From: Synechococcus sp. AG-679-A04
Lineage (GTDB): Bacteria; Cyanobacteriota; Cyanobacteriia; PCC-6307; Cyanobiaceae
Length of the DNA: 48,282 nucleotides
Assembly: GCA_003210775.1 (NCBI GenBank)
Contig: QCUI01000008.1
Coordinates: forward strand, 1-48,282
Direction of reading: 5' to 3'
The notes beneath the pieces were generated by a model. That model was not told the DNA's origin, searched no databases, and saw nothing but the letters and a program-made list of their open reading frames with translations. The stretch's first letter is position 1; the number at the start of each line of letters is the position of its first letter. Positions 1-48,282 of the stretch are shown here, piece after piece. Position numbers and translations under genes: made by a program.

Positions 1-136
1 GCCATTGATTGTAACGCAACATTGCGCAAGATGTCGCCAGCTTTATGAAGCCGTCGTGAAGAACCATTGAGACCTCGCTCAGGAGCGACCCGCTCAAGAG
101 AGCAATTCCTAAAGGATCGCTTAAGGTTCTCAAGTT

Positions 137-295
137 GTGTCTCGGAAGACGCTTGTGGTCCTGATTCGTTGGTTGATCTCAGGGCAGCGTCTTGAAGAAA
201 CCGTCCCCACCAAGGCTGCGCGCCACAGGCGTCACGAACTGGAAGCCCAGGGTGCGGTTGTCTACTGGAGTGAACGACTCGTCGAAACGGGCTGA
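137..295 (+). CDS. small hypothetical protein (52 aa)
   Basis: A GTG-started open frame encodes a basic 52-residue peptide (MSRKTLVVLIRWLISGQRLE at the N-terminus) with no stop until TGA. The first 15 residues are hydrophobic and the rest is charged, ending in YWSERLVETG. It lies just upstream of the lipoprotein gene on the same strand. Codon use is GC-rich like the neighbours. I do not recognise the family. The GTG start is a guess because no ATG is available. It could be a chance frame. Confidence 0.4.
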   Translation: MSRKTLVVLIRWLISGQRLEETVPTKAARHRRHELEAQGAVVYWSERLVETG

Positions 296-331
296 ACACC
301 CACACTGAATTAATCCACAAACGCCGCGGCC

Positions 332-685
332 ATGCATCAGTCTTCAGCCCCCGCCGTTCGATCGCTGGCCATCGCTCTCACCGCAGTCATGACAGCGGCA
401 CTGATCAGTGCCTGTCAGAAACGGGCCGAAACTCAGACGTCAACAGACATCAGTCTTGACGCACAAATCAAGGCGCTGAACACCCGGGTTGACCAGCTTG
501 AACGACGGGTCAGCAAGCAAATGCCAAGCAGTGATGACAGCGGAGAGCGTGTCCCACCAGGACCGATCAAATCAATCACATTCCGCAGCGGCACCGCCGA
601 CGACCGACTGAGGATCTACTGGGAAAACGGCAAAGTCAGCAGCCTGCCCTGCACGCTCGAGCAGGGCACCTGGGCCTGTGGATGA
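332..685 (+). CDS. small lipoprotein, unknown function
   Basis: A 117-residue protein with a lipoprotein signal. A basic N-terminus and a hydrophobic stretch (residues about 10-26) are followed by the lipobox LISAC, whose Cys (about residue 28) would be lipidated after cleavage. Residues about 43-62 form a short heptad-like helix (LDAQIKALNTRVDQLERRV), a likely coiled coil for oligomerisation or wall association. The C-terminal 45 residues form a small domain with two Cys (LPCTLEQGTWACG). It is probably anchored in a membrane facing the periplasm. The function cannot be named. Confidence 0.7.
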   Translation: MHQSSAPAVRSLAIALTAVMTAALISACQKRAETQTSTDISLDAQIKALNTRVDQLERRVSKQMPSSDDSGERVPPGPIKSITFRSGTADDRLRIYWENGKVSSLPCTLEQGTWACG

Positions 686-794
686 TCATCTCTGCAGCAG
701 TGATCAAAAGTCACAGCAAGACATCTCTTCCCAGCCTCGAGACACACCATTCACCGACCATGGTCATCAGGCTGTTAGCCCGTTCAGGAAACCC

Positions 795-1154
795 ATGAAC
801 CGACTACTAACAGCGGTCACCGGGCTTGCGCTCTCTCTTGGAGGAATTGGGGCCGTGGAAGCGGCCCCCTCCCTGCCGCTCGCACAGCCAAAGGCAGCGA
901 ACCTCGCAAGGATGAGAGCGGAGTCCCTGAACGGAGGGCTCGCAACATACCGCGCTGCAGCCTGCATGTATGAGACAGGGGCAAGCTCATGCCTGATCTC
1001 CAAATCAAACCAGGGATTTCTGTTCAGTTTCCGGGGCGGTCCACCAGGCTGGGAACTCCAATCGCCCCCAAGCCCCACTCTGGAAACAAGAGTTCTCGTC
1101 TCACAAGACGGAGAGCGAATCCTGGCTGTTCCTTACAACGGTCCGATTCCCTGA
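795..1154 (+). CDS. small secreted protein, tandem paralogue 1
   Basis: A 119-residue protein starting at MNRLLTAVTGLALSLGGIGA, a clear Sec signal peptide with an Ala-rich cleavage region (VEAAPS). The frame is open further upstream to 678, but only the 795 start gives a signal peptide. The mature part contains NGGLATYRAAACMYETG...SCLIS, then a Gly-Pro-rich FSFRGGPPGWE motif, and ends with a beta-like ILAVPYNGPIP. It matches the next gene at several points (NGGLxxYRxxxCMxxT, FxFxGGxPGW, YNGxxP), so the two are tandem paralogues. Two Cys may form a disulfide. Family not recognised. Confidence 0.72.
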   Translation: MNRLLTAVTGLALSLGGIGAVEAAPSLPLAQPKAANLARMRAESLNGGLATYRAAACMYETGASSCLISKSNQGFLFSFRGGPPGWELQSPPSPTLETRVLVSQDGERILAVPYNGPIP

Positions 1155-1236
1155 ATCCCCTGGTCAACAGAACATCAACGGATTAGTTGACAGACGCTGA
1201 TGCTCTGTCTCCGATAGAAGAGTCTTCCAAAAGGTC

Positions 1237-1605
1237 ATGAATCTCTCTTCCTTAACCGCCCTGGCTGTGATCGCTGGGACAGGCGCTTTTGCAGGCGCCC
1301 CTGTCATGGCACAAGCACCAGTGCCAGCGTCGCAGGTGCGTGCCTTGAACCTGGCGCGCAACACAGCTGTAACCGAAAACGGTGGGCTTAGCGTCTACCG
1401 CCCCCAGCCCTGCATGTTCAAGACCAGCTCGGGTGGCGGAGATTGTCTTGTGGATGACTCTCCAAATGGCTACACCTTCAACTTCCTGGGCGGCAGCCCT
1501 GGATGGCCTGAAGACGGCAGCGATGCCACCACGGAAACCGAGATTCAGGTTGCTCCTGACGGCCGCAGTGTCCTCAGCATCATCTACAACGGTTCCCCGC
1601 GCTAA
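1237..1605 (+). CDS. small secreted protein, tandem paralogue 2
   Basis: A 122-residue protein with an N-terminal signal peptide ([20 protein letters not shown]...VMAQA). The mature domain repeats the pattern of the preceding gene: [41 protein letters not shown], then [11 protein letters not shown]. The spacing of the two Cys and the GG-x-PGW motif is conserved between the copies. It ends convergently with, and overlaps by 4 bp, the aspartoacylase gene on the other strand. A periplasmic or exported role is inferred. The biochemical function is unknown. Confidence 0.72.
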
Positions 1606-2531
1606 GTCCTGTTCAGCAACAGGGCAAGGGCCTCTGTCCAGTCCTGGGACAGGGGCCACTCTTCACGGCTCGTGAGGCTGAGGGCAATGGCTTTTTCCGC
1701 GTAAGCCGCTTCGTTGATGAAGACAGGGATGGCTCCATCAGGCCCCTCATAGGCAATGGTTGTTCCCTGAGCCGAAACAAACAGCGGATCACCGCAGAGC
1801 AGGGGAATCCAATCGCGGTCCTGCAGCTGCGGATGAATCAAGGCTGCGACCTTACCTGAGGCCTGTCGAGGCAGATCAACGCTTTTGAGGTGACGGTGAA
1901 GCACGAGCTGGTGGGGATAGCTGGCGGCGCCAGAGACGACATCAGCAATGGCCTCAAACACCGCCTGAAGCGCCAGCCGCGTCTGCTGGACGATGTCATG
2001 CCTACGAACGCCCTGAGGCACAGGGCCCACTTCAATCACAAGCCCACAGGGCCAGCGCTCCACCAGGAAACCCTGCTGAGCAGCATCCGCTTCATGTAGA
2101 TAAACCTGTAACCCCAGCGATGACTGAACCAGGGCGGCCAGGGCTAGATCAGCTGGCCTGCGGCCATACACCACCAGGCAGTTGCCCATCGCCGCTGTGG
2201 TGCTGTGCAGGTCCACCACCAGGTCACAGGGTGTTTGCCCCTCAGGCCCGAACTCGCCCAACAGTTCCAGAGCCCTGAGCATTTCACGATCACACCGCTC
2301 GGGGTGGGTCGCGCTCTGCTCCAGGAGGTCTGGCCGGAAGGAACGATTGAGATCGCGATCGAGATAACGCCGACCAACAGCACGGGCCTCCGGATTACCC
2401 ATCACCGTTTGGACGACACATCCACATGCGTCAATCAGCTCCTCGTGAACTGCCCATTGCTCAATGAGCCAGGGGGCATTGACTTCATTGCCGTGGGTAC
2501 CAGCCACCACCAGCACTCGGGGGCTTGCCAT
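1602..2531 (-). CDS. aspartoacylase (succinylglutamate desuccinylase/AspA family)
   Basis: A 309-residue zinc amidohydrolase of the AstE/AspA family, which hydrolyses N-acetyl-aspartate to aspartate and acetate. The start [20 protein letters not shown] puts the metal-binding GTHGNE motif (His13, Glu16) at the expected place; the frame upstream of 2531 is unrelated. DRDLNRSF (substrate-binding Arg/Asn) and [13 protein letters not shown] (third zinc His) follow, then [10 protein letters not shown] with the catalytic Glu. Length and motif order fit the cyanobacterial aspartoacylases. It is cytosolic. It is divergent from the GST gene, with about 55 bp between starts. Confidence 0.85.
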
Positions 2532-2586
2532 CAGGTCGCTGCACTCATCCACAGCCTGAAGGAGAATGCCTTGAAACGGAACCGTG

Positions 2587-3576
2587 ATGTCGATTCCTCC
2601 GCTGATCGTTCGCAGTGTGAGAAGGGGCTGGCAGTGGCAGTGGCAACGCCTGATGACAGGGCTGGGGCCAGCTGATGACCAGGGCAACTACCAAAGACCA
2701 GACAGTGCTCCGATGCAAACTTCGGTTCCGGAGGCTGAGGATCTGCAGGGGCGGGACCCAAACCGTCGACCACGGCTGCTGATCGGACGCAGCTGTCCAT
2801 GGGCACACCGCACCTGGCTGATGGTGAAGCTGCGAGGTCTTGAGAGCACTCTCGAGGTAATCACCGCCAAAGCTGACCACGAGGAGGGACGATGGCGGCT
2901 GGATCCCAGCTGGCTGGACTGCACCAGCCTGTTGGAGCTGTATCGCCGCTGCGGAGCGGAACCCAGTCTGCGGGCGACGGTGCCGGTACTGGTGGACCCT
3001 GGCCGTAGCGAACAGCACAAGCCCCGACTTCTAGGCAACGACAGCACACCACTCACCTCGGCACTGAATCAGTGGCCTACAGAACCTGAAGCTCCCGACC
3101 TGGCTCCTGCCAGCCTGCAGAAACGGATTGAAAGCTGGCAGCAGCTTCTACAGCCAGCGGTGAACGACGGGGTTTACCGCTGCGGCTTCGCTCGGAACCA
3201 ATCGGCATATGACCGGGCAAGTGCCGCCATGAGCGATGCTCTCGAGGAGCTGGAACAGAGTCTCAGGCAGGAGGGTCCATGGCTTTGCGGTGCAACCCTG
3301 ACCCTTGCCGATGTGCGCCTGTTCCCGACCCTGATCCGCTGGGAAGCTGTCTACTCCCCTCTGTTCGGATGCAGCGCAAGACCCCTGTGGATGCTGCCGG
3401 AACTATGGCAATGGCGACAACGGTTCATGGCTTTGCCGGGAGTAGACGCCACCTGCGACGCCGCAGCCTGGCGCCATGACTACTTCGGCGCCCTCTTTCC
3501 TCTGAATCCCGGTGGAATTGTTCCGGAAGGCCCGAAGCTGAGCACACTGGTGAACAGCACCATTCCCCTGCCATGA
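2587..3576 (+). CDS. glutathione S-transferase family protein, Xi/glutathionyl-hydroquinone reductase-like
   Basis: A 329-residue protein with an N-terminal thioredoxin-fold domain carrying [20 protein letters not shown]. The CPWAHR signature is that of Xi-class GSTs (YqjG/ECM4), whose Cys reduces glutathionyl-hydroquinones. The C-terminal all-alpha GST domain contains [11 protein letters not shown] and [20 protein letters not shown], also typical of this class. Start: ATG 2587, although GTG 2584 is in frame. The stop overlaps the next start by 4 bp (ATGA), so it is translationally coupled with the DUF2301 membrane protein. The exact substrate is unknown. Confidence 0.8.
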
Positions 3577-4211
3577 CGACCGCCGATCCCCAGTTCGACG
3601 GAATGTATGGACCTTTCACCATCACGTCGACGGACAGAGAGGAGGTGCAGCGTTACAGGATCTGTCTGCTGATCAGCGGTGTATCACTGAGCGCCGGGCT
3701 CCTGCAATGGTGGCAACTGGGAGGCCAGTTGGCCTGGCTCTGGATCCTGCCCCTCGCCTCGGCCATGGGCCTGGCTCTGCACTGGATCCACATCTATTTG
3801 AAGCCCTTACACCGAAGCTTGCAGCTGTTCTGGCTCCTGGGTTGCCTCGGTTGGGCCGCGTTACTGGTGCTCGCCGGCCCTTCAAACGCGCTCAGCACTC
3901 TGCAGCGCCAACCCCTCTGGATCCTGGCAGTGGGCCCACTCTTTGCCGCCATGACCGGCATCGGCTTTAAGGAGTTCTTCTGCTTCCGGCGACCGGAGGC
4001 CGTTGGCCTCACACTGCTGCTTCCTGTTGCACTCCTGGGACGGTTATTGGGACTGATTGGCAATGGCCCCTGCTGGTTTCTGGTGCTGTTTGCGGGGTTG
4101 CTGCTGGTGGTGCTGGCCGTTCGAAAATTCGGCATGGAGGCAGCAGCCGATGTGGGAGACAAGAGCGTGTTTGCTTATCTGGACTCGCAGCGCGAGGTCG
4201 CAGGCCCGTGA
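3573..4211 (+). CDS. DUF2301 integral membrane protein
   Basis: A 212-residue protein with about seven hydrophobic segments (residues roughly 29-45, 48-68, 78-98, 112-128, 142-165, 170-182) and a conserved N-terminal GMYGPFTITSTDREEVQRYR, which I recognise as the cyanobacterial/plastid DUF2301 family. GIGFKEFFCFRRPEA is another conserved loop. It lies between GST and ABC-F genes with 4-bp overlaps on both sides (ATGA, GTGA), so the three probably form one operon. Function unknown. Confidence 0.75.
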   Translation: MTTADPQFDGMYGPFTITSTDREEVQRYRICLLISGVSLSAGLLQWWQLGGQLAWLWILPLASAMGLALHWIHIYLKPLHRSLQLFWLLGCLGWAALLVLAGPSNALSTLQRQPLWILAVGPLFAAMTGIGFKEFFCFRRPEAVGLTLLLPVALLGRLLGLIGNGPCWFLVLFAGLLLVVLAVRKFGMEAAADVGDKSVFAYLDSQREVAGP

Positions 4212-6124
4212 GTCTGATCAGCCTGATTGAGGCCTCCAAGGATTTCGGAATTCGAACCCTGTTCGAGGACCTCACGTTGCACATTCGTGAAGGGGACAGG
4301 GTTGGGCTGATCGGACCGAATGGAGCGGGCAAATCAACCCTGCTGCGTGCGCTGTCAGGCAAGGAACCACTTGGGGGGGGAGAGCGGCGCTGCTCCTCAC
4401 GTCTGCGAATTGAGCTGGTCGGTCAGGACAGCACGGTGAAGCCAGGGCTCACAGTGCTCGAACAGGTGCTGGCCGGCTGTGGTGAAAAGCGCGAGCTGCT
4501 GCTGCGTTTCAGCGCGGTGTCTGAAGCGGTGGCCCGGTCTCCTGAAGACACAGTGCTGATGCGGGAACTCGGCGCTCTGAGCGAACGCATGGATGAAGAG
4601 GGGGCATGGGGACTTGAGCAGCAGTGCCAGGAAGTACTGCAGCGCCTGGGGATCAGTGATCTTCACCGCCCGGTAGAGGATTTGTCCGGGGGCTATCGCA
4701 AGCGAGTGGGCCTGGCATCGGCACTTGTTGCCGGCCCTGATGTGCTTCTCCTCGATGAACCGACAAACCATCTGGATGCAGCGGCTGTGGAATGGCTGCA
4801 GAGCTGGTTGGATCGATACCCCGGAGCTGTGGTGCTCGTCACCCACGACCGTTATGTGCTCGATCGTGTGACACGCCGAATTGTGGAAGTGGAGAGGGGA
4901 CAGGCCTCCAGCATTGATGGGAATTACAGCGCCTATCTGCAGCGCAAAGCTGATCAGGAGGTTTCAGAAGCCGCTGAAGCTGCCCGATTCAAGAGCGTGA
5001 TGCGAAGGGAACTGGCCTGGCTGCGTCAGGGCCCCAAGGCGCGGAGCACCAAGCAGAAAGCTCGCATTCAGCGAATCGAGGAGATGCGGGCGTCACCCTC
5101 GAAAACCAATCGCAGCCAACTGGAGATGAGCAGCGTCAGCCGTCGGATCGGCAAGCTCGCCATCGAAGCGGAAGAACTCATGGTCACAGCCGATGGCCAG
5201 GCCGACGGCCCGGTGCTTCTAAAGGATTTCACCTACAGCTTCAGCCCCGAGGACCGGGTTGGCATCATCGGCCCCAATGGCAGCGGCAAATCCACCCTGC
5301 TGGACCTGATCGCAGGCCGGCGGCAGGCCACCGCTGGCAGCCTTCGCCTCGGGGAAACGGTTCATCTCGGTTATCTCGATCAGCACACCGATGCACTCAG
5401 CGAAGGGCGTGGTCTGGAGCGCAAGGTGATCGAATTCGTTGAGGAGGCCGCATCTCGGATTGACCTGGGAGGGGAACAACTGAGTGCCTCCCAGCTGCTG
5501 GAGCGCTTTCTGTTTCCCCCCGCTCAGCAGCACAGCCCGCTCAGCAAGTTGTCAGGAGGAGAGCGTCGCAGGCTGAGTCTGTGTCGGATGCTGATTCAGG
5601 CTCCCAACGTCTTGCTGCTGGATGAACCCACGAATGATCTCGATGTTCAAACGCTGAGCGTTCTGGAAGACCTGCTCGAAGACTTCCGCGGCTGCGTGGT
5701 TGTGGTCTCTCACGACCGCTACTTCCTGGATCGAACCGTGGATCGTCTGTTCTGCTTCGAGGAAGGACGTCTCCAGCGCTTTGAAGGCAACTACAGCGCT
5801 TTTCTCGACCATCGCCGAGAAAAGGAAAAGAATGCTGCGACTGAGAGCAATCGCAACCGCTCCAAGAATGTTCAAACCAGCCATGACAAGGCCACGAAGA
5901 ACCAGAACCAGGGCCCACGTCGGCGCAGTTTCAAGGAATCGCGGGAACTGGAAGCAATTGAGCGTGAACTGCCTCAGATGGAGCAACGCAAAGCGGACCT
6001 GGAGCAGGCCATCTCCAGCGGCCAGGGAGACCTCACAACCCTCAGCCAGGATCTGGCCAGGCTGCTGGAAGCGCTCGAAACCAGTGAGGAACGCTGGCTG
6101 GAACTTAGTGAACTGGTTCCCTAA
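4208..6124 (+). CDS. ABC-F family ATPase (Uup/EttA-like, ribosome-associated)
   Basis: A 638-residue protein with two fused ABC ATPase domains and no membrane segments, which defines the ABC-F class. Domain 1 has Walker A GPNGAGKS, signature DLSGGYRKR and Walker B VLLLDEPTNHLD. Domain 2 has GPNGSGKS, KLSGGERRR and VLLLDEPTNDLD. A charged linker between them (residues about 245-305, with KARSTKQKARIQRIEEM) is the P-site tRNA interaction motif region. The C-terminal about 90 residues are a charged coiled coil, as in Uup. GTG start, overlapping the upstream stop. Role: modulating translation or clearing stalled ribosomes, inferred from the family. Confidence 0.88.
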   Translation: MSLISLIEASKDFGIRTLFEDLTLHIREGDRVGLIGPNGAGKSTLLRALSGKEPLGGGERRCSSRLRIELVGQDSTVKPGLTVLEQVLAGCGEKRELLLRFSAVSEAVARSPEDTVLMRELGALSERMDEEGAWGLEQQCQEVLQRLGISDLHRPVEDLSGGYRKRVGLASALVAGPDVLLLDEPTNHLDAAAVEWLQSWLDRYPGAVVLVTHDRYVLDRVTRRIVEVERGQASSIDGNYSAYLQRKADQEVSEAAEAARFKSVMRRELAWLRQGPKARSTKQKARIQRIEEMRASPSKTNRSQLEMSSVSRRIGKLAIEAEELMVTADGQADGPVLLKDFTYSFSPEDRVGIIGPNGSGKSTLLDLIAGRRQATAGSLRLGETVHLGYLDQHTDALSEGRGLERKVIEFVEEAASRIDLGGEQLSASQLLERFLFPPAQQHSPLSKLSGGERRRLSLCRMLIQAPNVLLLDEPTNDLDVQTLSVLEDLLEDFRGCVVVVSHDRYFLDRTVDRLFCFEEGRLQRFEGNYSAFLDHRREKEKNAATESNRNRSKNVQTSHDKATKNQNQGPRRRSFKESRELEAIERELPQMEQRKADLEQAISSGQGDLTTLSQDLARLLEALETSEERWLELSELVP

Positions 6125-6312
6125 AAAAGGGCCTTCATCATCCGCTGAGCGATGAAGAGCCATCTGGTCAGCCCTGCGACGCAGATCGAGATCATGAGAT
6201 CAGGTCATGAGTGTTGATACGGAAACGAGGTCTGATATCCGGCAGCTGGCAGCCCAGCGCAACAGCCGTATGGTGTGTGCGTCGACATTGGTTGGGACAC
6301 GCCAACGACTCC

Positions 6313-6531
6313 ATGAAATCCATCGACGAACACATCCAGAAGGACCAGAGCGAGCTCGAAGCTGCCAAGGCAGAGGGCAATGATGCCAAGGTCCGCCACT
6401 TCAGCGAGGAGCTTGAGTCCTTGCAGGACTACAAGAAGGAGCATCCCGGCGATAGCCACGATCCCACTCCGATTGAGCTCTATTGCGAAAACAACCCGGA
6501 AGCTGATGAATGCCGCGTCTATGACGACTGA
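6313..6531 (+). CDS. cp12: CP12-domain protein, Calvin-cycle regulator
   Basis: A 72-residue protein. The C-terminus IELYCENNPEADECRVYDD is the classic CP12 GAPDH-binding tail with its two-Cys loop. CP12 scaffolds GAPDH and phosphoribulokinase into an inactive complex in the dark under thioredoxin control. Residues 1-45 are a charged helix (MKSIDEHIQKDQSELEAAKA). The AWD-VEEL core motif is poorly preserved and the N-terminal Cys pair of plant and freshwater CP12 is missing. Start ATG 6313 was chosen because upstream in-frame sequence is unrelated. It is followed by a strong terminator, so it is probably monocistronic. Confidence 0.85.
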   Translation: MKSIDEHIQKDQSELEAAKAEGNDAKVRHFSEELESLQDYKKEHPGDSHDPTPIELYCENNPEADECRVYDD

Positions 6532-6550
6532 GCCATCAACAACATCAGCT

Positions 6551-6588
6551 CAATAAAAAAGCGGGGAGTGATCCCCGCTTTTTTATTG
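6551..6588. terminator. bidirectional intrinsic terminator
   Basis: A perfect inverted repeat: an A-run, AGCGGGGA, a GTGA loop, TCCCCGCT and a T-run. Being flanked by A and T tracts it works in both directions. It separates convergent cp12 (+) from the small gene at 6635-6817 (-). Confidence 0.92.
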
Positions 6589-6634
6589 AGCTGCCACGGT
6601 TAAGTGCTTTGCAGAATGAACAGTTCAGAGTCGC

Positions 6635-6817
6635 TCACTGCTCTTCATTGAAATCGGCAGGGCTGCCCGTGAGGCTACAGACCACGGCTTCCTCCGGCTT
6701 CATCGCATGCACACCGGCAATCGGACGTCCGCGGCGGCGCAGAGCTTCGATTTGCTCGGGCGTTTGACAGCGGGCAATCAACTGGCCCTGGGAGTCGAAA
6801 CAGGTGAAGAAGGTCAT
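6635..6817 (-). CDS. small conserved hypothetical protein (60 aa)
   Basis: Starting at MTFFTCFDSQGQLIARCQTP, the protein is 60 residues. A short beta-rich N-terminus and the helix PEQIEALRRRGRPIAGV are followed by an acidic tail ending in FNEEQ. The frame extends 17 codons upstream, but the ATG at 6817 gives the more natural start. It has two Cys near the N-terminus. It is convergent with cp12 across a shared terminator and downstream of obg on the same strand. Function unknown. Confidence 0.6.
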   Translation of the reverse strand: MTFFTCFDSQGQLIARCQTPEQIEALRRRGRPIAGVHAMKPEEAVVCSLTGSPADFNEEQ

Positions 6818-6919
6818 CGGACGTTCTCTCATTGCTCCCGTTATCACCATGTCGCGCTCAACGCACAAGTCCTGACGCCGTCACAAACACGGTTTGCCAC
6901 AAAGGGAAAACCCAAGGGC

Positions 6920-7909
6920 TCAGACGCCAAGTTCCATCCACACCTGATTCAAAAGCTCTTTCAGCCCTTGACCCATCACCGCTGAAATCAACAGTGGCGT
7001 CCGCCCACTCACTTGTTCCAGAGAAGACACCAATGCGTCGCGACCCGACTCATCCAGGAGCTCAAGCTTGTTGACGACCAGCAAGCGTTGGCGATCAACG
7101 AGGCCATGGCCATAAGCCTCTAACTCTTTCTCCACCACCTTCAGATCAGCGAGTGGATCATCCGATCCTCCGTCCACCACGTGAATCAGCAGGCGGGTGC
7201 GCTCAATATGGCGGAGAAAATCATGCCCGAGGCCGGCACCCTGAGCTGCTCCTGCAATCAGTCCAGGGATATCGGCGAAGACCGTGCCATCACCGGTCGG
7301 ACGGCGCACCACACCCAGATTCGGCACCAGAGTGGTGAAGGGATAGTCGGCGATTTTGGGACGGGCTGCAGACAAAACGCTGATCAGCGTGCTTTTGCCG
7401 GCATTGGGCAGACCGATGATGCCGACCTCTGCCAGCAGCTTCAATTCAAGCTGAAGAGGCCACTCCTCTCCATCGCGTCCCTCGGTGCACTTCTCGGGCG
7501 CACGATTGCGGTTGCTGAGATAGTGGGCATTTCCAAGACCGCCGCGGCCTCCGAAAGCCACCATGAGCTGCTCTCCAGGCGCGGTCAGATCACCTATCAG
7601 TATTCCGGTGGTGAGATGTCGCACCTCCGTTCCGCAGGGAACGTGGATCACCAGAGCCTGGCCGGAGGCGCCGGTGCAGCGATTGGGGCCGCCCCGACGG
7701 CCATCAGTTCCTGCAAAAACCCGCTTGTACTTGAAATCCAGCAATGTCTGAAGATTCGAGTCAGCCTCCAGGATCACGTGGGATCCATGCCCCCCGTCAC
7801 CGCCTGAGGGACCACCGGCTGGGACATATTTTTCACGACGGAAGGCCACGATGCCGTCACCGCCATGGCCGCCACGGACGGTGATGCGCGCCTGGTCGAT
7901 GAACTGCAC
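6920..7909 (-). CDS. obg: GTPase Obg/CgtA, ribosome assembly
   Basis: A 329-residue Obg GTPase acting in 50S subunit maturation and stress signalling. The GTG start gives [20 protein letters not shown], the standard Obg-fold N-terminus with Gly-rich loops ([10 protein letters not shown]). The G domain has G1 [10 protein letters not shown]2 [10 protein letters not shown]3 DIPGLI, G4 NKLE and G5 SAV. The protein lacks the long C-terminal OCT extension of some bacteria. The frame continues upstream to 7957, but the VQFIDQA start matches the family. It is divergent from the ABC ATPase gene, with about 60 bp for both promoters. Confidence 0.93.
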
Positions 7910-7969
7910 GAAAAGCTTCGATCGGGACCGGCCACCAACCCTAGGATCGCGGGGCAAGGGAGATTGAGC

Positions 7970-9202
7970 TTGGCCGGCGTTCGCTTCGAGACGCTCAGCA
8001 AGAGCTATCCAGGTCGTGGAGGGGAAGGCCCCGTCGAGGTCATTCGTGACCTCTCACTGTCGATTGAAGATGGTGAATTTCTGGTTCTGGTTGGTCCTTC
8101 AGGCTGCGGCAAGAGCACCTTGCTAAGGCTGATGGCAGGCCTTGAGACACCCAGCGCTGGTGAAATTTTGGTGGGGCAGCAGGCCGTGACCAAGCTGAGG
8201 CCTGCCAAGCGCAATGTGGCGATGGTGTTCCAGAGCTACGCGCTCTATCCGCATCTCAGCGTTCGCGACAACCTGGGCTTCGGACTGCGTCGCAGCCACC
8301 GCCGAAGTGCCATGGAGCAACTCCATGACCAATTGCATCGCAGCACACGGGAGCTGCCCCGCCTGCTTCAAGTCCGATCTGAACGAGAAAGGAAGGTGGA
8401 ACATCGGGTCCTGGAAGTGGCCCGCGCCCTCGAATTGGATCAGCTGCTGGACCGACGACCCAAGGAGTTGTCCGGTGGTCAGAAACAAAGGGTCGCTCTC
8501 GGACGAGCCATGGCGCGTCAGCCAGATGTCTTTCTCATGGACGAACCGCTGAGCAATCTCGATGCCAAGCTGCGCAGTAGCACCCGCACTCGCATCGTGG
8601 ACCTCCAGCGTCAGCTGGGGACCACCACCCTGTACGTGACCCACGATCAGGTGGAAGCCATGACCATGGGTCACCGGATCGCCGTACTCAACCAGGGTCG
8701 GCTTCAGCAACTGGGCACACCGATGGAGCTCTACCGCTGGCCATCAAATCTGTTTGTGGCCCAGTTCATCGGTAGCCCAGCCATGAATGTTCTGCCCATT
8801 CAGGTGGGTCGCAGCCAGACACTCCTGCTGGGTGAACGACGTCTGAGTGTGGAGGGTCCACTCGCCGCAGCACTCGCAGGCCTCGAGGGGAGTCGGCTCA
8901 ATGGCGGCATCCGTCCAGAAGATCTCAAGGTCTCACCTGCCACCAACCGAAACCTTCAGGCAGACGTCAGTCACAGCGAAATGCTTGGCAACGAGCAGCT
9001 GATCACCTGCAGGCTGCTCGATGGGGAGCACCTGGTGCAGGTGAGAGCGGATCCGGGGCTCAGAGCAATGCCAGGCAGTCGTATTCATCTCGATGCAGAT
9101 CCCCGTGGATGGCGCCTGTTTGACGACCAGGGGGACGCCATTCCCATGCCAATACCCCCATCAGAGCGCGACGAAACACCAGTGCTTCCCGATCTGAACT
9201 GA
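7970..9202 (+). CDS. ABC transporter ATPase, MalK/UgpC/MsmX-like
   Basis: ABC ATPase of the carbohydrate-importer class, about 410 residues. It carries Walker [10 protein letters not shown]-loop [12 protein letters not shown], signature [14 protein letters not shown], Walker [17 protein letters not shown] and switch His [12 protein letters not shown]. The C-terminal 120 residues are the TOBE/regulatory domain ([12 protein letters not shown]). A spacer-like insertion follows [10 protein letters not shown]. No ATG fits; TTG at 7970 sits 7 bp after GGGAG, with TTG 7964 as the alternative. No permease gene is adjacent, so it probably serves importers encoded elsewhere, possibly for compatible solutes such as glucosylglycerol. 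That is inference. Confidence 0.87.
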
Positions 9203-9215
9203 ACAGAAGCACGCT

Positions 9216-11594
9216 TCAGCGCACCCAAACGACACTGCATCCAGCACCGCCGTCTCCCTGCTCGGCATCCAGCACCCGCTCCACGTAAGCCAGTGAAGCC
9301 AACCAATCACGCAAGCCACGTTTCAGGCGACCGGTGCCGATGCCATGGATCACCCAGACGGGGCCATTGGCACCTCGCAGAACGTCTTCAACGGCAGCCT
9401 CAGCCTCATGTACACGCATGCCACGCACGTCAATCGTGTTGCGGGAGGTGCGCACCTCAGCAGCGCCACTACCTCGGCGCGCCTTGATCTGAACCACTGG
9501 TGCCGGGGGTTCAGGTTTGCGTCCATCAAGACTCTCCACCGCCGAGAGCTCAACGGTGCTGCGCATCACCCCACATCGCACGTTCAGCTGCAAGCCATCA
9601 TCGGAAACAGCCAGCACCTCAGCAGCTTTGCCAAGTGCCAGAAGACGGATGCGATCACCCACCTGAGGGCGCCAACCCTGATGCTGTCGTCGCTGTTGCT
9701 CAGGTCGATGACGATCCTCGAGCTTGCGCAGACGCTGACCAGCCTTCCGCGCCGTTTCACCATCAGCCTGATCATCACGGAGACGGCGGATCAGCTGACG
9801 CACTTCCTTCTGCCCTGAGCGAATCGAGGTTTCGAGGCGCTGCCTGCCCCGTTCCTGACGTTCAGCGGAGTGTTGCTTCTGTGTCTCCCATCGCTTCAGC
9901 AGCTCTTCATGCAGCAGTTCAGTGCGCGCCAAAAGCGCAGCCGCGTCCTCTGCAGCAGCCTGCTGACGCTGACGCTGTTCCTCAAGACCACGAATCACAG
10001 TGTTGGTCTCTCCATCTCCGCGTGGTGAGAGAAGGCTGCGAGCTTGATCGATCACGCCGGCATCAAGACCGAGCCGCGTCGCGATGGCGAGAGCATTGCT
10101 TCGACCGGGAATTCCCCAGAGCAGGTGATACGTCGGAGAAAGGGTTTCACTATCGAAAGCGACCGATGCGTTTTCGAAACGGGAATCGTCGTATTTGAGA
10201 GCCTTGAGCTCACCGAAGTGGGTGGTGGCCACTGTGAGTCTGGCCCGGTCTGCAAGCACGCGCAGGAGAGCAGTGGCCAAAGCACTGCCCTCGCTTGGAT
10301 CCGTCCCCGCTCCCACTTCATCAAGCAGCACCAGTGCAGGAGCTGGGCCCGAACCGATGGCCTCCAAGATGCGACCGATGCGCTTCACATGGCCACTGAA
10401 AGTGGACAAGCTCTGCTGCAGTGATTGCTCATCGCCGATATCAGCAAGAACCTGGGCGCACCAAGGCAGGGTTGGACGACCGCTGCAGGGGAGCCAGAGG
10501 CCTGCACGCGCCATCAGTGCGGCGAGCCCAAGACTCTTCAGCGTGACGGTCTTGCCGCCGGTGTTCGGACCTGTGATTGCAACCACCCTCAGAGACGCTG
10601 AGACATCAACGCTGACGGGAACCACAGCTGAACCCTGCTCTCTGCGCTCCTGCCACACCAACAGTGGATGACGCAAATTCTGAAGAGTGAACGGAGCATC
10701 GCTTGCGGCCTCAATCTGAGGCGGAACAGCACCAAGCCATTGCCCGTAACGACCTCGGGCCAAAGCCAGATCCAGATGCAACAGCACCGCAATCAGTGCG
10801 AACAAACCATCGACCTGTTCTGCAACAACAGCACTGAGTTCAGCAAGAACGCGCTGCTCCTCCTGACGGATCCTGCCGTCGAGATCCGCCAACCGATTGC
10901 CCAGATCGACCACCGACTTGGGCTCCACAAACACGGTGCTTCCCGAGGCGGAACTGTCATGAACCATTCCCGGACATTGTCCACCGGCTCCCGCCTTCAC
11001 AGCCAGCACAGGTCGTCCATTCCGTTCAGCGATCACGCTGTCCTGAAGGTGTGCTGACCAGCGCCTGATCACATCCTGCAACTTGTCGCGTCTGCGTGAA
11101 CGCAGTTCCTGCCATTGCCGACGCAGTCCCTCCAGCGCGGCACTGGCGCGATCAGCCACGCGACCGCCTTCTTCAATGGCGAACTTGAGGCGTTGTTCCA
11201 GCTCCGGCAGGGTGGCCACATCCGAGAGCAGAGCCGAACAAACAGGCCTCAGCTCAGGATCATCGATCTGTCGGCGCAGACGACGAGCTGCTCCCAGGGT
11301 GTCGGCTACTGCGAGCAGCTCCTCCCCGGAGGCAACACCTCCCTTGCTGCAACGCAGCAGAATCATCTCGAGATCACCCACCCCCTGGAAGCTCAGACCT
11401 CCATCTAAAAGACCGTCCAGGCTTGCCATCTCCTGCGTTCTCGCCTGAAGGATGAGGCTTTCTGAAAGAGATTCCGGCAGTGAACCTCGGCAACAGTGGC
11501 GTCGCCCCTGAAGGGTGCTGGTGAAGCTGGAGAGATGCTGGCAGAGGCGCGGCCACTCGAGCAGCTCCAGTGTTTCCTCAAGAGCGGACATCAA
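9216..11594 (-). CDS. mutS2: MutS2 family ATPase/endonuclease
   Basis: A 792-residue MutS2. It has the core ATPase with Walker A ITGPNTGGKTVTLK, Walker B LVLLDEVGAGTDPSEGSA and VATTHFGELK, a coiled-coil region (EEQRQRQQAAAEDAAALLAR) and a C-terminal Smr nuclease domain with IDVRGMRVHEAE and VIHGIGTGRLK. It lacks the MutS mismatch-recognition domain. Family roles are suppression of recombination and rescue of collided ribosomes. The start overlaps the upstream glyoxalase stop by 4 bp, so the two are cotranscribed. Confidence 0.92.
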   Translation of the reverse strand: MMSALEETLELLEWPRLCQHLSSFTSTLQGRRHCCRGSLPESLSESLILQARTQEMASLDGLLDGGLSFQGVGDLEMILLRCSKGGVASGEELLAVADTLGAARRLRRQIDDPELRPVCSALLSDVATLPELEQRLKFAIEEGGRVADRASAALEGLRRQWQELRSRRRDKLQDVIRRWSAHLQDSVIAERNGRPVLAVKAGAGGQCPGMVHDSSASGSTVFVEPKSVVDLGNRLADLDGRIRQEEQRVLAELSAVVAEQVDGLFALIAVLLHLDLALARGRYGQWLGAVPPQIEAASDAPFTLQNLRHPLLVWQERREQGSAVVPVSVDVSASLRVVAITGPNTGGKTVTLKSLGLAALMARAGLWLPCSGRPTLPWCAQVLADIGDEQSLQQSLSTFSGHVKRIGRILEAIGSGPAPALVLLDEVGAGTDPSEGSALATALLRVLADRARLTVATTHFGELKALKYDDSRFENASVAFDSETLSPTYHLLWGIPGRSNALAIATRLGLDAGVIDQARSLLSPRGDGETNTVIRGLEEQRQRQQAAAEDAAALLARTELLHEELLKRWETQKQHSAERQERGRQRLETSIRSGQKEVRQLIRRLRDDQADGETARKAGQRLRKLEDRHRPEQQRRQHQGWRPQVGDRIRLLALGKAAEVLAVSDDGLQLNVRCGVMRSTVELSAVESLDGRKPEPPAPVVQIKARRGSGAAEVRTSRNTIDVRGMRVHEAEAAVEDVLRGANGPVWVIHGIGTGRLKRGLRDWLASLAYVERVLDAEQGDGGAGCSVVWVR

Positions 11595-11989
11595 TCGGGC
11601 TGAGCGACTCCAGGTTGATTCGTGGGGATTCCCCCCGGAGGCTCATAGAGCATCTCCAGCCAGTTGCCTTCGGGATCGCGCAGATAAAACGATGCCGTTC
11701 CATCACGATGGTCATGGACCCCACCCACCGCGACACCTGAAGCCTTCAAACGGTCATGCACCACATCCACCTCTGCACGATCGCGGAAATGGAAGGCGAA
11801 ATGGGGACCTGCAGCCTTGTATTTAGGCCCCAGCAGCGCCAAACCATCGCGGGAATCACCGGCTTCGAGATAACACCAGTCATTGGCCTCCCAAACCATT
11901 CTCATGCCGAGGCCGGTGTAAAAACTCACAGCCCGTTCCATATCATTCACGCGGATGGCGACATGACCAAGGCGCTGCACGGCAGACAT
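11591..11989 (-). CDS. glyoxalase/VOC-family protein
   Basis: About 132 residues with the vicinal-oxygen-chelate fold. The start MSAVQRLGHVAIRVNDMERA carries the first metal-ligand His; GPHFAFHFRDRAEVDVVHDRL and ASFYLRDPEGNWLEMLYEP give the second half with the C-terminal Glu ligand. Such proteins include lactoylglutathione lyase and dioxygenases. The substrate is not determined here. An alternative ATG lies four codons upstream (12001). It precedes mutS2 with a 4-bp overlap. Confidence 0.8.
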   Translation of the reverse strand: MSAVQRLGHVAIRVNDMERAVSFYTGLGMRMVWEANDWCYLEAGDSRDGLALLGPKYKAAGPHFAFHFRDRAEVDVVHDRLKASGVAVGGVHDHRDGTASFYLRDPEGNWLEMLYEPPGGIPTNQPGVAQPD

Positions 11990-12150
11990 GAACGATCTCA
12001 TTCAGCCCACATATTCTGTAGGGCGCAGGCCCCTGAGCGGTGACCTGACTATGAATTCAATCCAAGAACTGATCGAATGACCCCAGAGGCGAACGAGTGC
12101 TCTGGCAAACCAGGCCAGAGACGCCCAATCTCAGCTCCTGATCAACAACA

Positions 12151-13152
12151 TCATCCCTGCTTCAGCCATTCAGCAGCATCACAGGCGTGATAAGTGAGGA
12201 TCAGATCCGCTCCAGCCCTTTTGAAGCTGAGCAGCGTCTCGAGAACCACGGAGCGCTCATCAATCCATCCCTTCTCGGCCGCTGCCTTCACCATCGAATA
12301 TTCGCCACTGACGTTGTAGGCGGCGATAGGAAGCTCAGACTCCAGTCGCAGCCGATGAATGATGTCGAGATATGCAAGGCCTGGCTTCACCATCATGATG
12401 TCGGCCCCTTCCTGTTCATCCAGCTGAGCCTCGGTGATGGCCTCCCGGGCATTGGCAGGATCCATCTGATAAGTGTCCTTGTTTTTAGGGATCGGCTTGC
12501 TGCCCGTTGTGCGGGGGGCTGAATCAAGTGCTTCGCGAAAGGGGCCGTAGTAAGCGGATGAGTACTTAGCCGTGTAGCTGATCACACCCACGTGCTCAAA
12601 GCCTTCATCGTCGAGGGCTTCGCGGATGGCACCGACACGACCGTCCATCATGTCGCTTGGACCAATGAGATCGGCACCGGCACGAGCCTGCATCACGGCC
12701 TGCTTACAGAGCTGCTCAATGGTTTCATCGTTGAGCACGACGCCTTGCTCATTCACGATGCCGTCATGGCCATCGCAGGAATAAGGATCCAGGGCGACAT
12801 CGGTCATGATCGCCATCTCAGGAATCTCCTGCTTCAGCTGGCGGATTGCACGAGGAATAAGACCATTTTCGTTGAAACACTCGGCACCATCCTCGGTTTT
12901 GAGTCCTTCAGACACCTTGGGGAAAAGCACCACGCAACGGATCCCCAGACTCCAGGCGCGCTTCACCTCCGCGGTGAGTTGATCGAGGCTCCAGCGACTG
13001 GCTCCCGGCATGGCGCCAATCGGCTCAACTCCAGCACCTTCATGCACAAACAACGGATAGATGAAATCTGCTGGGGAAAGACTGTTTTCACGGACCATCG
13101 CACGCAATGCCGGCGAGCGGCGTAGGCGACGCGGGCGGTAGGTGAGATCCAT
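12151..13152 (-). CDS. hemB: delta-aminolevulinic acid dehydratase (porphobilinogen synthase)
   Basis: A 333-residue HemB, condensing two 5-aminolevulinate molecules to porphobilinogen in the tetrapyrrole pathway for chlorophyll, heme and bilins. DVALDPYSCDGHDGIV is the metal-site loop; SYTAKYSSAYYGPFREA and DIMMVKPGLAYLDII carry the two active-site Lys. MDLTYRPRRLRRSPALRAMV is the usual N-terminal arm. The length matches the family. It lies upstream of the glyoxalase-mutS2 pair, separated by about 160 bp. Confidence 0.95.
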   Translation of the reverse strand: MDLTYRPRRLRRSPALRAMVRENSLSPADFIYPLFVHEGAGVEPIGAMPGASRWSLDQLTAEVKRAWSLGIRCVVLFPKVSEGLKTEDGAECFNENGLIPRAIRQLKQEIPEMAIMTDVALDPYSCDGHDGIVNEQGVVLNDETIEQLCKQAVMQARAGADLIGPSDMMDGRVGAIREALDDEGFEHVGVISYTAKYSSAYYGPFREALDSAPRTTGSKPIPKNKDTYQMDPANAREAITEAQLDEQEGADIMMVKPGLAYLDIIHRLRLESELPIAAYNVSGEYSMVKAAAEKGWIDERSVVLETLLSFKRAGADLILTYHACDAAEWLKQG

Positions 13153-13204
13153 CAGCAGCCTTGATCAGTGCAGAAAATCGTAAGCGTCAACCGCCGGCCA
13201 AGTC

Positions 13205-14212
13205 TCAGAGACGAGCGCTCTGTAGCCAGTCGCTTCGAGGGTCGTCCGTTCGAGCTTCCCTGAGCTGTTCCAACAGATTGCGCTGCTCATCCGACCATTG
13301 GGTGGGCCACTGCACGCTCAGATTGAGCAGCAGATCTCCACGACCTGCCTTTGAGGGCCAGCCTTTCCCTTTCAGACGAAGACTTCTGCCAGGAGATGTA
13401 CCGGCGGGAATCGACACCTCAGCCTCACCGTCAGGCGTCATGACCTTCACCATGCCACCGAGAGCAAGCTCATCAACGGAGACAGGCAAATCAGCACGCA
13501 GCTGATCACCATCAAGACGCCAGACCGGGTGCGTCTGCACCTCAAGGTTGAGATAAAGATCGCCGCGACGTCCAGTCCCCGGCTGCAGATTTCCCTTGCC
13601 TTTGAGCCGCAGCCTCGACCCTGTCTTGACACCGGCAGGAATCCTGACTTGGACCCTCTCATCATTCACAGACAGAGTTCTCTCAGCACCGCGGAAGGCT
13701 TCAGCAAAACTCACTTTCACACTGGCTTCGGCATCGAGATTCAAAGGAGCCCTCGAAGCCCCTCGAGGGAAGCCACCACCACCGGCAAAACCTCCGCCTG
13801 GAAAGCCCCCACCAGGGAAACCCCCGCCGGCGAAACCACCTGGGGGCCCTCCAAAGCCTGCATTTCCAGGTCCGCCGAAACGACCGAGCAGGTCATTGAT
13901 GAAATCGTCGAAATTGCCATAACGACCAAAATCAACATCAAATCCACCGGCACCCGATCCAGCACCAGGGGCTCCGGCCTGATTCCAGTACTGACCGAAC
14001 TGCTCATATCTGCTGCGCTTATCCGGATCGGAGAGCACCTCATAGGCCTCGCTCACCTCCTTGAATTTGGCCTCAGCAGTTGCGTCACCAGGATTGACAT
14101 CAGGGTGATATTGACGGGCCAGCTTGCGAAAAGCCCGCTTAATCGCATCGGCATCAGCACTGCGCTCTACCCCGAGCACCTTGAAGTAGTCGCGGTATCC
14201 ACTGCCGGCCAT
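13205..14212 (-). CDS. DnaJ/CbpA-type J-domain chaperone
   Basis: A 335-residue type II J-protein. The J domain ([20 protein letters not shown]...) contains the HPD motif in [12 protein letters not shown], needed to stimulate DnaK ATPase. A Gly/Phe-rich linker at residues about 90-140 has repeated GGFPGGG units. Two C-terminal substrate-binding beta domains follow ([20 protein letters not shown] and [20 protein letters not shown]). The DnaJ zinc-finger Cys repeats are absent, so it is CbpA/DnaJ2-like. The frame is open upstream to 14314, but [10 protein letters not shown] is the natural start. Confidence 0.9.
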
Positions 14213-14329
14213 GGTGATCGGTGAGCTCCAAGAGCTCCGGTTGGATTCAGTTTCCCAGTTCCGTCCGGGGTTCGGCACCGATGGAGGGGGCCGGATGCCC
14301 GTACGTCGGAACACGCGTACATTTCGCGC

Positions 14330-14698
14330 ATGTTCAAAGCTCTTCTGCTTGGCGCACTAAGCAGCGTCAACATCGTTTTTGTGGGCAGCGGCGCAGCCCA
14401 AGCAGGACCCGACCCCGGCGCTCTTGCCGACTTTCTGAGCCAAACCAAGGTCACGTACTACGGATCATGGCGCTGTCCGGCCTGTCAGTACCAAGGACGT
14501 CTGTTCGGCAACGCAGCAGTGCGTCTTCCCTACGTGGAATGTGGCAAACCCAAGGAACTACCGATCCAAGCGGCTGCCTGCCAACGACAGGAAATCCTGG
14601 CCTATCCCACCTGGATCCTGCCCAACGGCGAGCGACGGCAAGGCGTTCAATCCCTGGAAGATCTAAGGATCTGGTCGGGAATGCCCCGGAACCCCTAA
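14330..14698 (+). CDS. secreted thioredoxin-fold protein, VKOR-tail-like
   Basis: A 122-residue protein with a signal peptide ([25 protein letters not shown]). The mature domain has a redox centre CPAC in [15 protein letters not shown], a conserved Tyr-Gly-Trp context, a second Cys pair ([11 protein letters not shown]...AAC) and a thioredoxin-type cis-Pro region AYPTWIL. This resembles the periplasmic/lumenal thioredoxin domain fused to cyanobacterial VKOR homologues, here as a separate secreted protein. It probably handles disulfides in the periplasm or thylakoid lumen. It is 4 bp from the transporter gene. Confidence 0.75.
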
Positions 14699-14702
14699 GC
14701 CC

Positions 14703-16352
14703 ATGACCGCGAGGAGGCAGCCCCTGATCAACGGCTTTCAATGGAGACACTGGCGGGGAGATCTCACAGGGGGTGTTACGGCCGCTGTCGTGGCTCTGCC
14801 ACTCGCCCTCGCTTTTGGCAATGCGGCGCTGGGCCCGGGAGGCGCGATTTACGGCCTCTACGGGGCCATCATCGCCGGCTTTCTTGCAGCAGTGTTTGGA
14901 GGAACACCAGCCCAGGTCAGCGGCCCGACAGGCCCGATGAGCATCACGGTGGCTGGCGTGGTCAGCAGCCTCGCTGCTGTGGGAACAAGCCGTGAACTGA
15001 GTCAGGGAGACATGCTGTCCATGGTGATGGCGGCTGTGGTTCTTGGAGGGTTGCTGCAGATCCTGATGGGGGTACTTCGCCTGGGGAGATACATCACCCT
15101 GGTTCCCTACTCGGTGGTCTCCGGATTCATGTCCGGAATCGGCGTGATCATCCTGTGTCTTCAAATTGGCCCTCTGCTGGGGATCAACAGCCAGGGAAGG
15201 GTGGTGACTTCACTACAGATGGTGATCACTAATTTCACACCAAACCCTGCAGCGGTCGCAGTTGGCATCGCAACACTGGCGATCGTTTTCGCCACTCCAA
15301 GGCGGATCACCAAGGTGATTCCCTCGCCATTGTTGGGACTTCTATTGATCACACCACTAGCCCTGTGGCTGTTTCCAGAAAACCTGCCTCGCATCGGCTC
15401 GATCCCCGAGGGAGGACTGAGCTTCAGCGCTCCGAACTGGACAAACCACTTTCCGCTATTGCTCAGAGCGGGCCTGGTACTTGCGGTGTTAGGGGCTATT
15501 GACTCATTACTGACATCACTGGTAGCTGACAACATCAGTCAGAGCCGCCATCGATCAGACCGAGAGCTGGTGGGTCAAGGGATTGCCAACAGCATCTCAG
15601 GATTGTTCAGCGGACTCCCGGGTGCGGGCGCAACGATGCGCACTGTGATCAACATTCGATCAGGAGGACGAACACCGCTGTCCGGCATGACGCACTCAGT
15701 GGTGTTGCTTGTTCTGCTGTTAGGAGCCGGCCCACTTGCCGAAGGGATTCCGACAGCACTGCTAGCGGGAATCCTGATCAAAGTTGGACTGGACATCATC
15801 GACTGGGGCTTCCTGCTTCGCGCTCACAGGCTGTCTCTCAAGACAGCACTTGTGATGTGGGGCGTCCTTCTAATGACAGTGTTCTGGGATCTGATCGGCG
15901 CTGTGCTGGTTGGAATGTTCGTGGCCAATCTGCTCACAATTGAATCGCTGACAAACCATCAGCTCGGCAACATGAATACTGAAACGGGGCATCTCTCGAC
16001 GCGGGAACAGGATTTAGTGAAGCGCTGCGGGGACGATCTGATTCTGTTCAGAATGCAAGGCCCCCTGAGTTTTGGTGCAGCGAAAGGGATCAGTGAGCGA
16101 ATGATGCTGGTAAAACAATACAAAGTTCTGCTTCTCGATATCACCGATGTTCCACATCTAGGGGTCACAGCAAGCCTGGCCATCGAGAGAATGGTCAAAG
16201 AAGCGCAAAGACAACAACGAACAGTGCTGGTGGCCGGAGCAAGCGGAAAGGTCAAAAAAAGACTTGCTCAATTTGGGATTGAGCATCTGATCGACGAGAG
16301 ACTCCAAGCATTAAACGAAGCCGCACACTGGATCGACAAAAAAAGCAATTAG
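14703..16352 (+). CDS. bicA: SulP-family anion transporter, BicA-like
   Basis: A 549-residue SulP transporter with about 12 to 14 membrane helices followed by a C-terminal STAS domain (residues about 430-545; ILFRMQGPLSFGAAKGISER, LLLDITDVPHLGVTAS). The N-terminus GDLTGGVTAAVVALPLALAF and FGGTPAQVSGPTGPM closely resemble BicA, the Na+-dependent low-affinity bicarbonate importer of cyanobacterial CO2 concentration. A sulfate or other anion role cannot be excluded from sequence alone. Confidence 0.75.
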   Translation: MTARRQPLINGFQWRHWRGDLTGGVTAAVVALPLALAFGNAALGPGGAIYGLYGAIIAGFLAAVFGGTPAQVSGPTGPMSITVAGVVSSLAAVGTSRELSQGDMLSMVMAAVVLGGLLQILMGVLRLGRYITLVPYSVVSGFMSGIGVIILCLQIGPLLGINSQGRVVTSLQMVITNFTPNPAAVAVGIATLAIVFATPRRITKVIPSPLLGLLLITPLALWLFPENLPRIGSIPEGGLSFSAPNWTNHFPLLLRAGLVLAVLGAIDSLLTSLVADNISQSRHRSDRELVGQGIANSISGLFSGLPGAGATMRTVINIRSGGRTPLSGMTHSVVLLVLLLGAGPLAEGIPTALLAGILIKVGLDIIDWGFLLRAHRLSLKTALVMWGVLLMTVFWDLIGAVLVGMFVANLLTIESLTNHQLGNMNTETGHLSTREQDLVKRCGDDLILFRMQGPLSFGAAKGISERMMLVKQYKVLLLDITDVPHLGVTASLAIERMVKEAQRQQRTVLVAGASGKVKKRLAQFGIEHLIDERLQALNEAAHWIDKKSN

Positions 16353-16678
16353 CCTACACAAGAAATCGAACAAGAAAGAAGTCAGAGACGCAACTCAACA
16401 AGCATTTAAAAGACATTCAAGCATCAGTTCATCAAGCAGCAGAATGGCTTCCCATGCCTCAGGGAAGAGAAGCAACGAACCGATTGGACGTAGCTTTACA
16501 GCTACAAAATGTCATCATGATTAAAGAGTGCTGAAGACATCAGAACTGAAATGAGAACCACCCCCCTAAGCCTCTAAACCGAGTACCAAACAGACGACAA
16601 TCGATACATTGGCAAGTAAAAGTCCAGCCCCCGATCAACACAGCGAAGGATAAGGTTCCTCCAGAAAAGAAGGCGGCC
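16353..16678. other. non-coding spacer
   Basis: About 325 bp of lower-GC sequence between the transporter and the iron-stress cluster. No gene, strong hairpin or tRNA was seen. AAGGTTCCTCC about 20 bp before 16679 includes a weak purine-rich ribosome-site candidate for the following small gene. Confidence 0.4.
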
Positions 16679-16846
16679 ATGTCCTGGGTAGGCGAGCAGA
16701 CTCTCGAAGCATTTATTGACTACATCGAATCCGATTCACTCAAGCGCAAAAAGTGGCTATCACGCGTCAGAGAGGCTGGATTCGACCAAGCGCTGAGCGA
16801 TTATCACGAAATGACATCAGCAAGAGAAATGCCGTTACAGATGTGA
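16679..16846 (+). CDS. small hypothetical protein (55 aa)
   Basis: An ATG-started frame encodes a charged, helical 55-residue peptide beginning MSWVGEQTLEAFIDYIESDS and continuing with KRKKWLSRVREAGFDQALSDY. The amphipathic composition and natural start suggest a real gene. It lies 155 bp upstream of flavodoxin on the same strand and might be part of its leader transcript. No family recognised. Confidence 0.5.
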   Translation: MSWVGEQTLEAFIDYIESDSLKRKKWLSRVREAGFDQALSDYHEMTSAREMPLQM

Positions 16847-17001
16847 CCGGAGCCACGCAAGAAAACAGAAGGCCCAACACAAAATGTCATAAGCTTGTAG
16901 CAAAATTACAGGGAGTGGTGTCACATACAACCAAGCAGCGCGTCAAAAGCAGGATCAATCTCGCCCGAAAGCAAGGATGATGATTCAGTTATCCAATTCT
17001 T

Positions 17002-17508
17002 ATGGCTTTCACGATTTTCTTTGCAACATCAACGGGCAAAACGGAAGATATATCCGATCGTCTGAAGGAACTCCTGGGGACTGATGCCAAAGATGTTGAC
17101 AGCATCAGCGGTGTTGACGAATTGGCTTCTGCAGAAGCGCTCGTCTGCTGTATTCCTACATGGAATACAGGTGCTGACGAAGCACGCTCAGGTACAGCCT
17201 GGGACGATCTGATTACTGAAATCCCTGGTCAAGATTTTGCGGGTAAGCCCGTTGCCATCCTCGGACTTGGAGACTCCTCCGGTTACGGCGACTATTTCTG
17301 TGATGCCATGGAAGAGCTGTACAGCGCATTCCAAAAGTCTGGCGCAAAGATGATCGGCAAAGTATCTCCCGAGGGTTATACCTTTGATGAGTCAAAGAGT
17401 GTGATCGACGGCAAGTTCTGTGGACTGCCCATCGACGAAGACAATGAGTCTGAACTGACCGATCAACGACTGGCTGACTGGGTGCAGCAGATCAACTCGG
17501 AAGCCTGA
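17002..17508 (+). CDS. isiB: flavodoxin
   Basis: A 168-residue long-chain flavodoxin, the FMN electron carrier that replaces ferredoxin downstream of photosystem I when iron is scarce. The FMN phosphate loop is FATSTGKTEDI (residues about 7-17). ILGLGDSSGYGDYFCDAMEEL is the second FMN-contacting loop, and the about 20-residue insertion of long-chain types is present (KVSPEGYTFDESKSVIDGKF). It faces the convergent flavoprotein gene across a shared terminator. No clear Fur box was found upstream by eye. Confidence 0.95.
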   Translation: MAFTIFFATSTGKTEDISDRLKELLGTDAKDVDSISGVDELASAEALVCCIPTWNTGADEARSGTAWDDLITEIPGQDFAGKPVAILGLGDSSGYGDYFCDAMEELYSAFQKSGAKMIGKVSPEGYTFDESKSVIDGKFCGLPIDEDNESELTDQRLADWVQQINSEA

Positions 17509-17529
17509 TCATCGATCAGATAAGAAAAT

Positions 17530-17560
17530 AAAAAAGCGCCCAAGAGCGCTTTTTTTGTTT
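17530..17560 (+). terminator. intrinsic terminator after isiB
   Basis: A-run, then AGCGC, a short loop, GCGCT and a seven-T tract. Flanking A and T runs could let it serve the convergent gene ending at 17585 too. Confidence 0.85.
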
Positions 17561-17584
17561 CTCAAAGGCTGAATTAATTTAAAA

Positions 17585-18544
17585 CTAACGATGAACCCAG
17601 TCAACTCTGATTTCCTTACGCTGATTTAGAAACTTGTCAATAGACATTGCAGCGATACAGCCATCTGAACAAGCAACAACAGCTTGTTTGAAGGGAGTGT
17701 TACGGATGTCTCCAATCGCCCAAACACCCTCCAGCCCGGTCATCATGTCATCGTTGACTTGAACACCACCTTCCTCCGTTAACGGAATCTGCCCATGCAA
17801 ATAATCGGTAATTGGCAAACTACCTGAGGAATAAACGAAAACACCGTTGACATCAAGCTGAGTATCATCTTCGCAACCTGATTCTTGAAGCTTAACGGAG
17901 GTTACGCCTGAATCATCACCGTTAACAGAAGTGAGTCGAGTGCGCTTCCAACGCTGAACATTTGATGCAGATTCAAGCTGAGATAAACCTGTGCAATTTG
18001 CATTAGGCTTGCTATTGGTAATCCAATGAACAGTAGAAGCGAATTTGGTTAAAACAAGAGCCTCATCAATAGCTTCTTGATTAGATCCATAAACTGCTAC
18101 TTGTTGATTCTTATAGAAAGCGCCATCACAAGTAGCGCAGTAACTTACACCACGTCCTAAATACTGATCTTCGCCGGGAAGTGTGGAGGTGCGGCCCATA
18201 GCACCAGTAGCCAAAACAAGGGTTTTCCCCTTAAACGTACCTTCGGGGGTATACACAGTTTTTTCAGGAGCAGATATATCAATTCCATAAACTTGAACTT
18301 GCTGGTAATTAGCACCATAGCTAATTGCCTGATCTCTCATGGTTTTTAGTAAATCAGCACCAGAAGTATCAGTAGGGACACCAGGATAATTCGCAATTTT
18401 GTGAGTAATTGCGAGAGCTCCAACAGCAGGGTTTTTATCTAATATATAAGTTTTTAATGATGAACGAGCGGTGTAAAGCGCACAAGCGCAACCTGCTGGA
18501 CCACCACCAATGATGATGACATCGGCTTCAAAAATATCAGACAT
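17585..18544 (-). CDS. thioredoxin-reductase-like flavoprotein, probably pyridine-nucleotide independent
   Basis: A 319-residue member of the low-molecular-weight thioredoxin reductase fold. The FAD site is IIIGGGPAGCACALY (about 11-25), the redox centre CATC is at about 136-139 in GVSYCATCDGAF, and GVWAIGDIRN is the second FAD motif. The NADPH motifs are abnormal: GSNQEA replaces GGGxSA, and VHWITNS lacks the HRRxxxR 2'-phosphate site. The C-terminus is extended to WVHR. These traits recall ferredoxin-linked (FFTR) or DDOR/DTR-type enzymes. ATG 18544 was chosen over an upstream TTG. It sits 2 bp after the hydrolase stop and faces flavodoxin. Confidence 0.8.
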   Translation of the reverse strand: MSDIFEADVIIIGGGPAGCACALYTARSSLKTYILDKNPAVGALAITHKIANYPGVPTDTSGADLLKTMRDQAISYGANYQQVQVYGIDISAPEKTVYTPEGTFKGKTLVLATGAMGRTSTLPGEDQYLGRGVSYCATCDGAFYKNQQVAVYGSNQEAIDEALVLTKFASTVHWITNSKPNANCTGLSQLESASNVQRWKRTRLTSVNGDDSGVTSVKLQESGCEDDTQLDVNGVFVYSSGSLPITDYLHGQIPLTEEGGVQVNDDMMTGLEGVWAIGDIRNTPFKQAVVACSDGCIAAMSIDKFLNQRKEIRVDWVHR

Positions 18545-18546
18545 AG

Positions 18547-19320
18547 TCAACTCCGAGCGAGAGAGGTGAAATCGTTAGAACTAAGTTCACGATCAATCCA
18601 TTGTCCTGGAACCATTTGCATGAAAGCAGTAATTAGTTGTGCGACCTGCTGAGAGTTATCAAAATGGAAAAAATGGCGCCCACGTTTAATAGTGACATAA
18701 CGATCGCCAGATTTTAACGTTTCAGACCAACGTTGGCGTGAATTAGCGTCAACAACAAAGTCATTCTCGCCATTTAATATGAATGTAGGAACTTTAGGTA
18801 CATGCAAATTGTCAATAGTTTGATGATTAACAATGGAACCTTGAATGAATTCAGTGTCTAAGCATTTGGCCAGTAAACAGGGAAGAGCATCAAAAGCACG
18901 AGAATCGTGATTAGAAAAGAGCAAAGATGATAGGTGGCTCAAAATGGCTTTCCTCGAAGCTGGAAATTGACTCCGCATGTCCAGGTAATGAGAGGACCAG
19001 TGATTGGCTGAAACAGTATCCACAGAGAGCAGTGTAAGAGATTTTACCAGCTCGGGGTACTTTTCTGCAAAAAGACAGGCGATCGTGCCACTGATGCCGT
19101 GACCAATCAAATGCATCGACTCGGAAGAGGCCAAAAGCGTCTGATTAAGCAGCTCGTGGACCGTGTCTACAGAGCATGACTCATCGAGATCATGCTGAAA
19201 GGACCAACGCTGAACAGCGAACGAACGACTTAATAATTGAGAAACACGCTTATTGAGACAATGCAAGGTCGGCTGCAGATCAATCCAAAGGACCTTGTCA
19301 TGAGGCATATGTTGCACCAT
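18547..19320 (-). CDS. IsiC-like alpha/beta hydrolase-fold protein
   Basis: About 257 residues with an alpha/beta hydrolase fold. The oxyanion/nucleophile-elbow region reads LIGHGISGTIACLFAEKYPELV, where a GHSxG elbow is expected; the nucleophile position is Gly, so catalysis by the usual Ser is doubtful. VPTFILNGENDFVVDANSR matches the acid-bearing strand, and GRHFFHFDNSQQVAQLI carries the terminal His. An alternative GTG start lies at 19347. Position between isiA and isiB parallels the isiC gene of other cyanobacteria; that identity is inference. The stop nearly abuts the flavoprotein start, suggesting one transcript. Confidence 0.7.
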   Translation of the reverse strand: MVQHMPHDKVLWIDLQPTLHCLNKRVSQLLSRSFAVQRWSFQHDLDESCSVDTVHELLNQTLLASSESMHLIGHGISGTIACLFAEKYPELVKSLTLLSVDTVSANHWSSHYLDMRSQFPASRKAILSHLSSLLFSNHDSRAFDALPCLLAKCLDTEFIQGSIVNHQTIDNLHVPKVPTFILNGENDFVVDANSRQRWSETLKSGDRYVTIKRGRHFFHFDNSQQVAQLITAFMQMVPGQWIDRELSSNDFTSLARS

Positions 19321-19411
19321 TTCATTTATTTTGAAAGAGCGCAGCACTTGAGCGAAAGCACAACTAACAAGCGGTTGTATAAAATGGAATCATAGAAAGT
19401 AGGCAATAAGA

Positions 19412-19648
19412 CTAGGCAATAGTGCTAGTCACCAAGATAGAACCCTGCATAATCCTATTTTTCAAGTGCAGGATGAGCTTTTGATCAATCTTGTCAGCAG
19501 TTCCCTCAAGACACATCAAAGATTGATAAGCACTCTCTGAAATAGAGCCCGAACAAGTCGTCTCAAGATAAAGATCAACCACGTTGGGACAAGAGGACAG
19601 AAATTTAGCTTGAGCGTTGAACAAGGGAAAGCGGCAAACCTGAAGCAA
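19412..19648 (-). CDS. possible hypothetical protein (78 aa)
   Basis: An open frame of 78 codons between the hydrolase and isiA on the same strand. The second half (SAYQSLMCLEGTADKIDQKL, then HLKNRIMQGSILV) looks like amphipathic helix and plausible protein; the first half is Cys-containing and less convincing. No domain recognised. It may be a chance frame in AT-rich DNA. Confidence 0.3.
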   Translation of the reverse strand: MLQVCRFPLFNAQAKFLSSCPNVVDLYLETTCSGSISESAYQSLMCLEGTADKIDQKLILHLKNRIMQGSILVTSTIA

Positions 19649-19953
19649 AAATAAAGGAGGGAAGGAGTGCGGCTAGTATCAAATGAAGCAACCGAAGAGG
19701 TCTTGTCAGATCGATAATAATCCTTCCAATAAATCAAACCTCAAACTGACAATGAACATCAGGTCATCCTGCTAAGCAGCGAACCTGAAGCGGCTGATCG
19801 ATCATTGAATAAGCGCATAGTGACGACAAGATTAGTTGGAAGAAATTGGAACATTGCCATCACCAGAGATTGTCAAACATAAAAAATAGACTCAAAGATC
19901 CGTAACGTTGGTGATGAGTAAAAGACGAGTCGTGGACAGAAACAAACAATAAA
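19649..19953. other. non-coding region downstream of isiA
   Basis: About 300 bp of AT-rich sequence. Only overlapping, low-quality frames are present. Nothing recognisable apart from the isiA terminator at its right end. Confidence 0.35.
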
Positions 19954-19978
19954 AAAGGCCCCTTCAAAAGGGGCCTTT
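19954..19978 (-). terminator. intrinsic terminator of isiA
   Basis: AAAGGCCCC, a TTCAAAA loop and GGGGCCTTT form a perfect 9-bp stem. Read on the minus strand it ends in a run of T, about 25 bp after the isiA stop. Confidence 0.9.
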
Positions 19979-20002
19979 AGAGAATCAAATGATGGATAGA
20001 GA

Positions 20003-21037
20003 TCAGTTGATTTTTGCTTTATCCATGGATTCAAAAGCGTTAACGACACTCTTGAAGTTGAAACCCATGCCTCTCAAAGCATGCCAAAGATGACCTTGCA
20101 GGAAGAAGAAGGCAAGATAGAAATGGGTATTCGCCAACCATGCACGAGCAGTGTGCGCGTCACCAGGCAGCGTAGAAGTGTCGGTGAAGTAGGGAGAGAA
20201 CGCGAAATTCAGCTTCAGGGGAGCACCATACAATTCGACCGGGTAGATCGTCGTATTTTGTGCACACCAAATAGCCGTCACAAAACCCATCAATGCAATT
20301 CCTGCCAGTGAGTAAGAAAGAATCGACTCACCGTTGTAAATCAGGACTTTTTTGAATGGACCGAAAGGAGAGCTAATGATATGCCAAACACCACCGATGG
20401 TGAGAATGAATGCCAAAACAGCATGACCACCCATCACATCTTCCAAGCTGCTGATCGTGAGGAAGTTAGTCTGATAGCCCCAGACCATTCCCAGATCAAT
20501 ATTAGGCTGAACAGTACGAACTGCTCCAAGAGAAGCATCATAAATGCCGTGAATTCGAGCCCATTCAACGAAAGCGATGACACCTAAACCTAAGAAAATC
20601 AGGTGATGGCCAAGAATGAAAGTGAGTTTTTTGGGATCATCCCAACTGAAGTCAAACTTTTTGGCGCGACCGGTCGCTTCGGAAAGATCCTTAGGAGCAC
20701 GAAGAGTATGCCAAATGCCTGCAGCACCGAGAACAGCGGAAGAAACAAGGTGCGTAGCAGCCACAACAATCAGGGGCTGTTGGTCGATAATGACTCCACC
20801 ATCACCAACGCCAAGCCCTAAACCAGCAAGGTGAGGAATCAAGATCAGACCCTGCTCACCCATCGGAAGGGAGCCGTCGTATCGAGCGAGTTCGAAGAGC
20901 GTGAATGCTCCGGCCCAGAACATAATGAGACCAGCATGGGCCGCATGCGCAGCGATGAAAGAGCCGGAGCGCTTCGCTACTCCAGAATTTCCCGCCCACC
21001 AGTCATAAGAGACTGATGAATTTCCATACGATTGCAT
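20003..21037 (-). CDS. isiA: iron-stress chlorophyll-binding protein (CP43'-like)
   Basis: A 344-residue six-helix chlorophyll antenna of the CP43/Pcb/IsiA family. Conserved chlorophyll-ligating His occur in IAAHAAHAGLIMFW, VVAATHLVSSAVLGAAGIWH, ILGHHLIFLGLGVIAF, GGHAVLAFILTIGGVWHII and NTHFYLAFFFLQGHLWHALR. The long lumenal loop of CP43 is absent. Under iron limitation such proteins form rings around photosystem I or quench light. The nearby isiB favours IsiA over a constitutive Pcb. A weak minus-strand promoter candidate (TTGAAA with a poor -10) lies near 21100. Confidence 0.92.
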   Translation of the reverse strand: MQSYGNSSVSYDWWAGNSGVAKRSGSFIAAHAAHAGLIMFWAGAFTLFELARYDGSLPMGEQGLILIPHLAGLGLGVGDGGVIIDQQPLIVVAATHLVSSAVLGAAGIWHTLRAPKDLSEATGRAKKFDFSWDDPKKLTFILGHHLIFLGLGVIAFVEWARIHGIYDASLGAVRTVQPNIDLGMVWGYQTNFLTISSLEDVMGGHAVLAFILTIGGVWHIISSPFGPFKKVLIYNGESILSYSLAGIALMGFVTAIWCAQNTTIYPVELYGAPLKLNFAFSPYFTDTSTLPGDAHTARAWLANTHFYLAFFFLQGHLWHALRGMGFNFKSVVNAFESMDKAKIN

Positions 21038-21770
21038 TGGGAAAATGAAAGGCAGTCACAACCTAATAACAAGGCAATTTGCTCTAATCATCCGTTAACA
21101 ATAGTTTTCAAGGTAAAAATTTATGAGGCAGCGGCGAAGTTCTTTTGTAGCTAGCGCTGGTAGCGAATGACATCAAGGCTGCGGAAACGTCATGAAGGCA
21201 GGGAGAACCTTGTGAAAAGTAACGATTACCAGGTGGAATGCAAAAAGCGCTGTATGGAGAAAAAAAACGAAAGACGTCCAAGCCATGAAAGGCCGCCTGG
21301 CAGAGGCTTTAAAGCAAATTCTAAATGCAAGAATAAAAGCAATTATTCCCCTTAAATCAAAAAATAATCGAAAAGTTTAAAACCGAGGCAACTCACAACC
21401 GAAGGAGGTCAGTCAACACATTCAAAGGGAAACTATCGCCAAAAAAGAATAGCCCTATCAAGGAATAACTCAAAGCAAGTAGACAACTCAAATACAAGCT
21501 AACAATAAAATAACTAGAAACAACACGAAGGTTCGAGAATATCAAACGTCAATCATGAACAACGGGGATAGAGCCAAGTCACGGCAAAAAACAGAATAAA
21601 AATATTTAGCCATTAGGCTGGTAACAGAAATCACTTCAAAGGGAGCTCATGCATCAAAAAAACGAGACATAAAGCGATGCCCCGACCGAGTTAAAATTTC
21701 TATAATTAGATTATAAAACAGAATTCATAATCTACCCTCACATCAATCATTACTTACATAGAAGGCTTGC
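21038..21770. other. long AT-rich intergenic region upstream of isiA
   Basis: About 730 bp including the isiA 5' region. A Lys-rich frame at 21167-21355 has poor composition. A different frame around 21288-21380 (starting MKGRLAEALKQILNARIKAI) looks like a short amphipathic helix and may be a gene remnant. No classical Fur-box repeat was recognised. GC is clearly lower than in the housekeeping block. Confidence 0.35.
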
Positions 21771-22013
21771 ATGAAAGCGGATAATCAATTCGCTGATAAT
21801 CCGCACATGTCAGTGAGTGCACCGAATAAGATATCCCGACGATTGGGGCCTAGTGAGGGTTGGCGAAGCAAACGTGTGAGAATTGCGATGGCACTAAGGC
21901 AACAAGGATGGTCTTACAAAACGATTTCAGAACATTTGTTTGTATCACCAAAGTCAATCATGAGAGATATCAAGTGCTTTGTAATTAATCCACAAAATTT
22001 ACCTCGACCATAA
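21771..22013 (+). CDS. small helix-turn-helix protein (80 aa)
   Basis: An 80-residue basic protein. Residues about 37-68 (RIAMALRQQGWSYKTISEHL then FVSPKSIMRDIK) form a plausible helix-turn-helix of the kind found in LuxR/sigma-type or terminase-like HTHs; WSYKTISEHLFVSPKSI is the turn plus recognition helix. A good upstream promoter region and natural ATG are present. It has no other domain. It is probably a DNA-binding regulator in the small-gene island; the target is unknown. Confidence 0.55.
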   Translation: MKADNQFADNPHMSVSAPNKISRRLGPSEGWRSKRVRIAMALRQQGWSYKTISEHLFVSPKSIMRDIKCFVINPQNLPRP

Positions 22014-22702
22014 TTCCAAGGTCCAATCAAAAGGCATCAACCAATTAATTGAATTCAATACATTGAACTATTGTATATGGAATTCAAAGAACAAAAACAA
22101 AGCTAAGCGACAGCCTGGGGCAAGTAGAGGATTGAGGAGTTGTCAGCCCGACAACTCCTTAATCCAGATGCCGGTGCCCACCTGCATCATACTCAAGGCA
22201 GCCATTAAGACTGATAGAGCAGCGATTATCCAAGTCGCAGGTCAATTGTGATAGAGAAAGCAGTGAAAATCTCGACATTTTTAACAGAGCGGCGAATCAT
22301 CAAGTCCAGATGAGGTACTTAGATGCTACAAAGCTGATAAAAATCAAAAAGTAAGGGGCATTAAATCGTTCACTTCACAAACCGGCAAAGCGGATTCGTG
22401 TGTTCAAATAAAAATTAAACCCAAACGAGCGCTAGCGTCAAAACAAAATCAAGGTCCCGCCGATAAGACACCTAGATGCTATCTCAGCTCAACACAGAGC
22501 CTCAATTTGAGCATCAATCACAAAAGAACGAAAAAGTCACACACATAGGATGATTTGACGGAAATAGGACTAAAAAGCAAAGAATCTTGTTTGCCAAAGA
22601 AATGAACGCTATTAAATACAACAAATAGATCAGACATATAGGATTGATTGAATAGGTAATGGTTCTCTCCAAGGGAAAGAACCATTGTAAAAATCTATGC
22701 AA
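22014..22702. other. non-coding AT-rich region
   Basis: About 690 bp without a convincing gene. Frames at 22063 (+) and 22514 (-) have weak composition. On the minus strand near 22155-22240 a hydrophobic stretch (MAALSMMQVGTGIWIKELSG) follows a start-less hydrophobic lead, perhaps a broken membrane peptide. A hairpin follows its stop. Confidence 0.35.
22135..22159. repeat. inverted repeat, 10-bp perfect stem
   Basis: AGGAGTTGTC and GACAACTCCT flank a 5-nt loop. No long T-run follows on either strand, so it is a weak terminator candidate or an operator. Confidence 0.5.
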
Positions 22703-22975
22703 TCAGCTATACGCTTTGGCGATCAGAGGACCAGCCTGATCATCTGTAAGAACTGGTGTCACTTCCCAATCAAGAAATTCAGCCCATTCAGCAGCATGTT
22801 CATAACATGAATCAGCGTTATCAGCCTCGACGAGGATCCAACCTTCGACTGAACCTGGACCATGAAAACGCTTCCAAGATTGACATGCTGGAAAAGGCGC
22901 CCCAGATGAAAGAAATTTCTTAGCGGCAATCTCGTGGTATCCGGTCTTAAAAGACCAATGCATCAAAAAAGTCAT
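22703..22975 (-). CDS. DUF3303-family protein (90 aa)
   Basis: A 90-residue protein beginning MTFLMHWSFKTGYHEIAAKK. GSVEGWILVEADNADSCYEH and HAAEWAEFLDWEVTPVLTDD match the DUF3303 pattern, a small probable dimeric alpha/beta-barrel family found in marine picocyanobacteria and others. Function unknown. A weak hairpin (22658-22686) just after the stop could terminate it. Confidence 0.72.
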   Translation of the reverse strand: MTFLMHWSFKTGYHEIAAKKFLSSGAPFPACQSWKRFHGPGSVEGWILVEADNADSCYEHAAEWAEFLDWEVTPVLTDDQAGPLIAKAYS

Positions 22976-23570
22976 AAAAAAATCATTGACTCAGCTAGGA
23001 TCGCACAAATTCAAAAAAAAGACAGAGCTCTAAGGGGCCTTGATGTGGATATACTGTGAATCAAAAGCAGTCAGCGCAAAATATAACTACCGCTAAAACG
23101 CCAAAAAAACCTGATGTAAATTAGAGCTAAACTATATTTTTCAGCAAATCATTCATATAAAGGCGAGAACAGTAAGTATTATCGAATCATCCAAACAATT
23201 CAAACTGTCAATCGTGTTTTCTCAAATCCAATGCAACAGAGCAAAATCACTCAAATAATGACAACACAAATAAACCAACCCCAAAGGTGAGAAACAGGCC
23301 CAATGCAACGAACACATCATTAAAGCAACAGGCTTATTTTAAGTAAAAATACTCACTGAGCGCGAGCCTTAATCCAAAGGTTTGATACCTGCGAGATCAA
23401 CATCTGAAAAAACACTTAGGATCCAAACCATGCCAATGATCTACACCTTAGGTACCACAAAACACGACCATGATCACTTCAAGATCAATGACCTAAATAT
23501 AAACATATCGAAAAAACAGAATCAAAGAGAAAAGGGGAATCCATTCATAAATGACGATCTTTTTTCTCGA
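22976..23570. other. non-coding AT-rich region
   Basis: About 595 bp. A plus-strand frame starting at 23382 (or an inner ATG, MPMIYTLGTTKHDHDHFKIN) runs into the antisense of the next gene and has poor composition beyond it; a broken short gene is possible. Nothing else recognised. Confidence 0.35.
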
Positions 23571-24047
23571 TCACCCCTCTATACTACGCTCAAGTGGCAG
23601 TATGTCTTCTTCAGAAGAGTCTTTGGAAATTGTTGGAACTGGTATTGCTACTTTAGCTTTTGCTTTCTTTATCGTAAATGGAGGAACTGCAAATGATGGA
23701 ATTGGTACGCGCACAGAAAACTGACTAGTGCCTATTGGTACGTTGTTAATAGAACCAATTCTAGGGCGGTTTGGCAGTACTTCTTCGCCAGATGCATCGT
23801 AGATAAACGCAAAAACATCAACATCCTTGATCAAACTTTTAGCAGAGCTCTTAATCTCTCCGTCCAAGATATAACATCCAGAACGATAGCCCTTTGGCTG
23901 CTTGGAAGCAGGATCAGCAGTATCACATTTCACAAGGTCAAGCTGACTTAACTCAAGATCAAGCGCTTCAACAGAAGGAACCAATAATGAAAAGGACAAG
24001 AAGAGGACTAAAAACAATGAAAAAAAACTGCTTTTCAAGAAGTCCAT
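23571..24047 (-). CDS. secreted hypothetical protein (158 aa)
   Basis: Starting at MDFLKSSFFSLFLVLFLSFS there is a strong signal peptide, with cleavage probably after VPSVEA. The mature part, about 128 residues, is beta-rich: LDLVKCDTADPASKQPKGYR, GCYILDGEIKSSAKSLIKDV and FAFIYDASGEEVLPNRPRIG. This resembles a small immunoglobulin-like domain. A disulfide between Cys in VKCD and SGCY is plausible. The C-terminal tail is Lys/Pro-rich then acidic. Exported; function unknown. Confidence 0.62.
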   Translation of the reverse strand: MDFLKSSFFSLFLVLFLSFSLLVPSVEALDLELSQLDLVKCDTADPASKQPKGYRSGCYILDGEIKSSAKSLIKDVDVFAFIYDASGEEVLPNRPRIGSINNVPIGTSQFSVRVPIPSFAVPPFTIKKAKAKVAIPVPTISKDSSEEDILPLERSIEG

Positions 24048-24264
24048 AACGAATTCAATCTCATTTGCACATTGATGCATATCAGGAAAATCGGCAAATG
24101 CAAATTATCCAACCGTTGTATCGATTGAATCACTTGCCTCGCGCAACGACGGGAATGGCAACGAAGGGAATTGCATAGCCTAGAATAAACACATCAAGTC
24201 ACAACAGTGACGTTGATATTGAGTATCTCAAAAAAGATTTCTAGAAGACCTCAGTTCTTGAGGA

Positions 24265-24528
24265 TTAATGCTTTGAATAGAAACCACGGCGCTCAACGCA
24301 TCTCTTGAAATCTTTTGATTCATATAACCAAATTTTTTCCTTATCAAGAACGAAACCCTCGGCAAAAGCAATTGCAACAACGTGATCTTCGTTATTGGCC
24401 GTACTGATTTTTTGCTGAAGAGTCTTATCCTCCTTGAGACGGGAAAGAAAAGAGCAAAGATCTTGCTCAGACTGCTGACATTGCTTGAATCTGCCCATAT
24501 AAAAGGGAACCGGATCAGGAGACTCCAT
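24265..24528 (-). CDS. Nif11-domain small protein
   Basis: 87 residues. The segment LCSFLSRLKEDKTLQQKIST followed by ANNEDHVVAIAFAEGFVLDKE matches the Nif11 pattern (FL-x-K-x2-D-x2-L-Q-x-K-L ... A-x-E-GF). Nif11 domains occur as stand-alone proteins and as leaders of ribosomal peptides in marine picocyanobacteria. The C-terminus is short, charged and lacks a GG-type cleavage site with a Cys-rich core, so it is more likely a stand-alone Nif11 protein than a lanthipeptide precursor. No LanM-like enzyme is nearby. Confidence 0.6.
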   Translation of the reverse strand: MESPDPVPFYMGRFKQCQQSEQDLCSFLSRLKEDKTLQQKISTANNEDHVVAIAFAEGFVLDKEKIWLYESKDFKRCVERRGFYSKH

Positions 24529-24761
24529 ACAATCTAAGAAAGATATCTCACGATACTAGCGATTAACATACTGATTAAAACCAATAAAATTTCTTATGTT
24601 AAGATATTCACGCCAACTGCTTAGAGTTGCCGAATGCTATACACCCAAGCTTGTCAAAATAAAGAGCAACAGTGAAAACAGTGATCAATCAAGTTTCAAT
24701 CATTAGAATGAACAAGAGAACAGTGGGTTTAGATCTCTAAAGCTGCTGGACTCGCAACCTC

Positions 24762-25007
24762 CTACCTGTTAATTCGCTTGACAGGATCAATGGTCCAGCG
24801 CCTGCCTCCCATTCGATCATCTTCTGAATAACAATTAGCCAACAAATCTCCACTGGCGCTGCGAACCATACATTCAAGACCGTCTTTTGTAGTAATAAAG
24901 CTAGAAGCATTAGGGCAAACTAGTTTAGACAAATCAACGCTCAAACTTTTGACAATTTGCTGCCAAATAAACTCAGTATTGTCATCAGCAGAGGCGGCAA
25001 AGTGCAT
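24762..25007 (-). CDS. small hypothetical protein (81 aa)
   Basis: An 81-residue protein: an acidic helical N-terminus (DDNTEFIWQQIVKSLSVDLS), then LVCPNASSFITTKDGLECMV, and a basic C-terminus GGRRWTIDPVKRINR. Three Cys. Natural composition and clean ATG suggest a real gene. It is on the same strand as its small-gene neighbours but with long spacers, so probably monocistronic. Family unknown. Confidence 0.5.
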   Translation of the reverse strand: MHFAASADDNTEFIWQQIVKSLSVDLSKLVCPNASSFITTKDGLECMVRSASGDLLANCYSEDDRMGGRRWTIDPVKRINR

Positions 25008-25192
25008 AAAAAATCTATTGAACCAGAATTATCGTAAACAAGTCAATGAATAACGCAACGATCAGATGTACAGTTGCGATGCATCTTATGATCAATGCGA
25101 GATTTAACTTCCTAGTGAGATCGGACTAATACATCATTTACAGAGGATTACGAGCCAAAACCGTAACTTATCGGCTATCAACTGATTTATAG

Positions 25193-25387
25193 TTACTTTT
25201 TGATCCTCGACGTAACCTTCATATAGTCGAAACCATCTAAATCATCGATCTCTTGCGGTGCAAAACCCTGTGGTTGAAAAGTTTTAGCCATACCGACAAA
25301 CTCACTGATGTAACCACGCCGGAGTGTTCGCGCAGGGATGCGCTTAGGAGCAAGGTCGCTAATGATGCAGCACGCAATTGCAGTCAT
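25193..25387 (-). CDS. small hypothetical protein (64 aa)
   Basis: A 64-residue frame: MTAIACCIISDLAPKRIPAR, a basic stretch RTLRRGYISEF, then an acidic FAPQEIDDLDGFDYMKV tail. The composition is protein-like, but no domain is recognised. It is isolated in the AT-rich island with spacers of about 185 and 230 bp. Confidence 0.42.
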   Translation of the reverse strand: MTAIACCIISDLAPKRIPARTLRRGYISEFVGMAKTFQPQGFAPQEIDDLDGFDYMKVTSRIKK

Positions 25388-25620
25388 TATAGAACTTCAT
25401 GAATTCATACAAAGAACGTTTTTTGCGTGCGTCGGATTCTGAGCAAAAAGCGGGTTCCAACTCAGAACACGATTAATAAGCCAATAAGACGAGATTTAAA
25501 GAAAAGCACTGATTATCTCACCAATTAAATCTAAAGACCTCACGATCTGCTCAGTAACTTGACTCTACATACATCAAAAGCAGAGACTTAGAATGAAGAC
25601 ATTAAACCATTCTCGATTAA

Positions 25621-25923
25621 TCAGACAACATCACTTAGAGCATATCTGAGAAACTTAAACAAAGAGATTGGACTCAAGGTTGACCAAATCTCTGAGATTG
25701 TCAAGCGGGCAGATGAAAGAAAGCTTTGGGATTCGTAGCGACGGTTAAAAGAGTCTTGCAGGAGCGATTGATCTCTCCTCTGCTCAAATTGCTTTTGCAG
25801 ATTCGCTAAGTCTTCCTGAGCAACAATCGCCTCATCAATGACCAAGAACCAGCTGTCGCCTCCTTTAAAAACATTGAGAAGCCTCTGAAACAGGCTGCTG
25901 ATCAGAGCCAGTATTTTTTGCAT
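25621..25923 (-). CDS. hypothetical protein (100 aa), amphipathic ends
   Basis: From MQKILALISSLFQRLLNVFK the N-terminus is an amphipathic or membrane-associating helix. The middle has DEAIVAQEDLANLQKQFEQR, a charged coiled-coil-like helix, and the C-terminus SPISLFKFLRYALSDVV is again amphipathic. It may sit at a membrane surface. An upstream in-frame start (25971) falls in a palindromic repeat and is less likely. Function unknown. Confidence 0.45.
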   Translation of the reverse strand: MQKILALISSLFQRLLNVFKGGDSWFLVIDEAIVAQEDLANLQKQFEQRRDQSLLQDSFNRRYESQSFLSSARLTISEIWSTLSPISLFKFLRYALSDVV

Positions 25924-25966
25924 CGTTTCAAAAACACAACTGATCCTAAGTCTTGTTCTTCGATGT

Positions 25967-25990
25967 CCCATGTGCTGTACAACACATGGG
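25967..25990. repeat. inverted repeat, 8-bp stem
   Basis: CCCATGTG and CACATGGG separated by 8 bp, upstream of the minus-strand gene ending at 25621. It may be an operator, or a terminator without a T-tract. Confidence 0.4.
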
Positions 25991-26038
25991 TAAGCAATTG
26001 AGCGTTGCTATGGATGGCTGTAGTTTGAAAGTACTCGT

Positions 26039-26128
26039 ATGAACAAGCGAACCATACTGATCTACACAGGCATTTTCATTGCAGGTTTTCTATTCGTCTC
26101 AACAGGACTAGCCTATGACAACTTCTGA
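26039..26128 (+). CDS. single-TM microprotein (29 aa)
   Basis: A 29-residue peptide, MNKRTILIYTGIFIAGFLFV followed by STGLAYDNF. The basic N-terminus, 17-residue hydrophobic helix and short acidic tail make a tidy membrane peptide, probably N-in. Below usual gene-finder length limits. It is not clearly related to the three LVL-SF-AC microproteins. Function unknown. Confidence 0.45.
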   Translation: MNKRTILIYTGIFIAGFLFVSTGLAYDNF

Positions 26129-26198
26129 GCAATAGTCAAACGAATCATCATTTGTTCTGCTCGCAATCCATTCAAACAACAGAGCAAAGACCAGAGTG

Positions 26199-26429
26199 AT
26201 GACATATTCAGTACTAATACTGAGTCCTCATGATCGATTTATACTGCTTAAGTATCGAATAGTGACGAATTCAGAACAGCGAGACTACCCAAAAACGGTG
26301 TATGACAATGCCTGGGAAGATCTAGATGTGTTGTACGAAAGTTGGAAGACAGTCCACGGAGTCGATCGACAGTTCTGTATCGAAATGATCCGCAAATTTG
26401 CCAATCATCTTGCTAACGACAATCCTTAA
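26199..26429 (+). CDS. small hypothetical protein (76 aa)
   Basis: Starts MTYSVLILSPHDRFILLKYR, with a beta-like N-terminus. The second half is helical and aromatic (YDNAWEDLDVLYESWKTVHG, then DRQFCIEMIRKFANHL). ATG 26199 preferred over GTG 26196. Good protein composition; no family recognised. It lies between two tiny or broken genes on the same strand. Confidence 0.5.
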   Translation: MTYSVLILSPHDRFILLKYRIVTNSEQRDYPKTVYDNAWEDLDVLYESWKTVHGVDRQFCIEMIRKFANHLANDNP

Positions 26430-26481
26430 ATCGCGGTTTTATGTGATATTAAATATCAAGCAGCAACATAAGTTGATCGAT

Positions 26482-26676
26482 CCACGGTCTGAGCGTGAAC
26501 GTTAGGATCTACGCTGCATTATCCAAGGCATGAAAGAGTCTGAGATTGCAGAATCATTATTCTTATCTTCGAAAATGATCAAAAGCAATGTCAGCACAAC
26601 AAATCAAAAGATAAGAGTTAGAACTCAAGCTTCTGTGTTTGCTCTTACTGATGGTTTGGTCAAAGCCGATATTTAA
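26482..26676 (+). pseudogene. LuxR-type HTH remnant with in-frame stop
   Basis: PRSERER, TAG (26503-26505), then DLRCIIQGMKESEIAESLFL and SSKMIKSNVSTTNQKIRVRT reproduces the C-terminal LuxR/NarL HTH pattern (LSERERxVLxxIxxGxxxxEIAxxLFxSxKTVKxHVxxxxxKLxVR). The stop replaces the expected Glu, and no receiver domain is upstream. It ends at TAA. The remnant of a response regulator or GerE-type factor. Read-through or a short inner start (ATG in GMKES) cannot be excluded. Confidence 0.6.
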
Positions 26677-27003
26677 ATTTCGATATCTGATGAGCCCATT
26701 GCCAGTTCAGAGTCAGTACCAAGAAGAACGTTTGAACTCATGACTGCTTCCTTTTTAACTTGCTAGCGATGTTCTACTATTAGTTCATCAACATAAATTA
26801 TTACCAGTCCTGGAAAATAGCGGAATGGGCAGACTAACTCGGTAATGGATTGAATTAATCTTGAACAGGATTGCTCAAACCATGAGGAACAACCCCACAA
26901 CGGCACAAACAGAACACTACAACTGACTTTTGCCCTTTAAGCAAGCAACACGCTCGCAGCAAAAGGATTCAATGCTTGGGGTATTTATACTCAGTTCAGC
27001 CTC
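26677..27003. other. non-coding region
   Basis: About 325 bp. No gene seen. Its end carries GTATTTATAC about 25 bp before the microprotein start at 27004, a possible -10 region. Confidence 0.35.
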
Positions 27004-27093
27004 ATGACGAGTTCAAATCTGCTGGTTCTGTTTATCAGCTTTTCAAATGCCTGCCTTGTGCTGAGCATTTACAAAATCAACAAGACAGCGTAG
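27004..27093 (+). CDS. LVL-SF-AC microprotein, copy 1 (29 aa)
   Basis: MTSSNLLVLFISFSNACLVL followed by SIYKINKTA. A single hydrophobic helix (residues 5-22) with a basic tail. It shares the pattern S-x2-[LA]-L-V-L-x2-S-F-x2-A-C-x2-[LVA]-S-[IL]-x-K with the peptides at 36772 and 36949. Conservation across scattered copies argues for a translated gene. It ends 12 bp before the 3' end of the convergent membrane-protein gene. Confidence 0.5.
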   Translation: MTSSNLLVLFISFSNACLVLSIYKINKTA

Positions 27094-27104
27094 TGAGTTC
27101 GCAC

Positions 27105-28097
27105 TCACAAGGTGCTCCACATGATCAAGGGTTGTATTCCGAGCGCGATGAGCAGACTCACAATCAACCCCACAGAGGCTTTACCAAGATCACGACTAAT
27201 CACCCTAATCAGGCTTCCATCCATCTGGTTGGTGAAAGCAATTTTTTGTTCCAGCTCTCTGATCCGCAGTGCTAGCTCCCTACCTGCTAGCAACCCCAGA
27301 AAGATCCAGGTTGTGCTTAAGGGGAAGCTGCTGAAAAACGCCTCATAAAGTAAACAAAGGCCAAACACAAAGTCGATCACAGTGGCTGATCGTAAATCCG
27401 ATGTATTGGTTTTCGAACGCAAAACACCCTGAATAGGACCGCCGCCAGTCAAGATCAACATGCAGAGGCCTATACAAAGAGTCAGAGTGCATAGGCACAT
27501 GGAAACGAAATTAAGATCGCGAGGAAGGTAAACGAAAATATTTGCCATATCCTGTAGCAGCCACATGCTCCACAAAAAACCAGTCGAGAACAACTGGATA
27601 GCAAACCAATAGCTTCTGATCTCTTTTGAATCCTGATTATGCTGAGAAATCCATCGTTCCAAGTGCCATACTCCTAAACCCCAGACAGCGATCCCGATCA
27701 AGAAAGCTATGACATATCCGGAAATTGAACTCCCTAAAAGCCTTCCGATATTTTCAGGAACGAAAGAAGAAAGCACCAGAAATGAAGTACTCACAGGTGC
27801 GCCCCACGCGGTTAGTACAAGAACTGCAGTCGGAGGAATCAAATAGGCCCAGGTGAAAGTTTCCGGCACTGGGAATGACTGAAGACGCCCCCAAGCAGGT
27901 TCACCTTGGTGAAGAAACCAACCCAGGAAAAGTACGGCGATGGTGATACCACAAACAAAAAATATTTGAACACTTTTGGGCGTTCGTTGACGATTTGAAG
28001 AGATATATGTCCCAAGCGTTTGCAGAGAATCGTTGTAAACAACGGAAAAAGCTGCCAGCAGAAATCCGATGACCATCCAGACATTGATATCAATCAC
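27105..28097 (-). CDS. multi-pass membrane protein, PiT-transporter-like repeats
   Basis: A 330-residue protein with about nine or ten hydrophobic helices. Two loops recall inverted-repeat signatures of the inorganic phosphate (PiT) transporter family: VVYNDSLQTLGTYISSN near the N-terminus (compare NDxANxxGT) and GAPVSTSFLVLSSF in the middle (compare PVSTTHxxxG), with a second PLSTTWIFLGLLAGRE toward the C-terminus. This suggests a distant PiT-like ion transporter; similarity is weak and the substrate is not known. GTG start. It lies within the AT-rich island. Confidence 0.65.
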   Translation of the reverse strand: MIDINVWMVIGFLLAAFSVVYNDSLQTLGTYISSNRQRTPKSVQIFFVCGITIAVLFLGWFLHQGEPAWGRLQSFPVPETFTWAYLIPPTAVLVLTAWGAPVSTSFLVLSSFVPENIGRLLGSSISGYVIAFLIGIAVWGLGVWHLERWISQHNQDSKEIRSYWFAIQLFSTGFLWSMWLLQDMANIFVYLPRDLNFVSMCLCTLTLCIGLCMLILTGGGPIQGVLRSKTNTSDLRSATVIDFVFGLCLLYEAFFSSFPLSTTWIFLGLLAGRELALRIRELEQKIAFTNQMDGSLIRVISRDLGKASVGLIVSLLIALGIQPLIMWSTL

Positions 28098-28393
28098 CAG
28101 CAGGCCTGCTTACTGACATGGTTAGATCATCGTATCGGCCACAGATCCTGCAGGCACAGACGAAAAGGAGACCCCTCAAGTGATGCATCTGTGGTTGAGA
28201 AACAGCACTTTTATCACTCACCAACACAGCTCGCGAAGATGATTTTTTAGCTTGATTAAGTCATGGTTCTCATTGATCATTGGTAACACCTCGAGAAAAG
28301 TCTGGGAGCTTCCCTGACCAGGGTTCATGAACCAAGGGCATGTGCTCTGCACAGTGAGACGAGCTATAAAAACAAACCTGATCAAGATTTCAA

Positions 28394-29119
28394 TCAGCGC
28401 AGACAACTCGAAGGGTAATCCTTAGGCAAGTCTTCACCCCAACCGTTATGGGGAAGGTTGTCAAACGGCGAGGGATAAGTCTGTTTGACCATTTGGAAAC
28501 GAATAGGAATTTTTGATTGATCTGGATCATAATCAATGACCCAAAAGTAGTCATAGTTATGCTCCCACGCCTGTGGAACATTTTCTAAGTGCTCAATATT
28601 CAATAGTTGACGCAGAGTGACTTTCTCCCCTGCATACTGTCGCTCCAAATGAGGACTAGCAATGTGGTGATGTTCCCAGAACATCAAAACGATACGGTCA
28701 TGCCACCTGGAATTTCCGAGCACATCAGAAGCAGCTTCCTGGGTAGCACTGTTTGCTACTGAAGGTTTTATCATCCCATTTTCACCAGGCATCGCTGCAT
28801 AAGTATTGATCGGCAGGCCCCAGCTGAACGCAGTTTGACCTGCCGTTTCAATCGTATGCAGAGTGATGGCAACAATCCCTCCAGGAACCTGCCCTTCAAG
28901 CAGAGATGGATTTAACGCATTGCGGCCAAGATAATGATGGCGTAATGCAATCGAACGCCTAAGACCAGTTTTACAGAGAGCGTGGGAATTGGCCTTTTCG
29001 GCATGACGCAAGAGGATAATGCGACGCGGAACAGCCTCTACAGATAGTCCATGCAGAGTTCCGGCGGTGAGCAAGCAAAGAGAAGCCTTCAGCATGGTTA
29101 ACCGCCTTGGTATTTTCAT
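28394..29119 (-). CDS. secreted histidine-phosphatase-family protein
   Basis: About 241 residues. The start MKIPRRLTMLKASLCLLTAG gives a signal peptide ending near LSVEA; other in-frame ATGs exist at 29203, 29149 and 29095. The mature N-terminus RRIILLRHAEKANSHALCKT carries the phosphohistidine RHAE motif of the phosphoglycerate-mutase-like superfamily. FWEHHHIASPHLE could hold the second catalytic His. Probably a periplasmic phosphatase of unknown substrate. The gap to the membrane-protein gene (about 300 bp) contains no convincing gene. Confidence 0.72.
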   Translation of the reverse strand: MKIPRRLTMLKASLCLLTAGTLHGLSVEAVPRRIILLRHAEKANSHALCKTGLRRSIALRHHYLGRNALNPSLLEGQVPGGIVAITLHTIETAGQTAFSWGLPINTYAAMPGENGMIKPSVANSATQEAASDVLGNSRWHDRIVLMFWEHHHIASPHLERQYAGEKVTLRQLLNIEHLENVPQAWEHNYDYFWVIDYDPDQSKIPIRFQMVKQTYPSPFDNLPHNGWGEDLPKDYPSSCLR

Positions 29120-29251
29120 GCTTTCATACGTCAACGGTCTTGACTTCATTAGTAGCAACGCACGAATCAACCGAGTGATGGGAGCTGGAGACTTGTTGGC
29201 CATTCAAAGCTCTCCTAAAAGAAGTGAAAAGCCAGCCTGTTTCACGACCAC

Positions 29252-29533
29252 CTATTGAGCCAGCCAACGAGTTATCACCGTCCCCTCATAAACATGTCCA
29301 GAGGCCTCAACAATAGGCTTGGTCTGTGGATTCGCGAAAATGTCATGTAGAACATTTTCTTGCCCTTGAAACATGACGGTTGCCCTCTTCGGGTTCTCTT
29401 GAGAAACACCAAGATAGAAGATCTTGACACCCATTTCTGAGAACATTGCCTGCTGCTCAGGTGCTTCCATATAGGCTCTGTATTCTTCGAAGCTGTTGCT
29501 GAGCTTGAAATCGAGAACAGTGGTTTCGATCAT
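29252..29533 (-). CDS. DUF3764-like small protein (93 aa)
   Basis: A 93-residue protein beginning MIETTVLDFKLSNSFEEYRA. GVKIFYLGVSQENPKRATVM and VEASGHVYEGTVITRWLAQ resemble the DUF3764 family of marine picocyanobacteria, a small alpha/beta protein with probable ferredoxin-like fold. The function is unknown. It lies on the same strand upstream of the histidine phosphatase. Confidence 0.6.
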   Translation of the reverse strand: MIETTVLDFKLSNSFEEYRAYMEAPEQQAMFSEMGVKIFYLGVSQENPKRATVMFQGQENVLHDIFANPQTKPIVEASGHVYEGTVITRWLAQ

Positions 29534-29539
29534 TGATGA

Positions 29540-29686
29540 TTAGGAAGAAGGACGGTTCCACAGAGGATATTCACTGAGAGCAGTGATGGCGTAGGTCAAT
29601 TCAAAGCCGCAATTCTCGTATCGAGGCTCGCGCCGGTTTTCATTGGCGCACACATTCAGTGATTGTTCAGCACGACAGCCAGCCAT
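29540..29686 (-). CDS. possible small Cys-containing protein (48 aa)
   Basis: From ATG 29686 the frame gives MAGCRAEQSLNVCANENRRE followed by PRYENCGFELTYAITALSEY and PLWNRPSS. Cys spacing and composition are protein-like. It could be exported with a disulfide, but no signal peptide is seen. It lies 6 bp upstream of the DUF3764-like gene, so it may be cotranscribed. Confidence 0.38.
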   Translation of the reverse strand: MAGCRAEQSLNVCANENRREPRYENCGFELTYAITALSEYPLWNRPSS

Positions 29687-29952
29687 TGGAGAGACGACGT
29701 GGCCTGAACAGCCCTCAGTGGCATTCACAACTCAGGATATCCAGCAGGTCACAATCGCAAACTCAACCCAATGCAAGCAGCTCTGGGCCCAGTCCCAGCA
29801 TGCCGATCACTGTGAAACAGAAGCTGACAACAACTGAGGATCCTGCGATTGGGATTAGGAGCTGCCAGCTTGCTGCGACATGGGGAGAAATTGTTATCGG
29901 ACCTTGACTGTTCTCGAGACATTTCTAGAACTCTGGGAAAGACATGATTCCA

Positions 29953-30093
29953 ATGGAAATCCACACTGCCCACGCCGAACCCATTGGTGAGTTCATCCGT
30001 GAGGGGCATCACAAGCCATTTCGTGCTTTGGCCTGCCAAATTGGCCCCAGCTCCAAACTTGCAGGTCAGAATGCACAGGCCAAACAGCGCTGA
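29953..30093 (+). CDS. MEIHTAHA small protein, intact copy (46 aa)
   Basis: MEIHTAHAEPIGEFIREGHH then KPFRALACQIGPSSK and a polar tail. The upstream ATTTCTAGAAC and the first 35 codons are repeated at 35080, where the frame is broken. Duplication plus synonymous differences in the shared part suggest the family was once under coding selection. No domain recognised. Confidence 0.45.
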   Translation: MEIHTAHAEPIGEFIREGHHKPFRALACQIGPSSKLAGQNAQAKQR

Positions 30094-30634
30094 GACCGAG
30101 CGGCAATCATCGTTGCCAAGTCAGTCTTGTCCGGTCAGTCAAGACTCATAGCACTCAGTGATAAGGCAGAGAGTCACCAGTGGGCGTCAAAAGCAACTGA
30201 TGTAGTGGTATCAATTCAGATACTTCCATAGGCTCTGTAGCAAATTTCAAGTGAGATCAAAACAATTGAGAGCATTTTGAACTTATTTTTGCTTTTGATA
30301 CGCCTGAGTGCAATGATTTATATTCGCCAAGCCAAACTAATTTCAAGATAAAAAGAAAAGATTAGAAAAGATAAGGCATGTAATACCTAGGTCGTTGGTT
30401 TATGACGAGAATCACCGAAGTCTTTCTACTGAGCGCAGCAGCTTGCAATCCCCCTAATCGAGCGAGCTGGCGCTGGCTGGTTGAGAAGAAAAGGAAAGGG
30501 CACCTCTCGATCCTTTTGGATTCATTGCGAGCTGCCAGCTCAACTTTTCAGAGATAAAAACTGTGTTGCGGAGCTTCGGATACAAGGGCAGCGGTTCCAT
30601 GACGCGATGATCGAGTGGCACTCGGCATCGATTG
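30094..30634. other. long intergenic region
   Basis: About 540 bp. A possible 51-codon frame runs 30402-30557 (MTRITEVFLLSAAACNPPNR start), with modest coding character. AT-rich left half, GC-richer right half. No hairpin or RNA gene recognised. Confidence 0.3.
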
Positions 30635-30976
30635 ATGGCTTCTAAGTTCTTCCACGTTCACCATGAGTTTCGAGCTGGGAAAGCCCAGCAATGGTGGGAG
30701 ACAGCTCAGAAAGCAATGGCTCCTGGCGGAGGCTGGGATGACGCTGTCGCCAATAACTTGAAGGCTGGTTTCTATAACCACTGCTTCTGCCCAGTTGGTT
30801 CAGAAGGACCTGCGTTCTGCATCTGGGAAGTGCGTGAAGGCATCACCGCTCAGCAGTTCCAGGACTTCATCGATGGTCCAAACGGCGTGAACTTTGGACT
30901 TGGTGCATGGATGAATATCTGCAAGGAGATCAACGTCGAACTGGCGGGGAATCCCCCCTATCCGCGCAAGTTCTGA
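30635..30976 (+). CDS. conserved hypothetical protein (113 aa)
   Basis: A 113-residue soluble protein: MASKFFHVHHEFRAGKAQQW, WETAQKAMAPGGGWDDAVAN, CFCPVGSEGPAFCIWEVREG and ITAQQFQDFIDGPNGVNFGL. The pattern of two short beta-alpha units suggests a small ferredoxin-like or dimeric alpha/beta barrel fold. GC content rises relative to the preceding island, and a terminator follows. Function unknown. Confidence 0.68.
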   Translation: MASKFFHVHHEFRAGKAQQWWETAQKAMAPGGGWDDAVANNLKAGFYNHCFCPVGSEGPAFCIWEVREGITAQQFQDFIDGPNGVNFGLGAWMNICKEINVELAGNPPYPRKF

Positions 30977-30992
30977 ACAACACTGGTGAACT

Positions 30993-31021
30993 GGCCTGGA
31001 TCACCTCGATCTTGGCCTTTT
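30993..31021 (+). terminator. intrinsic terminator
   Basis: GGCCTGGATC and GATCTTGGCC around ACCTC form a 10-bp stem with one G-T pair and one mismatch, followed by TTTT. 17 bp after the preceding stop. Confidence 0.7.
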
Positions 31022-31100
31022 CTAGACCGCCTGCTCGATAGGAGGAGCAACCTCGTGTGTGCGGTCTCTGAGCTTTGGAGACGATGGGTGAGCTCAGGGT

Positions 31101-31230
31101 CTAGTGAACCGAATCAACCGTCATTTCCATGACCGTTGTCAGAACGAGATAGCCGCCCCAAGCGATGACATTCAATCCGGTCGCCCAGAACCAAACAGCT
31201 GTTGTTGTTTTGCTGGTGGCTTTATCCCAT
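31101..31230 (-). pseudogene. small membrane peptide with frameshift at its start
   Basis: On the minus strand an open frame reads KATSKTTTAVWFWATGLNVI then AWGGYLVLTTVMEMTVDSVH, a single hydrophobic helix ending at TAG. The only nearby ATG (31230) is one base out of frame: ATGGGATAAAGCC would give M-D-K-A-T if one G were absent. Either a 1-bp insertion broke the gene or the sequence has an error. A TTG within the frame could give a shorter product. Confidence 0.4.
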
Positions 31231-31282
31231 CAGTCGTCTGCACTTCAGCGCATGACCAGCAGACCATGCGCAAAATCCCCAA

Positions 31283-31522
31283 TCAGGCGGCAGCTTGCTC
31301 TGAGATGTTGCGAAGGACTTTCTCTTGAAGTTGCTGGACAGCGCAAAGTGCCTCATGGGCAGGCCACCCATGGTTGTTCATCAGCTCCTCCACCAGATAA
31401 TCGGGAGAGTTAGAGATTCGAGCGTTGAGGTCAGCCACGGCCCGGTCATCACGGGCTAATGCATCGAGTCGGAGTGATCGAAGTTTTTGAATACTTGGCT
31501 GATTCATCAACACACTCTGCAC
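31283..31522 (-). CDS. small hypothetical helical protein (79 aa)
   Basis: A 79-residue mostly helical, charged protein: NQPSIQKLRSLRLDALARDD, RAVADLNARISNSPDYLVEE and HEALCAVQQLQEKVLRNISE. Start at the first or sixth codon (31522 or 31507). No transmembrane segment or known domain. It immediately precedes the attachment-like motif of the first recombinase and is the last gene left of the integrated region. Confidence 0.55.
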   Translation of the reverse strand: MQSVLMNQPSIQKLRSLRLDALARDDRAVADLNARISNSPDYLVEELMNNHGWPAHEALCAVQQLQEKVLRNISEQAAA

Positions 31523-31617
31523 GTCAACGGTGCCTGAGCGCCATCAAATGACAATCAAACCCACCTCAAGTGGGCATGCCAGAAGCCGATGAGATGCGTT
31601 TTGGGAGGGCGGCGCAA

Positions 31618-31645
31618 CCCTTCAAGCCCCCGCAAGTCAATTGAG
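31618..31645 (+). repeat. attachment-site-like motif, copy A
   Basis: CCTTCAAGCCCCCGCAAGTC followed by AATTG. It matches the motif at 37459-37487 with three substitutions across about 22 bp. Each copy lies 125-140 bp before a recombinase gene. Candidate att core or arm site. Confidence 0.45.
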
Positions 31646-31732
31646 AGCTAAAAGAAACTCTTGCTAGAGCATCACCCAATAACCCAACCAGCGCAGTGCC
31701 TTATGTCGACAAGTGTCGAGCTGATCGATGCC

Positions 31733-31752
31733 TTGTCACGCCTTTGTCACGC
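31733..31752 (+). promoter_or_regulatory. direct repeats before recombinase 1
   Basis: TTGTCACGC occurs twice, 11 bp apart (one helical turn), 18 bp before the gene. Possible recombinase arm sites or a repressor operator. Confidence 0.4.
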
Positions 31753-31769
31753 AAAGCTAGAAGTGACTG

Positions 31770-32987
31770 ATGCCTAGAACTCAGAACGGAGCACCCTGGG
31801 AAGCCAATTTTCGATTGACTATCAGAACAGCTCCCGGATTACAAGGCTTCACGGTGAGCAATGCGGGAACCAAGATCCAGGTGCGCTTCAGGCCCGATGG
31901 AGGCAAGGGCCAAGCGGCACGCCTTCCGATGCTCTGGGAGCAGGGGAATGTCAATAAGGCCACCCTGCTGATCAACCACGCAGCTCAAGCCCTGCTGGAA
32001 GGGAAGACCGACTCCCTTGCCACGGCGATAGCAATGAGCCAGAGCAGCAGCACCATGCGCCACGGACTGGATTGGCAGGCCGTGGCGCATGGACTCCGGG
32101 AGGTATTGATGAATCACCGCAATGAGATCCGCGCCACCACCTGGCGCGACAACTATCAGTCCTATGTGGAAGAAGCCCTGCGCCTGATCGCAGCCGGGGA
32201 GGCCTCAGATGGCCACAGCCTGCTGAAGGGCACTCTGGCCAAGTGGGAAGGGATGGCCCCCTCCAGCGCCGCCTGCTGCAACGCTCTGCGCAACCTGACT
32301 GATCACGCCATCGCCAGATTCGGTGCAGCCAAGTCCTGGCAAGTCACCTCTGCAGACATCCAGGCGCTGCGAGGCAAGCCGCCGAAGAAACGCCGCAAGG
32401 CCACCCTCAGCGACAGCGAGCTGATCCTCCTGATCGACGGGATCGCCAGCAGGAATCCTCGGTGGGCAAACGTGCTGCGGATCATGACCCTGTTCGGCCT
32501 GCGTCCAATCGAACTCCAGCATCTGACCCCCAACACACGAGAGGACGGAAGCCTGGGCATCTGGTGCCGTCATGCGAAGACCTGCGGCGGAAGCCAGACC
32601 CAGCAGCGTCGGCTCGAGCCCTGCTGGCTGCAGGACACCGATGGCTCAGCGATCCATTGGAACATCATCGAGCTGTTCCATGACGGCCTGCTGGAGCTGC
32701 CACTGGGTAACGACGGTGAACCCCGGAAGCTCGATGGTCATCACTGCGAGGTGTTCCTGAAACGCCAGCCTGAGTGGAGGCACCTACAGCAAGTTTGCGA
32801 GAACCGCGGAGAGTGGCTGAGGACCTATTCCTTCCGAGACACATTTAGCCTGCGGTGCCACCGACAAAAAATCGAGCTGAGTGCAATCTGCGCCGCAATG
32901 GGGCACAGCATCGAAGCCCATGGCCGGGCCTACCGCTGGGAGCCAGAGCAAACAACTGCGTCTGCATTCGCATCAGCCCATTTCTGA
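31770..32987 (+). CDS. int: tyrosine recombinase/integrase 1
   Basis: A 405-residue phage-type tyrosine recombinase. Catalytic elements: Arg245 in LFGLRPIELQHLTP, Arg356 in YSFRDTFSLRCHR (the usual preceding His is Ser), His379 in AAMGHSIEAHG and the nucleophile Tyr388 in GRAYRW. Residues about 100-190 form the core-binding domain. It is about 85-90% identical by eye to recombinase 2 from residue about 100 on but much less alike before that. No excisionase, helicase or terminase follows it, so it looks like an orphan from an eroded element. Confidence 0.88.
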   Translation: MPRTQNGAPWEANFRLTIRTAPGLQGFTVSNAGTKIQVRFRPDGGKGQAARLPMLWEQGNVNKATLLINHAAQALLEGKTDSLATAIAMSQSSSTMRHGLDWQAVAHGLREVLMNHRNEIRATTWRDNYQSYVEEALRLIAAGEASDGHSLLKGTLAKWEGMAPSSAACCNALRNLTDHAIARFGAAKSWQVTSADIQALRGKPPKKRRKATLSDSELILLIDGIASRNPRWANVLRIMTLFGLRPIELQHLTPNTREDGSLGIWCRHAKTCGGSQTQQRRLEPCWLQDTDGSAIHWNIIELFHDGLLELPLGNDGEPRKLDGHHCEVFLKRQPEWRHLQQVCENRGEWLRTYSFRDTFSLRCHRQKIELSAICAAMGHSIEAHGRAYRWEPEQTTASAFASAHF

Positions 32988-33101
32988 TGACGCGGGCTGG
33001 GTAGAGCTGTACGGGATGAAGTGATTGCAATTAAGAAATCATTCGTTGATTACAAGCACCAGCAGCTCATGCACCCAAACATGAATTAACGAATGGATTA
33101 G

Positions 33102-33278
33102 ATGAAAAAAAATTCTCGACATCCTGAAGACATCACGCACTACCTGATTCGTGCTGCAGCGGTCTTTTTCGTCGTGTCTGCAGCTGGAGCTACCTATTGG
33201 GTCGTTCGCGATCCGGGAAAAAACAGCTCAATCCCTACTGTCGAACCAATGACTCGCCAAGCAATGCCGAAACATTGA
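33102..33278 (+). CDS. small single-TM protein (58 aa)
   Basis: MKKNSRHPEDITHYLIRAAA followed by VFFVVSAAGATYWVVRDPGK: a basic N-terminus, one hydrophobic helix (residues about 15-35) and a polar tail ending in MTRQAMPKH. Clean ATG. Probably inner-membrane, N-in. Function unknown. It lies downstream of recombinase 1 on the same strand. Confidence 0.5.
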   Translation: MKKNSRHPEDITHYLIRAAAVFFVVSAAGATYWVVRDPGKNSSIPTVEPMTRQAMPKH

Positions 33279-33332
33279 ACTCCACCCGTTCAGCGGAATT
33301 CGATGGCGTTGCGACCAAGATTCAGCAGCAAC

Positions 33333-34445
33333 TCACTTAAGCCGTAGCTCCGGACGCACCCAGGAACCATCGAAATAGGATGTTTTGGGATTGTAAATTC
33401 GGAGGGTTGCATTCCACCCTGGATAGATGCCCAGGTAATTATCCTGACTGGAATAACCACCAAAATTCAGAACAACCTCGCCTTGATCATTCCTTTTCGC
33501 AAAAGCACTGTTGATGTTGTAATTTTCGCCTACTGGAAAGCCATCCTTGTCGTAAACAGTTAAAGACCAAAACGCATTACTTCCATTGGGCACATCTTTA
33601 AGAGTGAGAGTTTGCTGCTTCTCCGACGACGGCGTATAGAAGAGATAGACCGCTCCTTCTTTCGGGAGACCACCAATGCCAACGGCAACACCCATATTGT
33701 TTTGCTCTGGAGAAATTTCGCCCTTTCGACCAAACAAATTCTCAGACTTCACACCCTGCTGATCGCGCTGTTGATTATAAGCAGCACGCATTGCAAGCAT
33801 TTCATCTTGATTCCAGCGATTAGGCTGAACAAATTCACCAGGACTTGCCTGTGCAACTTTTAATCCCTTCTGCAACTCCCGAGCTTTCGCGAGGTCGTCA
33901 GGATCACTCATATTGACACCGGTGCGGTACGCCACCAAGGCATATCGGCTGCCAACGTTGTCCTTCGTCAACTCATATTCACCAGGAGTCTTGTAAACAG
34001 AGGTGTACCCCTGATCATCCACAACCATGGCGCTTTGATAGCGACCACCCGTTTGTGGAAGCGTGATCATCGCTGGATTGTTGAGATCCAGAATCAAGAA
34101 TGAATACAGCGTGTCGAAATTAATGCGAATGACGGTTCGATCCTTGGGGTCAGCCGCTCTGCTGTCATTCCAAAGCACACCCATACCACCAGTGCAGGTT
34201 TCTTTGGCAATCTTGGCGATGTACTTGGCAAACACAGTCTGTGTTTCAGCAGCTGCGAAGGTTGCTTTGGTCACGGGAGCAACAGCATCACTCTGAACAA
34301 CAACAGCAGGCTCAGGGCAAGAATTCGCCACGGCCATGGATTGCGACTTTGCTGAAGGATCCGAAACAACAGAGAGCAACCCAACGCTCAGGGCTGACAC
34401 AAGCCCTGCACAACGCACAGGAAAGCCGCCAAAGTTTTGAGCCAT
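33333..34445 (-). CDS. DUF1254/DUF1214-like secreted protein
   Basis: About 370 residues. The start MAQNFGGFPVRCAGLVSALS gives a signal-like N-terminus ending around SAKSQS. The first half contains DRTVIRINFDTLYSFLILDL and PQTGGRYQSAMVVDDQGYTS, matching DUF1254. The second half has LPKEGAVYLFYTPSSEKQQT, SNAFWSLTVYDKDGFPVGEN and NYLGIYPGWNATLRIYNPK, matching DUF1214. This family of exported proteins is of unknown biochemical role. It is transcribed against the recombinases and is probably passenger cargo or interrupted host DNA. Confidence 0.78.
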   Translation of the reverse strand: MAQNFGGFPVRCAGLVSALSVGLLSVVSDPSAKSQSMAVANSCPEPAVVVQSDAVAPVTKATFAAAETQTVFAKYIAKIAKETCTGGMGVLWNDSRAADPKDRTVIRINFDTLYSFLILDLNNPAMITLPQTGGRYQSAMVVDDQGYTSVYKTPGEYELTKDNVGSRYALVAYRTGVNMSDPDDLAKARELQKGLKVAQASPGEFVQPNRWNQDEMLAMRAAYNQQRDQQGVKSENLFGRKGEISPEQNNMGVAVGIGGLPKEGAVYLFYTPSSEKQQTLTLKDVPNGSNAFWSLTVYDKDGFPVGENYNINSAFAKRNDQGEVVLNFGGYSSQDNYLGIYPGWNATLRIYNPKTSYFDGSWVRPELRLK

Positions 34446-34508
34446 GAACCTATTTATTCCTAATGACTGCCTAGCCAGATCCCAGCGTGATACGACGTTC
34501 ATGGCTCA

Positions 34509-34679
34509 ATGGGGCCACTCCATTCGCCCTTTCAGGATCTTTGGATCTCTGCGATCAAGCCTGAAATCGAAGGGCACTGGATGAATGCCCTTGCCGACAG
34601 CGCACCAAAGGGACCGGAGATGATCCGATCGGTTAGCGCAGCTGTTCTTATGAGTCGCATCAATGGATCGATCCGATAG
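34509..34679 (+). CDS. small hypothetical protein (56 aa)
   Basis: MGPLHSPFQDLWISAIKPEI, then EGHWMNALADSAPKGPEMIR and SVSAAVLMSRINGSIR. Protein-like composition with two helices. It is divergent from the DUF1254-like gene. No domain recognised. Too short for most gene finders. Confidence 0.42.
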   Translation: MGPLHSPFQDLWISAIKPEIEGHWMNALADSAPKGPEMIRSVSAAVLMSRINGSIR

Positions 34680-34855
34680 CAACGGATTAGGGGACGTTGA
34701 AGCCCAGCATCAGCGCAAAAGTCTCAGCGGGTTCCAGATAAAGCTGTATCAAGAGGGGGCTTGCTTCATTATTTCTTCCATGAACGTTCGGGGAGCATTG
34801 GCACAACTGCGATTTGATTGCCCTTAGTTTCGGCATCCGACGTTCTCCGCAGCTG

Positions 34856-35017
34856 ATGTCTCCCATCGACCTATCCAGTCTCAAGTGGGGAGAAGACGGA
34901 GAGTTATCCCACAATGACAACCTCACTCTGGTGGAGAGGCTGATGAGGGTTGAGGAGGAATCCAAACGATCTGACCTCAATTCCAGTCCGATCCCGCAAC
35001 GCGAATCCGCGGACTAG
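34856..35017 (+). CDS. small acidic hypothetical protein (53 aa)
   Basis: From ATG 34856: MSPIDLSSLKWGEDGELSHN followed by DNLTLVERLMRVEEESKRSD and a polar tail. Charged and helical, protein-like. The frame is open to 34814, but this start is more natural. Family not known. Confidence 0.42.
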   Translation: MSPIDLSSLKWGEDGELSHNDNLTLVERLMRVEEESKRSDLNSSPIPQRESAD

Positions 35018-35079
35018 GTATCCGCACCACAACTGGCCCAGGCAAATTTCTAGAACATCAGAAATAGATCATTTCTGAT

Positions 35080-35227
35080 GGAAATTCACACTGCCCACGC
35101 AGAACCAATTGGCGAATTCATCCATGAAGGTCGTCACACCCCCTTTCGAGCGCTGGCTTGCCCAATAGGACCTAGCCACCGACTGACAATCTGGAAAGAA
35201 CCACTCAAAAGAGCTGATCAAGGCTGA
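35080..35227 (+). pseudogene. frameshifted copy of the MEIHTAHA small gene
   Basis: Begins MEIHTAH like the gene at 29953, with the same upstream TTTCTAGAAC, but two bases are missing after the seventh codon, so the frame stops early. Past the gap the other frame continues as EPIGEF... and FRALACPIGPS, matching the intact copy. The two-base loss sits at 35100/35101. Confidence 0.45.
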
Positions 35228-35245
35228 AATCCAGCCCCTCAGTCA

Positions 35246-35506
35246 TCACTGGTCTGTTGGAGTCAGCTTCCAAAGCGCCCCCTCAGGAACCTCCGGATGA
35301 GACGTCATGTCTTTGGGTTGCTCAAAAGCAACACGCCATTCCGCTACCCGTGAGGGGGCATGGTCAGGATGTTCAATCCGGATACCACCAAGTGTTGACG
35401 GAGCTCCGAACCACCCGCCTCTCCAATGGGGGATCCCATTTTGTCCACCACTGAAGAACACCCAACATCTCGCTAACGATTGGTGGGCTGAAGACGTCGC
35501 TGCCAT
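35246..35506 (-). CDS. hypothetical protein (86 aa)
   Basis: From ATG 35506, MAATSSAHQSLARCWVFFSG to a C-terminus VAEWRVAFEQPKDMTSHPEV ending WKLTPTDQ. The start codon overlaps the stop of the upstream gene (TGATG), supporting a translationally coupled pair. The aromatic, Pro-rich middle is unusual. Function unknown. Confidence 0.45.
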   Translation of the reverse strand: MAATSSAHQSLARCWVFFSGGQNGIPHWRGGWFGAPSTLGGIRIEHPDHAPSRVAEWRVAFEQPKDMTSHPEVPEGALWKLTPTDQ

Positions 35507-35784
35507 CAGCTTGCCTCCGCAAGAATCTTCCAAGAAATATCCTCCATCAACACGGACGGCTGGCCTGCAATGGCAGCTGCTAAATCAGCTGGTTCAGACA
35601 GGTCAACCAAAATTTCTCCATTCCTGCAAAGGAATTGGAGATCCGATTGATCCATATGAATGACCCGATATGCAGCGGAGTGTTCTCCTGATAAAAGCTT
35701 GGCTTTTGCTCTTGCCTCTAAAAGGCTGACGTCATCCGCAATGCTCACCCAACCCTTTTCTGAAAGCCGTTGAATACAAAACAT
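35506..35784 (-). CDS. hypothetical protein (92 aa)
   Basis: From ATG 35784: MFCIQRLSEKGWVSIADDVS, then LEARAKAKLLSGEHSAAYRV and VIHMDQSDLQFLCRNGEILV. Alternating beta and alpha segments suggest a small soluble domain. It ends by overlapping the next gene's start. No family recognised. Confidence 0.55.
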   Translation of the reverse strand: MFCIQRLSEKGWVSIADDVSLLEARAKAKLLSGEHSAAYRVIHMDQSDLQFLCRNGEILVDLSEPADLAAAIAGQPSVLMEDISWKILAEAS

Positions 35785-35927
35785 TTGCTGTATCAATGCG
35801 ATGAATTAACTCTCGACCGCTCAATCCCTTTTTGGTTGCAACTAACAGGTGAGCTTCGGGATCATTGCTCCTTCACGGCTTCAACCTTCAATACGGGTCG
35901 ATAGGCGACAGCTTCCACAAAGCGCCT

Positions 35928-36137
35928 TTAAGCGGCGCCTTTGGACCGACCATCAAAACCGCTGGCTGGTGGATGAGTTGACTGCCACATCAGCCCCTTA
36001 GGCGCACAGTTCGCTAGAGCGGTCAGAACGATCAGATCAGAGCCCAAGACAGGCTTCTCTTGCCTCCTGAGCCATACGGTTTTCTTCGACAGGACAAACG
36101 ACACCTGACAATGCAACAGCAGCGACTCACAATTCAT
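35928..36137 (-). CDS. possible hypothetical protein (69 aa)
   Basis: An open frame with MNCESLLLHCQVSFVLSKKT and LGSDLIVLTALANCAPKGLM. The composition is fair, but no domain or coupling supports it. It is divergent from the gene at 36155, with 17 bp between the starts, which is short for two promoters. Confidence 0.28.
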   Translation of the reverse strand: MNCESLLLHCQVSFVLSKKTVWLRRQEKPVLGSDLIVLTALANCAPKGLMWQSTHPPASGFDGRSKGAA

Positions 36138-36154
36138 AGGTGAATCAAAATTGA

Positions 36155-36433
36155 ATGAGCCCCACCTACCTGATCACCACTCCCGTTGAAGTCGATGTGC
36201 TCTGGAAAGTGAACGCAGATAGCGAAGAAGAGGCGATTAAGAACCTCTCAGAACACTGCACAGAGCTGAAGAAAACACCCGACGCAATCACAGTGGGCTC
36301 CATCACAAAAGGCATCTCATACCGAGGGCTCCCAGACGAAACGCAGAGCATTCAACAAATGTCGATCCGATTCGCTTCGGAGAATCCTCATCGATGCGTT
36401 GTCTTCGACGAGATTGACGAAGAAGAAACCTGA
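36155..36433 (+). CDS. small acidic conserved-type protein (92 aa)
   Basis: MSPTYLITTPVEVDVLWKVN followed by ADSEEEAIKNLSEHCTELKK; the end is very acidic (VVFDEIDEEET). The N-terminus reads beta-alpha (a small ferredoxin-like or DpnD-like fold), typical of phage-island small proteins, but no function can be assigned. Confidence 0.6.
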   Translation: MSPTYLITTPVEVDVLWKVNADSEEEAIKNLSEHCTELKKTPDAITVGSITKGISYRGLPDETQSIQQMSIRFASENPHRCVVFDEIDEEET

Positions 36434-36477
36434 GTGTCCTCGCTGCAGGACAACTCGATCAAACCTGATTGGTTGAA

Positions 36478-36579
36478 TCAATCAACAGTCCAATGAAGAA
36501 ACGCAGCCCCGGCCATGCTTCCAGGCATTGCGGCAGTGGCAGATGCGGTGAGATTCCAATTACGGATCTCAGTAGACAT
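36478..36579 (-). CDS. possible microprotein (33 aa)
   Basis: MSTEIRNWNLTASATAAMPG followed by SMAGAAFLHWTVD. A small, Ala-rich, mildly hydrophobic peptide; the frame continues upstream to ATG 36615. It is in the otherwise empty 36434-36771 stretch. Low confidence because of size. Confidence 0.33.
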   Translation of the reverse strand: MSTEIRNWNLTASATAAMPGSMAGAAFLHWTVD

Positions 36580-36771
36580 TCGACTTTCGATTGAAGTTGC
36601 CACGACCATCGCCATCCAACTGAGCTAGTGGTGACGGGGAAACGCGCCTAGGAAGCGAACACGCAAATCAAGACGCTCGCAGTTAAGGGACACCTGCGTC
36701 GAGCGACCTGCTTCCTGCTCAGACATCCTCTTTACATGCCGTTACAAACCGCTTAACATTCCTACATCGCA

Positions 36772-36876
36772 ATGATCAGCATGTTCGGCACCTCAGACCT
36801 TCTTGTCCTAATCGGCAGTTTCGGAGCTGCATGCTTCGCCTTGAGCCTCTACAAAGCAGCCCGCCCTGCCCACTAA
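36772..36876 (+). CDS. LVL-SF-AC microprotein, copy 2 (34 aa)
   Basis: MISMFGTSDLLVLIGSFGAA followed by CFALSLYKAARPAH. A single hydrophobic helix with a basic tail, sharing LVL-x2-SF-x2-AC-x2-LS-x-YK with copy 1. Predicted membrane peptide. Confidence 0.52.
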   Translation: MISMFGTSDLLVLIGSFGAACFALSLYKAARPAH

Positions 36877-36948
36877 TCAGCTGTATCCGATAACCCCAGG
36901 CCGTCGGAGCGAAAATTCTGTCAGAGTATTTGTACCTATCGACAGCGA

Positions 36949-37044
36949 ATGAATAGCGAAAACGCTCTGGTTCTGACCGTGAGCTTCTTGTGCGCTTGCC
37001 TGATGGTGAGCATCTCTAAGATGTATAGCCCTGCGAAAGATTGA
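36949..37044 (+). CDS. LVL-SF-AC microprotein, copy 3 (31 aa)
   Basis: MNSENALVLTVSFLCACLMV followed by SISKMYSPAKD. Same pattern as copies 1 and 2, 72 bp downstream of copy 2. Upstream GTATTTGTAC matches GTATTTATAC upstream of copy 1 (27004) at a similar distance, suggesting a common promoter element. Confidence 0.52.
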   Translation: MNSENALVLTVSFLCACLMVSISKMYSPAKD

Positions 37045-37458
37045 AAATCTGCACCAAATATTTAATGATTGAAGAAAGCATTCTCCAGACGTCTTCAAAC
37101 AGGTTTCTGTAGGGCTATTCAGGGGTATAAACACGTCCCAGAAGAATTCTGGAAGCCAATTTGACTCGGAAAGAATCAGTCCAATGACCTTTGCCAGCCA
37201 AAGAAATGACTTCCTTGATGAACAGTGTGTTTGCTTCTCTCTTCGTCATCCCAAGACCTCTACTCACTTCGTGTTAATCGAGGCTATACCGGAGATTCAA
37301 GGGGTTGAGGTCAATCCTTATTGATGATGTGCCTTAAGGCGTCTCGACAGGCCTCATAACGCTCTCTCGAAATCAATAAAAGATTCAGGCGCAGGCCTCT
37401 GGTCTCTGAGAGACAGATCGAGACGATGAAAAGTGTCCAGCACTGAAAGAGTGGTGAG
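37045..37458. other. intergenic region before the second attachment-like motif
   Basis: About 415 bp with no confident gene. A short frame at 37185 (MTFASQRNDFLDEQCVCFSL) looks protein-like but appears to lose frame near 37260, so it may be a decayed gene. No tRNA found. Confidence 0.35.
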
Positions 37459-37487
37459 GGCCTTCCAGCCCCCGCGAGTCACTTGGG
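37459..37487 (+). repeat. attachment-site-like motif, copy B
   Basis: CCTTCCAGCCCCCGCGAGTC followed by ACTTG. Same position relative to recombinase 2 as copy A to recombinase 1. Candidate left junction of the second element. Confidence 0.45.
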
Positions 37488-37564
37488 TGATACAGGAGAC
37501 ACAGAGCAGCTATACCTCGGGGAGCATTGCTATCACTAGGTCCTGCTCTGACCTATATGGACCT

Positions 37565-37606
37565 ACGTTGACATCAGAACCCGCTTATGTCAACGTCTTG
37601 TCAACG
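37565..37606. promoter_or_regulatory. inverted/direct repeats before recombinase 2
   Basis: ACGTTGACAT and ATGTCAACGT form a perfect 10-bp inverted repeat with a 12-bp spacer; a third TGTCAACG follows at 37599-37606. They end 17 bp before the gene and could be an operator or recombinase arm sites. Confidence 0.5.
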
Positions 37607-37623
37607 CAAGTCAGAAATGACCC

Positions 37624-38856
37624 ATGCCGAAGACCGTCACCGGTGCACCCTGGGAGCAGGGATTTCGCGCCTCTATCAGAACGGCTGCCGGACTTGAGGG
37701 TTTCACCGTCAGCAACGCAAACAACCGTGGCCGGATCGGAGTCCGATGGCGACCCACTGACGGCAGGAAGCCTCAATCAGTGGTTCTCGACCTGGCCTGG
37801 TCTCAGGACAACACCGCCAAAGCCATCCAGCTGCTGAGCCGTGCGGCAAAGGTGATCGCCCAAGGCAAAACCGACAACCTCAAGGCAGCCGTTGCCATGG
37901 CCAAAGACGGCAGCACCACCATGCGCCGCGAACTGGACTGGCCAGCCGTTGCTGACGGGCTCAGGGACGTGCTGATGAATCACCGGAACGAGATCCGCGC
38001 CACCACCTGGCGGGACAACTACCAGCCCTATGTGGAGGAAGCACTGCGCCTGATCGGGACTGGAGAGGCCTCAGACGGTCACAGCCTCCTGAAGGGCACC
38101 CTGGCCAAATGGTCAGGAATGGCTCCATCCCGAGCGGCCTGCTGCATCGCTCTGCGCAACCTGACCGATCACGCAATCTCGAGATTTGGCGCTGCGAAGT
38201 CTTGGCAGATCACCGGGGTGGACATCAAGGAGCTGCGAGGCAAGCCAGCGAAGAAGCGACGCAAGGCGACTCTCGGCGACAGCGAACTGATATTCCTAAT
38301 TGATGGGATCGCCAGCAGGAACCCTCGCTGGGCGAACGTGCTGCGGATCATGGCCCTGTTCGGCCTGCGCCCGATCGAGTTGCAGCATCTGACTCCCAAC
38401 ACCCGCGAAGACGGAAGCCTTGGCGTCTGGTGCACCTATGAGAAGACGTGCGGCGGGAGCCAGACCCAGCAACGACAGCTGGAGCCCTGCTGGCTACAGG
38501 ACACCGATGGATCAGCGATCAAGTGGAACATCGTTGAGCTCTTCCATGCCGGTCTGCTGGAGCTTCCCTTGGGGATCGATGGTGAACCCCGGAAGCTGGA
38601 TGGCCATTACTGCGAGGTATTCCTGAAGCGCCAGCCCGAGTGGCAGCAGCTGAGGCAAGTCTGCGAAGACCGCGGAGAGTGGCTGCGCACCTATTCGTTC
38701 AGGGACACATTCAGCCTGCGATGCCACCGGCAGAAGATCGAACTAGGCGCAATTTGTGCAGCGATGGGGCACAACATCGAAGCCCACGGCAGGGCTTATC
38801 GCTGGGAGTCAGAGCAAACAACTGCAGCCGCATTTGCAAGCGCCGTTTCTGTCTAA
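37624..38856 (+). CDS. int: tyrosine recombinase/integrase 2
   Basis: A 410-residue tyrosine recombinase. Catalytic residues are conserved as in recombinase 1: Arg in LFGLRPIELQHL, Arg in SFRDTFSLRCHR, His in AAMGHNIEAHG, and Tyr in GRAYRWESEQ. Its first 105 residues (the arm-binding region; MPKTVTGAPWEQGFRASIRT) differ far more from recombinase 1 than the catalytic core does. It is the left-most gene of the mobile module running to the window edge, with genes downstream in the same direction. Confidence 0.9.
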   Translation: MPKTVTGAPWEQGFRASIRTAAGLEGFTVSNANNRGRIGVRWRPTDGRKPQSVVLDLAWSQDNTAKAIQLLSRAAKVIAQGKTDNLKAAVAMAKDGSTTMRRELDWPAVADGLRDVLMNHRNEIRATTWRDNYQPYVEEALRLIGTGEASDGHSLLKGTLAKWSGMAPSRAACCIALRNLTDHAISRFGAAKSWQITGVDIKELRGKPAKKRRKATLGDSELIFLIDGIASRNPRWANVLRIMALFGLRPIELQHLTPNTREDGSLGVWCTYEKTCGGSQTQQRQLEPCWLQDTDGSAIKWNIVELFHAGLLELPLGIDGEPRKLDGHYCEVFLKRQPEWQQLRQVCEDRGEWLRTYSFRDTFSLRCHRQKIELGAICAAMGHNIEAHGRAYRWESEQTTAAAFASAVSV

Positions 38857-39059
38857 CGCGCTAGACATAATCGAGCTGAGTATACCGACGAAACGATATT
38901 ATTATTTCCCGGCCACACCCTCAGACCCCAGTCAGGGCAATGAAAGTGATCCTGATGGTTGCAGACTTGCATCGATCTGTGTAGATTCCTGGGCATTAGA
39001 GACACCGGAGTTCGGCAGTAGCCGCCCGGTGCGGATATTTCCAACCGGATCTATTCGTG

Positions 39060-39386
39060 ATGCAGGTCTTTGACCAAGAGCCCTCTGATTCCCGTTGCTT
39101 TTGTGCCTTGGCACGACGCCGCTACAACCAGCCCAAGCCAGTCTTTGTGACTCATCCAGTCACAGGAATGCGCCATCTGGTGAAAACACCACCCGGAACT
39201 TTTCACCCGGAACGGCTGGTCAAGGCGATGGAATCAGTGAAATCTGGCAAAGATCCAGACGCGGTCATGAAGTTGGTTCGGCCCTTTGGTCTGAATGGAC
39301 CTAATCCGCGTCCTGAGCTTCTGAGCTGCGTCTTCCAGACCATGTTCGCCGTTGGCGGACACTCCAGAACGACGATCACTAGATAA
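39060..39386 (+). CDS. hypothetical protein (108 aa), early mobile-element gene
   Basis: MQVFDQEPSDSRCFCALARR then RYNQPKPVFVTHPVTGMRHL and PERLVKAMESVKSGKDPDAV. Basic and soluble. It lies between the recombinase and the excisionase-like gene, suggesting a directionality or regulatory role, which is inference. ATG 39060 was chosen over GTG 39057. Confidence 0.6.
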   Translation: MQVFDQEPSDSRCFCALARRRYNQPKPVFVTHPVTGMRHLVKTPPGTFHPERLVKAMESVKSGKDPDAVMKLVRPFGLNGPNPRPELLSCVFQTMFAVGGHSRTTITR

Positions 39387-39429
39387 CAGGCAACGGGCAG
39401 TCCAGGTAACCCTTACTGCCCGAACCACC

Positions 39430-39681
39430 ATGACTGCTTCAGTCAGGGAAACGCTGAGCACTGTGCAAATGGCGCAGGCGCTCGGTATTTCCCAAAAGCT
39501 TCTTTTGAAGCTTCGAAAGATCAACGCCAGTCCGTTCAAGGCTGGCGAGCACTATCGATTCCAAGGAATGACCACTGCCGCCGCAGTGCGTTGGTTCCCG
39601 GAGCCGACTGATCTTGCATTCAGCGAGTTCACTCGCATCGATCCTTCTGCCATCGAAACGATGGATGGGGGTGAGGAATGA
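39430..39681 (+). CDS. excisionase-like HTH protein
   Basis: 83 residues. ETLSTVQMAQALGISQKLLL followed by KLRKINASPFKAGEHYRFQG is a MerR/Xis-like winged helix-turn-helix, with the helix pair TVQMAQALGISQKLLLKL and a wing containing HYRF. The C-terminus is acidic. Position right after the integrase fits a recombination directionality factor. The stop overlaps the next start (ATGA), beginning a coupled operon. Confidence 0.65.
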   Translation: MTASVRETLSTVQMAQALGISQKLLLKLRKINASPFKAGEHYRFQGMTTAAAVRWFPEPTDLAFSEFTRIDPSAIETMDGGEE

Positions 39682-40094
39682 CCAGCACCCTCAAAGGGTT
39701 TGGCGATGAGCCACAACCCACAAAGGTCACCACTCGTTCAGGTCTCACAAAACATCTTGTGCAGAACCACATCTGCAAGGTTGATGACCTGAGCAAATGG
39801 CCTGATTCCGGTCAGCGGGGAATGCCCGCCTGGTGGATGCCAGACGAGAGGGAACTTCAAGCCTGGTGGTGGTGCATTGGCAACCCGCAAAAGGTTGGCG
39901 ATCAGATCGAATTCGTCTCCATCCGAATGGGCTTCTCCGTTCACTTCGACGCCAACGGCGTGATCGACGGGTTCCTTGGCATCAATGAAGCCCAACAGCA
40001 TTTGTCAGTTGGCAAGTGGCCTGGCGACTGGGACTCTGCCCGGAAGGTCGTGTCAGAAGCACACCCTCTTGAGGCGTGGGAGGTGCAGTCATGA
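39678..40094 (+). CDS. hypothetical protein (138 aa)
   Basis: A 138-residue protein with a Trp-rich middle (GMPAWWMPDERELQAWWWCI) and FVSIRMGFSVHFDANGVIDG. Soluble; no domain recognised. Both ends are coupled by 4-bp ATGA overlaps to neighbours, so it is part of the small-gene operon between the excisionase-like gene and the replication genes. Confidence 0.62.
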   Translation: MTSTLKGFGDEPQPTKVTTRSGLTKHLVQNHICKVDDLSKWPDSGQRGMPAWWMPDERELQAWWWCIGNPQKVGDQIEFVSIRMGFSVHFDANGVIDGFLGINEAQQHLSVGKWPGDWDSARKVVSEAHPLEAWEVQS

Positions 40095-40549
40095 CTGTCA
40101 TCTACAAGGACATGGATGTGGTGATGGTGAACACCGGCTTCGACCGATGGCACCTGGGTGTGATCGAAAGGGACTTTGAACCTGACGATCAATGGATCCG
40201 CGCCACCGCCAAAGACACCCTGCACACCGAAGCGTTTCGAATGCCGGGTTTCAACCCAGACGAGGTGCGACCGGCCACGGCAGACGACATCGCCAACGCA
40301 CCGCAGTTCGCTCGTGATTGGCTTGCCCAAAAGCAACGCCGTCATCAGGAACACCTGCTGGATCTCCGCGATCCACGCGTGCATGTCACGTCCGGTCGCG
40401 GCTGCGCGTCACTGCAACAGGCCGGGATCCGCAGGATGAGCGACGTTGCTCGCTTCACCGACAAGGAACTGCTGGCGCTGAAAGGCATCGGCCAGGCCAC
40501 TGTGTCCCGCTGGCGGAAGAAAGCCGCACAGATGGAGGCGCAGTCATGA
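40091..40549 (+). CDS. small protein with C-terminal helix-hairpin-helix
   Basis: A 152-residue protein from ATG 40091. The N-terminal half is beta-like (TVIYKDMDVVMVNTGFDRWH). The end, ASLQQAGIRRMSDVARFTDK followed by ELLALKGIGQATVSRWRKKA, is a helix-hairpin-helix DNA-binding motif of the RuvA/RNA-polymerase-alpha-CTD kind (LKGIGxxT). It probably binds DNA non-specifically. ATGA overlaps on both sides. Confidence 0.65.
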   Translation: MTVIYKDMDVVMVNTGFDRWHLGVIERDFEPDDQWIRATAKDTLHTEAFRMPGFNPDEVRPATADDIANAPQFARDWLAQKQRRHQEHLLDLRDPRVHVTSGRGCASLQQAGIRRMSDVARFTDKELLALKGIGQATVSRWRKKAAQMEAQS

Positions 40550-40839
40550 CGGATTGGACCCCTCGGACCCGAGAGCAAGCCGCTCTGCGCTTGGCCAACC
40601 CTGACTGGAAGATGGCCAGCGGCCTCCACGTTGCCCTGGTCATGGGGCAAATAGCCCTGCCCGGCAAAACCGTTGCCGAGCTTGAGGCTGCACTTGAGGC
40701 CATGACGCCCAGGCGTCGAGGAACCGTGATCGAGCTGATCCGGCGGTGGAATCAGCTGATGACTGATGCCAAGGCTCTAGAGGCATCCATCGACTCCGAA
40801 CTGGACCAGCAAACCGAAATCAGAGAGACAAGCTCATGA
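40546..40839 (+). CDS. hypothetical protein (97 aa)
   Basis: A 97-residue soluble protein: MTDWTPRTREQAALRLANPD, VALVMGQIALPGKTVAELEA and RRRGTVIELIRRWNQLMTDA. Helical and basic in the middle, acidic at the end. Coupled by ATGA overlaps to the genes before and after. Function unknown. Confidence 0.58.
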   Translation: MTDWTPRTREQAALRLANPDWKMASGLHVALVMGQIALPGKTVAELEAALEAMTPRRRGTVIELIRRWNQLMTDAKALEASIDSELDQQTEIRETSS

Positions 40840-41018
40840 GCACCACTTCACAAATCCAGTTCTGGCTGATTGATGACGGCACCAACGACATCTTCATCCT
40901 GCTGAACGAGGGCCATCGCTACGGATCGAAGGAAGCAGCCATTGCCTGCATGCACCAAGGGGAAAGCCTCTGGCAGATCACCGGCGCCGCCATCCCAGAA
41001 GAGGAGGCGCAGTCATGA
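40836..41018 (+). CDS. hypothetical protein (60 aa)
   Basis: A 60-residue protein: MSTTSQIQFWLIDDGTNDIF, IACMHQGESLWQITGAAIPE and an acidic end EEEAQS. Short, beta-alpha like. The stop overlaps the next start. Phage-type small early protein. Confidence 0.55.
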   Translation: MSTTSQIQFWLIDDGTNDIFILLNEGHRYGSKEAAIACMHQGESLWQITGAAIPEEEAQS

Positions 41019-41239
41019 CGACCATGACCGACCGCAAGGCCTTGATCACCGAAGGCATGCGCGATCTGCTGATGCTGCACCGGCAACTGCAGCCAGACAC
41101 TCCTGACTGGGAACGGCGAGAAGCACTGATCTATGCGTTTTCGATGCTGACCCCCAAGGGGAAGCGAGGTGAATCAGATCGCATTGCTTCGATGGTTGGC
41201 CTGCTGGATGTCTTCGCTCAGGAGAGCATCCATGAGTGA
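41015..41239 (+). CDS. hypothetical protein (74 aa)
   Basis: 74 residues: MTTMTDRKALITEGMRDLLM, LQPDTPDWERREALIYAFSM and KRGESDRIASMVGLLDVFAQ. Mostly helical. The last gene of the ATGA-coupled group; a 175-bp regulatory gap follows before the ribbon-helix-helix gene. Confidence 0.55.
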   Translation: MTTMTDRKALITEGMRDLLMLHRQLQPDTPDWERREALIYAFSMLTPKGKRGESDRIASMVGLLDVFAQESIHE

Positions 41240-41264
41240 TCAAACCCTTTGATCCATTCCACCA

Positions 41265-41300
41265 ATTTGTGCACATAGATCCACTCAGATCAGCACAAAT
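41265..41300. promoter_or_regulatory. inverted repeat, candidate operator
   Basis: ATTTGTGC and GCACAAAT, 20 bp apart, in the gap before the ribbon-helix-helix gene. The downstream protein is a good candidate to bind it (autoregulation). Confidence 0.42.
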
Positions 41301-41413
41301 CACAGGAGGTAAATACAGGTCGCATTATTGATTTAATCGACCTTTTTCCCTACTTTTCTTTTGTACTTTCACCGGCTACGTTCATCGTGTTCGCCTTAAG
41401 TTCACCCGACATC

Positions 41414-41590
41414 ATGCAAGCCTCCATCATCGAATTTGAAGGGACGGCAGCAGAGCAATTCACTATTCGCGTCCCCGCTGGCACTAGAGCCAAGCTCGAA
41501 GAATTCCGCCTAAAGACCGGTCTTCGCTCGCGGAATCAGGCCATTTATAAACTCCTGGCCGCGGGATTAGTCGAGACCGAACTCGCCTGA
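41414..41590 (+). CDS. ribbon-helix-helix regulator (58 aa)
   Basis: From ATG 41414, MQASIIEFEGTAAEQFTIRV then PAGTRAKLEEFRLKTGLRSR and NQAIYKLLAAGLVETELA. A beta-strand (QFTIRVP) followed by two helices with SRNQAIYKLLAAGL is the Arc/MetJ-type ribbon-helix-helix fold, which dimerises and binds operators. It probably controls the replication genes that follow. The upstream in-frame ATG at 41387 is less likely. Confidence 0.7.
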   Translation: MQASIIEFEGTAAEQFTIRVPAGTRAKLEEFRLKTGLRSRNQAIYKLLAAGLVETELA

Positions 41591-41716
41591 ATGGTGCCCA
41601 CAAGGGGATTCAGCCAAGCCCGGAAAAGCACCGGCTGGATCCCTGCCTCTCTGCCCGAACCACCGGAACAGAACGATTTACCCCTTGAGGAAAACCTTGA
41701 AGCACGCTCAATCTAA
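41591..41716 (+). CDS. small hypothetical protein (41 aa)
   Basis: Begins directly after the ribbon-helix-helix stop: MVPTRGFSQARKSTGWIPAS followed by LPEPPEQNDLPLEENLEARS. The end overlaps the helicase start by 20 bp in another frame, suggesting translational coupling. Polar, Pro/Glu-rich. Confidence 0.42.
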   Translation: MVPTRGFSQARKSTGWIPASLPEPPEQNDLPLEENLEARSI

Positions 41717-43190
41717 GGGGCGCGTTTGCAAACGCGCCAAAGCGTCAACAAATAAGGAGCGTCGGCAACACGCTTCTGACGCCGCTCACATCGAAGCAAT
41801 CCAGCTCCAGCGGTTAACTGAGGCCACCCAGGCCCAGGGCCCGGCCGACTCGAACGAGTTCCATCCGACCCCTGAACAACAGGATGCGATCGATGGGATT
41901 TCTGCCTGGGTCAACTCCACCACAGACAGTATTTTTTGCACCTTCACCGGTCCGGCCGGAAGTGGCAAATCAACAATCACCAGGCTGATCCGTCGAGCAT
42001 TGATCGCCGCTGGCCGCACTGTCGGCCTGGCCGCTCCAACCCATAAAGCCTGCGGTGTTCTGGCTCAGGCCTGCGGGGTCTCCAAACGAGAGACAGCCAC
42101 ATTCGCCAGCCTGCTCGCGCTGCGTGAAAAGAAGACTCGCGATCAGATCACCTTTGTTCGGGACTATCGCCGCAAGCCGCGGATCGATGAAGCCGAAATC
42201 TGGATCTGTGATGAGGCCTCCATGCTCGAGCCCGAGCTGCTGGAGATGCTCGAACAGGAAGCTGATTTTTGGACGCGGTTCATCTTTGTCGGCGACCCGG
42301 CCCAGTTGCCGCCGGTCGATCACGGCAAGGTTTCACCAGCGCTGAAATGCTCGCCAGCCTTTCACCTTTCCAAGGTGATGCGCCACGACGGTGCGGTGCT
42401 CGATAACGCCACCGCGATCCGTGAAACCACCGGCAGGAACTACCGAGTTCCCTTCACCGCCACCGTGATCGGCGATGGGTCTGCCATCCACACCTATGAC
42501 TCGAAACGGGCCTGGCAAAAGGCAATCCTCGAGTTTGCTGCCGATCACCACGACGCCAACGATCCCGACGCTTTCCGCGTGCTCACCTTCCGACGAGAGG
42601 AAGCCGCGAAAATCAACACGGCCATCCGTCGCCATGTTCGAGGCCCGAACGCCGATCCCTATCTGAAGGGCGAGCGACTGATCACCATCGAAGCGGTCAG
42701 CGATCCCAACGATCAGAACGGTCTGCCCATCTATGGCTCCAGCCGTGAGCTGGTCATTCAGGAGTGCTCAAAGGGCGAGCTACTTCACTCCAGCTGCGCT
42801 GATGGCAAGCCCTACCGCTGCTGGCAGCTGATCACCCTCGCCGATGGCCATGAGGAAGCACCGCAATATCTGCGCGTGATCGATCCCACCCATGAGGGAA
42901 AGCTGGCGGTCGCAATGTCCATGCTTCGCCGTGAAGCGCTGGAAAAGCCCAAAGGTGAGCAGGGTGCATGGGATGGGTTTTGGGATCTGAAAAACCAGTT
43001 CGCCGTGCTCCAGCCGCACTGGGCCATGACCGTTCACAAGTCACAGGGCAGCCAGTTTCGGCACGTCTTCATCGGTCCTGATCTCGACCATGTGCCGGGT
43101 CCGAAAAACCTCACCCGCCATCTCTGGTACACGGCATTCACCCGTGCACAGCAGGCCGTTCACGTCATCCGCGATCAGGAGGCGAGCTGA
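41697..43190 (+). CDS. SF1B helicase, Dda/RecD2-like
   Basis: A 497-residue 5'-3' type DNA helicase. Motif I FTGPAGSGKST (about 84-94), motif II ICDEASMLEPELL, motif III FVGDPAQLPPV, motif V WAMTVHKSQGSQF and motif VI WYTAFTRAQQAVHV are all present, so it should be active. Phage T4 Dda and related enzymes help replication start and move past obstacles. TTG 41697 lies 6 bp after GAGG; TTG 41685 is an alternative. The basic N-terminus (KGRVCKRAKAS) may aid DNA binding. It overlaps the primase gene start by 1 bp. Confidence 0.85.
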   Translation: MKHAQSKGRVCKRAKASTNKERRQHASDAAHIEAIQLQRLTEATQAQGPADSNEFHPTPEQQDAIDGISAWVNSTTDSIFCTFTGPAGSGKSTITRLIRRALIAAGRTVGLAAPTHKACGVLAQACGVSKRETATFASLLALREKKTRDQITFVRDYRRKPRIDEAEIWICDEASMLEPELLEMLEQEADFWTRFIFVGDPAQLPPVDHGKVSPALKCSPAFHLSKVMRHDGAVLDNATAIRETTGRNYRVPFTATVIGDGSAIHTYDSKRAWQKAILEFAADHHDANDPDAFRVLTFRREEAAKINTAIRRHVRGPNADPYLKGERLITIEAVSDPNDQNGLPIYGSSRELVIQECSKGELLHSSCADGKPYRCWQLITLADGHEEAPQYLRVIDPTHEGKLAVAMSMLRREALEKPKGEQGAWDGFWDLKNQFAVLQPHWAMTVHKSQGSQFRHVFIGPDLDHVPGPKNLTRHLWYTAFTRAQQAVHVIRDQEAS

Positions 43191-45517
43191 TGCGCCCTGA
43201 TTGGGATGCAGTGCAGGAACACCTCGAATATCTGGGCCGGGATCCTGAGGATCAGCCAGTCATTTTCACGGCATGGGCAAAAGGCTTCGGGACTCACTTC
43301 ACCAAAAACGAGTCCCCCATCGCTTCAGACGTTGAGAGCCTTTTAGCCAAACGCCCTTATTGCTCTCTGGGTGTGATCGTCAATCCAGGCGGCACCAAAA
43401 AAGCTCAGATCACTGAGGCCGTTGCACTCTTCACCGAAGACGACAGCGGCGCCTCCCTGGAGCAGCAGATGGTGTCGTGGCGTGGAGTCATGCCAGAACC
43501 GAGCCTTTCGGTTTTCACTGGCAACAAGAGCATCCACCATTACTGGCCACTGCAGGAGCCAATCACCCCCGAGCAGTTCACCGTTCTCCAGAGGCGTCTC
43601 GCTGCAGTCATGCAAGCCGCCCACCCAGGCGGTGATGCTGACGGTTCACTTGATGATCCCTGCCAAGTCATGCGGATCGCCGGTGCCATTCACCCGAAGA
43701 CCGGCAACAAGGCAGAGATTCGACGGAAACGCACTGAACGCTTTTCGGAGCAAGAGCTGACCGCTGCGTTGGAAGCCGCGGAAAAAGCCTTCGCTATCAC
43801 TCCCAAAACTTCCTCTGCTCCCGATCGCCGCAATCGTGTTGCCACTGCTCCCCATGGCACCGGCACGCATTACAAGAACCTCACTGCTGCCCAACGGCAC
43901 AGTGTTGTGATCGATGCTCTGAGGCATTGCCCCGAGCGTGGTTCCCAGGGTGGCGGCGGTTACCCCATCGCACAAAGGATCCTGGCTGCCTTGGTGCATG
44001 AATTCGGCAGTGAGGTTGCCTGCGCTCTGGCTGCACAGGCGGACTGGTCACAGGACAGCGATTGGGAGATTGACAAGGTTGCAGCCTCTCTTGAAGCCGA
44101 TCCCCCTGAAGCAGGCAAGCGCAGCAAAATCTGGACCGTTTTCACCATCGCGGCAGAGGAACCCGCCGATCCTCAAAACCCATGGATCTGCCCGTGGCAA
44201 GCCATTGAGACAGTGGCCATCGAACCCATGCCGGTTCCTGCAGTAGCCAATGGCGAACTGCCGGGAGACGTTGCACTAATTGAGCGCTGGGGCTCGGGCT
44301 GGACCGTCGGAGACAACGGCACCAAACAGCGCACCTCACTGTCAGCAGGTGATGCCTATGAAGTGCTCGGCCGGGAATTGCCCGCAGGCTTCCTTCGCTG
44401 GAACAACGTCACTCGATTGTGCGAAGCCAGTGGCAAGCCCATCACAGAGCCAGACATTGAGCGGCTCTATGTGAAAGCCCAGCAGGCCGGATGGCGGGTC
44501 AATAAACAAGCAACCATCGATGCGATCTATTCGCTCGCGCGGCTCGATGTCTATGACCCCATTCAGGACTACCTCGAAGTCGTGGCCGCATCCACTGAAG
44601 TGCAGCCCGTCGACATCAACACACTCAGCACCACTTACCTCGACACCACGGAACCGCTATTCGACGAGTTCCTGAAGATCGCGTTGATCGGTGCTGTGAA
44701 ACGTCGGTTTGAACCCGGCTGCAAGTTCGACACCGTGACCGTGCTCGACGGCGATGGAGGGATCTACAAATCAGAGTTCTGGATTGTGCTGGCCTCCCCT
44801 GATTGGCACAGCAGCAGTGACGCTGAATCAGACAAGGACTTCCTTTTGATCCTCCATGGTGCATGGCTCTATGAGCAGGCCGAACTGGATTACATCACCA
44901 ACAGGAAGCAGGTAGGGCAGCTGAAAAACCTGATCACCACCCGCCGTGATGATCTCCGAGCACCTTTCGGAAAAGGCGTGGAAAAACAAGATCGGGCCGG
45001 AACCATGGTCGGCACCGTCAACGGTCCATTCCTTCGCGGTGACCCTGCATTGCGCCGCAGGTTCCTTGTCATCCACTGCCCCCACAATTTCAACGCTGGC
45101 GAACGGATCGACATCGACAAGGTGCGCCGTGATCGCGATCGCATCTGGAAAGCCGCGGTCTTGGCTTACCGCGCAGGAGAACCTTGCTTCCTTGATCAAC
45201 GCAAGGCGGCAGCCGCTAGTGCGCTCAATCTGGAGACTGCTGAAGATGAGCACCCATGGGCTCGCTCCATTCAGCAATGGTTATCTCAGCCCATCAATCA
45301 ACAGGGACCGCATCACTCTGATGCCATACTCCGTGGCGCGGGAATCATTGCATTAGATCGACCACCTACACGGACAGAGCAAAGCGAACTTCCGAAGGCA
45401 ATTGAACAAATAGGGGGCTGGGTAAAGGATCGAGAACCCACACGGCACAACGGCGAAAAGGCTCGTTTCTGGCGCAAGGCGAACGCCCCAAACAGTGTCC
45501 CAACCCCCCAGCCATAG
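43190..45517 (+). CDS. primase-polymerase / VapE-like replication protein
   Basis: A 775-residue fusion. Residues about 1-190 resemble an archaeo-eukaryotic prim-pol: ALFTEDDSGAS (acidic metal site, 83-85), GNKSIHHYWPL (His) and DPCQVMRIAGAIHPKTG. A middle linker follows (residues 240-480). Residues about 490-735 look like a VapE/D5-type helicase: DTVTVLDGDGGIYKSEFW (P-loop region), WLYEQAELD (Walker B-like) and RGDPALRRRFLVIHC (sensor/Arg finger). The P-loop is GDGGIYKS (521-528), with Tyr526 replacing the usual Gly. Replication initiation role inferred. The stop lies inside the repeat cluster. Confidence 0.8.
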   Translation: MRPDWDAVQEHLEYLGRDPEDQPVIFTAWAKGFGTHFTKNESPIASDVESLLAKRPYCSLGVIVNPGGTKKAQITEAVALFTEDDSGASLEQQMVSWRGVMPEPSLSVFTGNKSIHHYWPLQEPITPEQFTVLQRRLAAVMQAAHPGGDADGSLDDPCQVMRIAGAIHPKTGNKAEIRRKRTERFSEQELTAALEAAEKAFAITPKTSSAPDRRNRVATAPHGTGTHYKNLTAAQRHSVVIDALRHCPERGSQGGGGYPIAQRILAALVHEFGSEVACALAAQADWSQDSDWEIDKVAASLEADPPEAGKRSKIWTVFTIAAEEPADPQNPWICPWQAIETVAIEPMPVPAVANGELPGDVALIERWGSGWTVGDNGTKQRTSLSAGDAYEVLGRELPAGFLRWNNVTRLCEASGKPITEPDIERLYVKAQQAGWRVNKQATIDAIYSLARLDVYDPIQDYLEVVAASTEVQPVDINTLSTTYLDTTEPLFDEFLKIALIGAVKRRFEPGCKFDTVTVLDGDGGIYKSEFWIVLASPDWHSSSDAESDKDFLLILHGAWLYEQAELDYITNRKQVGQLKNLITTRRDDLRAPFGKGVEKQDRAGTMVGTVNGPFLRGDPALRRRFLVIHCPHNFNAGERIDIDKVRRDRDRIWKAAVLAYRAGEPCFLDQRKAAAASALNLETAEDEHPWARSIQQWLSQPINQQGPHHSDAILRGAGIIALDRPPTRTEQSELPKAIEQIGGWVKDREPTRHNGEKARFWRKANAPNSVPTPQP

Positions 45518-45776
45518 GTTGGGACATTTAGGGGGGGGGGATGGGACATTTCTGCCCTTTTGAGCCCAGGGGGTAGGGACATTTCCTAGGGGGTTGGGAC
45601 AAAAGGTTGGGACACCTCAATCGACTGCACCACAATCCCTCTCGGCAAAGTGTCCCAACCTCCCAACCTAAAAACAGAAATTATATTTTTTGTCTTATTT
45701 AGGCTGTTTAAGGGCTATATGGGCAGGAAATACAGAGTTGTCTGAAAATCGCAAAAAGGGTTGAGACATTGGGACA
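45496..45776. repeat. GGGACA iteron cluster, candidate replication origin
   Basis: Direct GGGACA copies start at 45521, 45543, 45576, 45596, 45609 and 45771, most within GTTGGGACA or GGGACATTT; inverse TGTCCC lies at 45496 and 45651. TGTCCCAAC (45496-45504) and GTTGGGACA (45518-45526) also form a 9-bp hairpin over the primase stop. An A/T-rich stretch at about 45669-45710 could be the unwinding element. A ten-G run is at 45531-45540. Alternative: packaging (pac/cos) or TerS-binding site, since terS follows. Confidence 0.65.
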
Positions 45777-45806
45777 TCACCACCCTTGACTCGATATTGT
45801 GGACGC

Positions 45807-46493
45807 ATGGGAATTGAGACACTTCTCGGACACGCGACTGATGAACAGCTCAAAAAGCTGCCAAGTCGTGTTCGATCACCTGAACGGGTAAAACAACACT
45901 TAGATGCCTTCGCTCTGCATTTGAAAGGGGTCTCATATCGTGGGATTCAAACTCACTTTGGGTGGAAATCTCTGAGCACTGCAGAGAACTCAGTTCGTCG
46001 CGGGGAGATGCTCGCAAAAGAATTGAACCTCGACAGTGAAAAGATCAGATTGAAACTTGCAGCCTTCTTTGATGAAATCCTCGACATCTCTCTGAATCAG
46101 ATTCGCGATCAGGTGAAGGAAGGTCAGCTGACCCTGATCACCGACAGCGACGGAAACCAGACGATCACCAAACGTCGTGGCGTGGACACCCGCCTGCTCG
46201 GGGAAGCCGGTCGAGGGGCGATCCGATTCGCGCAGTTCTGCGGGCTGATGGATTCAGACAAGTCCACCTCCACTGGCGGGGACGTGAGCACGAACGTGGT
46301 TTTCGTGAATGCGACCGACGCGAGCGAATGGGACGCAAAGACCGTGGATGTCAATGCAATGTCAACAGACATAGAAAGACCTGCGCAGATCCCTGCTGAC
46401 TCTGGGATGAGTCATTCCTTAAGGGCGGATGACTCGGGTTCTGAACCTGCCAAATCAGCTGATTCAAAGCCGGCCGTTATCGAGAGGATCTGA
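45807..46493 (+). CDS. terS: phage terminase small subunit-like
   Basis: About 228 residues. The N-terminal HTH is HLKGVSYRGIQTHFGWKSLS followed by TAENSVRRG; then a helical oligomerisation region (LDSEKIRLKLAAFFDEILDI) and an acidic, disordered tail. This is the layout of small terminase subunits, which bind the packaging site and load the motor. Directly precedes terL with a 1-bp overlap. ATG 45807 chosen over TTG 45786. Confidence 0.65.
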   Translation: MGIETLLGHATDEQLKKLPSRVRSPERVKQHLDAFALHLKGVSYRGIQTHFGWKSLSTAENSVRRGEMLAKELNLDSEKIRLKLAAFFDEILDISLNQIRDQVKEGQLTLITDSDGNQTITKRRGVDTRLLGEAGRGAIRFAQFCGLMDSDKSTSTGGDVSTNVVFVNATDASEWDAKTVDVNAMSTDIERPAQIPADSGMSHSLRADDSGSEPAKSADSKPAVIERI

Positions 46494-47920
46494 TGACTTC
46501 ATCTGCACCACAGACAATCCGCCCCACGGAGATGCAGGCCACGATGCAGCGGGTGCCGATCGATCATGACTTGATCGCGTGCGGTGGCCGTGGCTCAGGC
46601 AAATCCTTCGGGGGTGAGCTGGTCGTGGCCAGGGACAGCACTGTGCTCAAAGAGCGGTTCAACTGTTTGATCGTCAGGCGCAGTTATGCAGGCCTGCAGG
46701 AACTGAGCAACAGCCTCAGCCGCACGCTGAGCGCTACCTATGGCCAGGGGTTGTCATTCAACAAATCGGACTGGACGCTGGCCTGCCCCAACGGCGCAAG
46801 GTTCGAGCTGGCATACCTAGATCCCAGTCGACCACAGGCAATGCTCAGACAGCAGGGCCGGTCCCGAACAACGATCTGGGCTGACGAGGCTGGTCAATAC
46901 AGCGACCCCGACATGCTCGATCAACTGCGGGCGACATTGCGTGCACCGGAGGGAACACCGACGAGATTCATCCTGACGGCTAACCCCGGACAGGCTGGCC
47001 ACAGCTGGATTCGGCAGCGATGGGTGCAACCTGCTGGGTTTCCATCACCAGGGCAACCGGTGCGGTTCTATTGCGAGGACACGGCTAGCGCGACGGTTTA
47101 TCTCGGCAGCAATATCGGGAACAACCCGCATCTGAACTTCGACGAGACGCGTAGGCAGATCGAGATTGCTGCTGGTGGTGATCCAGAACTGCTGCGTGCC
47201 TGGCTTGAGGGCAGCTTCGAGGGTGATGTCACCGGGAGCTTCTTTGGTGATGCGATGAGTCGCCGGCGCAACCTGCTGGAAGTGAATGGTGGTGATCGGC
47301 CTGAGATCCCTGCAGGGTCACGGTTGCTGGTGAGCTTCGACTGGGGGATTGCTGCACCGAGCTGCGGAACGCTGTTCATCACCAATCACCCGCTGTTGCC
47401 GAAGGGCAGCCTGTTCGCGATTGATGAGTGCTATCTGGCGAAGGCGACTAGGGCTGGTGAGCCCGATTGGAATGCAGGGCTGGGTGCGAGCAATCTGCAG
47501 CAGGCACAGATCCTTCAGGAATGGATCAACCGTTGGGGACTGGAGCCACAGGACTTGAGCTGGATCATGGATGACGCGTGCTGGAACCGTATGGGCAGTG
47601 CGCTGACGATTGGCGATGAGTTCCGGAAGGGAGGCATCCCGTTCAAAAGGGCTGGCAAGAGTCAGATGACGGAGGAAGCAGGACTGGCGAGGTTGCGCAC
47701 GATGTTGTGGGCGACTGACCGTGATGAGAGCCAGCCATGGGTGAAAGCGAGCCGAAGGTGCAGGGCGTTTTGGGAACTGACGCCACTGTTGGCTAGGGAT
47801 ACCAAGAAACGAGAGCTGCTGGATCCGACAGCGATCACGCATTCGATTGATACGTGGCGCTATGCGGTGAACTATTGCCAGAAGCCTTATGCGGTGGGCC
47901 GTGGCCCGAGGGTGTGGTGA
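46493..47920 (+). CDS. terL: phage terminase large subunit
   Basis: A 475-residue packaging motor with ATPase and nuclease. Walker A GGRGSGKSFGGE (31-42), Walker B TTIWADEAGQY (residues 126-136), coupling motif FILTANPGQ and the nuclease domain with LVSFDWGIAAP and WIMDDACWNR (acidic metal ligands). Full length, no frame breaks. It cuts concatemers and drives DNA into a capsid. The capsid would have to come from the element's unseen right part or from a helper phage. Confidence 0.9.
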   Translation: MTSSAPQTIRPTEMQATMQRVPIDHDLIACGGRGSGKSFGGELVVARDSTVLKERFNCLIVRRSYAGLQELSNSLSRTLSATYGQGLSFNKSDWTLACPNGARFELAYLDPSRPQAMLRQQGRSRTTIWADEAGQYSDPDMLDQLRATLRAPEGTPTRFILTANPGQAGHSWIRQRWVQPAGFPSPGQPVRFYCEDTASATVYLGSNIGNNPHLNFDETRRQIEIAAGGDPELLRAWLEGSFEGDVTGSFFGDAMSRRRNLLEVNGGDRPEIPAGSRLLVSFDWGIAAPSCGTLFITNHPLLPKGSLFAIDECYLAKATRAGEPDWNAGLGASNLQQAQILQEWINRWGLEPQDLSWIMDDACWNRMGSALTIGDEFRKGGIPFKRAGKSQMTEEAGLARLRTMLWATDRDESQPWVKASRRCRAFWELTPLLARDTKKRELLDPTAITHSIDTWRYAVNYCQKPYAVGRGPRVW

Positions 47921-48267
47921 TGGACGTTGTTGTTAAGGGCGAGAAGGTTATTGCGGGCGATTGCGTGCTGCTGAACTGTCGCGACAGTGCTGGACTGTTG
48001 CGTGTTCAGGATGTGGACGGGTGTCAGATCAGGCTTGACGGGGAGGTGAAGAGTGTTGAGGGCGAATGGTGCCAAGTGCTGGTGAAGTGTGAGGTGTTGG
48101 GAAGGAGAGATGGGGCGTATTTGGTGAAAACGAGGATGCGTGATGTGGAGCTGACCAGTGAGGTGCACGAGTGGCGGAAGGTAAATGCGAGGGCTATTGA
48201 TCGAGCGAGAAAGACTGGAACTGATGAATGTGAGTTTTGGGCACCGTTAGGTGAGAGCAGTTTTTAG
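47920..48267 (+). CDS. hypothetical protein (115 aa) after terL
   Basis: From ATG 47920 (TGATG overlap with the terL stop): MDVVVKGEKVIAGDCVLLNC, VDGCQIRLDGEVKSVEGEWC and a charged C-terminal helix ending FWAPLGESSF. Beta-rich then helical. It is not a portal protein, which usually follows terL in phages; its small size is a point in favour of a satellite-type layout. Function unknown. Confidence 0.6.
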   Translation: MDVVVKGEKVIAGDCVLLNCRDSAGLLRVQDVDGCQIRLDGEVKSVEGEWCQVLVKCEVLGRRDGAYLVKTRMRDVELTSEVHEWRKVNARAIDRARKTGTDECEFWAPLGESSF

Positions 48268-48282
48268 GGCTACCCAAACGGG

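Follow-up and report, generated by a model that had tools for sequence, protein, structure and literature searches.

A probable satellite-like integrative element with its own packaging motor at the ssrA gene of marine Synechococcus

The right-hand part of the Synechococcus sp. AG-679-A04 contig studied here carries what is probably a satellite-like integrative element, seated at the ssrA gene of a marine Synechococcus, equipped with its own packaging motor and in need of a foreign head. Because no genes for a virus shell were found, the element most likely travels in the particles of other viruses and would depend on a helper. This reading draws on the gene set, the ssrA cores, the concordant arm repeats, an empty site in a related genome, two related elements bounded at both ends and the selection acting on the large terminase (TerL), all of which are read from sequence. 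The window, that is, the whole stretch of 48,282 nt that was analysed, is the entire contig C8 of a 2.28-Mb draft genome in 107 contigs that is 74% complete. Since the window is a whole contig and ends at 48282, the right end of the element, called E2 below, lies outside it. A module at 37459–48282 had been recognized in the sequence-only reading; the module is real, but it is the left part of an element and not the whole of it.

The ssrA attachment site and two stacked elements

Judging from sequence, the attachment site of E2 is the 3′ end of ssrA, the tmRNA gene. A 24-base core motif occurs in the window at 31620 and 37462 and a third time in the genome at position 14745 of contig C11, and the two window copies match the ssrA 3′ end, as none of 100 shuffles did. 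The left end of E2 is the core at 37462–37485 (minus strand), which repeats the 3′ end of ssrA. The motif is present in 14 of 31 genomes of the genus, and when ten core loci were scanned with Rfam, six held a whole cyanobacterial tmRNA gene (319–329 bits) and the other four partial copies. A tRNA gene as the site for E2 was ruled out, as the window has no tRNA.

The intact ssrA of the source genome sits on C11. In genome G001, which is a single contig, the site is empty, and the left flank of the window (to 31573) and the ssrA side of C11 (from 14735) align there 36 bp apart. This empty site places C8 and C11 on either side of a single ssrA locus, which makes C11:1–14745 the probable right end. 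The second attachment copy that had been predicted to the right is thus probably the one at C11:14745, which goes together with an intact ssrA, with the link between the contigs resting on synteny rather than on a closed contig and with an unsequenced gap between them. The last 400 bases of C8 and the first 2000 of C11 have no 12-mer in common.

Ahead of the E2 integrase lie three candidate arm-type repeats, (A/T)TGTCAACG, within 41 bp (37566–37606), and the ssrA end on C11 holds four exact copies within 67 bp, a number reached in 0 of 200 shuffles of a 20-kb stretch. Over the whole window the repeat stands at chance level (10 found against 10.5 expected, with one mismatch); what is notable about it is its clustering and its match to C11, not its overall count. 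Compared by eye, the repeats at the integrase end and the ssrA end are concordant in three of four genomes (the source genome, G002 and G009) and discordant in the fourth, G011.

By sequence comparison, two elements are stacked at ssrA, with E2 lying beside an older one, E1. At 31620–31643 (minus strand, like ssrA itself, the search motif being in plus orientation) lies the E1 core, a diverged version of the 3′ end of ssrA. It is followed by an intact open reading frame (ORF) for a 405-residue integrase (31770–32987, plus strand), 79% identical to that of E2, and by the rest of the E1 remnant (31644–37441 in all), an element that has lost its other genes and for which no right end of its own was found. 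Colinearity between the window and G011 runs from 31188 to 37441 at 84–90% identity, and since this homology stops just short of the core at 37462, E2 appears to start at that core. The repeats ahead of the two integrases differ, being TTGTCACG for E1 and (A/T)TGTCAACG for E2. G011 itself, whose diverged core was read by eye, looks composite.

Gene content of the E2 module

The module ORFs are open and intact and sit where the sequence-only reading had placed them in the list for 37459–48282. A Pfam and PHROGs scan covered 11 of the 14, all except orf98, orf60 and orf74, and its profiles bear out the integrase, ribbon-helix-helix protein, Dda-like helicase, VapE-type primase-helicase and TerL proposed there. 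All genes lie on the plus strand. The intact tyrosine integrase (37624–38856, 410 residues) matches PHROG 1 at E 1e-5, has no Pfam match and gave no match by sequence to solved structures; its motifs GLRPIEL, YSFRDTF and MGHNIEAHGRAY, at residues 247, 357 and 381, are presumably catalytic. Next come orf109a (39057–39386), whose small product has a relative encoded next to the integrase of G009, and orf109b (39352–39681), which had been called Xis-like. The ORF is there, and for its candidate role in excision the support is co-occurrence, as orf109b adjoins eight of the ten related integrases examined. They are followed by orf138 (39678–40094), to which the Pfam and PHROGs scans assign no function, orf157 (40076–40549), with weak helix-hairpin-helix matches under the Pfam cut-offs, and the three small ORFs orf98, orf60 and orf74 (40546–41239), the first and last of which have relatives in other elements. 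The ribbon-helix-helix regulator (41387–41590) matches a PHROG repressor family (E 7e-6), the Dda-like SF1 helicase (41685–43190) PHROG 325 (E 1.6e-79), and the primase-helicase (43190–45517) carries a VapE-like domain (E 6e-46). PADLOC returned helicase matches only, all to the Dda-like protein. An iteron cluster, GGTTGGGACA, at 45496–45776 is a candidate replication origin. Twelve copies were found in the whole window against 3.05 expected (at most one mismatch, both strands), eight of them within 45496–45768, and none of 100 shuffles reached 12, in keeping with the origin that had been proposed just before TerS.

Relatives of the integrase are widespread, occurring in 279 of 400 genomes of the family and 46 of its 59 genera. 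Ten of them, 47–86% identical, were examined out of relatives at 43–86% (left out were, for example, those of G290, G150, G196 and G273), and in nine an ssrA-like core lies no more than about 165 bp away, G158 being without one and the G011 core being diverged. One complete ssrA element of 9.4 kb, in G009, has a related integrase and no TerL, which indicates that the packaging module can be separated from that of the ssrA integrase; an element of about 14 kb at ssrA in G007 likewise has a related integrase without TerL.

TerL (46493–47920, intact) matches PHROG 2 (E 1.9e-26) and Pfam Terminase_3 above its cut-off. Where ATPase and nuclease residues are expected, it carries residues that are invariant in all six aligned relatives and that we take to have those roles. 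The dN/dS of terL is 0.081, 0.090 and 0.088 in the three pairs among the window, G002 and G246, at dS of 0.6 to 1.3, and by this measure the protein is under purifying selection. Among 50,697 phage records 467 match TerL, all at less than 60% identity and the best-ranked at 27.9%; a TerL profile found, among 600 candidates from IMG/VR, at least 26 loci, with partial matches at 23–28% that do not extend past residue 239, and had no match by sequence among solved structures. Within the family, matches at E values up to 1e-40 occur in 18 of the 400 genomes and five of the 59 genera, and the single-cell genome of Synechococcus sp. AG-673-A03 has the same TerL at 94% identity. A terminase of the cyanophage P-SS2 type was rejected, as P-SS2 TerL is not detectably related; its authors grouped P-SS2 TerL with relic Synechococcus terminases, according to the available text of PMC2784084.

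The terminase pair had been named from the sequence as TerS and TerL. The profiles uphold TerL; PHROGs and the other profiles do not recognize TerS (45786–46493, with a possible alternative ATG start at 45807) as a terminase, and its putative identity is suggested mainly by position together with a weak structure model. TerS lies directly ahead of terL in six aligned elements at four kinds of site. At other loci a TerS relative lies 2–3 kb from TerL, and at contig C1 of G002, where TerL is 94% identical, no relative of TerS, the primase or the E2 integrase was found nearby, so the pair is not always together. The TerS model has a mean pLDDT of 54 and matches small terminases at E above 1 or Z below 5, level with or below unrelated proteins. 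After terL, in relatives as well as here, comes the small protein orf137 (47854–48267), whose low-confidence model (mean pLDDT 56) is closest to SH3-like ribosomal proteins at E 0.007, a likeness that falls short of the tool's significance mark of 0.001. Presumed small derivatives keep the stretch from the terL 3′ end to orf137. A candidate packaging site inside it was considered on that ground, and orf137 itself may be what these derivatives retain.

Head genes, partner phages and alternative explanations

Portal, head or tail genes to the right had been named as the mark of an ordinary prophage. None was found in the 20 ORFs listed for C11:1–14745 (18 scanned with PHROGs and two with Pfam only), a stretch that contains a frameshifted T7-like RNA polymerase. 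Because of the gap between C8 and C11, relatives known from end to end matter for this question. Elements with related TerL proteins lie at tRNA-Thr (G012, G016, G024), tRNA-Arg (contig C2 of G000) and tRNA-Val (G246), and two of them have both ends: that of G012 spans 14.0 kb from tRNA-Thr to a 43-bp copy of its 3′ end, and that of G246 15.7 kb from tRNA-Val to a 45-bp copy. The G246 element has a TerL 85% identical to that of the window as well as relatives of TerS and the helicase. It shows no portal, capsid or tail family in 15 of its 19 listed ORFs across all 24 matching PHROG families, nor does the G012 element in 15 of 18 listed ORFs among the best 25 of 33 matching families; the named families in the two include terminase, integrase, helicase, primase and nuclease. 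In the 31 genomes of the genus, the source genome included at 74% completeness, portal family PF04860 was not found (control 4 of 14), and capsid family PF05065 was found as a single partial ORF in G001 and was absent from the source genome (control 4 of 14, three above the cut-off). The proposal of a satellite lacking head genes is partly supported: E2 is integrative and has a TerL of its own, and no such genes were seen in the C11 ORFs or in the scanned ORFs of the two bounded relatives, while the stretch between C8 and C11 falls outside this coverage.

The primase-helicase of the element has a distant relative in the cyanosiphovirus S-LBS1, with 35% identity across half of the protein. A primase scan of IMG/VR gave 36 relatives, and in six marine-looking contigs that were compared, with primases at 28–31%, the query set matches through the primase genes only. 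Single-sequence scans of IMG/VR with TerL, the integrase, the helicase and the G012 TerL, which used few short peptides and are sensitive to close relatives only, found none. Among the matches listed, the non-primase genes have no relatives on viral contigs besides the partial TerL matches at 23–28%. The likeness of the primase to S-LBS1 and to these contigs hints at a partner of siphovirus type. E2 as a phage of the S-LBS1 type was rejected, as only the primase regions of the query set match S-LBS1.

Three other explanations have to be weighed against a satellite-like element. It is unlikely that E2 is a temperate phage whose head and tail genes fall within the C8–C11 gap. The gap is of unknown size and the primase does resemble that of a cyanosiphovirus; against this stand the G246 element, which has both ends within 15.7 kb and no head gene in the 15 of 19 ORFs scanned, and the absence of PF04860 from the source genome (74% complete) and 30 others and of PF05065 from the source genome. 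It seems similarly improbable that E2 is a relic, the decaying remains of a former prophage whose head and tail genes are gone. Relic terminases of marine Synechococcus have been interpreted as prophage remnants (PMC2784084, in its available text), terL fragments are numerous in relatives, and the adjoining E1 has been stripped of its other genes. A decaying prophage is nonetheless hard to square with open and intact module genes, with a terL dN/dS of 0.08–0.09 at dS 0.6–1.3, or with the same integrase, replication, TerS and TerL content being kept by elements at four different sites. We also doubt that E2 is an integrative island with cargo, one that can do without a terminase and spreads by vesicles, transformation or generalized transduction instead of its own packaging. 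In favour of such an island are the ssrA elements of G009 and G007, with related integrases and no TerL, and the occurrence of TerL relatives (E up to 1e-40) in 18 of 400 genomes as opposed to 279 for the integrase; the purifying selection on terL and the placement of terS directly ahead of it in six elements, which occupy four kinds of site, argue the other way.

For the satellite-like element that we favour, excision, replication, the role of TerS, the engagement of a foreign portal by TerL and the part of a helper are inferred, and the cycle might run as follows. The integrase and the Xis-like protein would excise a circle between the two ssrA 3′-end cores, which the primase-helicase and the Dda-like helicase would copy from the iteron origin. 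The element's own TerS would then pick its DNA, and its own TerL would pump that DNA into the empty head of another phage. The particle would carry the element to a new cell, where integration would keep ssrA whole because the element brings the ssrA 3′ end with it.

Relation to known elements and significance

PICIs comprise an integrase, regulators, a primase with an origin and a TerS, have no head of their own and use the TerL of their helper. E2 resembles them in its integrase, regulators, primase with candidate origin, putative TerS and lack of identified head genes, and differs in carrying a TerL of its own. Capsid-forming PICIs have their own TerS, TerL, portal and capsid; the terminase pair is alike in E2, and the portal and capsid were not found in the C11 ORFs or the two bounded relatives. 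By analogy, the element falls between PICIs, with TerS only, and capsid-forming PICIs, with TerS, TerL and head. The latter are named in the available text of PMC11389934.

In host and way of life, tycheposons appear to be the closest known elements by analogy. Some tycheposons are said to be satellites. As far as descriptions go, they share with E2 marine picocyanobacterial hosts, a tyrosine recombinase, insertion at a small-RNA gene and variable cargo. The Prochlorococcus tycheposons have seven tRNA genes as sites (in the available text of one of PMC10872708, PMC11389934, PMC10803314 and PMC10187409), whereas the site here is ssrA, a tmRNA gene; the integrase is compared by description only. 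Since E2 lies at ssrA it is not filed as a tycheposon, and packaging genes of the same kind lie at tRNA-Thr, tRNA-Arg and tRNA-Val in relatives. The element may nevertheless work like one. VEIMEs (PMC10803314, in part) are likewise marine integrative elements, theirs found in virions and the present one known from its genes alone. The element described in PMC10187409, compared by the description in its available text, also has a tyrosine integrase, a divergent one, and sits in variable islands of Synechococcus and Prochlorococcus; it differs in lying near tRNA-Phe or tRNA-Cys, often with a small serine recombinase. Of the cyanophages, S-LBS1 is alike in the primase (35%, half of the query) and P-SS2 unlike in TerL. 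By title, and with most subscription papers outside the coverage, the literature on Synechococcus islands with tmRNA or ssrA, on Prochlorococcus satellites with a terminase and on satellites with both terminases did not describe the element.

A bolder and more tentative proposal, which we regard as possible though far from established, is that E2 belongs to a family of marine Synechococcus satellites with a complete private motor, a TerS and TerL lineage not seen in sequenced phages, and no head, so that the motor must dock on the portals of unrelated cyanophages. Through exchange of integrase modules, such a family would pass from tRNA genes to ssrA and back; it would stack in tandem, and would have shed small derivatives in which an attachment end persists along with orf137, the 3′ end of terL and cargo, for instance genes resembling lanthipeptide precursors.

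Prophages are described as absent from marine Synechococcus and Prochlorococcus in the available text of PMC6157547. The genomic islands of both are highly variable. A headless element with its own terminase would offer a concrete and testable route by which island genes come to be carried in phage particles, and it raises the question of whether a packaging motor can run on a foreign portal. With its empty site, stacked elements and concordant arm repeats, the ssrA locus makes excision and integration of the element readily testable by PCR.

RNA gene and dispersed repeat in the window

The only Rfam match at the gathering cut-off within the window is the IsrR antisense RNA gene (20473-20644; 71.6 bits). 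A dispersed repeat of about 110 bp occurs twice, at 29948-30068 and 35078-35184, and the same repeat is found in contig C53 and in several related genomes.

Stretches with tRNA-Arg copies or ssrA cores

At L045 (G016:2714-2728 kb) and L047-L048 (G024:C32 106-132 kb), copies of the tRNA-Arg 3' end mark stretches that lie in tandem. In three of them, the tRNA-Arg 3' copy is followed after about 40 bp by terL, from approximately codon 365 onward, and then by orf137, the small protein gene that also follows terL in the ssrA element of the window, E2. These stretches also feature numerous short genes resembling leader peptides of the Nif11/prochlorosin type (the ORF cluster has 42 members). In G027, two ssrA cores flank an 8.8-kb stretch (C1 264021-272826; L092 and L049) that encodes a TerL differing from that of the window (26% identical) together with a 2,073-aa ORF, and no relative of the E2 integrase is found in it.

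Recurrent cargo and a T7-like RNA polymerase

A secreted-looking protein family is a repeated cargo across many of these integrative elements, with members at L036:16460-17584, at other loci, and in contig C11 (L063:8654-9361), where the copy matches nothing in Pfam or PHROGs. Within the probable right end of E2, C11 also carries a frameshifted copy of a T7-like RNA polymerase along with a 284-aa gene (L063:4860-8583). Polymerase relatives are present in 28 out of 300 genomes of the family. At L225, L226, L227, L228 and L229 (G322, G013, G155, G123 and G193), the single-subunit polymerase adjoins an integrase-like gene that matches PF00589 at all five loci, above the cut-off at two; at four it is a single open frame of 809-816 aa, and a relative of the 284-aa protein comes next after it, likewise at four. 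The integrase-like gene and the polymerase at these loci possibly constitute a separate mobile element.
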